NCBI GenBank assembly: GCA_028829895.1 | Contig: CM054182.1 | Location: 64,262,879 to 64,326,878 of the forward strand | DNA length: 64,000 nucleotides | Direction of reading: 5' to 3' | Source: Sinotaia quadrata | Taxonomy: Eukaryota > Mollusca > Gastropoda > Architaenioglossa > Viviparidae | In this document: in pieces, positions 1 through 64,000 of the stretch | Numbering within the stretch: the stretch's first letter is position 1 | Layout: each line of letters begins with the position of its first letter | Translations under genes and position numbers: made by a program | Notes under the pieces: model-generated | Databases searched by the model: none | Seen by the model: only the letters and a program-made list of their open reading frames with translations | Told to the model about the DNA's origin: nothing

Positions 1-207
1 CTCGGAGACTAACAAGTGGTTGGTCTTTGAAGCGCTTCTCTCAGACAGCTCTGCTAGAATTTGTCAGTGTAAGGAGGGAGTGGGGATCTATCGATCCTTT
101 TCCTAACCACCTCCTCCGGATAGTTGGGACGCGATTCCTTCGAATAGCAGCACTTCTCTAAGTTGGTAACATTCCTGTCTTTCTGTACAGATAGAATAGC
201 AGAGTAA

Positions 208-210
<3 letters not shown>

Positions 211-283
<73 letters not shown>

Positions 284-313
284 GACATATATATATATAT
301 ATACACACACACA
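211..313 (+). repeat. (CA)n/(TA)n microsatellite
   Basis: Long AC dinucleotide run with short TA run and single interruptions. The 1-210 flank holds no recognisable gene. Confidence 0.97.
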
Positions 314-668
314 AGCGTACAAAAAATCGATGCAGTATGAATAGAGACTAATGAATGTAACAAACAAATGCCAAGACAGAAGCACGTGGGAGTTGAATGG
401 GATGGAGAGGGTGAGAGATGTCGGCTGTTGAATGCCGTAATGACAACCGGAAATATAGACACGTGTTAGAAAATGAGGGACTACTAATTGTGCATGGCAA
501 TAAAGACCGTAGACTTACGACGAACGTGAGGGAAAGAAATGGGTGCTAATATATAAGTATAGCATTTATAGGTAACAACTGCAAGTACAGGAGTATACTC
601 CGTTAATTTTGAACAGTTAAGTGTACATGTACTTAGTGTAATGTACATTAACTAGGGTAGGGGTGTGA

Positions 669-669
<1 letters not shown>
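314..669. other. No gene seen
   Basis: AT-leaning unique sequence between two microsatellites. Nothing recognisable on either strand. Confidence 0.5.

Positions 670-749
<80 letters not shown>
670..749 (+). repeat. (TG)n microsatellite
   Basis: About 40 uninterrupted TG units. Confidence 0.98.
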
Positions 750-750
<1 letters not shown>

Positions 751-1103
751 ATGGAGACGGAGACGCCTTGTATGTAACAAACAACAAAGCTCTATGCTAC
801 ATTATTTTAATAGAACATACTATTTTCACGCTTCTTTTTCTTCTCACTTGCATAACGCCACGAAATATTGTTTTAAAAATGTATATTTCTCATACCTACT
901 TATTCTCTTCTAGTGGAGATAACATTTAAATTACGTGATTTTAAGAAACAACAACGAAACGAAATAAATGTTGCCATGGCATCCGATCCAGGCAGATTAT
1001 TTCTACACGGGTCAATGATTTTAATGATCAAAACCATATGCTTGATGCCGCCTACTGATACCTCTGACGACGGTATGGCTGGCTTGCTGCAGGCAAGCAG
1101 CTG

Positions 1104-1471
1104 TTGGATACTGGCTGGTCTCTCGACCTCTTCACCTTTTGACAAGTGGTCTGGTATGGCAGTTAGTTGGATACTGGCTGGTCTCTCGACCTCTTCACCT
1201 TTTGACAAGTGGTCTGGTATGGCAGTTCGTTGGATACTGGCTGGTCTCTCGACCTCTTCACCTTTTGACAAGTGGTCTGGTATGGCAGTTCGTTGGATAC
1301 TGGCTGGTCCCTCGACCTCTTCACCTTCTGACAAGTGGTCTGGTATGGCAGTTCGTTGGATACTGGCTGGTCCCTCGACCTCTTCACCTTCTGACAAGTG
1401 GTCTGGTATGGCAGTTCGTTGGATACTGGCTGGTCCCTCGACCTCTTCACCTTTTGACAAGTGGTCTGGTG
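1104..1471 (+). repeat. 63-bp minisatellite, about 6 copies
   Basis: The unit starts TTGGATACTGGCTGG and recurs at 1104, 1167, 1230, 1293, 1356 and 1419. Copies differ at a few shared sites. Because 63 is a multiple of three, long frames stay open on both strands; these are artefacts of the repeat and not genes. Confidence 0.95.
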
Positions 1472-1867
1472 TAAATATTGGGCGACAAGACTACGTAGTT
1501 CATGAATGCATCAGAGCAACAGATCTAGCTGACAAGTTTCGTCATTTTGTCACGGGTGGGTGGAGGAGAGACTGTTCCTTACTTGCCTAACTGTTATTCT
1601 AGTTCTTGGAAAGATACCACGAAAGGAAGCTACATGGGGAAAGGGTCATGTCTGGAATAGTTTGATAGACAAATTGAGTGTCATCCGCAATGGCAGCAAC
1701 ATTAACGGATTGTGAAATAGAAAGTCTAGCACCGAATGCAACGGAAATGCAAGGAATGTATTCTTTGATCATCCGTCGAACAAACGGCCTTTGCCTTCAG
1801 AAACCTCGAAATGTGTTGAAATGAATATATTGATCGTATGAATAAAATTGCTTTCACACAAAATATA

Positions 1868-2045
1868 ATCTTTCTTTCTTCCCCTCTCTTTCCTCTCTTC
1901 TCTTTCTCCTCTCTTCCTTTCTCTCTCTCCCCCTCTTCCCTTCTCTCTTTCCTTTTCCCTTCTCTCTCTCCCTCTCTCTTCCCTTCTCTCTTTCCTTTTC
2001 CCTTCACCTTCTCATTTCTTCTCTCTCCCCCTCTCTTTCTTTCCC
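1868..2045 (+). repeat. CT-rich polypyrimidine tract
   Basis: About 175 bp almost free of purines, with CTTTCC and CTCTCC motifs. The surrounding 1,472-2,410 holds no gene. Confidence 0.9.
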
Positions 2046-2410
2046 TATGACAGACAGTGATGCAGAGTTCTCACATGCATACAGGCCATTTCATCAAGAG
2101 TTTACCCCCACCCCGTTCAGTCAATAAAATTGATTATTTGACAAATATTTCGTAGGTGGTATGAATATATCATATTAAAATCTTGTTGTTTTCTTTGTAT
2201 TGGTAGTGATGGTAGTCAGTTTGAAATATATAATATTTACAGTTTAATTCCTGTTTCATATATCTATATATACCTACATATATATGTTGTTATTCACTGG
2301 AGGATGGACATCCGGTCATTCGTTTCCGTACTCCTTCCCTTTTACTCCTTTGTTACAATATGTCACACATCTCCCACCCTCCTACCCGTCTTTATATGGC
2401 GTGTTTCACA

Positions 2411-2498
2411 GACTACATCTAAGAGGTGACTAATTAATAAAATTAATAGTGAATGACTACATCTAAGAGGTGACTAATTAATAAAATTAACAGAGAAT
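2411..2498 (+). repeat. 44-bp direct duplication
   Basis: GACTACATCTAAGAGGTGAC starts at 2411 and again at 2455; the two copies are almost identical. Confidence 0.93.
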
Positions 2499-2564
2499 GA
2501 TGCATATATGTGGAAAGCAGAACATGTATAGGATAGAAAATTAATTTGTGAAAGCAAAATACAC

Positions 2565-2680
2565 AGTACTTATTAACCGAACCAATCCAAGAAACAAAAG
2601 ATAAAGTACTTATCAACCGAACCAATCCAAGAAACAAAAGACAAAGTACTTATCAACCGAACCAATCCAAGAAACAAAAA
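2565..2680 (+). repeat. 40-bp tandem repeat, 3 copies
   Basis: AGTACTTATCAACCGAACC recurs at 2565, 2605 and 2645. The flank to 2,935 is unique and without a gene. Confidence 0.94.
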
Positions 2681-2935
2681 GATGGAATGATTACAGAGAG
2701 TGTAGGGTGTGCGTGTTGATTGTTTATGCATGCGTTTGAGCGTTTGTGCATGCGTGTGATATTTTGGGGAGGCATACAAAATAGAGAGAGCAGTCAAACG
2801 CACTTGCATGTTAAACGATAAACGCACGTTAACCTTTATTTGCTTGATTTATTGTCTTTCTTATGGCTATTGTTTGCTTTGTTTGTTGTTCATGTGCTCC
2901 ATTTTGACGATGCGATCTTTATTTGGCCACCAAGG

Positions 2936-3140
2936 TTGCATCCTCAACAGCTACCCTTGAACTCCTTTGCAGCTAGCATCCTCGGCAGCTGTGCCTGGCC
3001 ACCTGTGTAAAGATTGCATCCTACGCCCGACTACCTGTGTAGGTTGTATCCTCTGTATCTACGCCCGACTACCTGTGTAGGTTGTATCCAAACAGCTAAG
3101 CCAGATCACGTATGTAGATAGTTTCCTCAACAGCTGCCAT
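2936..3140 (+). repeat. Degenerate tandem repeat (about 45-50 bp)
   Basis: Diverged copies of a unit containing CCTGTGTAGGTTGTATCC and CAACAGCT. Two central copies are close to identical. Confidence 0.7.
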
Positions 3141-3387
3141 TTTTAATGAGAATTATAAAGAGTAAATACGTCTACAGGTTTTCTTAACAGCATATCGTTT
3201 GACCGTTTACTACTGATAAAATTCATGTCTATGAGCCGTACTTCTAAATTGTGTTCACGTTCATGCAACGCCTACAGTAAATCGTTAAACCGTATTACTG
3301 AACTTGTGTTCATGCATCACTGACAGCAATTTGCTAGACGTACTACTACAAGTACTTATATTCAAGAAGCATATCAATAAATTGTTT

Positions 3388-4004
3388 ACAACGTGTGAGC
3401 TCATTAGTATAAGCGGTTCTACTTGTACAACGTGTGAGCTCATTAGTATAAGGCAGCGGTTCTACTTGTACAACGTGTGAGCTCATTAGTATAAGTGGTT
3501 CTACTTGTACAACGTGTGAGCTCATTAGTATAAGCGGTTCTACTTGGTACAACGTGTGAGCTCATTAGTACAAACGGTTCTACTTGGTACAACGTGTGAG
3601 CTCATTAGTACAAGCGGTTCTACTTGGTACAACGTGGAGCACATTAGTACAAGCGGTTCTACTTGGTACAACGTGTGGGCACATTAGTACAAGCGGTTCT
3701 ACTTGGTACAACGTGTGTGCTCATTAGTACAAGCGGTCCTTCTTGGTACAACGTGTGAGCTTATTAGTACAAGCAGTTCTACTTGGTACGTGTGAGCTCA
3801 TTAGTACAACGTGTGAGCTCATTAGTATAAGTGTTCTAGTTGGTACAACGTGTGAGCTTATTAGTACAAGCGGTTCTACTTGGTACAACGTGTGAGCTCA
3901 GTAGTACAAGCGGTTCTACTTGGTACAACGTGTGAGCTTATTAGTACAAGCGGTTCTACTTGGTACAACGTGTGGGCACATTAGTACAAACGGTTCTACT
4001 TGGT
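3388..4004 (+). repeat. About 40-bp minisatellite, about 15 copies
   Basis: Unit ACAACGTGTGAGCTCATTAG followed by about 20 bp ending in GGTTCTACTTGGT. Copies vary slightly in length (39-42 bp) and sequence. This is the highest-copy minisatellite of the window. Confidence 0.95.
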
Positions 4005-5467
4005 ACTAAGTTCATGCGACTCTCAGTCATTTCTTTACGTCCATTCGTCTAGTAATAATTATTTGCCGTCATACCTATAATAAATACAAGTACTGGAATA
4101 AACGAAACAAAAAAAGAAAGGCAAGAAGAGATAGAACAAAATTGGATGACGTCAGAGTATAAGCTTTCCAAAGTGCTGAGAACCACTTTATGAAAATTCC
4201 AAAGAAAGTCGCACCACTGACCCCCTTGGCACTTAGATGAAAGTCGTTGATCTGTGCAAAGGAGCTGCAAAAGACTCTCCAAATGACTGCCATGGAGTAA
4301 ATAAGGGTCTGTGAGTGGCAGGTGCTGTTATCTCGGCTAGTGGGCACGCCCCTCAGCCATAAAGACATTTTCATTTTCGGGAGGAAGTGGAGGTGGGAGA
4401 TACATTTTTATTTCAGGCTTTAGTTTTAAGGTCGCTTTTATTTGGGGAAAACTGTATTTTTTAATTCCTTCTGGCATTTTTTTAAACAAGAGTTAGTTGT
4501 CTGTCGGTGGCGTTTCGATTTTCTTAACGTGTCTTAGGTATAGTCACATTTCATTGCAAGTTTAGGACTGGACCTGAAGCAAAAATGCATACATACTGTC
4601 ATAAGTATTACATTATTATTTCGTTTAAGGTTGTTACATTTATGACGTCAATGGTGACGTGCGTAATGTATGACGTGCTAATTATGTAGTTCGAAATCTG
4701 ACCTATCCGCCATAATAATCGTACGATTTGACGACAAATGAAAGACTGACTGGCTATTTTGCAACAGTTACATCTACATGCACCACTCAACTATTGTTCA
4801 GGGACCATTTCCAATTCATTTTATTTCGTAAAAATCACCGGCAGGAGACTCTCCCCCATTTCATGATTTGTTGTTTCGTTAGTCGTTCTTTCTTTAAGTT
4901 TAACTGATATATTTAACATATATGTTACATTTCTTTGCAGTACCATTCCGGCTAACGGCGAATGCAGCTGGAAATGGCGTTGCCTTTGACCTCGAAACAT
5001 CATATAGTAGGCTACAAATAATATGTAGTGATCCGGAAACTGTTGAGCGATTTCTTTCCTAGGTCTGTCGCATATGAGTGGACCGATAGGCTTGATATAC
5101 AGTTAAGATTCGCAACTTGAGTTGTCTCCCCATTGGGTAAGCTACTGAACTTGCTTAGGAGCGCGCGACGCGAAGAAGAATTACTTCCGGCGAGGTCAAG
5201 TGCTCTTTATATAAAGCACGAGCTGAAGTTTCGTGATTTTTCAATATATGTTCACTATGTGTTTTTTTTTTTTTTAAGTGTTGAGGTTATATTGTGTTTT
5301 ATTATATATTCATAAAAGAAATGTACCATATAGTTGCTAATTAAATAAGAAAATAGTTTTTAAAAGTATACATTTATGGCAACAAAATAGGTAAACTGTC
5401 TCCTTTCTAGGTCAGTCATTTACTCAACTGAGTGGAAACTAAAGCCTCAGAATATATTTGTAAGAGA
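4005..5467. other. No supported gene
   Basis: Unique sequence. A 99-codon minus frame at 4,075-4,374 looks hydrophobic at its C-terminal half but shows no recognisable domain or splice context, so it is not called. A T-rich run lies near 5,265. Confidence 0.4.
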
Positions 5468-5646
<179 letters not shown>

Positions 5647-5752
5647 ACACTTGTAATTTTTTCGTATTTTATAGCTGTTCAATATTTTATTTCATTTTTT
5701 TACTTAACTTTCTTCTTTTCTGAAAACAATATTGCAAATGCTTTCGTTAACG

Positions 5753-5831
5753 AGCAAAATCACCGTAACATTTATGCTTTATATAATGTTAAAAAGCAAA
5801 ATCACCGTAACATTTATGCTTTATATAATGT
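5753..5831 (+). repeat. 42-bp direct duplication
   Basis: AGCAAAATCACCGTAACATT occurs at 5753 and 5795, with identical following sequence. Confidence 0.95.
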
Positions 5832-6341
5832 TCATTTGACTATGAAATTAAACCAAATAAGTCGTCCTCCAATGTAACTGTAGTATAAATGCTCCACGAT
5901 AGGTCCTAGTTCCGTCGACTTTCAAGAATTAGCGAAAGAATGGCATTGAATAAATTCTCGTAATTCAACCTCCGCTTTTCAAAAAAAAAAATATGATGAC
6001 TTTAAAGTTAGGTACGGTAGTGAGAATGTTTGTTTTCTAACGAAACATTTCTTTGACCAAACGCAAGATATTTTCGGTGAAATGTGACACAGTGACTCAA
6101 AACTTCCGATTTTCAGATACTGACCTCCGCGTCTTGAACCTGGTGTGAAACAAAACGTCTGCTTTAACCGTGTGATAGAAATGTTAAATGAAGATGACGT
6201 GCAATTTCGTCTAACACGGGAATCGAATCAGATTTTCAGGAATATTACTACAATAACTAACAGTCCTGCAGAAGATCCAGGAATGTGCGCATCCGGTTGT
6301 TCGGACCAGCGCAAGCTTTATGCGTACAAGAAAGTGGTTCC

Positions 6342-6717
6342 GTTATCGAGGTCGTGTACTGATCGCTCGGATCATTGTAATATTTAGCCAGTACCTATCA
6401 AATAAAGATATTAGATAGAAAGACGGTAGATTATCGGGGTGGTGTATTGATGGCTCGGATCATTGAAATATTTAGCCAGTACCTATCAAATAAAGATATT
6501 AGATAGAAAGACGGTAGACTATCGGGGTGGTGTATTGATGGCTCGGATCATTGAAATATTTAGCCAGTACCTATCAAATAAAGATAGAAAGACTGTGATA
6601 GAAATAAATGTGATAGAAAGACTGTAGACTATCGGGGTGGTGTATTGATCGCTCGGATCATTGAAATATTTAGCCAGTACCTTTCAAATAAAGATATTAG
6701 ATAGAAAGACGGTAGGT
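6342..6717 (+). repeat. About 89-bp minisatellite, 4 copies
   Basis: The unit contains TCGGATCATTGAAATATTTA and AAGATATTAGATAGAAAGAC. Copies 2 and 3 are almost identical; the interval to copy 4 is longer because of an internal partial duplication. Confidence 0.93.
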
Positions 6718-6811
6718 TAAATAATCGTCGCGATACTTGCGAATTTTCTCGTGGTATTCTCGTTCCTTGCGTGAGAAAGTCGGATTGACAACACTACTGA
6801 CTTTAAAAGAT

Positions 6812-6838
6812 TGTGGTGGTGGTGGTGGTGGAGGTGGG
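6812..6838 (+). repeat. (GGT)n short microsatellite
   Basis: About nine GGT/GGA triplets. The following 6,839-7,570 is unique and shows no gene. Confidence 0.85.
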
Positions 6839-7570
6839 TGATAACCAGACACAGAAAGTGTTAGGCCTTTGATATCGCTACAGCTAGTTAACTTGACAAA
6901 AAGCAATAGATCTGAACCACGATCGATTTATAATTTTCGGAAATAGAATGGCAACGGGTGAGTTTAGGAGTTGTCAGTGGTCACGTGAGAAAGCTGTAAT
7001 TGTAAATCAGCATCGAATTCCCCAATTAATTCCCAGAGCAAGTTCGATAACTCCAGATCATCAAAAAGGAGAGACTATTAGAATTTATTAAATAACTTGA
7101 GTTTTCAAAGTAGTATGAAATAGACTGTTTGGAAAGGGAGGTGGGGAAGAGAGCAATAGTAAAGGAATTTTTTTTCTTTATTGACATCATTTGAGAAACC
7201 GTTGGTAATAGGAGTTTTCAGGTTCCCTGGATTTGTCTTTATTTCTGCTGTTAGGACCAAGTGCAGGCCAAGCTATGGGCTTCACTGAGAAAATCAGGGG
7301 AAGACAAATACACAAAAGGTGAATTTGTTGTGAAGGCCGAAAGTAACAGTGTAACAGTAAAGCAATGCTGGGGTGGGGGGTGTCAATTAACTTTGGCATA
7401 ATAATAAGGATGTCGAGTTTTGGCCTTCAAGAGACGTTAGATTTAGAAACTAAAGAAAGAAAAATAGTGAACAGTATTGATGTTTGCGAGCAGTAATTAA
7501 ATCACAGTGACGAATTTATCTACACTATGTGTCTATGGGTTTGTGTGGGTGTACGATTTTGATCGGACTT

Positions 7571-7862
7571 TTACTGTTGTAAACTTTGGTGGCCTAGAAT
7601 CAAGATAGGATGTAATTGTATTTTGTATTTTGGTGAGCTGCATTACTGTTGTAAACATTAGTGGCCTAGAATCAAGATAGGATGTAATTGTATTTTGTAT
7701 TTTGGTGAGCTGCATTACTGTTGTAAACATTAGTGGCCTAGAATCAAGATAGGATGTAATTGTATTTTGTATTTTGGTGAGCTGCATTACTGTTGTAAAC
7801 TTTAGTGGCCTAGAATCAAGATAGAATGTAATTGTATTTTGTGTTTTGGTGAGTTACATTAC
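7571..7862 (+). repeat. 72-bp minisatellite, 4 copies
   Basis: ACTGTTGTAAAC recurs at 7573, 7645, 7717 and 7789. The period is a multiple of three, which keeps a repeated 24-residue frame open on the minus strand; it is not a gene. Confidence 0.95.
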
Positions 7863-7925
7863 GTTGCGTGGTTAGCTCTTATTTTTGCAATGGCTCCTAG
7901 AGAGGGATCAAACCACATTTAATTT

Positions 7926-8362
7926 CTTTAATTCTTTCTCTCTTTCTGGTCATTCTACATGTTCTCTCTTTCTATTTTCCATTATCTTCTCTCTTTTCCT
8001 TTATTAACATTCTATCACTTCTTCCATTTCCTTCTTTCATTCATTCCCCCCTCCCCCTCCCCAAATTTCTGCCAATTTTTCATTCTCCCTTCCCTCTATT
8101 TTTTCATTATTTCAGTCTTTTCTTTATGTGATTTCTACATGCGTATATGCACATGTGTGTGTATGTGTGTGTGTCTCAGTCTTTGTCTCTCTCTCTCTGC
8201 TGGTGCCCTCCCTTTTTATTTCTCTCTCTCTCTCTCTCTTTCTCTCTTCTCTATCTTTCTCCCTTTCCCCATCCCTTTCTCTCTTACTCTTTTTTTTTTA
8301 TCTCTCTTTCTCATTCTTTCTTTATCCCTTTGTCTCTTTCCTATTCCTGTTTCTCTCTCTAA
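7926..8362 (+). repeat. CT-rich polypyrimidine tract
   Basis: About 430 bp dominated by C and T with (TC)n cores around 8,180-8,245 and a short TG run at 8,155. Confidence 0.9.
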
Positions 8363-10530
8363 ACAAGCCAGCTCCTACAGCAAAAAGATGTGTATGCCTG
8401 CTGGCTTCATGCTTAGGCTGAAAAAAAAAATGATAACGGTACTAGATCACAAAGAAGCCGGCAAGGGTGACTCAGAAGAAAGCTGAATAATGTCCACATC
8501 AAATTCGAAACCAAATTTCAATTAACCTTTAAAATAAAAATTGGTATATTAACATTTGAGCTTTCCAGGAAAGAAAAAATGTTTTGGGCAAGCTGAATTA
8601 TGGTTATCTGACGATTAAAAATAAAATGCTATAAAATAAAAATCTGGACGTTTATGCAAATGGAGTCACGAGCAAAAGCTAGTATTCATTAATTGAAAAA
8701 TAGACAAGGACTAGTGTCCCGTATACTCAGTTAATTAAGCTGTGTCATTCACAGTGATTGATAACCAATTTCATCCTTTTTTATAAAGTTGTTATTTATT
8801 CATGAACCTATTTTCTTACACTCTTTATCATTTCATATTTTAATTTCTTTTCATTACATCTTGTAATATTTACGTCATCTTTGTTACTGTTAACCGTCGG
8901 TGATAGACTATAGGGGGTTTGACGATTCGACCTGGCGTTCATCATCCATTAGTAGTATATGTGAGCCATTAATCATCACCATGATGTAGGCGAAGTATAA
9001 TAGGATCCATTACTAATTAGTAGTATATGTGAGCCATTAATCATCACCACGATGTAAGCGAAGTATAATAGGATCCATAACTACAGCACCACATGCACTA
9101 CAAAAGTGGTCATTCGGCCAGGAATGAAAAACACCACAATACAGATGGATTTCACCACTTTCACTTCATAAAATAAGCTTAAACAGATTCCCTCCATCCC
9201 TATCCATCCACCCACTCCCGAACGCTGATGTATGGCTTGCTGTTCCGGTCATTAATCCAGGATCCATTTGACCATAAAAGTCAAGAGCTTAGCAACAGTT
9301 GGAAAGAGACGTTTGGCAGAAACAAATTAATCAATGAAAAGTTTTTGCTTTTGAATGCGCCCGGGCGAATGGTGAGGCCCGGTCTGAACGTTTATTTCTT
9401 TTGAACGCGTCCGACCGATTGTTAGCTCGAATCTGAACGTTTATTTCCAATTTTTTAAAGATATATTTACAAACTTCGTTTTTAACTGAGAGGTGGTTTA
9501 TGTTAACTTGTGTAAAGATGGAAAGTTCGTTGCGATATCTCGATGCTGGGCCTTGCACGTGGGTAATCGGGATTTCAGCCCCAGCCCCAATGCTCATGGT
9601 AGCAGAAACTTTGATCATACAACCCTACTCCTTGCCTCGGAACTGTCAACCTGAATCCCCACCGTAAAAGCGTTTGGAGATTGTAATTAAGGTGAAGAGT
9701 TATTTTAAATAATCTTCAGAATTATTTATTACAATGGCACTAAAATTTACATATTTACATATTTTAACCCATATTTTAACCACGTGGAAAACATCAATCG
9801 TGTGCGACACTTATTAAATGCGTGTAATCAAAGCCGGTTAAAACTCGTGGAGCTGTGAGCAAAATTTATTTCGAGATTGAAAAGATACATTTTTACTTGA
9901 ATTACTTCTATGTTTGTATGATCGATATATTATGTCGTTAATTATCACATTCACTACCACACGTGTGCTCATCATCCACTAATCTTCACCTCGATTTTTC
10001 ATAATTAATTTCTCCCTAGGTCTTAGCGCCTGTCCGCAAATCGACAAATGTTCGAAAGGGTTTTTTAAAAAAAGAAAGAAATATTTTTTTAATGTTTAAT
10101 TCTCCTAAGCATCCCAACATTATTTACGATTTATTGTGGAAAAAATTCACATTAAAAAAACTTTCTTAAACTACCACACACAAAAAAAGGACTGAAATGA
10201 CAAATCAAGAAATAAAATAAAATAAATGAACATTGGAAACATATCAAATGTTCAGCGCTTCTCTCTGTTAAAGGAACATATTAATGATCCCCGAAGAGTA
10301 GTAATTGCTTTGGTAATTACTATCTTCTTACTGTTTTCACTACCTTTTTTTTTTTACTCTAACGTCAATCTGTTGTCCTTGAAAGTTGTAAATGTTACGC
10401 CGACCTAGATGACCAGGAATAGAGTGACATTATTATCTTTCTTTCCCAACTGAGTCGCCTGCTACTTTGAAAAAAATTACATTTCAATTTCGTGTACGAA
10501 TCGGAACCTACTCCATTGAATAAAATGCAC
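8363..10530. other. No gene; one 68-bp tandem duplication
   Basis: Unique AT-rich sequence. At 8,946-9,079 a 68-bp unit starting AGTAGTATATGTGAGCC is present twice with two or three differences. No coding signal was found. Confidence 0.6.
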
Positions 10531-10594
10531 ACACACACAACACAAACTCACACACACTCACACACACACACACACACACACGCGCGCACGCACG

Positions 10595-10642
<48 letters not shown>
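10531..10642 (+). repeat. (CA)n with CGCA interruptions
   Basis: Compound array of CA, ACTC and CGCA units. Confidence 0.96.
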
Positions 10643-10643
<1 letters not shown>

Positions 10644-10796
10644 TAGATACGTAATTCTCTACCACCTTCTCCGTTCGGAAATAAGAAAGATATTTTAAGA
10701 GTAAGATTCAAACGTTTAACCACGAATCTGCTTGTTAATGCTGGCAACGTTTCTTTTGTTGTTGGTTGTTTTTGTTAAAATCAATTTCAGTTTACT

Positions 10797-10987
10797 GAAG
10801 TCATCCTGGTCTCTTGACTCGTTGAGGTCATCTTAGGACCAATCGCATGTGAGTGTAAACTGCAAGCTGCTACTAACCACTAAACAGATGCGATATTGCT
10901 TCTTGATTCGATGACGTCATCTTAAGACCAATCTCAATTGAGTGTAAATTGCCTGCTGGTACTAACTACTATACTAAACAAGTGCGA
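10797..10987 (+). repeat. About 92-bp diverged tandem duplication
   Basis: GTCATCTTAGGACCAATC...GAGTGTAAACTGC is repeated as GTCATCTTAAGACCAATC...GAGTGTAAATTGC, followed by related CTACTAACC and AAACA words in both. Confidence 0.85.
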
Positions 10988-11334
10988 CAGTGAGTGTGAG
11001 AGACTTCAGAAGACAGTGCATTTCTTGCTGCAATCTTATATTTAGCTTGAATTGTCTGTGGCATTAATTAATCGATAAGTATGCATGCAATATTTTCCTA
11101 CTTTGTGACGCAGAATTATGTCTTGCTAAAATACTGCCTAAGAAGCATTATAATTCAAACGGTAGCTAAAAGAATGAGAGTGTAAACAGGAAGTTGAGCA
11201 CAAAAAAGTGATATGACTGGCATTATCGGGAAAGTTGTGACTATTATTAGAAATAATACGGTTTTTGTTGTTGTTTTTGGCACTTGTGTGCGTGCCGCGC
11301 GATTTCCAAGTAACAGTGATTATCTGTTAAATTA

Positions 11335-11336
11335 CA

Positions 11337-11373
<37 letters not shown>

Positions 11374-11445
11374 GAGAGCGCGCGTGCGCACACACACATA
11401 CACACACATGCGCACACATACACACACGCGCACACACACACACAG

Positions 11446-11502
<57 letters not shown>

Positions 11503-11506
11503 TGCA
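11335..11506 (+). repeat. (CA)n compound microsatellite
   Basis: Two CA runs separated by GAGAGCGCGCGTGCG and ACATGCGC interruptions. Confidence 0.97.
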
Positions 11507-11889
11507 CACTGTACTCTTCACAAATTCATCACTTGCGTTTTAATTACAAAGATTCCTAATCATTTGTAGAATCATGGCAACGTGACTGAATTTTGACTTA
11601 GCTTAATTTATAATTGACTGGACGACTTTGTTGAGCATCACTGTGGTTGTAAACGTTCTTCAACCCGAGACAGGACTATGGAGCTTCAAGTGTAACCAGG
11701 CCCTTACTTAAGAACAATTGCTGTTTCCACAGGCAAAGACTAATTTTGGAGCTGCAGTCATAACAAAAGTTGAGAGTTACGGCGCTTTAAATTTCTACTT
11801 TAGTTCTCTCCCACTGGGAAACTCACTTCGCTTTCTTTAAATAACCACAGTAAAACCCTCTTTTGAATAATAAAAATAGGGCTCTAGTA

Positions 11890-12320
11890 ACCTGAAAAAC
11901 AAATCTATGGTTCATTCTCGGATTTATCAGTTATGTCAAAAGTCCAGAGAAGGTTTACTGGATCACAGTTATTAGCAGAACACACAAATACCTCTCAGAA
12001 ATTTTTCAGCGATTTTCAATTTCATCTAGCTGCTCGCTACTATCTCATACTGAAACCGCAGTTGTAGAAGTTGTGAATGGCTTTCTCTGCTGTTGAAGAT
12101 GGAAGGATTTCCGTGCTTACTGATCCCCATTTTTTGACACTGTTGACCTTGATATAGTGCTAGACCGTTTCCAGCATCCGTGTTATTAATTTTGGTTGGT
12201 TCAGATTATATCTGCCCGAAAGAAAACCTGTTTTGTCTGTAAATGGTGAACACTCCAGTTTAAACAGTCTTTCTTATGATGTCCCGGAGGGTTCTCGTCT
12301 CGACCACTTCTCGTTTTAAT
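11890..12320 (+). pseudogene. CR1/L2-like LINE reverse-transcriptase remnant
   Basis: The plus-strand frames, joined mentally across several indels, give the standard RT landmarks in order: a stretch like QLLAEHTNTSQKF, then VEDGRISVLT, then FDTVDLDIVLDRF (12,133-12,171; compare the usual AFDTVDHDILLDRL), then SARKKT, then VNGEHSSLNSLSYDVPEGS (compare SYGVPQGS). This is the N-terminal half of the RT palm and fingers of CR1/Jockey-clade LINEs. Several stops and frameshifts show that it is long dead. The catalytic FADD region is not visible, and the sequence runs into a degenerate minisatellite. Confidence 0.75.
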
Positions 12321-12560
12321 TCTGGTGCAAGGTGACATTTGTCAGTATAGATCTACTTGAAGGCACACTAGTTAGTCTGCCTGAAGGTGACACTATTGTC
12401 AGCATAGACATGTCTCAAGGTGACACATTAATTAGCCTAGTTCTGCTTCAAGGTGACGCTTTTTCAGATTAGTTGCGTATTGATATGACCCTGAAATAAT
12501 ACTGATCTAGCCTCAAGGTGACGCGTTAGTCAACCCACTTCTGCTCTAAGATGACACTTA
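12321..12560 (+). repeat. Degenerate minisatellite (CAAGGTGACAC motif)
   Basis: About six diverged units, each with a form of TCAAGGTGACAC or TGAAGGTGACAC and spaced irregularly by about 35-60 bp. It follows directly on the LINE remnant. Confidence 0.75.
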
Positions 12561-14466
12561 AGACAACACTTGCTTGGCGTTAAAATTCTGAGTCGGCCAG
12601 ACGCAGGAGTCAGTTCGGGTCTACGTCAAGATTCTGGTCGCCCTTGTATTTATGTAACTGTTAATTAATATCTAGCTGACAAACGCTTTGTGAGGAGGGC
12701 GAGAAGGGATGGGGGAAGGGTATCAAGATAGCAGAATTGCAGCTGCGCTACATACAAAGTTCTGAAATCCTAACCGTCCATAAAGATTACAATACCCATA
12801 TTTCTTTTATTTTTAATTAATATTTTGTTATTTTGATATATCTAATAAATGCGTTAGAGGAAGAAAGACAATAATGTGATATAAACCTGCAATCTTGACA
12901 TTAGGCTGACATAACCTGGTGCTGTCACACGACAAGAAATCAATATTAAATTTTTTTTTTAGGTATCTTTGAAATGGATGTATGTTTGAATAACTCATTT
13001 TTGTCTAAAATTCTCTACTCTGCATGATTAAAAAAATGCCAATAATTTATTTCCATCTAAACCACAATACACTTCTTCGAAACACTCGAGGAAATAAACT
13101 CGGTGGATGATTACATCTTGTGAATTACGGTCATAAATTATTTTTTTACATGCATCCAACTGACGCATGAAAAAAAAAAAAGACCAAATTAATATGAGAA
13201 AATTTAAAAAATAGAAACTCCACTACAATTATACTGCAACATAATTAGAATAAGAGGAAAATGAATTTAAGCGAAATCATTTCTGCTCCTTTGAAATAAA
13301 CTTCATGAAGAGGGTTTAACCCTCGGGGTATACATTAGCTGGGCTGAAATATACTCCAGCTGTGAAGGGGGAGAAAAGCGTTGCCATGCAATTATCTTCA
13401 ATCAAATCGATTAATGGGTTGCATAACTTGACAGAAGTAATGTGTGTATATATGTGTGGATGTGGAGGGAAGGGGGGGGGGACTACTTTAAGATGGAAAA
13501 CAATAGTTAACTGGAGAAAGGGTTGAATGGAACAGAGAATGAGAGGCAAACAAAACCCACAAAAGTATATATATGATGGAATTTTGCTGTCTCCTTCATT
13601 AGATGTTTGGTTACTAAATCTGGTTTTATTGATTCGCGTCATTTGTGAGTCTTTAACGTCCAGTGACGTATTGGGGAAATGGTTGCAACAATAATTGCTA
13701 TATTGCGTGATATTTACTGTTCTTGGCGCTTTGCAGCCTGGGAACGAGGCAATATTGAGGTCTAGAAGGACATGTCGTAATAATGATTTTTTTTAAGTCA
13801 GACATTATTTCTATGCACGACATCAGCAATTCGCATATATAATATGGGTCAATGCCGTTTTTCCTGTGGAAGACGAAATTTCGTAGAAAGATCATTTTAA
13901 CGAATGTGTTTAGGTAAGCATTATAATGCACAGTTTCTATAAAACTGTGATTAACTTTGAGAAGATGCATTTATCAATATAATTCGACTGATTTTTAAGT
14001 TAGGAGGTTGCTTTAAGGAATTCAAAATAGATTTTACAAGGGATGCTCATTAATCAAACACACATCCTTTACTACAACTCACTTTGGAGTCATAGATAGG
14101 CATCTTGTTGTCTACCTTTCTATGTCCCGGATATACATACAATTTCATAAGTAATAGCAACTTTAAAACATTACCGGACTACAATTTATAATAATAATCA
14201 TATCTACATTTGCCAACCATTGATAAATAAATATGCACATATATCTGAGCACATTTGATATATAGTGTTCCTGGTTATTTTGTAGGTGAACTATTCACGC
14301 TGACCAACTCCCCAGTGATGTTTGCCTGGGAAAGTGCAGGGCCTATTACAGGTAATAATTATAAAGAACGGTAATACCCCTCGGATGTTCAGTTAGCTAT
14401 TCAATTATCTGCTCTGGGTCGTCATTCTATTAATGTCACTGATAGATTAGATCTGCATTATCTAGC
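12561..14466. other. No gene seen
   Basis: AT-rich unique sequence. Frames of about 90-108 codons on the minus strand (13,316-13,970) have no recognisable domain or splice context. Confidence 0.45.
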
Positions 14467-14472
14467 CCCCCC

Positions 14473-14544
<72 letters not shown>
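14467..14544 (+). repeat. (C)n plus (CA)n microsatellite
   Basis: A run of C followed by about 31 CA units. Confidence 0.97.
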
Positions 14545-14545
<1 letters not shown>

Positions 14546-14960
14546 AATCCAAAGTGCCCTCAGTTACTTATGTAAGGTAACCGCCTCAGTATATTTTTAT
14601 CTTCTAATTTGTTCCTATTTTCTATAATTGTTATGGATATTGTGTAGTAATGTGTTTGTCGTTGATCTATAGAGAGGTTTTCTGTGCAATTAACTGGAAC
14701 CGCCCATGTCTGTGCACAACCCGGTAAATTTAGGTTAAGTAGTTAATGCGCGGAGTAGAGAAACTGGAGGGGGAGAGTGATTAGTAGAAGGGGTTAAGTC
14801 ACCTGGACATGCTATAACCATATAGAGACATTTTAGTCCGCTGGTGACGTACATGAAATTGTGCCGATTATAGAAAGGTTGAACCTGTCTAGAAAAGGGC
14901 TTTTGCAAGATACCATGTATTGAAATTTATGGTTACTTGTATGTATGAAGCCAATGTAAG

Positions 14961-15185
14961 TCAGAGAGGTATTGAGTGGCATTAGCGGTATATTTCTGTC
15001 AGAGAGGTATTGAGTGGCATTAGCGGTATATTTCTGTCAGAGAGGTATTGAGTGGCGTTAGCGGTGTATTTCTGTCAGAGAGGTATTGAGTGGCGTTAGC
15101 GGTGTATTTCTGTCAGAGAGGTATTGAGTGGCGTTAGCGGTGTATTTCTGTCAGAGAGGTATTGAGTGGCGTTAGCGGTGGTTTA
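14961..15185 (+). repeat. 38-bp minisatellite, 6 copies
   Basis: TCAGAGAGGTATTGAGTGGC recurs every 38 bp from 14,961. Copies 1-2 share ATTAGCGGTATA and copies 3-6 share GTTAGCGGTG, showing stepwise amplification. Confidence 0.96.
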
Positions 15186-18100
15186 ATTGTATACATAGAA
15201 TGATGAAATTGTAGTGAGCATGTGTCTGATGTAATATGTTCTTATTTTCCATTCTAAAGCTATCTGAAATGAGTGAAACTAAATTATAAAGTGATGTAAT
15301 TGTTAAATGTAAACACTTGGTTATGGGATGTTAATTATGGAAATCTAGGTTGACAAATCATGAATGTAAACTTTTGAAATTGTTATTGTCATGTTTATAA
15401 ATGATATTTAATAAGAGTGATTCTTCTTGAATTGTATACTAACGTTTTGGATAATGTAGTTTATTGTAAGAGAGGTTTCCATTCCACTGTCGCCATGTGC
15501 TGTGATGTTTGACACGGTAATTATGCCAGCTACAAAGGGAATGCTATTTTGGCCCGTTCTTCTTCGTTTCCCTCTTTGAGCTCAATTTCTGCTAGTGTGG
15601 ATGATCCCAGAGCTCAAACTTGATTTAGAATACCATCAGGTCAGTAGTCAGGTCAGACCGGGGATACCACATCATCAAAAGGAGCACCTTGTAAACGATA
15701 CATGTACCACCTCAGATTGTTCATCTTCATTGGAGTATCAAGATAAGTGTTTATCATGGAGACCACTCACCATTGATATATGATCTGTTGTTTATAAACA
15801 TTGAAACAAATTGCACTAGATCGATAGTGAATGTTCTCATTTGGTTCTTGTACCTGAAAATAATTTTTATTCTTTTATTGTTTTCATTATTAAAATTTCT
15901 GTTATCTTATCAAATATCTTAATTAATTCTTGGAACGACCATTAATTGGAATTGGCTTGGGGAGGGGGGGGTGCGAGCTGTAGAAGAATGAATGTTCATT
16001 AATTAATTAAGAGGGAGAGATACGTTGCCGATTCCCCGATTCCAGAAGTCATATCAACTAATTTACTTGTCGCTGTATTGAATATTTAACATCCCATAAA
16101 CACAAGTGGTAGGATTTAAATATAGAGACTGAAAGCATAGATTAGGCCATGGGGCTATCAGCATTAAAAATCAGTTAATGATGAGACAGGGTCATTAAAA
16201 TAGCCCCTCATGTGATGTCCATGTCCATGATACGATCGTTTAATCATGTCAAATAGTTTCATTTCAAATTCGCCTCCAAAATAAATTCTCTGCAAGTTAA
16301 TCATGAAATATATCGATCTGATTCAGACGAGCAAAAAATTAAAATTAACCATTGTAATATTTGCACCAAGAAACTAGGTGCCACATTTCTCAAACATTAG
16401 AAAGAGGGATGACATTATTTTTTCTACTTTACAATATTTACGTCATAAATCACTTATTGACTACAAAACTGTTTCAATTCACTGCAATGGTACACAAATT
16501 ACAAAACACTCTCGGTGCTTCTGCAATATGTGGAAATGCATTTGCAAGCAAGCACATACCATCACCATCATACAGTCACCTGAGCGAAATGACCATCCCA
16601 GGAAGTGTATTTTAGTTTTCTATACCCAATGGTCATTACCGCACTACATAAAACGGACTGCACGGTAATGCCTAGTCGTCTTCTCTGCAGTTTTGCAAAG
16701 ATAACCCTTGTCAAAGAGTTATCTTTGGAAAGCAACGTGAAAGCAACTTAAACCACTAGTTTCCATCGAGAACTGTAGCAATGGTTTCCAAGTAGTTTTC
16801 CTCCACAGAGGCGTGTAGGGAGGGGCTCATTATGAGAATGTACATTGAAGGCTATTATACATTTCAGACGTGGCCCACACAAAATCAGTCACCACTACAA
16901 GTACCCGCAAAACTGTGATGTGAGTTTTCACCCGCGAAAGCTTTTGACCCCGAGAGAGTCTCCTCCAAGTTCAATGGCCACAAGTATCTGGCCGAACTAT
17001 GTAAATGCCGAGCAACCAAGACTGCGATGAACTGGCAAAATTTAACTGTGCACAGATGGGACTCTAGAATGGGGCTGGAAGAACGAGAAGACTGGGCTAC
17101 TGACTGCGACGTCACGCAAGACTGGCCTGACCTCTGTGTACATCCAAAAGCGAGCAGCTAGCTTTCGGGGACTGCGTGCGATCCATCACGATCTGAAAAG
17201 AGAGCGAAAGATACGTTCCATGCTTTTGTCGGATCGATAAACATTTTGCTGCACGAATGGTGTCGTGCCGAGAAAGAATAAGATGGTGAATCATGACACA
17301 GACCAGAGTGGGGAAATAATTTTCGACTCTCTAATGGATCTCGGGGTAGAGAATGATGTATGCGGGGGTGGGGGGTGGAAGGGTGCATGAAGGGAAGATA
17401 AGAATCGAACGAGTGTACTCACTGATCGCTGAAAAAGTGATGGTGGTTTGTTTTTTTTTTTAAATATTTTTAAAAAAATAGACCATTTAAAAAAAAAAAT
17501 ACCTAGGAAAGAAGGAAAGCCATCATTCACCACTCGACAGGCGACCATTTACCCGTCCAAGTGATTAAGCAAAACAAAAGAAAGTAATCGTGTTTTGAAA
17601 ACTGTTCGAGAATTGAAGAGTTAGGTGTGTGTTGGGGTTTTTTTCCTCTCTGTTCTCAGAAAAGTGGCCAGGATTTATTTACCGCATTTTGTGGTAGGGA
17701 AGGGAGGGAGCGATGGTTGTTTCTTTAAAGTATATATTTTGCACGCACAGTAAATCCTTGCTAAGGCGTCGTGCACACGTCGTCAAGGGCAACCCATATA
17801 TAAACATCGCAAAGTTTCGATGCGGGTTGCGTGCATCCACAAGCAGTGAGCAAACAAATTTAATGACGTCATTTCCTTCGTGCTCAGGCTTGAAAAGCGA
17901 AACTAAGCCACGAGATGAAGTTGCAACTGTAGCTACGAGATTAAGAAATTTCACAAGAGAGTCTCTTTATAAGAATGGTTAAGTCATCCTCAGATATACA
18001 GCACGTGTTCTGTCACCCTTGTCAGGCCTCAGTTTCTTCCCTTTACCCACTTCATATCTCAACCAGTTTCCTGCACGTTGACAACGATTATTATATCGGG

Positions 18101-18639
18101 ATTTGTAAAATTTAGTCTCCAAATAGACAATCAAAAGTTTTAAAAATTGTTTTCGGGTGGTTGTTGAAGCATAACTGATAATTATTATATCAGGATTTGT
18201 AAACTTCAGTCTCGAAACAGACAGTAGACAATTAGATTTTTTTTTTAAAAGCATTGTTGGATGGTTGTTGAGGCAATACGATTAATAAGTCATGTTACGT
18301 CTATCATTGTGCTATTAAAATCCTCAGATTCACAGTCACCTTCCCCCTCATGAAGAGACTTGGGTCGATCTGATTTCATATAGTATGTTTTTTTCCGTCC
18401 TGCCACTGGAATACAAACAGAATGAGTGCAGTCAAACAGACAGACAAGAAATCAGATAGACACACAAAGAGGTATACAAACGGACAGATAGACAAATAGA
18501 TAGACATACGGATGGAGAGGATCCATATAATCTAACAGATCTATAATCGTCATCACAACTATTTAACACACGGTATTTAATAACAAAGATTATAACGTGG
18601 AAATGTACGATTAAAAAAAAACCGATAATATTTTTAGAA
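15186..18639. other. No supported gene; GC-richer part 16.8-18.0 kb
   Basis: Several frames of 60-96 codons occur (for example 16,378-16,668 plus and 17,679-17,954 minus), but none shows a known domain or convincing splice sites. At 18,040-18,280 a unit of about 120 bp containing ATTATATCAGGATTTGTAAA and GGTGGTTGTTGA is present twice in diverged form. A regulatory or exonic island in the GC-richer part cannot be excluded. Confidence 0.4.
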
Positions 18640-18664
18640 AGAAAGAAAGAAAGAAAGAAAGAAA
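18640..18664 (+). repeat. (GAAA)n short microsatellite
   Basis: Six GAAA units. Confidence 0.9.
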
Positions 18665-18803
18665 TCCAATAGTCCTAAAATATTTTAACTACGTTTGTTT
18701 CATTAAACTATAACAATCCGGCATATCCTTTGTCCAGTTTCCATTCGAGAGCGGAATTTGTCGGCCGTCAGGCCCTTTAGGGAGAAGCCAATATTATGCC
18801 CTC

Positions 18804-18811
18804 ACACGCGC

Positions 18812-18841
<30 letters not shown>
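18804..18841 (+). repeat. (CG)n(CA)n microsatellite
   Basis: An alternating CG run followed by CA units, a sequence able to form Z-DNA. Confidence 0.93.
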
Positions 18842-18843
<2 letters not shown>

Positions 18844-21307
18844 ATGGCATCTGAAAGATCTAATTATACATTATCAGCTCATACCTTTTCAACGATAATG
18901 GTCGAGTCATCAGCGCCCGGTCACACATCAAATTTGTACTGAGTGTTTTTTTTCAAACTATCTGATGGCGAACCTGAGCAGACCAGTCCTATGTGACAGT
19001 TACTTATACTAGTTACCGAGTTGTGGCTCTGGGCTTTACGTCACTTGCTTCAGACTGCGTTAAATTCAGTTAAGAGTACAAACTCTTTTTTGTATTATGA
19101 TTATTATGTACTTTCAAAACGAGATTAATTCGTAGACTTTTATTATCACAAAGGTAAACACACTAATCTGTGACGAATCAACAAAAAAATTCAGTGATAG
19201 ATAAATGTAAAATAATCTATTGTCCTCAAAATTCTAAAATCCACCCTTCCTATATTTTAAAGTTATCACAAACTTCGTCAATGAAATGTTGATGACCCGT
19301 CTCATGACATCGGGATGTTTGTCAGTTTTTCACAGGAGTACCATACAGAGTTATTCCGCTCAAAGCGAAAGTAGTTAGCTTTAGTGGCATGTCGATAATC
19401 TCCCTTTGCATCTGTGTCTCAATTCTTGAACTGTTCCTATAAGTTTTCCCAAGCGAACGCTGATTAAGGCCTGCAGAAAATGGCTTTCTCCTCCTGTGAT
19501 CCCTAAAATGCCTTTGATCCTGACATTTGATCGTAACCATAGAAAGATCCGGATGCTTGCCTCTTTTCCCGTTCGTTTGCTTTCAAACCTCAATTATAAC
19601 CCATGATTGATATTTTACTGGACTTAATACGCTAACCGTTTGACATAAATTGCCCCTGGGTGCACAGCGATATTGAGGGGCCATATAATTTCAAAGATTT
19701 AAACAACAAAAAGTGTATTTGGTGTGCTGTGGTGTCATTGATGTGCAAGTTATGTGTGATTAATTTGGCACTTAATATGTTGCTAATATGCTAACATTTG
19801 ATTGGTTTTTTTTTTAGTTCAATAATTATAAAAATTGTGCAGTTTAGAATTTTTGTCCTTTTCTTTTAAGGCGCAATGTTTACCCCTTACAAGACACCCG
19901 TTTAAGAATTCATTAAAATGAATTACTTGCCAAACAATCCATATTTAACTAGAAAGCGCCCTGCTGTCAGATTACGGTGCCAGTTGGACAATTTAAACTT
20001 TAGAATCATGCTCTCCTATTTCCAGAAGGATAAGGCGACCGAGAGTGGTAAACCTTAGACCGTTATGCCTCGTCATGAGCATTTATTAAATTATAGATTA
20101 GTCTGGACTGTACCCATAGAGTGACACTAAGACCAATAATCCCCAAAGTCAAACTGGTTCATATAGGCCTACCACTGGGACTCCCCATAGATGCACACGC
20201 TCAGTCTCAGCTATCCTAGTCACTTAAAATAACCAATCAGAGTGAAAGAAACATGTGCTTTCTTCAGCAGCCAATTTGTTACAATTCTTTTTATTGGGTA
20301 CTGTAATACAGTACATTCTGACGGGATTTTTTTGCCTGACACTGAACGGGTTGATATAATACTTTTAATTCTATTTTACCTTTTGTACACTTGTGAGATG
20401 ATCCTGATCTAGCTACTGACTCAACAAATGAACGGAAAACAAAGCAATATTTGTCAGAAAATGACGTGCATGGTACCAAGTATAACAAGGCGAGGAGATG
20501 TTTGTAGTACCTCACGTCAAAAATGACATAATTTATGATGCTGGTAGTACATTATGATTTAACTCGGATTGCTGGGGGGGAGGGGGAAACACGATCTAAA
20601 CAGTCAAGAAACATCAATAAGATTTCAGTAATTTTCTGTTGTATTCTGATATTTCACAATAAATCGGCATGTATAAAGATCAAAACCATTGAAACATGTA
20701 GCTACAATTTAGGCCTATTTATGTTACCGTAGTAGCAGTGTAGTAACTGTTATGTTACTCTTCCTGGAGCAGTCATTTTGGGTACATCGATCTAGAGAGT
20801 TTTATTACATTTTATTACATTACACAGAGACAGACGTAAATAGGTTTAATCAAATGGAAAAGTAAGTTGGTAGTAATTATCACACACAATTACTATTTCG
20901 AGTTCACCTGCTATTTTAGCATATTAATTAAGTAGAAACGGTGCTTTTAAAATTTAAACAACTGCAAAACAAAGTACAACTTTAAAATAAAAAAAAGATA
21001 AAAAGAGGGCGCTATGTGAAAATTGAAAAGGCATACAATAAAAAATAAAAAAAAGAAAAAGTGAGGACGTTTTGATCTCCGTGACGACAACATAGTCATT
21101 ATTAACAATGACATATAGAGTCAGATAAACAGGAAATACTAAAAAAATGTAAGTTTGTTGAATGAAGCTATATCGCTAATCCCCTATATTAAATATTAAT
21201 TTAACCTTTTTATATATTTTAAAGCTTTTAACTTCAAGACTTCAGCATAATATTTGGTTGGTTTTTTTTGTTTTTTTTTAGATGTGGGTTCGAGTTTTTT
21301 GTTTTTT
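18842..21307. other. No gene seen
   Basis: Unique AT-rich sequence. A minus frame at 19,381-19,593 and its neighbour at 19,322-19,540 are not recognised. Confidence 0.45.
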
Positions 21308-21478
21308 TCTTTTAATCACTTGTGTGGTGTGTGTATGTGTGTGTGGGGTGTATGTGGTGTGTGTGTGTCTGTGTGGTGTGTATGTGTATGTGGTGTGTGT
21401 GTGGTGTATGTGTGTGTGGTATATATGTGTTGTGTGTGTGTGTGCGTGCGTGGGTGGGTGGGTGGGTGTGGGTGTGTT
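21308..21478 (+). repeat. (GT)n complex microsatellite
   Basis: GT, GGT and TATG units ending in four GGGT repeats. Confidence 0.96.
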
Positions 21479-22254
21479 GAAGGGGGTCGGTGATGACGAC
21501 ATAAATACAATTATTGGTGCGATTCATTATAAAGTTTTTGTTCCAAATAAATGGGTGTGCATAATGTAAGATAGGTATAAGAAGGGTCTAAAGATGGATA
21601 TATGGTAAGATTAGGATGGATTTGATGCATTATTTTCGTTTCCGTCGGATACGCAAATCGACCCTTGTACTTAGGTGTTCTGGGCTCTAGAGCATATGCC
21701 GACAGTCTTCGTCGCAGTGACGACACACAGCTACAGTTGTCAAGACATAAACGACGAATAAGTGACTGTCCTGCATTCTAGGCTCTGCAAATTGTGCACA
21801 TTTTGATTATCGATCAGTGTGAAGAAGAGTGACGTTAGGCCACGCCAAATCTGTGGTGGAAAGAAAATCGAGTCCAGTTCAATGCTCACTGATTATATTT
21901 TTATTTCCTTTATATAGTAAACTTTCACTGTTCATCTCTTTCCCCCGAGTTATTATTTAGGTATTGTTGAATGAAATATAGTGTGACGTTATATTACGTT
22001 GTCAAATATAATCACCATAGTGTAACAGTCGCTTTTTCTGCGTTAAGAGGAGAAAAGGTCATAAATATTGCAATAAAGGCCGGGCCATCGTCATGGTAAC
22101 TAATACAGAGACGATACCTGCATCAGCGTTTATGAAAGTTATGGGACTTAAGAACTTACGACAAACCTTACTCATACATACAAACGGGTATTACACAATG
22201 TCTTCTTACGTTAAAAAAAACGAGTTGTTTGTTTGTGTTATATGGAGAGACGCG
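21479..22254. other. No gene seen
   Basis: Unique sequence without a supported frame on either strand. Confidence 0.45.
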
Positions 22255-22560
22255 CGTGGTGTAAGGTGGGTGATGTATGTCCATAAGTGGATTGTGCAAC
22301 TTGGTACTGTTTGTCAAATGGATTTTCTAAGGTGGGTGATGTATGTCCATAAGTGGATTGTGTAAGATGGTACTGTATTTTCTCAAGTGGATTTTGTAAG
22401 ATAATACTGTATGTTCTCAAATGGATTTTGTAAGATGTAGTCTATGCCCTCGAGTGGATTTTGTAAGCTGTTATTGCATGTCCTCAAGTGGATTTTGTAA
22501 GCTGGCGCCTGTTTGTCAAGAGGTGGGTTTGGGCAATTTGTATTATATGTCCACAAGAGG
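22255..22560 (+). repeat. Degenerate tandem repeat (AAGTGGATTTTGTAAG)
   Basis: Diverged units of about 36-60 bp with forms of CCTCAAGTGGATTTTGTAAG; the first two copies share GGTGGGTGATGTATGTCC. Confidence 0.8.
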
Positions 22561-22591
22561 ATTTGAAAATTGGCGTCGTGCCTCCATTAGG

Positions 22592-22975
22592 TACTAAGGT
22601 AGTGTTTAATGTCTATGTCGTGTGTCTACAAGGTAGTGTTTAATATTGGTGTCGCGTGTCTACAAGGTAGTGTTTAATGTCTGTGTCGTGTGTCTACAAG
22701 GTAGTGTTTAATGTCTGTGTCGTGTGTCTACAAGGTAGTGTTTAATGTCTATGTCGTGTGTCTACAAGGTAGTGTTTAATGTCTATGTCGTGTGTCTACA
22801 AGGTAGTGTTTAATGTCTATGTCGTGTGTCTACAAGGTAGTGTTTAATGTTGGTATCGTGTGTCTACAAGGTAGTGTTTAATGTCTATGTCGTGTGTCTA
22901 CAAGGTAGTGTTTAATGTCTATGTCTATGTGTCTACAAGGTAGCGTTTAATGTTGGTGTCGTGTGTCCAGAAGGT
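22592..22975 (+). repeat. 34-bp minisatellite, about 11 copies
   Basis: TCTACAAGGTAGTGTTTAAT recurs every 34 bp. Variant words TATGTC, TGTGTC and TTGGTG mark subgroups of copies. Confidence 0.96.
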
Positions 22976-24309
22976 GCCGATTGTTCAGTGGCGATTACAA
23001 AGTCTTATTGCATATTTAACAAGGAATAGGGAGAATCAACAATTCTATAAAATATTAATCTCTCACTTAGGACTTTTCCTGATGGTGATCACTACCTTAA
23101 AAAAAATAGCGCATGAATTTTGTGACCTTCACTAGAATACTGGCGCTGTTTCAGACAGAATATAACTAGAGTGACTAGACAACAAATCTTGAGAGGCGTC
23201 TTCCCGAGGGTAGCATAGAATATATGTGCTCGTATTCGAGAGAATTATCATTTTATCCACGACCAGTGAAACACGATTTTAAGTCCTAAGATTGATTCCA
23301 TTTCCCCACACAACAGTGAACATTAAACTAAAACGCCGACTGCTACATGAAAGGACAACGTGATCTCTCTGGGTTTTCGCTTCACGACTAAATGTGACAT
23401 ATTCATGAATTGCGAATTTAGGCATTGTGGATCCGCTACAACAGTGGAGCCCGTTTGTAGATAGCAAATGAAGTTTCCCATCATCTCAAAACGTCGTAGC
23501 ATTCATAAAACGCGAGACAAGCCCAGTCTCCTTGCTAACAGTTCGTGGTGTTGGATACAAATGAGGTAGTGCATTCATTTATCAGAGGTTTTTCTTTAAT
23601 TTAAAAAGAAATAAATAAAATGAACATGAAACACTTAATGACTTGAATTCGTTCATCTTCAGAAACCACAGTTAAACTGCTTTTAGAAGTATACGAGTCG
23701 TTGTTTATTTTCTAACCACCACCCCCCCGGAGGGACTACCCGAAGCCCGAAAGCCGATTACTCGCAAGAAAACACTATAATCACAGCTTTGTTACGTTCG
23801 TTTTATATCATTGCCCTAGGCCGTCATCCGAGAAAGTCCAAATGCGTCAAAGTTCTTTCTTTCTCTCCTAATTATCTTATGCTATTAGCATCGACTGTAG
23901 TGAAAAGTCGCTCATCATGTTAACCCAATAGATGGATTTAGACTGGGTTAATAAGAGAATGCCAGACTGCTATCGTTGATATAGAGATAAAGATGCAGAG
24001 AGAAAGGGAGAAAATATATATATATTATTTTGATGATGATGATGATGGTGATTTAATTTGTCGTGAGGAAAAAAATTCACATGAAAATTAAAACTCACTT
24101 AATAAAATTTGTTTGACCTTTTAAAATTGTATACATTGGTATCTCAAAATTAAATTTCAAGCAAGCAGGAGGGGGTGAAAAAATAAAGGAGAAGCGAAAG
24201 ACAAGAAAGGTAAAACGTAAAACGGTAAAAAGGTAAAACGGAAATAAAAACTAAGAGAGCGCAGTTATAAAACCAAGCATACATACAATCGGCATTTAAT
24301 TCTGGCGTT
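22976..24309. other. No gene seen
   Basis: Unique sequence with a short (GAT)n run at about 24,033 and a purine-rich stretch with repeated GGTAAAACG at 24,205-24,245. Confidence 0.5.
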
Positions 24310-24672
24310 ACAACTTGGAGAATCTAAAGTGCTTTCATTTTTTGTGTAAATTACCAAACCATTACCAGATAACTTGCAGAATCTAAAGTGCTTTCATTTT
24401 CTGTGTAAATTACCAAACCATTACCAGATAACTTGCAGAATCTAAAGTGCTTTCATTTTCTGTGTAAATTACCAAACCATTACCAGATAACTTGCAGAAT
24501 CTAAAGTGCTTTCATTTTCTGTGTAAATTACCAAACCATTACCAGACAACTTAGAGAATCTAAAGTGCTTTCATTTTCTTTGTAAATTACCAAACCATTA
24601 CCAGATAACTTGCAGAATCTAAAGCGCTTTCATTTTTTGTATAGAATACCAAATCATTACCAGATAACTTGA
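24310..24672 (+). repeat. 59-bp minisatellite, 6 copies
   Basis: AACTTGCAGAATCTAAAGTG recurs every 59 bp; four central copies are almost identical and the outer ones diverge. The units are contiguous, without spacers. Confidence 0.96.
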
Positions 24673-24689
24673 ATTAGATGGTAACGTTC

Positions 24690-24830
24690 CCTCTAACATT
24701 TTTCCTGTGTGCGCGGAACTTTTTCCTGTGTGCTCGGAACTGGCGGTTTTTTGAGCTTGCTACCAAAATTTGTGCGCGGAATTTTGAAACTGCTGCGCGG
24801 AATTTTCTAATGAGCTGCGCGGCCGCATAC
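24690..24830 (+). repeat. Short GCGCGGAA-containing repeat cluster
   Basis: GCGCGGAA or CTCGGAAC recurs five times in about 120 bp within otherwise AT-rich DNA. It starts right after the 59-bp array. It could be a fragment of a DNA transposon end; this is unproven. Confidence 0.45.
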
Positions 24831-25034
24831 CTTAAAAGGAATACTTGCAAACATATGTGTATACAGATTCTTGAACTGGACTTTGACTGGTAGACAAAGT
24901 CCTCTTAAAATAACTGTTATGGACTTTAATTTAAAATTTCATTGCTTTAGCATTTATGGTGTATGCTAGGCTTAAAGTACTTATAGCCGTGTTAGCTAAT
25001 AACAGGTAGACGGATGGACGGGCAGACAGGCAGC

Positions 25035-25037
<3 letters not shown>

Positions 25038-25119
<82 letters not shown>
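25038..25119 (+). repeat. (GATA)n(GA)n microsatellite
   Basis: About six GATA units running into more than 25 GA units. Confidence 0.97.
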
Positions 25120-25121
<2 letters not shown>

Positions 25122-25199
25122 ATGCATACAGAGACTATATAAAAATGCTACGCGGGTAAAAAGAAAAATTAAATAAATTGAAAATAATTTAGCACGAGT

Positions 25200-26760
25200 A
25201 TATTTTATGAAAGAAAGCGCCTAGCATGGGGTACATTACACATTCTGGACACTAAATAACCGCCTGACAGAAAATGTCCAGAAACGGACTGGGAACCATT
25301 GATCTCCGGTAGAAACTGTCGTTGCCGGCAAACCAGTTTCTCGCAAGCGACGGCACAAAAGTCAATACCCGATCTATAGCGGGAGCGTGTCCGCATAAGA
25401 TAAGTGAGAGTGATGTCCGCATAATCAGTTAAAGTCAATGACCACTGTCTAGGTTCTGTCTCACTGATCACCTCCCTCCCCATTTCGGGCCGAATTGCCT
25501 GAATCTCGCAACAGCACAATTCGGTTGTTTTTATGGTGAACGACTATTCTAGCAGGGCTGAAATTAAAAAGAGTTAATGCTTACATGAGTGGTGTCTCCA
25601 TGTCACTGCCGTAGATCGTCCCCACTTCGCAAGTTAGCCACATCTCTAGGGGGGAAGTTCCAGGCAAAGTTCATCAGACTACATAACAAGTTTACTGGTT
25701 GCTTTCTCTCTCTTTCTCTCTCCGTCGTCTTGGTTACAGTAGTGACCAACCGTAGCCGTAAGGTCCCGTAACTCTCAGTAATAATCTCAAATCAGCACAA
25801 GTAGTCAACCACGGTGGTTCTATATTATCGCTGTCTTGACACCAAAAGGCACGTCTGGTCTCGGAGAGGGCATGCTTCTTTCATTTTCTTTCGGCCCACA
25901 AATGAAGAACAGTGAACGGTCAAAGAGCGTCTGCTAGACAAAGGTGCAAAACGAGCACAGGTGGGCGGGCCGACTCAAGTGTTCGCCTTTATCGCTTAGC
26001 ATTGAGACGTTTGGTCCAATGAATAAATCTTCATCAGACCTAGCATTGTGTCCAGCCGGTACTTACACATTTCGAAAAGATACTGTTCACTTTACCAAAG
26101 CACTGAGGGTCGGGATCACCCTTTCACTTTAAGTGAATGAGTGCACTTGCACCTTGTTGGCCAGTGCAGCCGAATTTGAATCCGTAAATTACACGGTCAG
26201 ACACTAGAAAAAGAATGGAAGTGAAGGGCCGCACGCGACCTGTACGCATGGGGACGTCTGCTTCCCAAAGAATTTTGGGAATGTTACTTCAGGCGCTCTG
26301 TCACTCTAGCAGGAGCTGAGCAACAGCAGACGCGGATTGCCTGACTCAGTTCACGACCTGCACAGGTCACAGATAAACCGTAGCAGCAACCCTCGCCACA
26401 GAACGGAACTGAGTGACGACAACTCCACCGGTCATGACTCACTCACTGGAGAGTGACCGTCCTTTACAATGGCTGGTACCGCTGGAGTCAGTACCAACAC
26501 CCGGCGACTTGCCACTCACTGCACAGCATTCCCTTTGCTTTCTCTCCTCAAGCCACTCGACACTCTCTCACTTTCCTCTTCCCTCCCCTGTTTTCGTCTG
26601 CTCTTCTCGATCTTACCAGGCACAAACACAGACGTTCGCTCCCTGCAACAAGCCGTCTGCTGAAACTGTGCACGCCTCTGAGACGCGCTGCTATTTGACG
26701 GCGAGGAAACTTGAGCCAATAGAAAGAGCCGACAGATACGTTTAGGTCAGTCGGACTCGA
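25200..26760. promoter_or_regulatory. GC-richer island, possible promoter or 5' exon region
   Basis: About 1.5 kb with clearly more G+C and CpG than the AT-rich flanks, free of microsatellites. A GCCAATAG CCAAT-box word lies at about 26,714. Frames of 104 codons (25,205-25,519, minus) and 110 codons (26,413-26,745, plus) are open, but neither has a recognised domain. This could be a gene's promoter and first exon; the sequence alone does not decide it. Confidence 0.3.
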
Positions 26761-27518
26761 TTCACAGATTCATGTTTAATGGTGTGTGTGATGATGGTGT
26801 TGGTCGCGGGGAGGGGGGGTGGTCGTTGCTTGCTTGTTTCTTTGTTTCGGGAAACGACGACAAAGGAAGAATTAAGCTTCGATCATCATTTGTTCTCTGT
26901 TTTGTTTTTTGTTTTTTGTTTCCTAAATATGATATCGGCGAAAGCACACTTCAAAAGTTCATTTCTGAATAATTTAATTTGGTTATTTGTACCGTCTCCG
27001 TTCTGATCTGTTGTTAGCGTTGGACCTACGCATAGACTGGTTAGAATATATGCTCGCAATACTGAAGACTTGAAAGGGTGTAAAGAAGTGCATAAAAGTT
27101 CATCGATTTTTTTCAAGATAACTCTAAAATAAACATGCTCTCAGCATCAAATCCCGGAAGTTTAACACACAGATGTAATGGCGGCACTCTGTCCTTTGAG
27201 TTTCTCGTCCGACCCACGATAGACAATATGGGTGTGGCCAGTCAAATTCTTTATGACGTAATAGAAGCAGTTCTGTTTTGCGCAGACATCTATTGGATAA
27301 ACGAAAAAAAAAAATTTTAATGTGGAAAGCGTAGACAGTCATAGGTCGGCTAAATCGAAGCTCTTTGAATCAATCAGTAATTTGCCACGGCTACTAGAAA
27401 TAATTAAAACTAGATCCTCTTCAATCACAGTTTGTCACGGCTACCATGACTAATTAGGAATAGGGTGGATCAGGGTGGATCTGCACGCAGTCTTTAATCT
27501 TGAGAATTCAAGAGCAAT
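26761..27518. other. No gene seen
   Basis: Unique sequence left of the retrotransposon. The repeated phrase CAGTTTGTCACGGCTACCA and a related copy at 27,380-27,450 show a small diverged duplication. Confidence 0.45.
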
Positions 27519-27523
27519 ATTAC
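27519..27523. repeat. Target-site duplication, left copy (ATTAC)
   Basis: Five bases directly outside the 3' LTR, repeated exactly outside the other LTR at 35829-35833. Five base pairs is the normal staggered-cut size for Ty3/Gypsy integrases. The match shows that both LTRs belong to one insertion and that it has not since recombined with another copy. Confidence 0.93.
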
Positions 27524-29069
27524 TGTTACGTTTCCAGTATTTATTTAAAGACCCTGCTTAGAATAATTAAAAGACTTTAAATATAATTAATTCTTCCTCT
27601 CATATTCTACGCAGACTGGTTGCTCAATTTATTATCTGACTAATTAAAAGTGCGTCTTGTAGTTCAGACGACAAATTTACAGACTAATAAACTGCGAACT
27701 TTTAGCTAGATTTGAAAACAGTTAAATCCCTCTAAATTAATATGCACTCGTCATCAATCTTTCTGCTCATCCGCCCCCATTCAAATCTAAGAATTAATCT
27801 AATTGGTCTATTGTGCATAAAAATCAACTACTAAGAGGTATTAACAAGAAAATAAGATTTAATAAAGTTTAACAAATTAACAATAAATCGAATGCAACGC
27901 GAATAGTCTTCACTCTGTCTTTACGCGCCTATGCCTGATTTTTGTCAATCTAAATTGCCAGAAAAGTGTTCCTTTGAGATCTGTACACTTGATCTTGCAC
28001 TTAGCTCTATTCTTGTATCCTTGGTCTCAACACTCAGTCATGCCGATTCGTTCCCTCAGTCCCCCTTTAACGACACACGTGGTGCATAAGGAATGATGTC
28101 CCTTTGTTAGTGGCTAGGAACTGGAATTTTTGCAGCATGGCCCTCAGAGTGGATTTCGACACGCTTATACCAATAAGCTAATGCAGGTGAGGCATGGTGA
28201 AACATGAACCATGAGCCGACCTGTGGATGCAACGTGTTTGGATATAATTCTCAACCTAACAGGCCCTACTTAGGCATGGCTCAATTAAATGCGCTGAACA
28301 AAGAGTTTCGACCTCGCGTCGCTTACAATTAGATTTTAGAAAAATATAATCGTCTCACATGTGTTCCATTTAACAGTCATGACGTATGAAGCAATAAAAT
28401 AGATACAACGTTAAATTAATGTTCATACAAAGAGGTAATTCAAACCGACAGAGCGCTTCACAATTTACAATTAAAATTACACGCAATAATTGAATTACAT
28501 GAAGAATTCATATCGAGCGCAGCATTCTGGCTCTTAGTGAATTAAAACAATATAAATTAAAGTACAGAAATGGAAAAATGGTTACAATAAATTTATATTC
28601 CGTAACATATAGGTTTTCAGCTATTTCTCTGAACCATGCTCAAGTGTATATGGAAATCATATAATACATAGCACAAATACATACTTAAACAATACATAGG
28701 CAAATACTATTAAATAAAATGATACCTTTGAGAGAAGTCGAAGGGTACCTTGATTCTCTATGGCGCCGGCTGCCTCTCACGACCCGAGTAAGCTGATGGA
28801 ATTAGCTAAAATGTGCTCGAAGTGAGGGAGCGGAAGTGTGTGGGTACATATATAGAAAGGTATATTGCGTATCACGTGACTGTTCGCAAAGCATGTGGTT
28901 GGTTCGAGAACTGGACAATGGTCCTAAAGTTACATAACATCTTGACCTGTTCTAGAAGCACCTAGAAAAAGGAAGCTTTGAACAAAGGGCCAAGGGTTTC
29001 AAATATTCGAATTTGAAGTAAACAAGGCAAGTGGGTCACGAAGTCGGACAATTTTATCAGACTGTGACA
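27524..29069 (-). repeat. 3' LTR of the Gmr1-type element
   Basis: Second copy of the 1,546-bp LTR. It is preceded in element sense by the polypurine tract and followed by the ATTAC target duplication. AATAAA-type signals in element sense occur at 27540-27545 and 27628-27633, so transcript ends probably fall close to the outer edge of the LTR. Confidence 0.95.
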
Positions 29070-29082
29070 CCCCCTTGCTTTT
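29070..29082 (-). other. Polypurine tract
   Basis: In element sense AAAAGCAAGGGGG lies immediately before the 3' LTR start TGTCACAG. An RNase H-resistant purine run in this exact position primes plus-strand DNA synthesis in LTR retrotransposons. A single C interrupts the run. Confidence 0.85.
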
Positions 29083-29293
29083 GAGGCGTTTATCTTGCCA
29101 AAGATAAAATGCCTCCTACAAATTATGTATGATAAAATGTAGAAGTCCACAATGAAGAAAATTTTACACGAAAAAAAATTTCGACATTCCTAGAAATAAA
29201 GTGTGCAACTATATTTCATATTTACAGGAAGGAATCCGTAGGGTTCAGTTAATTGATTAAACAACATTCTATCAGTACCGGCACTTGATGGCA
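29083..29293 (-). other. Element 3' untranslated spacer
   Basis: About 210 bp between the gag-pol stop and the polypurine tract. No additional frame such as env was found, so the element encodes only the fused polyprotein. Confidence 0.6.
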
Positions 29294-32200
29294 TCAAGCA
29301 CGACTCATGTAATCTGCACCAACATTCAAAGACCCTTTGATGTAATGAATATTTGCGTCATACTGTGTCAGAAACAAAGACCAACGCATTAAACGGCTGT
29401 TCGTAAATTGCGCCTGTCCGAGAAAGGCCAACGGCTGGTGATCGCACTCAATGACAAAGGTTTTTCCGTACAAATAGTTTTCGAACTTTTTTATGGCCCA
29501 AACTATTGCAAGACATTCCTTTTCACTGGTGGAATATTTCTGTTCAGTAGTTGTGAGTTTACGGCTTGCATATGCAACTGGGTGTTTGGTGTCATTGTGT
29601 TCTTGTAATAACACTGCTCCTAATCCTGTGTTGCTAGCATCAGTCCTTAACAAGAATGGTTTTGTCAGATCTGGCAGTTTAACAACTAAATCTGAAGTCA
29701 GTCTAGATTTCAGTGTGTCAAAAGCGTTTTGGCATGCATCAGTCCACACTACTTTTGTAGGCATATTCTTACGTGTCAAGTCAGTCAGAGGACATGCAAT
29801 GGCACTAAAATCTGGTACGAATTTTCTGTAGTAGTTAGCAAGACCAAGAAAACTTCTAACTTGTGTTTTTGTTAGCGGTTGTGAAGTGTCCTTAAGTTGT
29901 GCTATCTTAGCTTCACTTGGCGACATAGTTCCATGACTCAACTTGTGTCCCAAGAAGTCTAAGGAGAATTGTGCTGTTTCACACTTCGTAGGGCGGGCAG
30001 TGAGGTTGGCTTGCTTTAATCTGGCTAGCACATCTCGTAAGAGTGTTAAGTGCTCCTCCCATGTCTGGGTGCCTAGAATTAAATCATCCATGAAGTTCTC
30101 AACTCCACGTCCGTACAGTGGTTCTAACAATGACCGCATCATTTTAGAAAAAATGCTTGGAGCGTTTGAAACTCCGAAAGGCATAACTTTCCATGTGTAG
30201 TTTCCTACTGGTGTAGTGAAAGCTAGTATGTGTCGATCAGTGTCCTTGACCTTGATTTGCCAAAAACCGCGTGACAAATCTATTTTGGTATAGTAATGAG
30301 CGTTAGCTAGCTTAGTGAAGATGAGATCCGGATCAGGAAGAGGTTCGGCACAAAACTCTGTCACTTGATTGAGTTTGCGGTAGTCTACGCAAAAACGGAA
30401 CGAGTTATCACGTTTTTTAATCAACACGATGGGTGATCCGTAGGCACTGTCAGTCTGCTCTATGACCCCTAGATCTAACATAGTCTTAATCTCACGTCTA
30501 ACGTCATCTATCTTAGCGTGTGGCAACGGATACGGCTTCAAACGTATCGGTTTGTTGTCAGTCAGCTTCAGTGAAAATTCTATTAAGTCTGTCAACCCTG
30601 GTTTGTCTGTCAGAGTAGATGAGAACTCATTAAGCAATTCATTCACTTCTTTTTTCTGTCTTTCTGTCAAGGCTTCATTTACCCTAACGTCTTTGACAGT
30701 TTCGTCCGTCTGTAGAGGACAGTTTGGTAAAGTACCAGTGACGCAATCAGTCTCCCCCTCGTCTTCTGTAACTATCGTCGCTACGACAAAATCAGCTTGA
30801 GTGGTTTGATCCTCACGGCTTATGTACTTTTTGAGTAGGTTAACATGAAAGATTTTCTCTCTCTTTCCTGTCTGCACCTTATAGTTCAGTCCCCCTAGCT
30901 TGGCGGTAACTACAAAGGGCCCCTTCCATTTCATCTGAAGTTTGTTATGTGCTTCAGGAAGCAACAGTAACACTTTGTCATTAACTTCAAATTCTCTAGG
31001 TTTGGTGTGCTTATTGTAATATTCTGCCTGTCTAGACTGAGCTATCGTCAAGTTTTCCCGTGCTATCTTGCCTATAGTTTCAAGACGGTTTCTTAAGTCA
31101 GTGACGTATGTATAAGTTGTCTTAACTTCGTCATCTGTCTTTTCATCAGTCCAAAGTGCCTTCAAAATCATCATCGGTCCGCGTACAGTACGTCCGTAAA
31201 GTAGCTCAAATGGTGAAAACCCGGTGGAAGATTGTGGCACCTCCCTATATGCAAATAGTAGGGCAGGGATGTATCTGTCCCAGTCTTTCGGTTTATCTGT
31301 GGCGAGCTTTTTAAGTGCTGTTTTTAATGTCCCATTGTATTTTTCAATCAGACCATTTGCCTGGGGGTGGTATGGTGTGCAAGTAAGATGTTTGATGGAA
31401 AGTAAACGATTTACTTCCTTCATTACGTTGCCTATGAATTGACTCCCCTGATCCGTCAAAATTTCAGTAGGAATTCCAACACGACTCCAAAGACCGAAAA
31501 GGGCTTCGGCGACAGTTTCAGTATCAATATTTTTCAATGGTACTGCGTCGGCGAATCTTGTTGCGTAATCAATAGTGGTCAGCACGTATCGATTACCTCT
31601 CGTTGATGTGGGTATTATAGGCCCAATCAAATCCAATGCTACGCGCTTGTAGGGTTCACTGATCAGTTCAGGCTCTCCTAACGGTGCGGGTCTGATTGAA
31701 TTTTTAGACTGTGTTCTCTGGCATGTGTCGCAACTTAACACGAATCTACGGATATCGGCAGTGATGTCCGGCCAATAAAACTCACTTGTAATACGACTAG
31801 TTGTTTTTTGTACACCCATGTGTGCACCAAAAAGACTCTCATGACCTAATCGTAATACGTCATTTCGTTTGGTTTGTGGAACGACTAATTGTTTCCGAAA
31901 TTCGTCTCCCACTTTCGAATAGCGGTACAATAAACCCTTTTTCAGAATAATGCACGCTTTCTTATTCGAATCGTCAGTGTTGACGTCACTAACAAGTACA
32001 GCTTGTCTGCGTAACTTGTCTAGTGTTTCGTCCTCAGCTTGTAATATTTTAATCTCGCTAACTGTTGCTTTATCTACGGCTGGTGCGGCAGACATCGGTG
32101 CAGTTACAGATTTGTCTTTACTACTCGCTGCTCTGGTTACAGCGTTAACCAGTGGTGGTTCGATTGAAGTTTGTTTTTTGCACGGCAAAACATACTTGCA

Positions 32201-33664
32201 ACCAAGGATCACGTCATGCGGTGAGTTTTCCATAACTGCCGCTTTGACTGTTCCTTCTACAAAGTCTGAAACAATCGAGACTTCAGCTACTGGTAAAATG
32301 TCTTGTTCGCCGTTTGCAAAGGTGACAGAGATTGTCTCCCCTGTGTAGTCGGTACGGTTAACTAATGATGCATTTACAATAGCGTCTAGCTCACACCCTG
32401 TATCAAGCAAAGCGATTGTATCGTGACCGTTTGCCTGTACTGGTGTTCGATTCGACTTTTCTGTTTTAGGTGTATGACTTTCTACTGCGTAAACTTTAGC
32501 TGTTTTCTTTTCAGGACATGTTCGTGAAAAATGGCCACTATCACCACAAGTGTAACATGCAAGATTCTTTTTATCTTTCTGTTTGTCGGACTTGTTTTTA
32601 GTGTCGGGTTTAGATGTTTTATCATCACGCTCACTATGTGCCTTCCCGTCATTTTTCTTATCCTTTCGAGTCTGCGGTTCGTTCGGTCGAGACTTGTTGT
32701 TCGCGTGTGCGTTCGAGAATTGAGAATGTGCGTCATCAAAGCGATCGGCGGCGTTGCCTATCTCCTCTAGCGTAGATTTTTCCCTTATTGCTAAGTGAAT
32801 CAGTAGATCTGATTTGTACGACCCGAGAATGTGGTCTTTTATCATTTCATCCCTAAGACCTGCGTACGTCTGTGGAGTTTCGGCTAGATCTATCCATCTT
32901 TGGAACAAGTCAGCTACGCGTCGTATGTACTGTGCGTGCGTCTCCGAACTGGCTTTAGTGGCCTGTTTAAACTTACGTCGGTATGTATCTGCTGTGAGTT
33001 TGTAACGTTTCAATAATGCGGCCTTGACTGTGTCGTAATTATCTGACTCAGAATCGCTAAGCTTATTGAACTCGTTTTTCGCACTGCCCTGCAATAACCC
33101 CGATAAATTTATCGCCCAATGTTCCGCTGGAATGTTTGTTGCTCTGGCTAACTTTTCAAACGTTTTTAAATACGCGTCTATTTGATCTTTGTTCTCATCA
33201 AATGGGACCATATTTATCTTTGGAATGATATTTTCAATTCTACTGTGATTATTTCCTTCGCTAGAACGCGAATCACCACTGCTTCTGCGGTCACGGTTTG
33301 GATTGGTAACTTCTAGTTTCTTTACCTCCCATTCTAACCGTTTTATTTCCGCGTCTGCCGCGATGCGTTTGGCTTCTGTATCCGCTGCGATGCGTTTTGC
33401 TTCTGTGTCCGCTGCGATGCGTTTAGCCTCGGTTTCAGCTAGTCTTTCAGCCTCTAACTTCTTAGCTTCGCGGGCAGCTAACCGTTCTTCCCTTTCTATC
33501 TCTTGCCTTTCTTTGTCCGCTTTTTCTACTCTCTCCTTTTCTCTTTCTTTCTCCTTTTCCGCTTTCTCTAGCTCAGTTTTGACGTAGTTCGTCAGTTCGT
33601 CACCCTGATATCCTATCATGATACCGGTTTCTTTCAGGTCTTCGATAACCTGTTTGCGATCCAT
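29294..33664 (-). CDS. gag-pol: Gag-Pol polyprotein, Gmr1-type (Gag-PR-IN-RT-RNase H)
   Basis: A single 1,456-codon frame with no stop or frameshift. Residues 30-120 are a highly charged coiled coil with a 9-residue unit (TEAKRIAAD) repeated three times around 78-105. Residues 145-320 are a Gag capsid-like region, followed by a basic linker and a CCHC zinc knuckle (C370, C373, H378, C383). Protease has the DTG triad at 421-423. Integrase comes next: HHCC zinc finger (H608, H615, C645, C648), catalytic D678, D738, E774 with D35E spacing, and a GPF motif (915-917) of the GPY/F domain. Reverse transcriptase follows (about 1020-1245) with D1129 and FMDD at 1191-1194, then RNase H (about 1335-1455) with D1342, E1383 and D1408. 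All catalytic residues looked for are present, so the enzyme set is probably active. Integrase ahead of RT is the Gmr1 order. Gag and Pol are fused in one frame, so their ratio cannot depend on frameshifting here. There is no env. Confidence 0.97.
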   Translation of the reverse strand: MDRKQVIEDLKETGIMIGYQGDELTNYVKTELEKAEKEKEREKERVEKADKERQEIEREERLAAREAKKLEAERLAETEAKRIAADTEAKRIAADTEAKRIAADAEIKRLEWEVKKLEVTNPNRDRRSSGDSRSSEGNNHSRIENIIPKINMVPFDENKDQIDAYLKTFEKLARATNIPAEHWAINLSGLLQGSAKNEFNKLSDSESDNYDTVKAALLKRYKLTADTYRRKFKQATKASSETHAQYIRRVADLFQRWIDLAETPQTYAGLRDEMIKDHILGSYKSDLLIHLAIREKSTLEEIGNAADRFDDAHSQFSNAHANNKSRPNEPQTRKDKKNDGKAHSERDDKTSKPDTKNKSDKQKDKKNLACYTCGDSGHFSRTCPEKKTAKVYAVESHTPKTEKSNRTPVQANGHDTIALLDTGCELDAIVNASLVNRTDYTGETISVTFANGEQDILPVAEVSIVSDFVEGTVKAAVMENSPHDVILGCKYVLPCKKQTSIEPPLVNAVTRAASSKDKSVTAPMSAAPAVDKATVSEIKILQAEDETLDKLRRQAVLVSDVNTDDSNKKACIILKKGLLYRYSKVGDEFRKQLVVPQTKRNDVLRLGHESLFGAHMGVQKTTSRITSEFYWPDITADIRRFVLSCDTCQRTQSKNSIRPAPLGEPELISEPYKRVALDLIGPIIPTSTRGNRYVLTTIDYATRFADAVPLKNIDTETVAEALFGLWSRVGIPTEILTDQGSQFIGNVMKEVNRLLSIKHLTCTPYHPQANGLIEKYNGTLKTALKKLATDKPKDWDRYIPALLFAYREVPQSSTGFSPFELLYGRTVRGPMMILKALWTDEKTDDEVKTTYTYVTDLRNRLETIGKIARENLTIAQSRQAEYYNKHTKPREFEVNDKVLLLLPEAHNKLQMKWKGPFVVTAKLGGLNYKVQTGKREKIFHVNLLKKYISREDQTTQADFVVATIVTEDEGETDCVTGTLPNCPLQTDETVKDVRVNEALTERQKKEVNELLNEFSSTLTDKPGLTDLIEFSLKLTDNKPIRLKPYPLPHAKIDDVRREIKTMLDLGVIEQTDSAYGSPIVLIKKRDNSFRFCVDYRKLNQVTEFCAEPLPDPDLIFTKLANAHYYTKIDLSRGFWQIKVKDTDRHILAFTTPVGNYTWKVMPFGVSNAPSIFSKMMRSLLEPLYGRGVENFMDDLILGTQTWEEHLTLLRDVLARLKQANLTARPTKCETAQFSLDFLGHKLSHGTMSPSEAKIAQLKDTSQPLTKTQVRSFLGLANYYRKFVPDFSAIACPLTDLTRKNMPTKVVWTDACQNAFDTLKSRLTSDLVVKLPDLTKPFLLRTDASNTGLGAVLLQEHNDTKHPVAYASRKLTTTEQKYSTSEKECLAIVWAIKKFENYLYGKTFVIECDHQPLAFLGQAQFTNSRLMRWSLFLTQYDANIHYIKGSLNVGADYMSRA

Positions 33665-34262
33665 TTTACTGTCTTAGCGCGCTGGCTACAATAACAATGT
33701 ATCTCGTGAATTGTGTGTTTTAACCGTCGGCGATAACTCCGCTTATCCCGAAAATAACTTTTAGGCTACAACCTTACAAAAATTATTTAATTTACTCAGA
33801 ACACCTTCCGAAATAAATTGCGCGTTAACTCTTACACGTTTCACCTGCTTGTCACAGTGTCCGCTGTTCCAAGACTTTCGTAATGTCACGGCTCCTACCA
33901 TACAACATTACACATTATATCTAGCACCCTAAATATAATAGTCCGAAGTCTGTTACTACCGATAACTCTCCTAGCTGGCGGTATAACCTTCGACTCCTCA
34001 CAATGAAGTACTCAGTAACACAATACTAAATAAATCATTCAATAGCTAACATGACATATTTAACTACGCTTAAATATATCAACATTAACTAACATGCACG
34101 CTACTCTGCAAAAGAATACATGCACATGTCACAACAAAAGCAAAGAAAATCAGTGATACAAAAATCAAAAGAACAATTGGCAATTCTGTTCGTTCGTTCG
34201 TTTCTAGGTTATGATGCGCCCTATGTATAAAAATGTTACAATTTACAATTTAATACATATCA
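33665..34262 (-). other. Element leader (5' untranslated region)
   Basis: About 600 bp between the primer-binding site and the gag start codon. No long reading frame was seen. It would carry the packaging and dimerisation signals of the genomic RNA if the element follows the usual plan; none can be recognised by eye. Confidence 0.6.
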
Positions 34263-34282
34263 ATCCCGCGACGACCCACACT
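34263..34282 (-). other. Candidate primer-binding site
   Basis: Directly after the 5' LTR in element sense the sequence reads AGTG followed by TGGGTCGTCGCGGGAT. TGG is the complement of a tRNA CCA end, and GGGATT resembles the complement of a tRNA T-arm. The spacing between them is one base short of a normal acceptor stem, and I could not match the site to a tRNA I know. The position supports a PBS; the primer tRNA is unassigned. Confidence 0.5.
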
Positions 34283-35828
34283 TGTTACGTTTCCAGTATT
34301 TATTTAAAGACCCTGCTTAGAATAATTAAAAGACTTTAAATATAATTAATTCTTCCTCTCATATTCTACGCAGACTGGTTGCTCAATTTATTATCTGACT
34401 AATTAAAAGTGCGTCTTGTAGTTCAGACGACAAATTTACAGACTAATAAACTGCGAACTTTTAGCTAGATTTGAAAACAGTTAAATCCCTCTAAATTAAT
34501 ATGCACTCGTCATCAATCTTTCTGCTCATCCGCCCCCATTCAAATCTAAGAATTAATCTAATTGGTCTATTGTGCATAAAAATCAACTACTAAGAGGTAT
34601 TAACAAGAAAATAAGATTTAATAAAGTTTAACAAATTAACAATAAATCGAATGCAACGCGAATAGTCTTCACTCTGTCTTTACGCGCCTATGCCTGATTT
34701 TTGTCAATCTAAATTGCCAGAAAAGTGTTCCTTTGAGATCTGTACACTTGATCTTGCACTTAGCTCTATTCTTGTATCCTTGGTCTCAACACTCAGTCAT
34801 GCCGATTCGTTCCCTCAGTCCCCCTTTAACGACACACGTGGTGCATAAGGAATGATGTCCCTTTGTTAGTGGCTAGGAACTGGAATTTTTGCAGCATGGC
34901 CCTCAGAGTGGATTTCGACACGCTTATACCAATAAGCTAATGCAGGTGAGGCATGGTGAAACATGAACCATGAGCCGACCTGTGGATGCAACGTGTTTGG
35001 ATATAATTCTCAACCTAACAGGCCCTACTTAGGCATGGCTCAATTAAATGCGCTGAACAAAGAGTTTCGACCTCGCGTCGCTTACAATTAGATTTTAGAA
35101 AAATATAATCGTCTCACATGTGTTCCATTTAACAGTCATGACGTATGAAGCAATAAAATAGATACAACGTTAAATTAATGTTCATACAAAGAGGTAATTC
35201 AAACCGACAGAGCGCTTCACAATTTACAATTAAAATTACACGCAATAATTGAATTACATGAAGAATTCATATCGAGCGCAGCATTCTGGCTCTTAGTGAA
35301 TTAAAACAATATAAATTAAAGTACAGAAATGGAAAAATGGTTACAATAAATTTATATTCCGTAACATATAGGTTTTCAGCTATTTCTCTGAACCATGCTC
35401 AAGTGTATATGGAAATCATATAATACATAGCACAAATACATACTTAAACAATACATAGGCAAATACTATTAAATAAAATGATACCTTTGAGAGAAGTCGA
35501 AGGGTACCTTGATTCTCTATGGCGCCGGCTGCCTCTCACGACCCGAGTAAGCTGATGGAATTAGCTAAAATGTGCTCGAAGTGAGGGAGCGGAAGTGTGT
35601 GGGTACATATATAGAAAGGTATATTGCGTATCACGTGACTGTTCGCAAAGCATGTGGTTGGTTCGAGAACTGGACAATGGTCCTAAAGTTACATAACATC
35701 TTGACCTGTTCTAGAAGCACCTAGAAAAAGGAAGCTTTGAACAAAGGGCCAAGGGTTTCAAATATTCGAATTTGAAGTAAACAAGGCAAGTGGGTCACGA
35801 AGTCGGACAATTTTATCAGACTGTGACA
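34283..35828 (-). repeat. 5' LTR of the Gmr1-type element
   Basis: Long terminal repeat at the upstream end of the element in its own (minus) sense. In that sense it starts TGTCACAG and ends CGTAACA, giving the usual TG...CA ends. I saw no difference from the other LTR when comparing them line by line. At 1,546 bp it is long. A TATA-like motif lies about 215 nt into the LTR, which would leave a short U3 and a very long transcribed R/U5 part; that division is inference. Confidence 0.95.
35606..35637 (-). promoter_or_regulatory. Candidate LTR promoter: E-box plus TATA-like motif
   Basis: In element sense a CACGTG palindrome (35632-35637) precedes a CTATATATG TATA-like motif (35606-35614) by about 18 nt. 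The order and position within the 5' LTR fit an RNA polymerase II promoter for the genomic transcript. CACGTG is the core site of many bHLH factors. The motifs are seen; their use is inference. Confidence 0.4.
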
Positions 35829-35833
35829 ATTAC
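35829..35833. repeat. Target-site duplication, right copy (ATTAC)
   Basis: Exact partner of the left copy. About 50 bp further right a long (GATA)n array begins, so the element inserted beside a microsatellite. Confidence 0.93.
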
Positions 35834-35882
35834 GGAATTCGCAATCTGGAGCAAACAGTCGGTTTTCAGTTGATCGAGTGCC

Positions 35883-35918
35883 AAGATAGATAGATAGATA
35901 GACAGACAGACAATCAGA

Positions 35919-36006
<88 letters not shown>

Positions 36007-36063
36007 CAGACAGAAAGAAAGATAGATAGATAGACAGACAGACAGATAGACAGACAGACAATC

Positions 36064-36098
<35 letters not shown>

Positions 36099-36107
36099 CA
36101 GACAGAA

Positions 36108-36179
<72 letters not shown>

Positions 36180-36180
36180 T
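35883..36180 (+). repeat. (GATA)n/(GACA)n microsatellite, about 300 bp
   Basis: Blocks of GATA alternate with GACA and occasional GAAA or ATCA. A larger unit of about 150 bp seems to be repeated (GACAGACAGACAATCAGATA occurs at about 35,900 and 36,047). Confidence 0.97.
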
Positions 36181-37974
36181 CTTCGGCTGTATTTCCCTTA
36201 CAACAGTGAATATATGAGTGAGTGTACACGTGTGCGTGTGTGTGTTATGTATTGCAGTGATATGCATTTCTATTTGCCGAGACAAATCAGCGCACTAGCA
36301 CACACACATACATACAAACACACACTGACAAACCCTACCTGTTAAATGCGACAAGCACCGTGACGCGCTCGAATCACGCGCATGACACACGTCACTTTCA
36401 GAAACACGTTAATACTCTCGCGCGCTTGGGCAAAACGCTGGCATCACAGATCTTTCAACCGACTTCTACAGTGACTTGAATTGCTGATGTTATCGATCCA
36501 CTCGGTTATAGTTCAGAAATAAATTAGACATAACTAGTCAATACACCTTTAAAATTGTAAATTGTAGCTGTGCTGTAAAACCTGGGCTTCTTTATTTATA
36601 TTTTTTTCACTCTTTATTCCTTAAATTTCATTCTCGGCCACCAACTGTCTTGATTTCGTTGTGTTTGCACACGAATTGCTATTTGACTAAAACACTCAGG
36701 GCTTGTTCTTAATTCATTGTTGTTTTTGCTTAATTGCTGGTCTGTAACAAGAATAAGCTAATGCAATATCGAAGTAAAATTTCCACAATGAGTGAAGTTA
36801 TTTAATGTTTACATTAACAGGCAAGATCTGAGCAATGCCTCTAGCAATTTCTAAAATTAGTTGCTATGACAAGGATTGATTCCTCCCCCCCTCTCCTAAA
36901 GCTATAACAATCATATATCATAACGTTTTGCAGCTGAATGTTACTTATTTGCTGTGGATGTGTGTGGTTTTATTTGTATTTGTATTTAATTGGCATTGTG
37001 AGGGTTGTAATCTAAGTGGTACTATTGACTTGTGAAAAACAATGCGTCTCTGAAAATAGGATTTGATTGATTTGTCTATTGATTGGTTGGTGGGTGGGTG
37101 GGTTGATTGATCGGATGGTTGGTTGGTTGATGGGTTGGTTAGTGGTTGGTTGTTGGTTGGAAAGTGATCTTTAAGACAAATAATCTAATACGTCCTGGTT
37201 TGCTTGAGAAAACTTGCATACTGACTGACGCAGGTTTGTCAGTGTTCGTTCGTAAGACGACTCTTGTTCAATAAAATGAATGTTCGTAATAGAGATAACT
37301 CTTGTTCGTTATATATTATAATTGAAAATATAGTTAACAAATTTTAACTGAATTACAATCATGTAATCCATATTTTCATCATATATTAGTTTATATTACA
37401 TTCATTAACTCATTTTGCAAACAGGTAATATTATTAGAAACAAATCCACCAAGTATATGGTACTCAAAATAATGTTAATAATACTAAATATAAGAGTAAT
37501 AATAATTAATTCTAATACTTTCACAATAATTTCATTTATTATCTCAGAACAAATTGTAACTGCTTTACGTGATTACTATATTATTTATACATAAAATAAG
37601 TATTCACCAGTAATTTCAACGAAGACAAAAGCTAATCTCTCTCTCTCAATCATCAAATAACAGCTTTCCACACATCAAGCAAAGGGAGGGGGGGTGTTCA
37701 TGCTTCCTAGTTTTGTTTGTCCGACCGCCCATAACAATTTCAACTTTATTGACATCTCCGTCGTGTTTACATTTGTTGTCATTATCCAGTCACGATGGGT
37801 GAGTGCCGAGGGCGTGTGGCTGCGTGACTGAATACTAACCTATCCTATTGTTTCTTTGCTCGGAATCAAGATTTCTTTTCTACCTAGCATTATTTTATTC
37901 GTGCTTTGCCTTGTGCTCACCCTTTCTTGCCATTCAACTTGTCGCCACTTGTGGTGTGTAGCCAACACGCTTGT
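36181..37974. other. No gene; (GGTT)n patch
   Basis: Unique AT-rich sequence. At 37,078-37,160 there is a GGTTGGTT/GGGTGGGT patch. No coding signal. Confidence 0.5.
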
Positions 37975-38420
37975 GTAAAGGTTGCGTGGAGGTAGGTTTA
38001 TATAAGGGAGCGAATCCGCATGAATGTGGGTTAATGTAAGGGAGCGAATCTGCTTCCACGACGACTGCTCCCACGAGGACAAAATGTAAGGGAGCGAATC
38101 TACTTGAATGTAGACCCATGTCAGAGATAGAACCAGCTTTTATGTGTTCATATATGAGAGCGAGTCGGCTTGAATGTGGATAAACGTAAGAGAGCTAACT
38201 TACTTAAATGAGGGCTAATATAAGGGAGCTAATTTGCTTAAATGCTAGCTAATATAAGAGAGTGCATCTGCTTGAATGTGAGTTAATGTACAAGAGCAAA
38301 TCTCCTTGACTGTGATGTAATATAAAAGAGCAAATCTCCTTGACTGTACTGTAATATAAAAGAGCAAATCTCCTTGAAAGTTGTTAAACATTTAGGAGCA
38401 AATCTATGTGAATGTGTGTT
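37975..38420 (+). repeat. About 38-50-bp degenerate minisatellite, about 10 copies
   Basis: Units built on TAAGGGAGCGAATCTGCTTGAATGTGGGTTAATG become more diverged toward the right (TATAAAAGAGCAAATCTCCTTGACTG). Confidence 0.9.
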
Positions 38421-38572
38421 AACATAAAGCTTCAAATCCCTTTCGCGTAGAATCTAGATCTATTTGTTCGAAGGAACTCGTGTATCTGTTGTAAAGGGAC
38501 ACAACTACTACTGAGAGGAGTGAGCACCAGAGCACCATCTATTCCTGCATTAAAACAGCAATGGAAGTTTTC

Positions 38573-38590
38573 CGGGGGGGGGGGGGGGGG
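38573..38590 (+). repeat. (G)n run
   Basis: Eighteen consecutive G. The neighbouring 38,600-39,900 holds unique AT-rich sequence without a gene. Confidence 0.9.
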
Positions 38591-39904
38591 AGGAGGAGAC
38601 GAGAGTGAAATTATGTGCAAAAGGATTCAAGGCTTCAAAAATATCGGTCAGACAAACTACACTGACCAAACTGCATCGCGAGATTGAGAGAAATTTGGCT
38701 GGAAATGAAACACTAAATATCTCTTTTGATCCAAAACTGTTCCCTTAGGGATGGAATTTTTGTTATACTGTTTCTTTGTTATAAAATACAAAAACTTATC
38801 TAAAAAGTTTATATCTTTTATAGTTTATGGGTAGGGCTAGAGTGAAAGTTTAAATCAAGTCAGATAATTAAAATCAGTTAAGTAGGAGAAAATAGACATA
38901 AAATGGACATGCGGCAGAGGACTAAAGTAAGATTATAATTCATTTAGAATAAGACAGTTTGGGCCTAGGGATGGTATTGCTTTATGAGAGTGTTGAACAG
39001 CACCTATCCAGCCCGAACTGCGTCTTAGCTGTATTAATTAATATCTGATAATTAGAGTTAATTTAAATCGGGCGTGACTTGTTAAAAAATGTCCATGTCC
39101 CTGGTGCCATTATGGCTAGTATGCATGTCTAAGTGGAAATAGAGGAAAGTGCCACTATATTTAATATGCTTGCGTGTGCGCACGCGCGCGTGTGTGTATG
39201 TGTTTATGTGTGTTTGTTTTAGGCAGTGATTTAAATCGACTTTTGGCCATATAAATGATTATCTCATTCCAATTTTTGTCATTCCATGGTTATCGCCCTT
39301 CTGTCAATAGCGCAGACAGCAAATAAATTATAATGCACTCCATAGTCCCAATTGCGGGGTTTCCAATCTGATTCTCATGCTTGGTGCCATGTATTCTGCA
39401 TTTCTTCATTCGTCAATGCAAAATTGTTTATAGTTATAAGGTGGGTTTTCTCTGAACTATGGCTTCCACTGATCAACGACGAAAGAAAAAATGTCTGAGT
39501 AGGATCAACAGAAGTCTATGGATTATAAATCATTAAATTCATTATACACTTTGATCACACCACTATATTTTAAATATCTAATTATAGCCATATTATAGAT
39601 GTTTATATTTAGCAATTCTCTTTTAATTAATGCCTCAGTCTGGTTACAGAATTACTATTATTAATAGAAGTCTCTAAGCTCTATTCTTCCATATTCGTGT
39701 TAATATTCTGTTCAGTCGATAAAGACCTTCACCTTATATTAACTCAATGACCGAAATGATTTAGATGTAATCATGCTTGGAGTGATAGGGGTGGTGTTAC
39801 GTTATGCTCGTTTCAATAGAAAGAAATTTCGAAGTTCGGAAAAGTAAATAGGGGGTTGGGATATCACGTACAATGTGAATTTTGACGTCGAGCAATCCTT
39901 AGAA

Positions 39905-40185
39905 GAATAAATCAAATAATAATGATGGTGACAACGACGACGCGGTGATGACGAGGAGGACGATAACGACGATGATGACGGTGGCGGTTGTGGTGATGAT
40001 GGTGGTGGTGGTGGTGGTGATGATGATGATGATGGTGATGATGGTGGTGGTGGGGTGATGATGATGATTGTGGTGATGGTGGTGGTGGTGATGAGGAGGA
40101 GGAGGAGGACGATAACGATGATGATGGTGGTGGTGGTGGCGATGATGATGGTGGTGATGGTGCTGTTGCTGATGTTGATAGAATA
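39905..40185 (+). repeat. (GAT)n/(GGT)n trinucleotide array
   Basis: About 280 bp of GAT, GGT, GAC and GAG triplets. Open frames here encode only Ser/Pro/His runs. Confidence 0.96.
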
Positions 40186-40827
40186 AATAAAGAAATATAA
40201 GCAAGGGAACATTATGCAAAGAGCTCCATTTCTGAACCAAAGCAGCAGAAATGTCGTGATTCATTAATTCATTCTTTACAGCCTGCCTTGCATTGTGGTA
40301 GGTTGTAAATCGAATTTCAGATTAAATAAAATCGCCTAAAAGTAACAATTGTCAGAATTAAAGTTTATAGAGTGTTTATTGCAGCCTTAAACTATATTTA
40401 ATAGAAATTTCGATATGTCAATTTTTCATAACTGTAATGCTGCTTTTTTAGTCTGTTTCTTTTGAATATGGTCAGATTACGTTTTTACCCTGATAGAAAA
40501 TTCAGATACTCATCTAACGATTGCACTAACAAACAAAAATCACAATACACATCACCAACACAACTTTCAATCACAAAAATCAAACAAAGGACTGGACAAC
40601 ATTTCACTTTTTCAAAACCAAATAATCATAGGTGACTTTAATGCAATCTCCGAACTGTGACTTAAGAGAAAAACACAGTTTGAAAAAGAAAGGGAAAAAA
40701 GTAAAAGAAACCCTTCTAGACAAAATGCCACTTCAGTAGTGAATGGCGTGAAGTGGCATAGAAATGAACAGCCTCACTTTTTCTACAGGACGATGACGAG
40801 GAATACGCAAAAACAGACGAACACTGA

Positions 40828-41060
40828 CTGAAGGTGACGTATTACGTGCAGTCGTTGTGCTAGAGGTGACGTATTATGTGCAGTCGTTATGCTGAAGGTG
40901 ACGTATTACGTGCAGTCGTTATGCTGAAGGTGACGTATTACGTGCAGTCGTTATGCTGAAGGTGACGTATTGCGTGCAGTCATTATACTGAAGGTGACGT
41001 ATTACGTGCAGTCATTATGCTGAAGGTGACGTATTACATGCAGTCATCACGCTGAAGGAA
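40828..41060 (+). repeat. 32-bp minisatellite, 7 copies
   Basis: AAGGTGACGTATTACGTGCA recurs every 32 bp. Each unit contains the CRE-like half TGACG and an inner TACGTG. Confidence 0.95.
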
Positions 41061-41150
41061 TGTGTCGCCGGGGTGTATCCTTATGCCACTGACAAGTCTT
41101 CAGTTGAAGACAACTGCAATTTATGCTACAGATAATCCAATTGTTTCATT

Positions 41151-41155
<5 letters not shown>

Positions 41156-41181
<26 letters not shown>
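41156..41181 (+). repeat. Poly(A) run
   Basis: About 26 A. No LINE or SINE body was recognised upstream, and no target duplication was seen. Confidence 0.85.
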
Positions 41182-41453
41182 GATAAATGCATGGACAGAA
41201 TGCGAACTGAAGGCTGCATCAGTCCGTAATGCCCTCGTTCAGGCAAGCAATGCCACATACAATCCTAGCTCAAGTGCAGATCGGATTAGGTGTATAAGTG
41301 ATCAGAATATTGGCTTCGATATTCTTCACTGATAATTTGAACTATATGGGATTAATGTCATCGTATTCAGAAATGAAGAGATTTGAGATAAATGATATAA
41401 AGACCCAAAGGTCCAAGAAAAAAGTCCAATAAATACATAGCTACAAACTGGTT

Positions 41454-41624
41454 ATCTATCTATCTATCTATCTATCTGTATGTATGTATGTATGTATGTA
41501 TGCATATCTATCTATCTGTCTGTCTATCTATTTATCTATCTATCTGTCTATCTATCTATCTGTATATATGTATGTCTGTCTGTTTATCTGTCTGTCTATC
41601 TATTTATCTATCTATCTGTCTATC
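41454..41624 (+). repeat. (TCTA)n/(TGTA)n/(TCTG)n microsatellite
   Basis: Complement-type of the GATA/GACA arrays with TGTATGTA blocks. Confidence 0.97.
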
Positions 41625-43026
<1,402 letters not shown>

Positions 43027-43744
43027 CACCTATTTCGTCTTCCGCGAAATATCGCACTTACAGAACATACTTTCGGGTAAATGAATAAATTTCGCTGAAA
43101 TATGTATTTAACATGGACCTAAAGGACAGGATGGAAATTAAAGAAGCAGAGTCCATATTTTCCAGTCTTGACAGATGCGGCAACTGCTCCGGGGAATTGC
43201 TATTAACAGCATGCTGCAACTGTCAAACAGACTGATCCACATGCACGGTCTTGCTTGCTCAGCAGGCTGCGGCGAACACGGCGGTGCCGTGCATCAACTT
43301 GGCCTCTAGACGAGGATTCTGCCGAGAGTTTATTATATCTTATGCAAATGTTGAGGAGTATTTAATTGATTTAAGATGTCGGTGTTAATAACTAAATTTG
43401 GAAAATGGCCCTCATCAATGTTTTTTTTTTTTAATTTAAAAAAAAAACAAGGTTAAATTCTACCTGCTATATGAAATGGTCTGTACCATGCTCTGACGGA
43501 CGAGCATCTTCAAGAGTACAGATCTTGCACTCTTTGTGGAGCTAATAAACGACAACCCTGTCTAAAACAAATTTGCTGGGTTACGCTATTTGACTAGTAT
43601 GGTATCCGTAAACATACTGTTTAAAATGCTTATGCAACATTTCATATGCGCAGTTAAGAGACGTTTAGATAGACTGGCTTGGAGAATAGACAGATGGATG
43701 TCTGCATAGATGAAGAGGTGATAAAAGATACTGAGATGAGGTCT
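43027..43744. other. No gene seen; small GC-rich patch
   Basis: A GC-rich patch at 43,160-43,325 with CpGs stands out, but no coding frame is recognised. Confidence 0.4.
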
Positions 43745-43950
43745 TGGGAATGGACGCTAGGTAACAATGTTTTGTTCCAAGAGTGTAATATGTGCATTTT
43801 ATTATCAAGCGTTGTGAATGGGCGCTAGGCAACACTGTTTATTTCCAAGAGTGTAATATGTGCATTGTTATTATTAAGCGTTGCGACTGGGCGCAATTTA
43901 GTATGAGTATTATTATTGTTAAATATTATGACTGGGCACTAGACAAAATG
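43745..43950 (+). repeat. About 65-bp degenerate tandem repeat, 3-4 copies
   Basis: Forms of GAATGGGCGCTAGGCAACA and CCAAGAGTGTAATATGTGCAT recur with growing divergence to the right. Confidence 0.85.
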
Positions 43951-44030
43951 TTTACTTTAAATTATTGTATTATTATCCATTTTTATATTGTGATTAGGTT
44001 GCTATGTAAAAGACGTAATCGAAAACTGCT

Positions 44031-44125
44031 TAGTAGTAGTAGTAGCAGTAGTAGTAGTAATAGTAGTAGTAGTAGTAGTGGTAGTATTGTTGCTGTTGTT
44101 GTTGTTGTTGATGATGATGATGCTG
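44031..44125 (+). repeat. (AGT)n/(GTT)n/(GAT)n trinucleotide array
   Basis: AGT units followed by GTT and GAT units. Confidence 0.95.
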
Positions 44126-44419
44126 TGTTGCTGTTGCTGATGATAACACTACTGGATCTGTTGGAGTGCGCATGTGTGTGTGCGTGGGTGTCGGATGTAA
44201 TGTGATGCTGAATAACTCCAGTGAATCTCAATCAGTGTCAGAGCCGCGACAAACTATCTTGCCATAAGAATTTCTTCTTGCCAAGTCTACTACTGCGACA
44301 ATTATTTCGGAGAGATTAAAAAATATAAATGCAATAGATTTGAATAATAAGTACGCTAAATTAAGAAAGCAATCTAAAAATAGAATCTCTATTGTGCCGC
44401 TAGCATTATGAGGTTGAGA

Positions 44420-44815
44420 AATTGTACGCTTAAAGTATGCGCACTAATACAAGAACATTATGTACTGACCCAGGTATACATGTATTGTGAACTGGTACAT
44501 TGTGCACTGAAACATATACGCTATTTACTGATACAGCACATATGCACTGTTAAAGGTATATTAAAACTGATAGAGGTACACAGTGTACTGATACAGATAA
44601 ATTGTTTACTGATATATTTCACTATGCACTGAAACTGGAACGTTGTGTACTGATACAGATTTATTGTTTACTGATATATTTCACTGTGCATTGACATAGG
44701 TACATTGTGTACTGATACAGATTTATTGTTTACTGATATATTTCACTGTGCATTGACATAGGTACATTGTGTACTGATACAGATTTATTGTTTACTGATA
44801 TATTTCACTAAAAGC
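44420..44815 (+). repeat. 62-bp minisatellite with degenerate left flank
   Basis: Three nearly identical units containing TGTGTACTGATACAGATTTA and TTTCACTGTGCATTGACATA (44,640-44,815), preceded by diverged ACTGATACA-type units from about 44,420. Confidence 0.92.
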
Positions 44816-44999
44816 AAGTGACTGTCGAAACAGTGCTTAATCCAGATCATGTAAAGATTATAATAACTCCATTTCTGTTCTCTGATAGTACTAACCTGAA
44901 ATTTGTATTGACTATTGTTGAATTGGAATTATATTTATAGTGAGAGAGACTGTGTAGACATAAAGTTATCTGAACATGAGTTCGTGGAATATTGATGTC

Positions 45000-45366
45000 A
45001 AGTAATCTATTGTAATTGTCATATGTATATTTGATTGTTCATTTAATAAATTTATTGTTAAATATATTGACCTTCTTACGCATATTGATAATCTTATGTT
45101 GGAGAAGACAGTGGGTGGATTGGGACTCGCTAAATATAGATTAAAAGTCAGATTTGTCCCTTCCTTTAGTAAGAAGTTTTCCACTCACAGAAATATTATG
45201 CGACTGTAAATGTTATTTTATGTTGTGGAATAGAGAAAACGTTTACAGCGCCAAATATCTGCCAAGTAAGAGACAAGTAGAGTCTGTTGGAGGATCTTAA
45301 AATAAATTAAGACTCTCATCACTTGTAAGTAGTTATGAAAGATTAATAAATAATAATAATAATCAT
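45000..45366 (+). repeat. Interspersed repeat, copy A (inverted partner at 48.4 kb)
   Basis: Aligns with the reverse complement of 48,405-48,770. Shared landmarks in order include GACCTTCTTACGCATAT, GTGGGTGGA, CTCGCTAAATATA, CCTTTAGTAAGA, CAGAAATATTATGCGACTGT and GCCAAGTAAGAGACA. Indels and substitutions are frequent, so both copies are old. No coding frame is present; it could be an LTR or a non-autonomous element. Confidence 0.65.
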
Positions 45367-46954
45367 TTTCATTAACTAAGCAGCATGCCCGTCACACAAT
45401 GTAAGACAAAAATTAAATACCATCTAGGGGAAAAAAATAGGCCCTGGGCGATATTTTGCATTCAGATAACAAAATAAAACTTAAAGTATATAATAAGACA
45501 AATGTCATGTGTAAGCGCATAATTATAGAAGACCGCCAGCTGATCCAGACAAATCGGGTTGCCGCCCTTGGCAATATTGCGTAAAGTTGCACCGAACCAG
45601 TCGATCAGTACACCTAATTGCACGGCAAAGGGAGCTCACTGAGAGCATGGCGCGCCATGTGCAGAAATACTGATTGCACGCACACTGGAAGTTCTATAAT
45701 TAATACTAATAATAGCAGGTGAGAAAGAAGCTTAGCAGGCTCATGCCCATTGGCCAAGAAACAACTTTTTTTAAAATTAATTTTATAAAACCAACTTAGC
45801 AGGCACGTGTCCGTTGGCCAAGAAATTACTAATATACATATCTGGCAAATAAATAAATAAATAAATCTGGCTAAGTTTATGTTGAGCTTAGCGATAATGA
45901 TCTTGGACGACAGGGAAATAAATCCAAACGTGGGCATCACTCCATTCTCTTTTCGTCAGTATGTTTTTCACAACTTTACGCAACAGTCGCAGTGACTGTG
46001 TGAATGCCGCATTAAATCTCGCAGTCTCAGGGGAAATAACGCGCGAGGTAAAAATGTGACTGAGCGCGATTACTCCCATAGTAAATCAGCTACGTGTTCC
46101 CAATTAAATGAAAATTAGATATATCGTGAAAAATGTTGAATTAATACCTCAATTTGCCAGTCAGAAGATTGCCACCCACAGCACTAAAAGAAAATAAACT
46201 AATGCGAAAGTCTTCGCTTAGCGGATTTGAATCGATCTTCAAGGACATCGCAGACAGCAACAAAACTAAACCTGACGGGAACGGCAATGCGTCAAGTACT
46301 GATTGGCTATTTACTTTTATTTTGCTGTGAGGTTATGTACGCGCGACTGCGTCTGCTGATGTGTGTTGCGTGTGTGCATGTGTAGATAAAAAATTACAAC
46401 TGAAACGCATGAATGGGGGTAATTTAAAAAAAAATGTGTATGTCCGTGTCGATCTGAACTTTTACCACCGTAGACCTTATATATGTTTGCGAGAAAAATA
46501 TTGTCGATTGGCACAGCGTGTGTATGTATATGTGTAGGCCTATGTGTCAGTGTTCGGCTGATGTACATTAATGCATGCACACTGACACAGTGATTAGATA
46601 TCCAATCGAACATAAAATACTTATCAAATAATTGCTATTATTTTGTCGTTGACTGGCATTCCATATTAAATTATTCAATAGGTCTTCGGCTTCACAGTTT
46701 TTTTATTATAATAATAACCAATGACGGCTTAGTTGAGATAAATCCGATCGACTGATCTAATGAATATGGTATCATAATTTCTGTCGTATATTTATAATAT
46801 TTTGAAGCCTCTTTAAAAGAGAGCAGTTGTCCTTTGACCCAAACCGTAGACGTAATTTATACATGGTCATAACAATTAAGTGCTGAAACAAGGCATTAGT
46901 ATCATTAAGCTCAGGGGAGAGTAACCAACAAAGAAAAAGTGCTTAGTTGAATGC
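45367..46954. other. No gene seen
   Basis: Unique sequence with a small duplication: AGCAGGCTCATGCCCATTGGCCAAGAAA and AGCAGGCACGTGTCCGTTGGCCAAGAAA at about 45,735 and 45,798. Confidence 0.5.
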
Positions 46955-47206
46955 CAGCCAAAGTACAAACCATCAGAACCACCATGGAAGAGAAGAATAG
47001 AAAAGAAAATAGAGTGCACTAGGAAAGCAATAAGCCAAATGATAGTAGCAATACATGAAAACTGAAAGCAACATTAGTCAACAAATACCATCTCAGCTGA
47101 AGAAAATTAAGACAGCAATAGAAGATGCAAAACAAAGGCTACTCGAACTCAGCCACCGACTGAAGAGATAAACTGCAAGAGGTCAGAAATTCCAACAGAA
47201 CAAAAC
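46955..47206 (+). pseudogene. LINE pol fragment between endonuclease and RT
   Basis: Plus-strand frames read KPSEPPWKRRIEKKIE, then after a frameshift a coiled-coil part ending RLLELSHRLKR, a stop, and TARGQKFQQNK. The PPWKRRIE and RLKR-x-TAR patterns are typical of the linker between endonuclease and reverse transcriptase in RTE/CR1-type LINEs. The copy has several stops and is inactive. It abuts sequence at 47.2-48.1 kb that looks coding on the opposite strand. Confidence 0.55.
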
Positions 47207-48061
47207 AGTCAAAACTGACCCTGCACTCTTCATGCACACCTGCAGGCAGTTCAAAGCTACCTGTCCATTTTTCACTTGATTTCTTTTTCTGGCTTCCGCC
47301 AATTTCATTGCTTGGGCACGACGTGTTAGCAGAATTGATGATGATGGTGATAAAGACAGAGTGGACAGAGTGTAGAGTGGTGATGATGAATTGTCGCCTG
47401 AAGTCATTGCGCTTATGTCCAGCCGGTTGAGGCATCCATTGGTTCAGTATTTGTGGGCCTATGTTGTTGGTGTTATTGTAGTCGTCATCCCCGATGTTGT
47501 GGGTGTCTGGGGTGTCTTACAGAGCCCAGGTTAGTAGCACACCAAGTTTGTACCTAGTGTATACATGCACCCGGGTTGTTCAACCCCACTGATCTCCTCA
47601 CTGGTGGTATTGTCGTCGTTGTTGCTGATGTTGCAGCTGCCCCTGGTGTCATTGGGATGCACGTAGATGGGCACTGGTGGCCAGTGAAGGTGATCGAGTA
47701 ACAGGTGGATCATGTCCTCAAAGGGGTGGTTAAAATATCTCTGCTGCGGATACTGGTATTCACTGTACTGCCATTATTGTCAATGATGGTGGTGGTTTCC
47801 TTGGCGTTGTTGTTGAGGCCATTGTTATTGTGACTGATGTTGTCAATGTTGTTTTCGCACATGCTGTGGTGGGTTCTGTCTTTTCCGTCCACTCTGTGTT
47901 GGTGGCTGTACTTCTATTATTGCTGTTGTTGACGATGTCGGTGTTGTTTTTGGCAAGGGTGAGAGAAGTGGGGCTTCAATCACCCTTGCGTACTCATCGA
48001 GGGCGTCCTTGATTTCACTTAGTGTGTCGGCCTTTATGTCCCAGTTTTGTTCTGGTTGCAC
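47207..48061 (-). pseudogene. Decayed coding-like sequence, possible transposon ORF
   Basis: The minus strand carries consecutive partly open frames with a Thr/Ser/Asn-rich composition. The most protein-like part is at 47,843-48,061 (contains WDIKADTLSEIKDALDEYAR). Others cover 47,531-47,713 (contains EEISGVEQPGCMYTLGTN) and 47,139-47,435. The region is richer in G+C than its flanks. It resembles a low-complexity Gag-like ORF1 of a retroelement, but no domain is recognised, and the direction is opposite to the adjoining LINE piece, so this is a composite. Confidence 0.3.
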
Positions 48062-48404
48062 GATTTTTTCTTTTTTGTCTCTGTTTTCTTTTTCATCTGT
48101 GTGTTGACAATTTTTTTTAATCTTTCAAGTTTGTCTGTTTCCGTTTAGGTTGTTATTGTCTGAACTTTTTCTTCTTAGTTGTGGTTGGTGTCTGTTTTTC
48201 TTTCCTCAGTCTCTGTTTGTTAAAAAGCCTGTCTTATTTCCTTTTCTGAGTCTGCGTCGAGTTGACTTTCATTTTAGGTGGAATTTTACACAAGATGTTG
48301 GTGTTAGATTCCGCCTCTCTGATCGTAGAGGTTGATGGCTGGGAGTCTCACTTGTTTCTACTTTTGTATGCTTAGTGTGACACCTGTCCGGGCACCCTTC
48401 AATC

Positions 48405-48770
48405 GTTGTAATTATTATTTATTAATTAATAACACATAACTAATTACAAATGATCGATAATCTTAAGTTTTAATAATTCTCCCAAGAGACCAATATGTCT
48501 CTTACTTGGCGGATTATAAGGGTACCATAAAACTCTATTCTTTTACACAGTAATAAGATAGACGTTTTACTGTCGCATAATGTTTCTGTAGGTGGAAACA
48601 TCTTACTAAAGGAGTAATAAAAGCCCGTCTTTTATTTATATTTAACGAGCCCCCCCCCCTCCTCCACCCACTATTATTCAAACATAGGGGTTTAATATAT
48701 GTGCAAGAAGGTTAATAAATTTAACAAATTTATTAAATCAACAATAAATATACAACATATGAATATAATC
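48405..48770 (-). repeat. Interspersed repeat, copy B (inverted)
   Basis: Inverted partner of copy A. Just outside it at 48,379 the plus strand reads TGTGACACCTGTCCGGGCACC, which could be an LTR edge, but no matching end was found. Similarity to copy A may extend weakly to about 48,835. Confidence 0.6.
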
Positions 48771-48837
48771 ACAACAAAGTTTGATTAATGCTAGACACTC
48801 ATTCATTTTATCCTAACATAACATCAGCAGTAAAATT

Positions 48838-48883
48838 CACACACACACACACACACACCCTAATATATATATATATATATATA
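48838..48883 (+). repeat. (CA)n and (TA)n microsatellites
   Basis: Short CA run followed by a TA run. Confidence 0.95.
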
Positions 48884-50332
<1,449 letters not shown>

Positions 50333-50780
50333 ACTGTTGTATTTTACGATATATTCATAGGTTGTTCAGCACACTTGTGCCGTATGATGTTTGTATTTGA
50401 GCATTACTCCTCGCGGTTAATTAAAGAAACTATTCTAGGCTGTCTCGTTCTCTGCCATCGAATGAAAGTCTGGGGTCACACAGCGGGTCAGCGATGTCTA
50501 GCCAACCACGTGTATCAACTACCACTGCTTATAGTTCACGTCAGCAGCTAATACCCTTTAATGTGTTGTGTTCTACTGATGCCATAAACACAAATCAGGT
50601 CTTTAGTCAAGTCACCTCCCATATTGTGATTTTCACACAAATCATGTATTGATGTAATTCATTTCCCTCATCAACAGGGGCAATCGGCGCTCTACATGAG
50701 TCAGCCTGATCAATCACATCATTTTGGTTATTCATTCATTTACTTGTATACGCGGTTCAAGCTTAGTGTACTCAGTCAAA

Positions 50781-51300
50781 TCAGGTTTCATCTTTTACAG
50801 GATTTCGCTTATTGAGAGTAAAAGATTGTTTACAAAACATAGTGTCACCTGGCTCAATCAGAAGCATATCTTTTAGGTCTCTGTCAAAACTGTTTGCTAA
50901 TCTTGCTATCCTTACAAGGAGACATTCAATGTGCATTATCCTTTCTTTCATACCATTTAAATCTGGAGGTTTGGTTTTAGTAGTGCTCACACTTAAAGGT
51001 TTAGCACATTCTACTCTCACTTCATCATATGCTCACCAAGCTCACTGTTTCCTCCTCCTTCATTCACACAACTACCCTGCCTGTTTTCATCTCCGCTCAC
51101 CAAGCTCACTGTTTCCTCCTCCTTCATTCACACAACTACCCTGCCTGTTTTCATCAATGGAATAGTCGGCTAAAGTTTGTATTTCTACCCTTTCTTTCAT
51201 GGGGCATTCATCAGTAATCTCTACCCTTTCATTCTGTTTACTCTCTTCTATAAAACAGTTATGTTTAAACATCTCTGGATGAATTCCCCCTCCACCAAAC
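50781..51300 (-). pseudogene. Coding-like minus-strand block, family unknown
   Basis: Two partly open minus frames have a non-repetitive protein-like composition: 51,087-51,272 (contains NERVEITDECPMKERVEIQ) and 50,781-51,020 (contains HIECLLVRIARLANSFDRD). They join with one shift at a 63-bp tandem duplication. It may be a decayed retroelement gene or an exon damaged by the duplication. No catalytic motif was found. Confidence 0.3.
51032..51155 (+). repeat. 63-bp direct duplication
   Basis: GCTCACCAAGCTCACTGTTT occurs at 51,032 and 51,095 followed by identical sequence. It lies within the coding-like minus-strand block. Confidence 0.96.
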
Positions 51301-51523
51301 TCTCACTCACAGTTATCTCTTTCATACTGTTTTGATATTGCGGTTCTATTTCCTCTATGAGAAAGCCGTCAATCTGTTTCTGGCAGCTTTTGATGAATGT
51401 TTACATTCTTTTTGTCAAATCTGTTTGCAAAGGATTCTCGAAAAAAAAAAAATCCCTCTCTGGGGTGGTACTGTCGCTAGCAATGGAAGCCACTATCATG
51501 GAATCGGTGACATCGTTGTCTTA

Positions 51524-51866
51524 GTGCATAGTCTCCTACACTTGGGAAGTGATGGATCTATCAGCTCTATTAGTGCATAGTCTCCTACACTTGGGAAGTG
51601 ATGGATCTATCAGCTCTATTAGTGCATAGTCTCCTACACTTGGGAAGTGATGGATCTATCAGCTCTATTAGTGCATAGTCTCCTACACTTGGGAAGTGAT
51701 GGATCTATCAGCTCTATTAGTGCATAGTCTCCTACACTTGGGAAGTGATGGATCTATCAGCTCTATTAGTGCATAGTCTCCTACACTTGGGAAGTGATGG
51801 ATCTATCAGCTCTATTAGTGCATAGTCTCCTACACTTGGGAAGTGATGGATATATCAGCTCTATTA
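51524..51866 (+). repeat. 49-bp minisatellite, 7 nearly identical copies
   Basis: GTGCATAGTCTCCTACACTT recurs every 49 bp from 51,524. Only the last copy shows a difference (ATATATC for ATCTATC), so amplification is recent. The array is contiguous. Confidence 0.97.
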
Positions 51867-52269
51867 ATTATCTGTGTCCGCGTTACTAAGCTCAGCAATA
51901 ATACTCGTTATTAGCTATAACGGACACATATTACATCGGGCACATATGCCAACGTACAAAGCACACACATACACCAAACATATATACAACACATTCATGT
52001 AACTGGTGGATTCGCCACTAATTATACCTAGCGAGTGTCCTTTAGACCGCATAGCATGACAGTCACGTACGTTAATAAAGAATTGTTTATTTAAATGTAT
52101 CAATGAAGCCAGCATTTAACTTTTGGCTAATCAAGGTTGTTTTGGATGGTTGGGTTTTTTTGTTTTTTTTTGGTAGGTATATCTTGACTTCGGTATTGTT
52201 TGGCTAATTTTGCTTGTTTGTTTTCTTTAAAAAAAGTTATTTGATTTTGTCGATAATAAACTATATCTT

Positions 52270-52900
52270 AAATCGCTTTTGTACTGGCACGATTCCCAAG
52301 GTAGAATACCGCCGCAAAATTTAAACTGCCACAGTTTTCCTGCCCCCCTCCCACACTCTCACATGAATGCCATTATCACCACCACCTCCTCGCAATACAC
52401 CCAACCCTTCTCTTTCTCTCCTCCACGTCCTTCCTGCACTCAATCGTTTCCTTTGCACTCCGCTTCCCTTTTGGTATTAGTTCTGGACAAGGTCAGAGTT
52501 TATCCGGGTCAACACTGACCTTAAAAGAATGCTCACTGGTTCCATAGGCTCGTTACTACGACTGACAGTTTCACCCACTGGTCGATCTACTGCTAACGAT
52601 CTAGCGTGCAATGAAGACGGTGTTCAGACAGCAAAAGTATTTTCTATGAAAGGACTTCCGGTCAGGATTGATTCTTGTTTGTCAGCACATCCTTCCTTCT
52701 TAAGAGTGATTGAGTCGCACGCAGCGAGCTTGTCCAATGAGAGTCGTTGGACTATAGCATGTTGTGTTCAATGTTCAGCGAATGATAAAATGGTATTCGT
52801 AATGCTAATCCGACTACTCCGCGATATATACAGGGCTAGGATTAGGCTTCACTCTTGTGTTCTGCGTGCGGCTTCTCAAGTGGGGTAATGTACTTTCTGA
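52270..52900. promoter_or_regulatory. GC-richer unique segment, possible promoter or exon
   Basis: Contrasts with the AT-rich flanks. It contains a GTCCAATGAG CCAAT word at about 52,733 and a 119-codon plus frame (52,529-52,888) without a recognised domain. A gene start is possible but unproven. Confidence 0.25.
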
Positions 52901-52986
52901 CCGTTGGGGTTAAAGTTAAATCATTTCGTTATTTATTTCATATATCTTAAATTTAGTCAAATAAGGCATTTTCTCTGTTAAAAAGT

Positions 52987-52987
<1 letters not shown>

Positions 52988-53024
<37 letters not shown>
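52988..53024 (+). repeat. Poly(T) run
   Basis: About 36 T. It could be the poly(A) tail of a minus-strand retrocopy, but no body was recognised to its right. Confidence 0.9.
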
Positions 53025-53029
<5 letters not shown>

Positions 53030-56000
53030 GGAATACCTTACATTATCTTTTGATGATTTTTAAAAAGCTGAATAACTTCGTTAAATCTTACCAACTCGTA
53101 TTGTAGTTAAATAAAACTCGCAGAAGCTTTGGCTAAATAATTTAGCAGAAGAAATGAACAAATGTTTCAAGCATGTATGACGCGTGCCAAATAAACTTTA
53201 GCTAAAGAATTTTATAGAAAAGATTTGGGCTTACTAATATTAACTTTATTAGATTTTAAATTAAATTAGTCAACGGAGAGAAATATATGTCATATTTGAC
53301 TACAGCACTTTTGAACCACAGGACAAAGACAGTGAATTCTGCCACAGGTTCGGTACAAACAGAAACCCAATGTAATCAAGTTCACGCTCGGGTGACTCCG
53401 CCAAGTTGAGTCAACAGCGGCCAGCAATGAGAGTATCGTCGCCCTTAATTCGGGTCAAAGTTCAATGACAACAGAGGACTGAAGTAGTAGGAACTGAATG
53501 TATTTATTTTGTAACAAATGTGTGGATAAATTTGGATTATCCAAAATGGGTGGGTGGGGAGAAGTATGTACAATTGAACAATATTCTGTGTGTGTCATTG
53601 GTGGCAAAACTATCTTAACTATAAATGTGCCTCTGGTTTTTATCAGTAATGAGCTTATACTATTAAATAGATTATCACAGAAACCATAATGAAGTACATG
53701 TATTTCCATAAATTTTGTCCACATGTTAATTGTTATGCAAATATGGAGTAGAAAAATTGTGAGAATTCTCAGAAATTGACATCGAACTTGTCTACTTTTA
53801 AATTGAAGTTTTTAATCTTAATTTGTTTTGTACCTAATCAATCAATAAACTTACTAGCATTCTATAGATTTTTTTTTTTTTTTATAGATACAGAATACAT
53901 AAACTGTTGTATATAGTATTTCAATATGGCAACCTCTTCTATCAACATAATATGACTTTAACTTTAGACAATTGAATGCCTTCTACAAACTACTATAAAA
54001 GCAATAATTTTGCATTATTATTAAAAGGAGTTTATTAGTGCAATTTCCAACAGAACATTAATAGCTACATCTTTATAGACAATTTTTTATTTTTATTTTA
54101 GATTAAAATGAACTATATTTTTTGTACAGAGTTGCAACAATTGACATTTGTCTACATTTCACTGTCTTCAGATTCACAATAAACCATCTTCAAAGTAGTC
54201 CTCAACAGATCAGACTATCAGTGTCTTCTTGAATTTCAAAATGTGTCAGCTTCATAATTAGTGGTGCTTTTTAAAGTAATTCACCAGACTTTATGTTAAT
54301 AATGTATATGTAGAGATCCAATGCCAGCATAAATTTACAGAAATAAGATTATGTTTCTTTTCATGCAGGCAAATGTAAATCTTGACAGTACCAGCATGTT
54401 TATAAGAACAAAAATATAAGACATCAAAACAAAAGAAACAAACTTTTAATGACAGATCATTCGGGGTTTCCAATACTATGTATAAGATAGCTACATCCTT
54501 TAGGAAGGATGTTATAGCAATCCAATTATTGTCTTTTATTTTTTGTTGTTGTGTAGAAACCTTTGACAGTTGTTCATTCTCCTTTGGACATCTTTTTCCA
54601 GGTGGAAAGTAGTTATAAGTTGTTTTTTTCCTTTCCAATACTGCAAACTCATTGCTGCATGAATCATGAAAGAAAATGAATCTTAACTGATTTTAACACA
54701 TGATCAAGACATTGGCCATTATTATTATTAGTCGACATGGAAGACATTAATTCAAGAGCATAGGGAACAATCATATAATGTGCCCAAAATATAAAGGACA
54801 ATAAAAACATGTGCCATAATTTATCTGTAAAAGCTTCTTATGGCCATCCTGTACAGTTACTATTGTGTATATATTATATAGGCTATCAGAGAACAGAATG
54901 GAATGGAGGAAGCTGGTTGTCAGGTCATCAGTGGTGCCCCCAAAACAATAAAACTAAGGAATACATAGATAGTACAGTACTAACAAGACTAAACTGATTA
55001 CCATTGCAAATGTAATAGATGTATGATAACCAATTTTTTCATCTCCATTAATTCCAATGAAATTTATACTCACTCTAAGATAATGTAATTTAAAAGTCCT
55101 CTCTTATGTCAACCCAAAACATATACTTAGAAATTCAGCTTTGTTTATTTTTGTTATGATTTATATGATTAACAGCTGAGCTTTAGTACTATTCCACATT
55201 AACATCTCATTTACTCTCAAATAATAAAAATTATTTAATAAATTATCAAATACATCTGGCCCAAGTGTCTGAAGTTTAATTAATAAATTCTATAGAAGAA
55301 AGCTAAATAGGATATTTAAAGAACTAGCTTAATCAGTTTCAGGGAATTCCTAGAGAAAATAGTGTCAAGGTGACATAATTCACCTTTTCAATACGAACCT
55401 GTTGTACACTTTAAGTTTAAATAATAGTAACTACTCTTAGTTTTACATCATGGCCTACATATATTAGTTTCCATTCATTGCATAAGCTAAGGAGGATTGG
55501 GAAATATAAAGTTAAACGAGTCTGCAGGGTAAATTAATTTACGAGGTTAAGAATAAATGGTTCTATAAAAGACAGTAAATACTATTCTACAAAAAGGTAA
55601 CACACGGAGTATTATACAAAATAAAACTCGGAATAGTAATAATATTGTCTAACGCTTACGAGTGGGCCAAACAATCGCTTCAGGGTAGTTAGTTAGAATT
55701 TACTTTGATTATACATGATTTTTTATATTCAACACATTTGCATTAATATATCTATTACATTTTATACTTTCAATACCCACACGGTGTATCATAATAAAGA
55801 ATATGATTTCACGGTATTAAATTATTTTAATAAAAGATGTACATACGTATGTACATTTACTTAGCATTTCTTCATACGTCCTTGACCTTTCCAATGCTCA
55901 TGTACATTCTTATTCCTTTAATAAAAAATGTTTTTGCTAAGTTAACATTAAATTAAAATTGATTTAACTTATAAATTAATGCATACAGATAAAAATAATG

Positions 56001-56060
56001 ACTAACCACACTAATATTTTTCTGCCGGCTACGATTAAAAAAAAGGCTGGATGGCCCGGA
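53025..56060. other. AT-rich unique sequence, no supported gene
   Basis: Few tandem repeats. A 115-codon minus frame at 54,291-54,638 is not recognised; with AATAAA words further left on that strand the region could be a long 3' untranslated region, which is only a suggestion. Confidence 0.4.
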
Positions 56061-56275
56061 TGTAGTATGGCGTCAAATATGCCAAATGCAGATGCGTAGA
56101 GTGTCCAAAAACCGGTTAAGATCTCCGCACAAAACGTTCCTGTGCATTGCAAATTGCTAATTTACTAGAGCTTTAATGGTGATGCATGCAAGGAAACAGC
56201 CAAGAGTTCATGATGGGTAAAAATCTAAAGATCAAACTAACACTTATTAAATGAACAGACCTCGTCCGCCATCTT
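56061..56275. promoter_or_regulatory. Candidate YY1 sites near a gene start
   Basis: AAGATGGCGG on the minus strand (56266-56275) is an exact match to the core YY1 consensus, and a near match (ATGGCGTC on plus) overlaps the proposed ATG at 56067. Such sites often sit just downstream of transcription starts in animal housekeeping genes. The local GC and CpG content is higher than in the flanks. This supports a promoter here without proving its direction. Confidence 0.35.
56067..56095 (+). CDS. Candidate first coding exon, unknown gene
   Basis: Possible start of a plus-strand gene. The ATG has a good Kozak context (A at -3, G at +4). It opens nine complete codons (MASNMPNAD) plus two bases before GTAGAG, a usable but not ideal donor; without splicing the frame stops one codon later. 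The phase (two bases over) matches the one-base start of the next exon, and the joined frame stays open through three exons. The ATG also overlaps a YY1-like word (ATGGCG). The product is not recognised. The phase fit is seen; the gene is inference. Confidence 0.4.
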
Positions 56276-56374
56276 TGTTGTTAAAATTTTAGAAAGATTA
56301 TGAAGTGTCCAACTTGCATGTTATCTATTGCCAAATGCTAATAATTGTTTGTTTCTCTTTTAAATTTGTTTCAG

Positions 56375-56408
56375 GTACGCTGAAAGAAAAGACGTCCATC
56401 TGCAGCAG
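56375..56408 (+). CDS. Candidate 34-bp internal exon, unknown gene
   Basis: A strong pyrimidine-rich acceptor (TTTGTTTCAG) precedes 34 bp that end CAGCAG before GTAACA. Joined to the preceding candidate exon it completes an alanine codon and adds eleven codons (YAERKDVHLQQ), ending in phase 0, which fits the next exon. It is short enough to count as a near-microexon. It could instead be an untranslated exon if translation starts later. The intron before it would be 279 bp. Confidence 0.45.
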
Positions 56409-59400
56409 GTAACACCCAACGATTGTCACTGATAAAAGCTGTCTAATCTGAACTTGGGCGACCATCGGGGAAAACACTAAATTAAGATTTTTACAAGAAT
56501 ATCTTCTTTTTGTTTATAAACAAAACAGAGAAAGATTTAAGAAAAGCAAGATTTTTTTTTCTCTTCACAATTATAATTTAAGCAAATGAAATTTAATCCG
56601 TATTCCTATGAAGAAAGTCCGGAAACTTAGTCGGCATTGCTACAGTCCCACAGAAAGCAAACTAAGTGTAGTAGCATAAAGTTTGCTGAAAAACATTGCT
56701 CATTCTTTAATCACTAAAATATCTAAATGATTCATACTCTGGAAGACTAAATATTATCATTAGTCCCATTAAAAAAAATAATAAATTACTGTTTATTCAG
56801 ATGTCCCAACAATAATGTAGTCCTAATTATTTTATTTGCACACATCAGATATTAGAAACATAATACAGAAGAATATTTTGAGATCATATAGGTTTTAGAA
56901 ATTACATAGACTATACATCTTTGAGACAACCACCACCATAAGCACATTGCAGCTCTCATCATCAGTTTTGTATTACTATCTGAAGCATTTTTGGAGCGAA
57001 ATATTTTTTCTCAAGATTCTTTGCTGCTCTTGATTTATTTTACTATACCTTCACCTTGGTGAATCTAAACTGGAAATGGTCTGATTTTATGATCAAAACA
57101 TTGTAAACTTTGATAGAATAGCTTACCAAATCAGTAAAATGGTCTTGGTAGTCATTTTAAAGATGCATTATTATATATGAGTATAGTATGAATTAGACAT
57201 AAAATTTCCTGTTTAATATAGTTACTGTAAACCTATTCTTTTCCACATTTACATTTCATGAAATGCACTAGGACACAAAAAAATAAATGTTGAAATAAGG
57301 AGGAAATGTTACCTAAGATGTAATTTTTCTTGTAAAATATTATTCACCTTAACATTTTACAACTTACATTTTTTTTCTTTAAGAAATATTATTATCATCC
57401 ATATTTGCCTTTTATTTATTTCTAATCGAGTGTTTAAACATTAGTGTTATAAGAATGCTGATTAAATAGAAAGGCCTTTTCATGCGACATTATTATGGGG
57501 TTATCAAATAATTAACCTTACATGTTTTTGAGATCATATTCTGCGTTTTTTTTTCTAGTAATGAGAGCAATTAATGAATGCTCTCAATTTAGACCTTGCT
57601 AGTAAATTTTAAGGATTGTTATTATGAACAGTCATGACTCCTGCCATTCCAGCAGCAAAAGACATTTAAATGCTCCACAAACTGATTCTGGTTGCAGTTT
57701 ATGCTCAGCATTACAATGTAAAAATGTTTGGGATTCTGACAACTACTTTGAACAAGCCAGCTCATTCGCATTTTATTATTACAAATAATTGAACTGTAAA
57801 TAAAGGTTGACTTATGACTATAAGAAATAGAAAGCTATTTTTAAATCTGTGCATATTCAGAATTATATCTTGAACTTAAAAGTTAAGTCAAATACTAGGT
57901 CATGCCCTTTTACATTTTAAGTTAGTAAATTTAAATGCTATAAGGTACTAATAAATTACTACAAAAGATTATTTCTTAAAGTCCACAGACACATTTGATT
58001 TACAGAGTTCAAAAGAAAAAAATATTGAAATATTTTGTGCATATATATTTTCATTTCCATCAGGACTTTTTGAAATCAATATAAACATGTATTAATTATT
58101 CTGCTGTAATAAATATTTAGTTTAACTAAATTGAAGATAATGTAGTCTGTATATAAAATTTTGCTGACACTGACCACCTAATAAATATTGATTCTTATTA
58201 TGCACTGTTTATATGAGAAAATTTTATGAGGATGACTTAGGTATGTTATAATATGTATGATTATAAATAAAATGCTTGTAAAATTAAGTATTTACTGATT
58301 ATTTAAACATTCTCTCACTTGCTAATAATATTTAGAGTTCTGTAATTAAATTAATTCTGTAAGCAGAATCTTCATGTCATTAGTCAAAATTAGCTTTCTA
58401 GTTTCATCATGAGAAATCTCATATCTTTTACAAAGCATTATGGAGTTGATCCCAAATTTACCAGTATTTTAGGGACAAAGAGATAAATCTACTTAATTTT
58501 TTGAAGTAGTTGATCTTTATTTTTTCTAAAATGCCATGGTATTAAAATATATTTATTTCAATGCTGTTCAAACAATGAGGCCATTTAATCCCTGTCTTCA
58601 GATCGAATGAATTGTATAAACGATTGAAAAGCAGTTTCACATTAAAATTGTAATACGGTAAAAGGTAATAGTGTCTCATTTGATAAACAGTTTTATGTTA
58701 AAATCTCAATACAATAAAAAGTTTTATAAAAGAATGTCAGTAGTCTGAGTCCTGCATGTTTAGTTATAGGTATTTAGCACGCTGCTGTTAAGATATTTTC
58801 ATTTAACTGAAGCACGAGTCATTATTTCCTCAGCTGTCTTTCAGGCATTTGTCTTTGTTGATTAAATCTGTTTTTTTATAAGTGTATTGGATTTTTTGGT
58901 TATATAATTACAGATGGCATGATTTTGTGGCAAAGAATCAATTTAGTTTTTTTTTAAAAAGTAAAATATTTTTGTTGTTGATATGTATACTTTGTATAGT
59001 TCGAGCTTATTGGTAGTTCAAGGAGACCATTCACCCTATCCTATTGAGACTCCAGTATATTTGCTGAAGGGGATAAAAAAAATTTAATAATTTTAGGCTT
59101 GCCTAAAGAAAGCTCATAGACGGAAAAACAGAAAGATCATTATAAAAAGTAGGACACTTCTAGTCATTTGTCATTGTAAATTCATCTGCTAGAGTTTAGA
59201 TTGCTGTAACCAAATCTTTGATGTAGACTAAGCAGTTAAAAATTAAGTTTCTTTTGTTATCATTTAGCATTGCGACAGTTTTGATATAGATAGTTGTTCA
59301 AACTGTAAATGAGTTAAAAAAAATTTAATAAAATTTTCTTATACTGCATATATAAACACACACAGCATAAATACTCATTTGATACATCAAAGCAGGTGTC

Positions 59401-59871
59401 CTAATTTTAAGAATGAAGAAATGCTTATAAAATTTAAAATCTAATAACATTATATTTCCTTATGTGATTCAGAACTCTATTTAACATTTGTTTTATTAGT
59501 GACAGAATTAGCTTGTACAACTAAATTCTTGCAAGAGATAAAATTTTGTTTCTAAACAGTTTGTCTGTCCGACTTTTATTTTTCTTTGACCATTTAATGA
59601 TTTATCCTGTCCTTGTTTTACTGTTTCTAAATCTACCCTTACATTCTGTAACTGAACATACCACTCATTTCCACTTTGAAGAATGAGATGAACTAACATT
59701 TTGAAACTGAAAAAGATTGGACATACATCCTGACCTTTACACCATAAAGGATTATGAAGTCTTCCATTGAGGCAAATAATGAAATGTAATAAACTAATAT
59801 GCTCAGGTTCTTTAATTAGGATTTCAGTGAACTTAAGAGAGAATGATTATACAATTTGTAAAAATCTTTAG
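56409..59871 (+). other. Candidate intron of the plus-strand gene model
   Basis: Very AT-rich, with no frame of note and no microsatellite. If the exon model is right this is a 3.46-kb intron with a GTAACA donor and a TCTTTAG acceptor. Confidence 0.4.
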
Positions 59872-60052
59872 TGGTTGGACCGTCACCAAAGCATGCAGCA
59901 CCAACAAAAGGGGCGCAGTGAATTGTATGGTGATGGATCTCCTGCTGAGCAAGTTCTTACCCAAAGCACCCGAGGTGACAGTCCTAGTGGCCAGTCGAGT
60001 CCCAGACATCCGAACAAGTCTGCTTATATTGAAAGGAATAAAGAAAAGCGAG
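59872..60052 (+). CDS. Candidate 181-bp coding exon, unknown gene
   Basis: Bounded by a TCTTTAG acceptor and a near-perfect AG/GTGAGT donor. The frame carried from the upstream exons is open for 60 codons plus one base. The residues are hydrophilic, with a Gln/His-rich start (HQSMQHQQ), a Ser/Pro-rich middle (SPSGQSSPRHPNKS) and a basic end (ERNKEKR), a composition typical of disordered parts of regulatory proteins. It is more GC-rich than the surrounding AT-rich intron-like sequence, which supports real coding. The next exon would lie more than 60 bp downstream and was not found in the window. I do not recognise the family. Confidence 0.6.
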
Positions 60053-60204
60053 GTGAGTTGTCATTTTGAAATGTTTTGCTTTATCTGTATTTTTCTTTTA
60101 TAAATTATAAACAGACGTGTCATTGCTACTAAGTGCAGGTACATAGAACACAATTACTAAAAATATGTATGCATTTGAGGACCTGCTTATCCTTATGGAT
60201 TCAC

Positions 60205-60279
60205 CATTAGTAGCACAATTTCAGTCAGTTCTCCATAATTATTAATTATGGAGAACTGACTGAAATTGTGCTACTAATG
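60205..60279. repeat. 75-bp palindrome (37-bp arms, 1-nt centre)
   Basis: Arms at 60,205-60,241 and 60,243-60,279 are perfect reverse complements around a single T at 60,242. The first base pair outside the arms mismatches. As RNA it would fold into a 37-bp stem. It lies about 150 bp past the candidate exon at 59,872-60,052. There are no flanking target duplications or recognisable transposon ends. Confidence 0.95.
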
Positions 60280-61946
60280 ATAGATAGAAAATTACAGAAA
60301 GATTGAAATTTTAAATCATTTATGTTACTTTAAAAAATGTTGATTTCTTGAGAATGCATAAGTCAGACCAGTAGACTGAACCCATGATATAAAAAATTTG
60401 GATTACCCTCTCCTGAATTTTCTGTTGTGCAGTGAGTATTAAAATAAAGTGCACTATTTTCAACCTTCATTCTCAAATCTTGATGATTTATTCATGGATA
60501 AATTAAAATCTGTTTTAAAAAGAAGTGCTGAAGATAACTGATAGTGTAGACATATTGCCTGTTTAGAAAAAGTTCAACCTTCAAACATTTCATCTGCAAT
60601 ATTCATAATTTTGAAGAAATCCTTTGACTGAGACTAGGTAGTCCCACTCATTTTTTTCTAATTGATATTTTACAAATGTTTTATGCTCAAAATGTGCGTT
60701 CTGATGAAATAAGGTTGTACAGAAAAAATTATGATGATAGCTATAATACTTTTTGAGATATTGTCAATTTAGTGTCGTAATTTGTGATCAACATTTTTTA
60801 GACATAATGAATGTGCAGTTTGTCAAGTTCAGTACAAGTAAAATATAAACCACACTGATCAACAGTCCAACATTTTAAATTAACATAATCACAGACAACA
60901 AGAAAAAACAAACATAATGCAGAATCGAAATTTAAATTTCTTATAAATTATGACGGAAAACGTGCTTTTGTTTCATAAAATTGCTTACAAAATGCAACAA
61001 ACTGGAATATTCATGGCATCATAGCATAATCAACTGATGAACAAAGTATATCCAGAATGCATATTATTAAATCATTTGCTATGTAGTTAATGCCTATTTT
61101 TTTCCAAAAGCATAGCAATAACAGTGAAGAAATTATTTGATGCTGAAAATGGCCATTTCAACTAATTTTAACCAAAAAAGAGCAGTAACCAAGTGTTATA
61201 GGGAAAACGTAAAAAAGCAAATTGTCATATCTCTAAAACTATACAACATACAGAGCTGGTTCACATATCAAAATGATCAGTAAGTTGTGCTCTATCTAAA
61301 TATATAAAGTTTAGTTATGTTTAATCATTTATTTAATTTACATTTTTAGTTTTTTTTATAAAATTCCTATTTACGAAGAAAATGAAAATGGATAAATTGT
61401 CATATCTCTGAAACTATACATAACACAGTTATGGTTCACCTATTAAAATGACCAGCAAGATGTTATACATGAAACTAAACAAAAGATTTGTTCAGCATTT
61501 TATTTGTTTTAATATTTTATAATACAAAATTTAATATTTAAAATCTTAAAAACCGTATTAAAACTGCTTGATTGGTATAAAAGCACTCTATATCTCTATA
61601 TGTATCAAAGATACATAAAGATGTTGAACCCATGCCATTGCTAATTATATCACTACACACACACACACTAAAAAATCCAAATCATATCGTTTTATTCTGA
61701 AGGTTTGACAAGGTCTTAAATCACTGAAACTTGTGAAAGTGTGCATGAAAAATTTATTCTTAAATTAAAACAGTGCTCTGCACACATGTACATTATTTAA
61801 AGAAATATTAACATATTTATATAATTATAATGTAGGTTATGAATAAAAGATCATTTCATTTTTGTTTTATTTATTTCAAATAATGAATATGCACAATAAC
61901 ACACAGTGACACACATACATCCATTATCATAACAAACAGCAACATC
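60280..61946. other. AT-rich sequence with a diverged duplication
   Basis: At about 61,215-61,300 and 61,393-61,480 the phrase AATTGTCATATCTCTAAAACTATAC and the following TGGTTCACxTATxAAAATGA recur in diverged form about 180 bp apart. No coding signal was found outside the decayed block further right. Confidence 0.5.
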
Positions 61947-62637
61947 TTAGTTTGTAAATCCACCATCTTCTTTCAGTCTCTTTGGTGGTTGGCTACTTGG
62001 AAAGTTATCTACATTAGTTGTTCTTGCCACTTCAGTTTCATCTAAGCTACTACCTGCATTTACAACAGCTCAGCATGTGCACAATCAGATACTGGAGTGC
62101 CTTCTAGCAAATATTTGCATAAATTATTTTATCAACAAGGGTGTTGATGTCTTTACCTTTTATTTTTATATTCAGACTTTTAGCACCCAAATCAACCTTG
62201 TACCCATGATTACTATGGAGTACTACTAGTGCTAGCTTTATTTAAAGTCTGAAGCTCTTTGCAAACACTTTCATTCATAGACAAAACAAGAATAATTTGA
62301 CTATCTGGTTTTAAATGAAAAGTTTAAAGAACAGTGCACTGCATTTTTTTTTTTTAGTGATTCTGTATTTTATGTTTTTGCATTTTTGAGAGATGGGCAA
62401 AACTGAACAAGCCACTCATTCAGACAGCAATCTTTCAAACTTAATTTCTTGGCAAAACTTTGAAGTAGTAAAATCAGATTATCAGAAACTTCATTAACAG
62501 CTGTTAATGAATAACATACTTCAACAGCATCTCCTGACTAATACCATACTTTTCACAAAAATCCCATCACTAAGTTGTAATGCTTTGGAAAGAACAGTTT
62601 CCCAGTTGTTACAAGGGGTGTTCTTAAGTTCAGTCAT
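61947..62637 (-). pseudogene. Decayed coding-like block with 3' end
   Basis: Read on the minus strand, successive pieces in different frames look protein-like: one starts VMTELKNTPCNNWETVLSKA, another includes LKDCCLNEWLVQFCPSLKN, another GYKVDLGAKSLNIKIKGKD, and the last ends SSQPPKRLKEDGGFTN before a stop. An AATAAA signal (61870-61875) lies about 75 nt past that stop. The frame switches and stops suggest a retrocopy or a decayed gene of about 220 residues; unseen short introns are an alternative. PPKRLK resembles a nuclear localisation signal. The parent family is not recognised. It sits between two other gene predictions on opposite strands. Confidence 0.4.
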
Positions 62638-62867
62638 AACCCTGAAGATAAGTTAGTGTACTGCTCATCAGCTAAAAAAAATATTCCACAAATGTTCAAT
62701 CCTTAAAATTTTCTTTATGCAAACAAGTATGCTGTAAGTAGGATAACTATTACTGTATTAGCTGCATACTTTTAATAACTTGCTTTTGATGTAAAGAAAA
62801 AAGTATACATTGCTTACCAGCTAACAGAGTGAAAGGACCAAACAATATTTAAATATTACTCTTTAAA

Positions 62868-63018
62868 ATAAAATAAAGTAAAACATGAAGAAATATTAAG
62901 TTAGCTATAGTAATTAGTATAAGATTAAGAACAAATGTACAGCAGCCTGCTGTCTTAAAATAAAGTAAAACAAGAAGAAATATTAAGTTAGCTATAAGAT
63001 TAAGAACAAATGTACAGC
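62868..63018 (+). repeat. About 78-92-bp tandem duplication
   Basis: AAATAAAGTAAAACATGAAGAA...ACAGCAGCCTGCTGTCTT is followed by a second copy lacking about 15 bp. Both end in CAGCAGCCTGCT(G/A)TCTT. Confidence 0.92.
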
Positions 63019-63625
63019 AGCCTGCTATCTTTATTATTAAAAAACGAAACAACAACCTTTTAAGTTAGCTATTTCATGTAGAAGTGTAAAGAAATTACAA
63101 GTCAGGGGAGGGGGGGGACCCCCCCAAAAAAGAGATTTTTTTACACTTTAAAACGATGTTCAAATAAGAAACAAAATGGGAAAAGAATTTGTTTAAATAT
63201 AATCAAAAACGAAATAATAAACTAAATATTAAGTTTGTGTTACAGTACACAGAACGCTTGAAAGAACTGAAATATTTCAGAGCGATGTTTTTCTACAATT
63301 TTAACATCTAGAGTTATCTTTTCTTGTTGAAATTAACGATGATTTAAAACTATTTTTTCTACATAATAAAATTGTCACCCATAACTAAAATTAAATGAGC
63401 AAATAAAGCAATATTCACAAATATGATCTGCGTCTTTAAAACGAAATATTTCAAGAAAATAGTATATTTTCACATAATTATTTGCAAGTCACTCCGAGAT
63501 CGGCCTATATTTGAACGAGTTAATTCGGAAACTGTCAATAATTCTACTTCAGTACTTGAAAAATAATAATAATATGCTTACAAAAAAATTCAAGAAAATG
63601 AAAATAAACTTTAATAAACACTCAC

Positions 63626-63804
63626 AAATAGATCTGACCGATAAATGGTTTCAACTGATCGTATAAGGCGGAATAATCAGCGTTAGCGTCGGTACACCGT
63701 GTCTCAGAAATGAAAGCCATGACTGTGGCGTGAATTGAGAAAGATGCTACGGGGTTTTCGATTTCGCAAGAACCGGCTGGACTAATAATCGCGTATTGTG
63801 TCAT
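63626..63804 (-). CDS. Candidate first coding exon, unknown gene
   Basis: The ATG has A at -3 and opens 59 codons plus two bases, ending exactly at a perfect GTGAGT donor (63620-63625). Without splicing the frame stops one codon later. The residues are balanced and not low-complexity (start MTQYAIISPAGSC; end QLKPFIGQIY), with two cysteines and no clear membrane segment or signal peptide. The segment is clearly richer in G+C than its flanks. An inverted CCAAT box lies about 180 bp upstream. It may be the 5' exon of the gene whose decayed copy or last exon lies at 61,947-62,637. The family is not recognised. Confidence 0.5.
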
Positions 63805-63985
63805 GTTTTTAGAAAGAGGTTGAAATGCTGAATAAAATGATATGTTTTCCTAGTTTTTCTGAAAAATATTTGATCCCAAAAATTGGTCTCAAATTTTTAA
63901 CTTAAATTTTTTTTGGTGTTATTCTTAACGTACAATATGGAAAAAAATATGAGTGTATAGAGTTATCTCTCTTCTTTTTAATGGA

Positions 63986-63990
63986 CCAAT
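63986..63990 (-). promoter_or_regulatory. CCAAT box (NF-Y type)
   Basis: CTGATTGGTCC on the minus strand matches the NF-Y/CCAAT consensus well and lies about 180 bp upstream of the candidate ATG at 63,804. The window ends 10 bp further on, so no other promoter part can be seen. Confidence 0.35.
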
Positions 63991-64000
63991 CAGAATTTCG

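What the first reader, a model, noticed from the sequence alone, without database searches (positions are those of the whole stretch)
29294..33664. Ty3/Gypsy-like polyprotein with integrase ahead of reverse transcriptase
The single 1,456-residue frame has the order Gag, PR (DTG 421), IN (HHCC 608-648; D678, D738, E774; GPF 915), RT (FMDD 1191), RNase H. Canonical Ty3/Gypsy elements place IN last; Gmr1-type elements carry Gypsy-like enzymes in a Ty1/Copia-like order. This copy is intact, with Gag and Pol fused in one frame and no env.
Basis: partly seen in the sequence, partly recalled or inferred. Interest (0 to 1): 0.75.

Follow-up and report, generated by a model that had tools for sequence, protein, structure and literature searches.

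The report
Integrase-first Gypsy retrotransposon, intact copy
This is a complete, very recently inserted copy of an ordinary kind of animal jumping gene whose enzymes are strung together in an unusual but already described order, so it is a good example rather than a surprise.

Summary
The order is not an assembly artefact: another contig encodes residues 152-1456 with 3 differences in 1,305. Among the 221 listed nearest homologues 159 are IN-RT-RNase H; the 32 that begin with RT are distant tandem-copy proteins, 33-41% identical. RT and IN trees both put IN-first elements on one side of one branch and give the copy the same neighbours, which speaks against a chimera. Its Gag family matches the vertebrate SCAN domain (the window copy itself only weakly), which reviews trace to Gmr1-like Gag. 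It is best read as a Gmr1-like Ty3/Gypsy element. No sequence named Gmr1 was obtained, so the tree test against Gmr1 was not run. Verdict: new member of a known kind.

The parts
27519..27523 (.). target-site duplication ATTAC, copy beside the 3' LTR
   Evidence: same five bases at 35829-35833
27524..29069 (-). 3' LTR, 1,546 bp, begins TGTCACAG and ends GTAACA on the minus strand
   Evidence: identical over all 1,546 bp to 34283-35828
29070..29082 (-). polypurine tract AAAAGCAAGGGGG (one C inside) directly before the 3' LTR
   Evidence: read; assigned by position and composition
29294..33664 (-). fused Gag-Pol frame, 1,456 aa plus stop
29360..29746 (-). RNase H domain, residues 1307-1435
   Evidence: Pfam RT_RNaseH_2 4.8e-40 and RT_RNaseH 1.7e-39
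29939..30421 (-). reverse transcriptase, residues 1082-1242, FMDD at 1191
   Evidence: Pfam RVT_1 8.4e-31; best PDB match Ty3 RT 4ol8, 7.3e-76
30827..31882 (-). integrase, residues 595-946: H2C2 zinc domain, DDE core, C-terminal module with GPF
   Evidence: Pfam Integrase_H2C2 9.5e-19, rve 4.5e-11, Integrase_p58_C 5.6e-7; best PDB match Ty3 7q5b, 2.2e-35
32195..32443 (-). aspartic protease, residues 408-490, DTG at 421
   Evidence: Pfam Asp_protease_2 1.5e-4 and gag-asp_proteas 3.5e-4, both below their cut-offs; DTG position
32510..32560 (-). CCHC zinc knuckle, residues 369-385
   Evidence: Pfam zf-CCHC 3.8e-5
32711..33220 (-). Gag capsid, residues 149-318; two-lobed CA-like model, C-lobe SCAN-related
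   Evidence: family profile A1 matches PEG3, ZNF24 and ZNF174 chains first in the PDB; Pfam SCAN in 9 of 12 members at E up to 0.001, not in the window copy (0.042); model pLDDT 87.8, pTM 0.61, capsids at the top of the fold lists
33665..34282 (-). untranslated leader, 618 nt
   Evidence: between the 5' LTR and the ATG
34262..34278 (-). candidate primer binding site TGGGTCGTCGCGGGATT, 4 nt after the 5' LTR
   Evidence: read; by position only, no tRNA identified
34283..35828 (-). 5' LTR, 1,546 bp
35829..35833 (.). target-site duplication ATTAC, copy beside the 5' LTR

Best explanation
It is a structurally complete, recently inserted LTR retrotransposon of the Ty3/Gypsy superfamily, of the Gmr1-like, integrase-first kind. 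Shown: LTRs, target duplication, polypurine tract, one intact fused Gag-Pol frame, the catalytic motifs, and congruent RT and IN ancestry. Inferred from what is established for LTR retrotransposons: RNA polymerase II transcribes from the 5' LTR; one Gag-Pol polyprotein is made and assembles through the two-lobed capsid; the protease cuts it; RT-RNase H copies the RNA, primed by a host tRNA at the leader and at the polypurine tract; and the integrase inserts the DNA, leaving a 5-bp duplication. Integrase lies between protease and RT in the precursor, which changes the order of the cleavage sites but, as far as the sequence shows, not the cycle. How enough free Gag is made without a frameshift or stop between gag and pol is not shown; unequal cleavage or turnover of Pol is my guess.
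For: Frame and domain order. LTRs identical over 1,546 bp and ATTAC on both sides. Nearly identical protein from another contig, 3 of 1,305 residues different. 159 of 221 listed homologues are IN-RT-RH. IN-first is one side of a branch in the RT-RH tree (100/98) and in the IN tree (100/99), and in both the copy sits with P0002, P0009, P0014, P0015 and P0111; the split stays after leaving out five long RT-first rows (100/99 and 98/94). Ty3 is the best PDB match of both RT and IN; the 14 Pfam matches hold no Copia-type RT (which Pfam families are Copia-type is recalled). The Gag family matches SCAN, and two reviews link SCAN to Gmr1-like Gag (passages).
Against: No sequence named Gmr1 was obtained, so Gmr1 membership rests on order, Gag and layout, not on a tree with Gmr1 in it. 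Order and clade may not always go together: one annelid paper places its LGF3 family in the Gmr1 clade, while its table gives Gag-PR-RT-RH-INT as the structure of all its 178 Gypsy elements (passages). The window copy alone does not reach SCAN at E 0.001 (0.042), and its protease matches are below their cut-offs. The tree program warned of long RT-first branches, and one AU constraint on IN was not rejected (p 0.315). The primer binding site matches no tRNA that I could identify. LTRs of 1,546 bp are longer than the 337-518 bp of four fish Gmr families. Transcription and movement are untested.
Confidence: 0.88

Rival explanations
1. A chimera: integrase and reverse transcriptase come from different retroelement families (for example a Copia-like IN block moved in front of a Gypsy RT).
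For: The order is that of Copia. With IN, one AU test did not reject holding the copy and P0002 together with all RT-first rows (p 0.315, log-likelihood 4.62 lower).
Against: That constraint only needs the pair to leave the other IN-first rows, at the foot of their group. Holding the pair with the 14-row pseudoscorpion RT-first clade, or with Ty3 and P0041, is rejected for IN (p 0.0084 and 0.022), and the move to the RT-first side is rejected for RT-RH (p 0.023); these groups were chosen after the trees were seen. IN carries H2C2 and p58_C domains with Ty3 as best PDB match. Both trees give the same neighbours.
Confidence: 0.03
2. An integrase-first Gypsy lineage that is separate from Gmr1 and reached the same order independently.
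For: The 2018 mollusc survey lists 21 Gypsy clades and no Gmr1 clade (section 6 read), and a 2021 annelid paper says the Gmr1 clade was not found in its analysis (passage). Yet many relatives listed here are mollusc proteins.
Against: SCAN-related Gag family, fused Gag-Pol frame and order together match what is written of Gmr1-like elements (passages). Echinoderm elements fall within the IN-first branch of both trees (P0048, P0056, P0072, P0081, P0109, P0122, P0134, P0179).
Confidence: 0.12
3. An assembly or annotation artefact that joined pieces of two elements.
For: None found.
Against: Identical LTRs, target duplication and one open frame; the same order in another contig with 3 differences in 1,305 residues and in 159 of 221 listed homologues.
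Confidence: 0.01

Closest known systems
Gmr1 (Gadus morhua) and Gmr1-like Ty3/Gypsy elements
   Same: PR-IN-RT-RH order (passages), SCAN-related Gag (passages), fused Gag-Pol of similar size without env (four fish Gmr families, 1506-1634 aa, env 0)
   Different: LTRs of 1,546 bp against 337-518 bp in those fish families; no sequence comparison with a named Gmr1 was possible
Integrase-first polyproteins without an element name: P0009, P0014, P0015 (organism not given), P0027 (Littorina), P0056 (Strongylocentrotus), P0111 (Biomphalaria), P0179 (Apostichopus), P0201 (Ornithodoros)
   Same: Order; RT-RH about 47-60% and IN about 51-61% identical; the window's capsid finds a match in 6 of these 8
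   Different: Separate families; the nearest other protein apart from P0001 is P0002 (84% IN, 88% RT-RH), organism not given
Ty3 of yeast and other RT-first Gypsy elements
   Same: Enzyme types; Ty3 is the best PDB match of both RT and IN
   Different: Integrase last; RT-RH about 38-40% and IN about 30-33% identical in P0012, P0019 and P0041
Ty1/Copia elements
   Same: Order of domains (passages)
   Different: No Copia-type RT among 14 Pfam matches

Membership tests
LTR retrotransposon | two LTRs, target duplication, polypurine tract, gag-pol | tested here: met
Ty3/Gypsy superfamily | RT, RNase H and IN of Gypsy type | tested here: met
   Pfam families; Ty3 best PDB match of both RT and IN
Gmr1-like | integrase upstream of reverse transcriptase in a Gypsy-type Pol | tested here: met
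Gmr1-like | Gag capsid C-lobe homologous to the SCAN domain | tested here: met
   Met at the level of the family, weak for the copy alone. Profile of 12 Gags: PEG3 2.2e-3, ZNF24 2.9e-3, ZNF174 0.022, next (ribosomal S4) 0.23 (that these three chains are SCAN domains is recalled). Pfam SCAN at E up to 0.001 in 9 of 12, best 5.7e-12, window copy not among them; at E up to 10 in 12 of 12, window 0.042. A profile of the C-lobe of these 12 matches 130 of 138 IN-first proteins with more than 250 aa ahead of the first domain and 0 of 23 RT-first or tandem ones (the profile is made of IN-first members, so this leans towards them)
Gmr1-like | RT and IN both group with named Gmr1 sequences | not testable with these tools
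   no protein bearing the name Gmr1 among the 221 listed homologues
Gmr1-like | RT and IN ancestry congruent (no chimera) | tested here: met
   one weak constraint on IN not rejected
Mag, CsRn1, Osvaldo | grouping with named members in RT and IN trees | not testable with these tools
   no named members obtained; the RT-first rows used are 32 units without element names plus Ty3
Ty1/Copia | Copia-type RT and integrase | tested here: not met
   no Copia-type RT among 14 Pfam matches (family names recalled); no Copia sequence was put in a tree

The most novel reading that the evidence does not exclude
Integrase-first Gypsy elements with SCAN-type Gag form one old, large animal lineage (molluscs, echinoderms, ticks and probably hemichordates, besides the fish, frogs, tunicates, decapods and annelids in print) that arose once. 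Mollusc surveys based on RT/RNase H alone have filed its mollusc members under new clade names without noting the domain order.
Probability: 0.45. Interest if true: 0.35.

Novelty: new member of a known kind. Interest (0 to 1): 0.2.

Why it matters
It is a clean, complete reference copy of a lineage whose domain order differs from textbook Gypsy elements, with LTRs that point to very recent activity (95% upper bound on LTR divergence 0.0019 per site). It ties a SCAN-related Gag family to integrase-first Pol outside vertebrates, and it suggests that invertebrate surveys should record integrase position. It opens no new kind of system.

Tried and rejected

Lists and rows: searches list only the best 120 of 6,525 and 2,030 hits, so the counts of order describe the nearest relatives, not all. 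Of 148 usable IN-first units I used 36 plus the window, chosen by name and rank; four more that I chose (P0082, P0185, P0193, P0213) failed my length limits. The RT-first set is 32 units, 28 of the 32 source-type proteins being from one pseudoscorpion, plus Ty3. Five long RT-first rows were dropped. The trees are rooted on the RT-first side by choice, so 'arose once' depends on that root.

Confidence was lowered from 0.90 to 0.88 for this and for the annelid table.

Paper searches for print status: open-licence papers only. Goodwin and Poulter 2002 was seen only as a reference line. The source papers on Gmr1 and on SCAN were not read. That SCAN came from a paper by Emerson and Thomas was recalled, not seen.
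Full report
What is there. The frame 29294-33664 on the minus strand is open for 1,456 codons. Pfam places zf-CCHC (369-385), Integrase_H2C2 (595-653), rve (671-767), Integrase_p58_C (915-946), RVT_1 (1082-1242) and RNase H (1307-1435 in two overlapping families) above their cut-offs in that order. Protease matches at 408-490 are below theirs but carry DTG at 421.

The whole element. Two LTRs of 1,546 bp, 27524-29069 and 34283-35828, are identical over their full length, and ATTAC flanks the element on both sides. A polypurine tract precedes the 3' LTR (read), and a 618-nt leader separates the 5' LTR from the ATG. With 0 of 1,546 sites different, the 95% upper bound on LTR divergence is 0.0019 per site, so the insertion is recent; no date is given because the host and its rate are unknown. 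No frame of env size lies between the stop codon and the 3' LTR. No other copy was found in the window.

Is the order real. A protein from another contig (P0001, 1,305 aa) differs from residues 152-1456 at 3 positions. I searched the RT-RH part and the IN part separately; each search lists its best 120 (of 6,525 and 2,030 hits), together 221 distinct proteins. By domain profile 159 of 221 are IN-RT-RH (127 of them with a detected protease in front). A further 29 are incomplete, with IN ahead of a partial RT or RNase H, or with no RT; one is IN-RT-RH-RT. The other 32 begin with RT (one with an RNase H fragment) and carry RT more than once; 30 of these 32 also carry IN, behind RT-RH. With longer domain limits the counts are 156 IN then RT, 30 IN only, 3 RT only, 31 RT-first or multiple, 1 none. 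The 32 are distant, 33-41% identical to the RT-RH query, and 28 of them are proteins of one pseudoscorpion; tandem copies raise their scores.

Are RT and IN of one ancestry. In trees of 70 rows (37 IN-first with the window, 33 RT-first with Ty3) the IN-first rows are one side of one branch: 100/98 for RT-RH and 100/99 for IN. In both trees the copy pairs with P0002 and sits with P0009, P0014, P0015 and P0111 (Biomphalaria). After removal of five long RT-first rows the split stays at 100/99 (RT-RH) and 98/94 (IN). The program warned of long branches on the RT-first side in each of these trees. AU tests reject placing the copy and P0002 with the RT-first rows for RT-RH (p 0.023), and for IN with the 14-row pseudoscorpion clade (p 0.0084) or with Ty3 and P0041, an alga protein with a chromodomain in its Pfam list (p 0.022). 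One IN test did not reject: holding the pair with all RT-first rows (p 0.315); that constraint can be met by moving the pair to the foot of the IN-first group. The groups were chosen after the trees were seen.

What is known. Five papers whose passages I saw give integrase ahead of RT as the mark of Gmr1 among Gypsy elements. Gmr1 or Gmr1-like elements are reported from fish, frogs, tunicates, decapods and an annelid (passages). Against a strict tie of order and clade, the annelid paper's table gives Gag-PR-RT-RH-INT for its 178 Gypsy elements although its LGF3 family is placed with Gmr1 (passages). The 2018 mollusc survey describes the Gmr1 order in its background (passage) but lists no Gmr1 clade among 21 mollusc Gypsy clades (section 6 read); the word integrase occurs four times in its main text. 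In the passages and listings seen I met no statement of integrase position for its MolGy clades. Named IN-RT-RH relatives here include Littorina, Haliotis, Pecten, Dreissena, Biomphalaria and Babylonia (molluscs), Diadema, Lytechinus, Strongylocentrotus and Apostichopus (echinoderms) and Ornithodoros (tick). Two hemichordate proteins are incomplete: P0192 (Glandiceps) has PR-IN and part of RT, P0146 (Saccoglossus) PR-IN only.

Verdict. It is an intact, young, Gmr1-like Ty3/Gypsy retrotransposon: a new member of a known kind, of modest interest.

Noticed in passing
35884-36179: AGAT-type tetranucleotide array (74 copies) starts about 55 bp outside the 5' LTR; the element sits beside a microsatellite.
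   Followed up: no
1103-1470, 3387-4006, 22596-22975, 24312-24671, 51521-51866: Minisatellite arrays with units of 63, 40, 34, 59 and 49 bp, 91-99% matches.
   Followed up: no
54001-64000: G+C falls to 0.28-0.31 in 2-kb steps, from 0.34-0.43 in the rest of the window.
   Followed up: no
relatives P0126 and P0128 (Littorina saxatilis): Predicted proteins whose precomputed Pfam list holds SCAN, integrase and a Macro domain (PF01661) but no RT: possibly gene models fused with element pieces.
   Followed up: no
residues 30-120 of the frame (about 33305-33577): Highly charged, repetitive, probably coiled-coil Gag N-terminus with a repeated EAKRIAADT unit (read).
   Followed up: no
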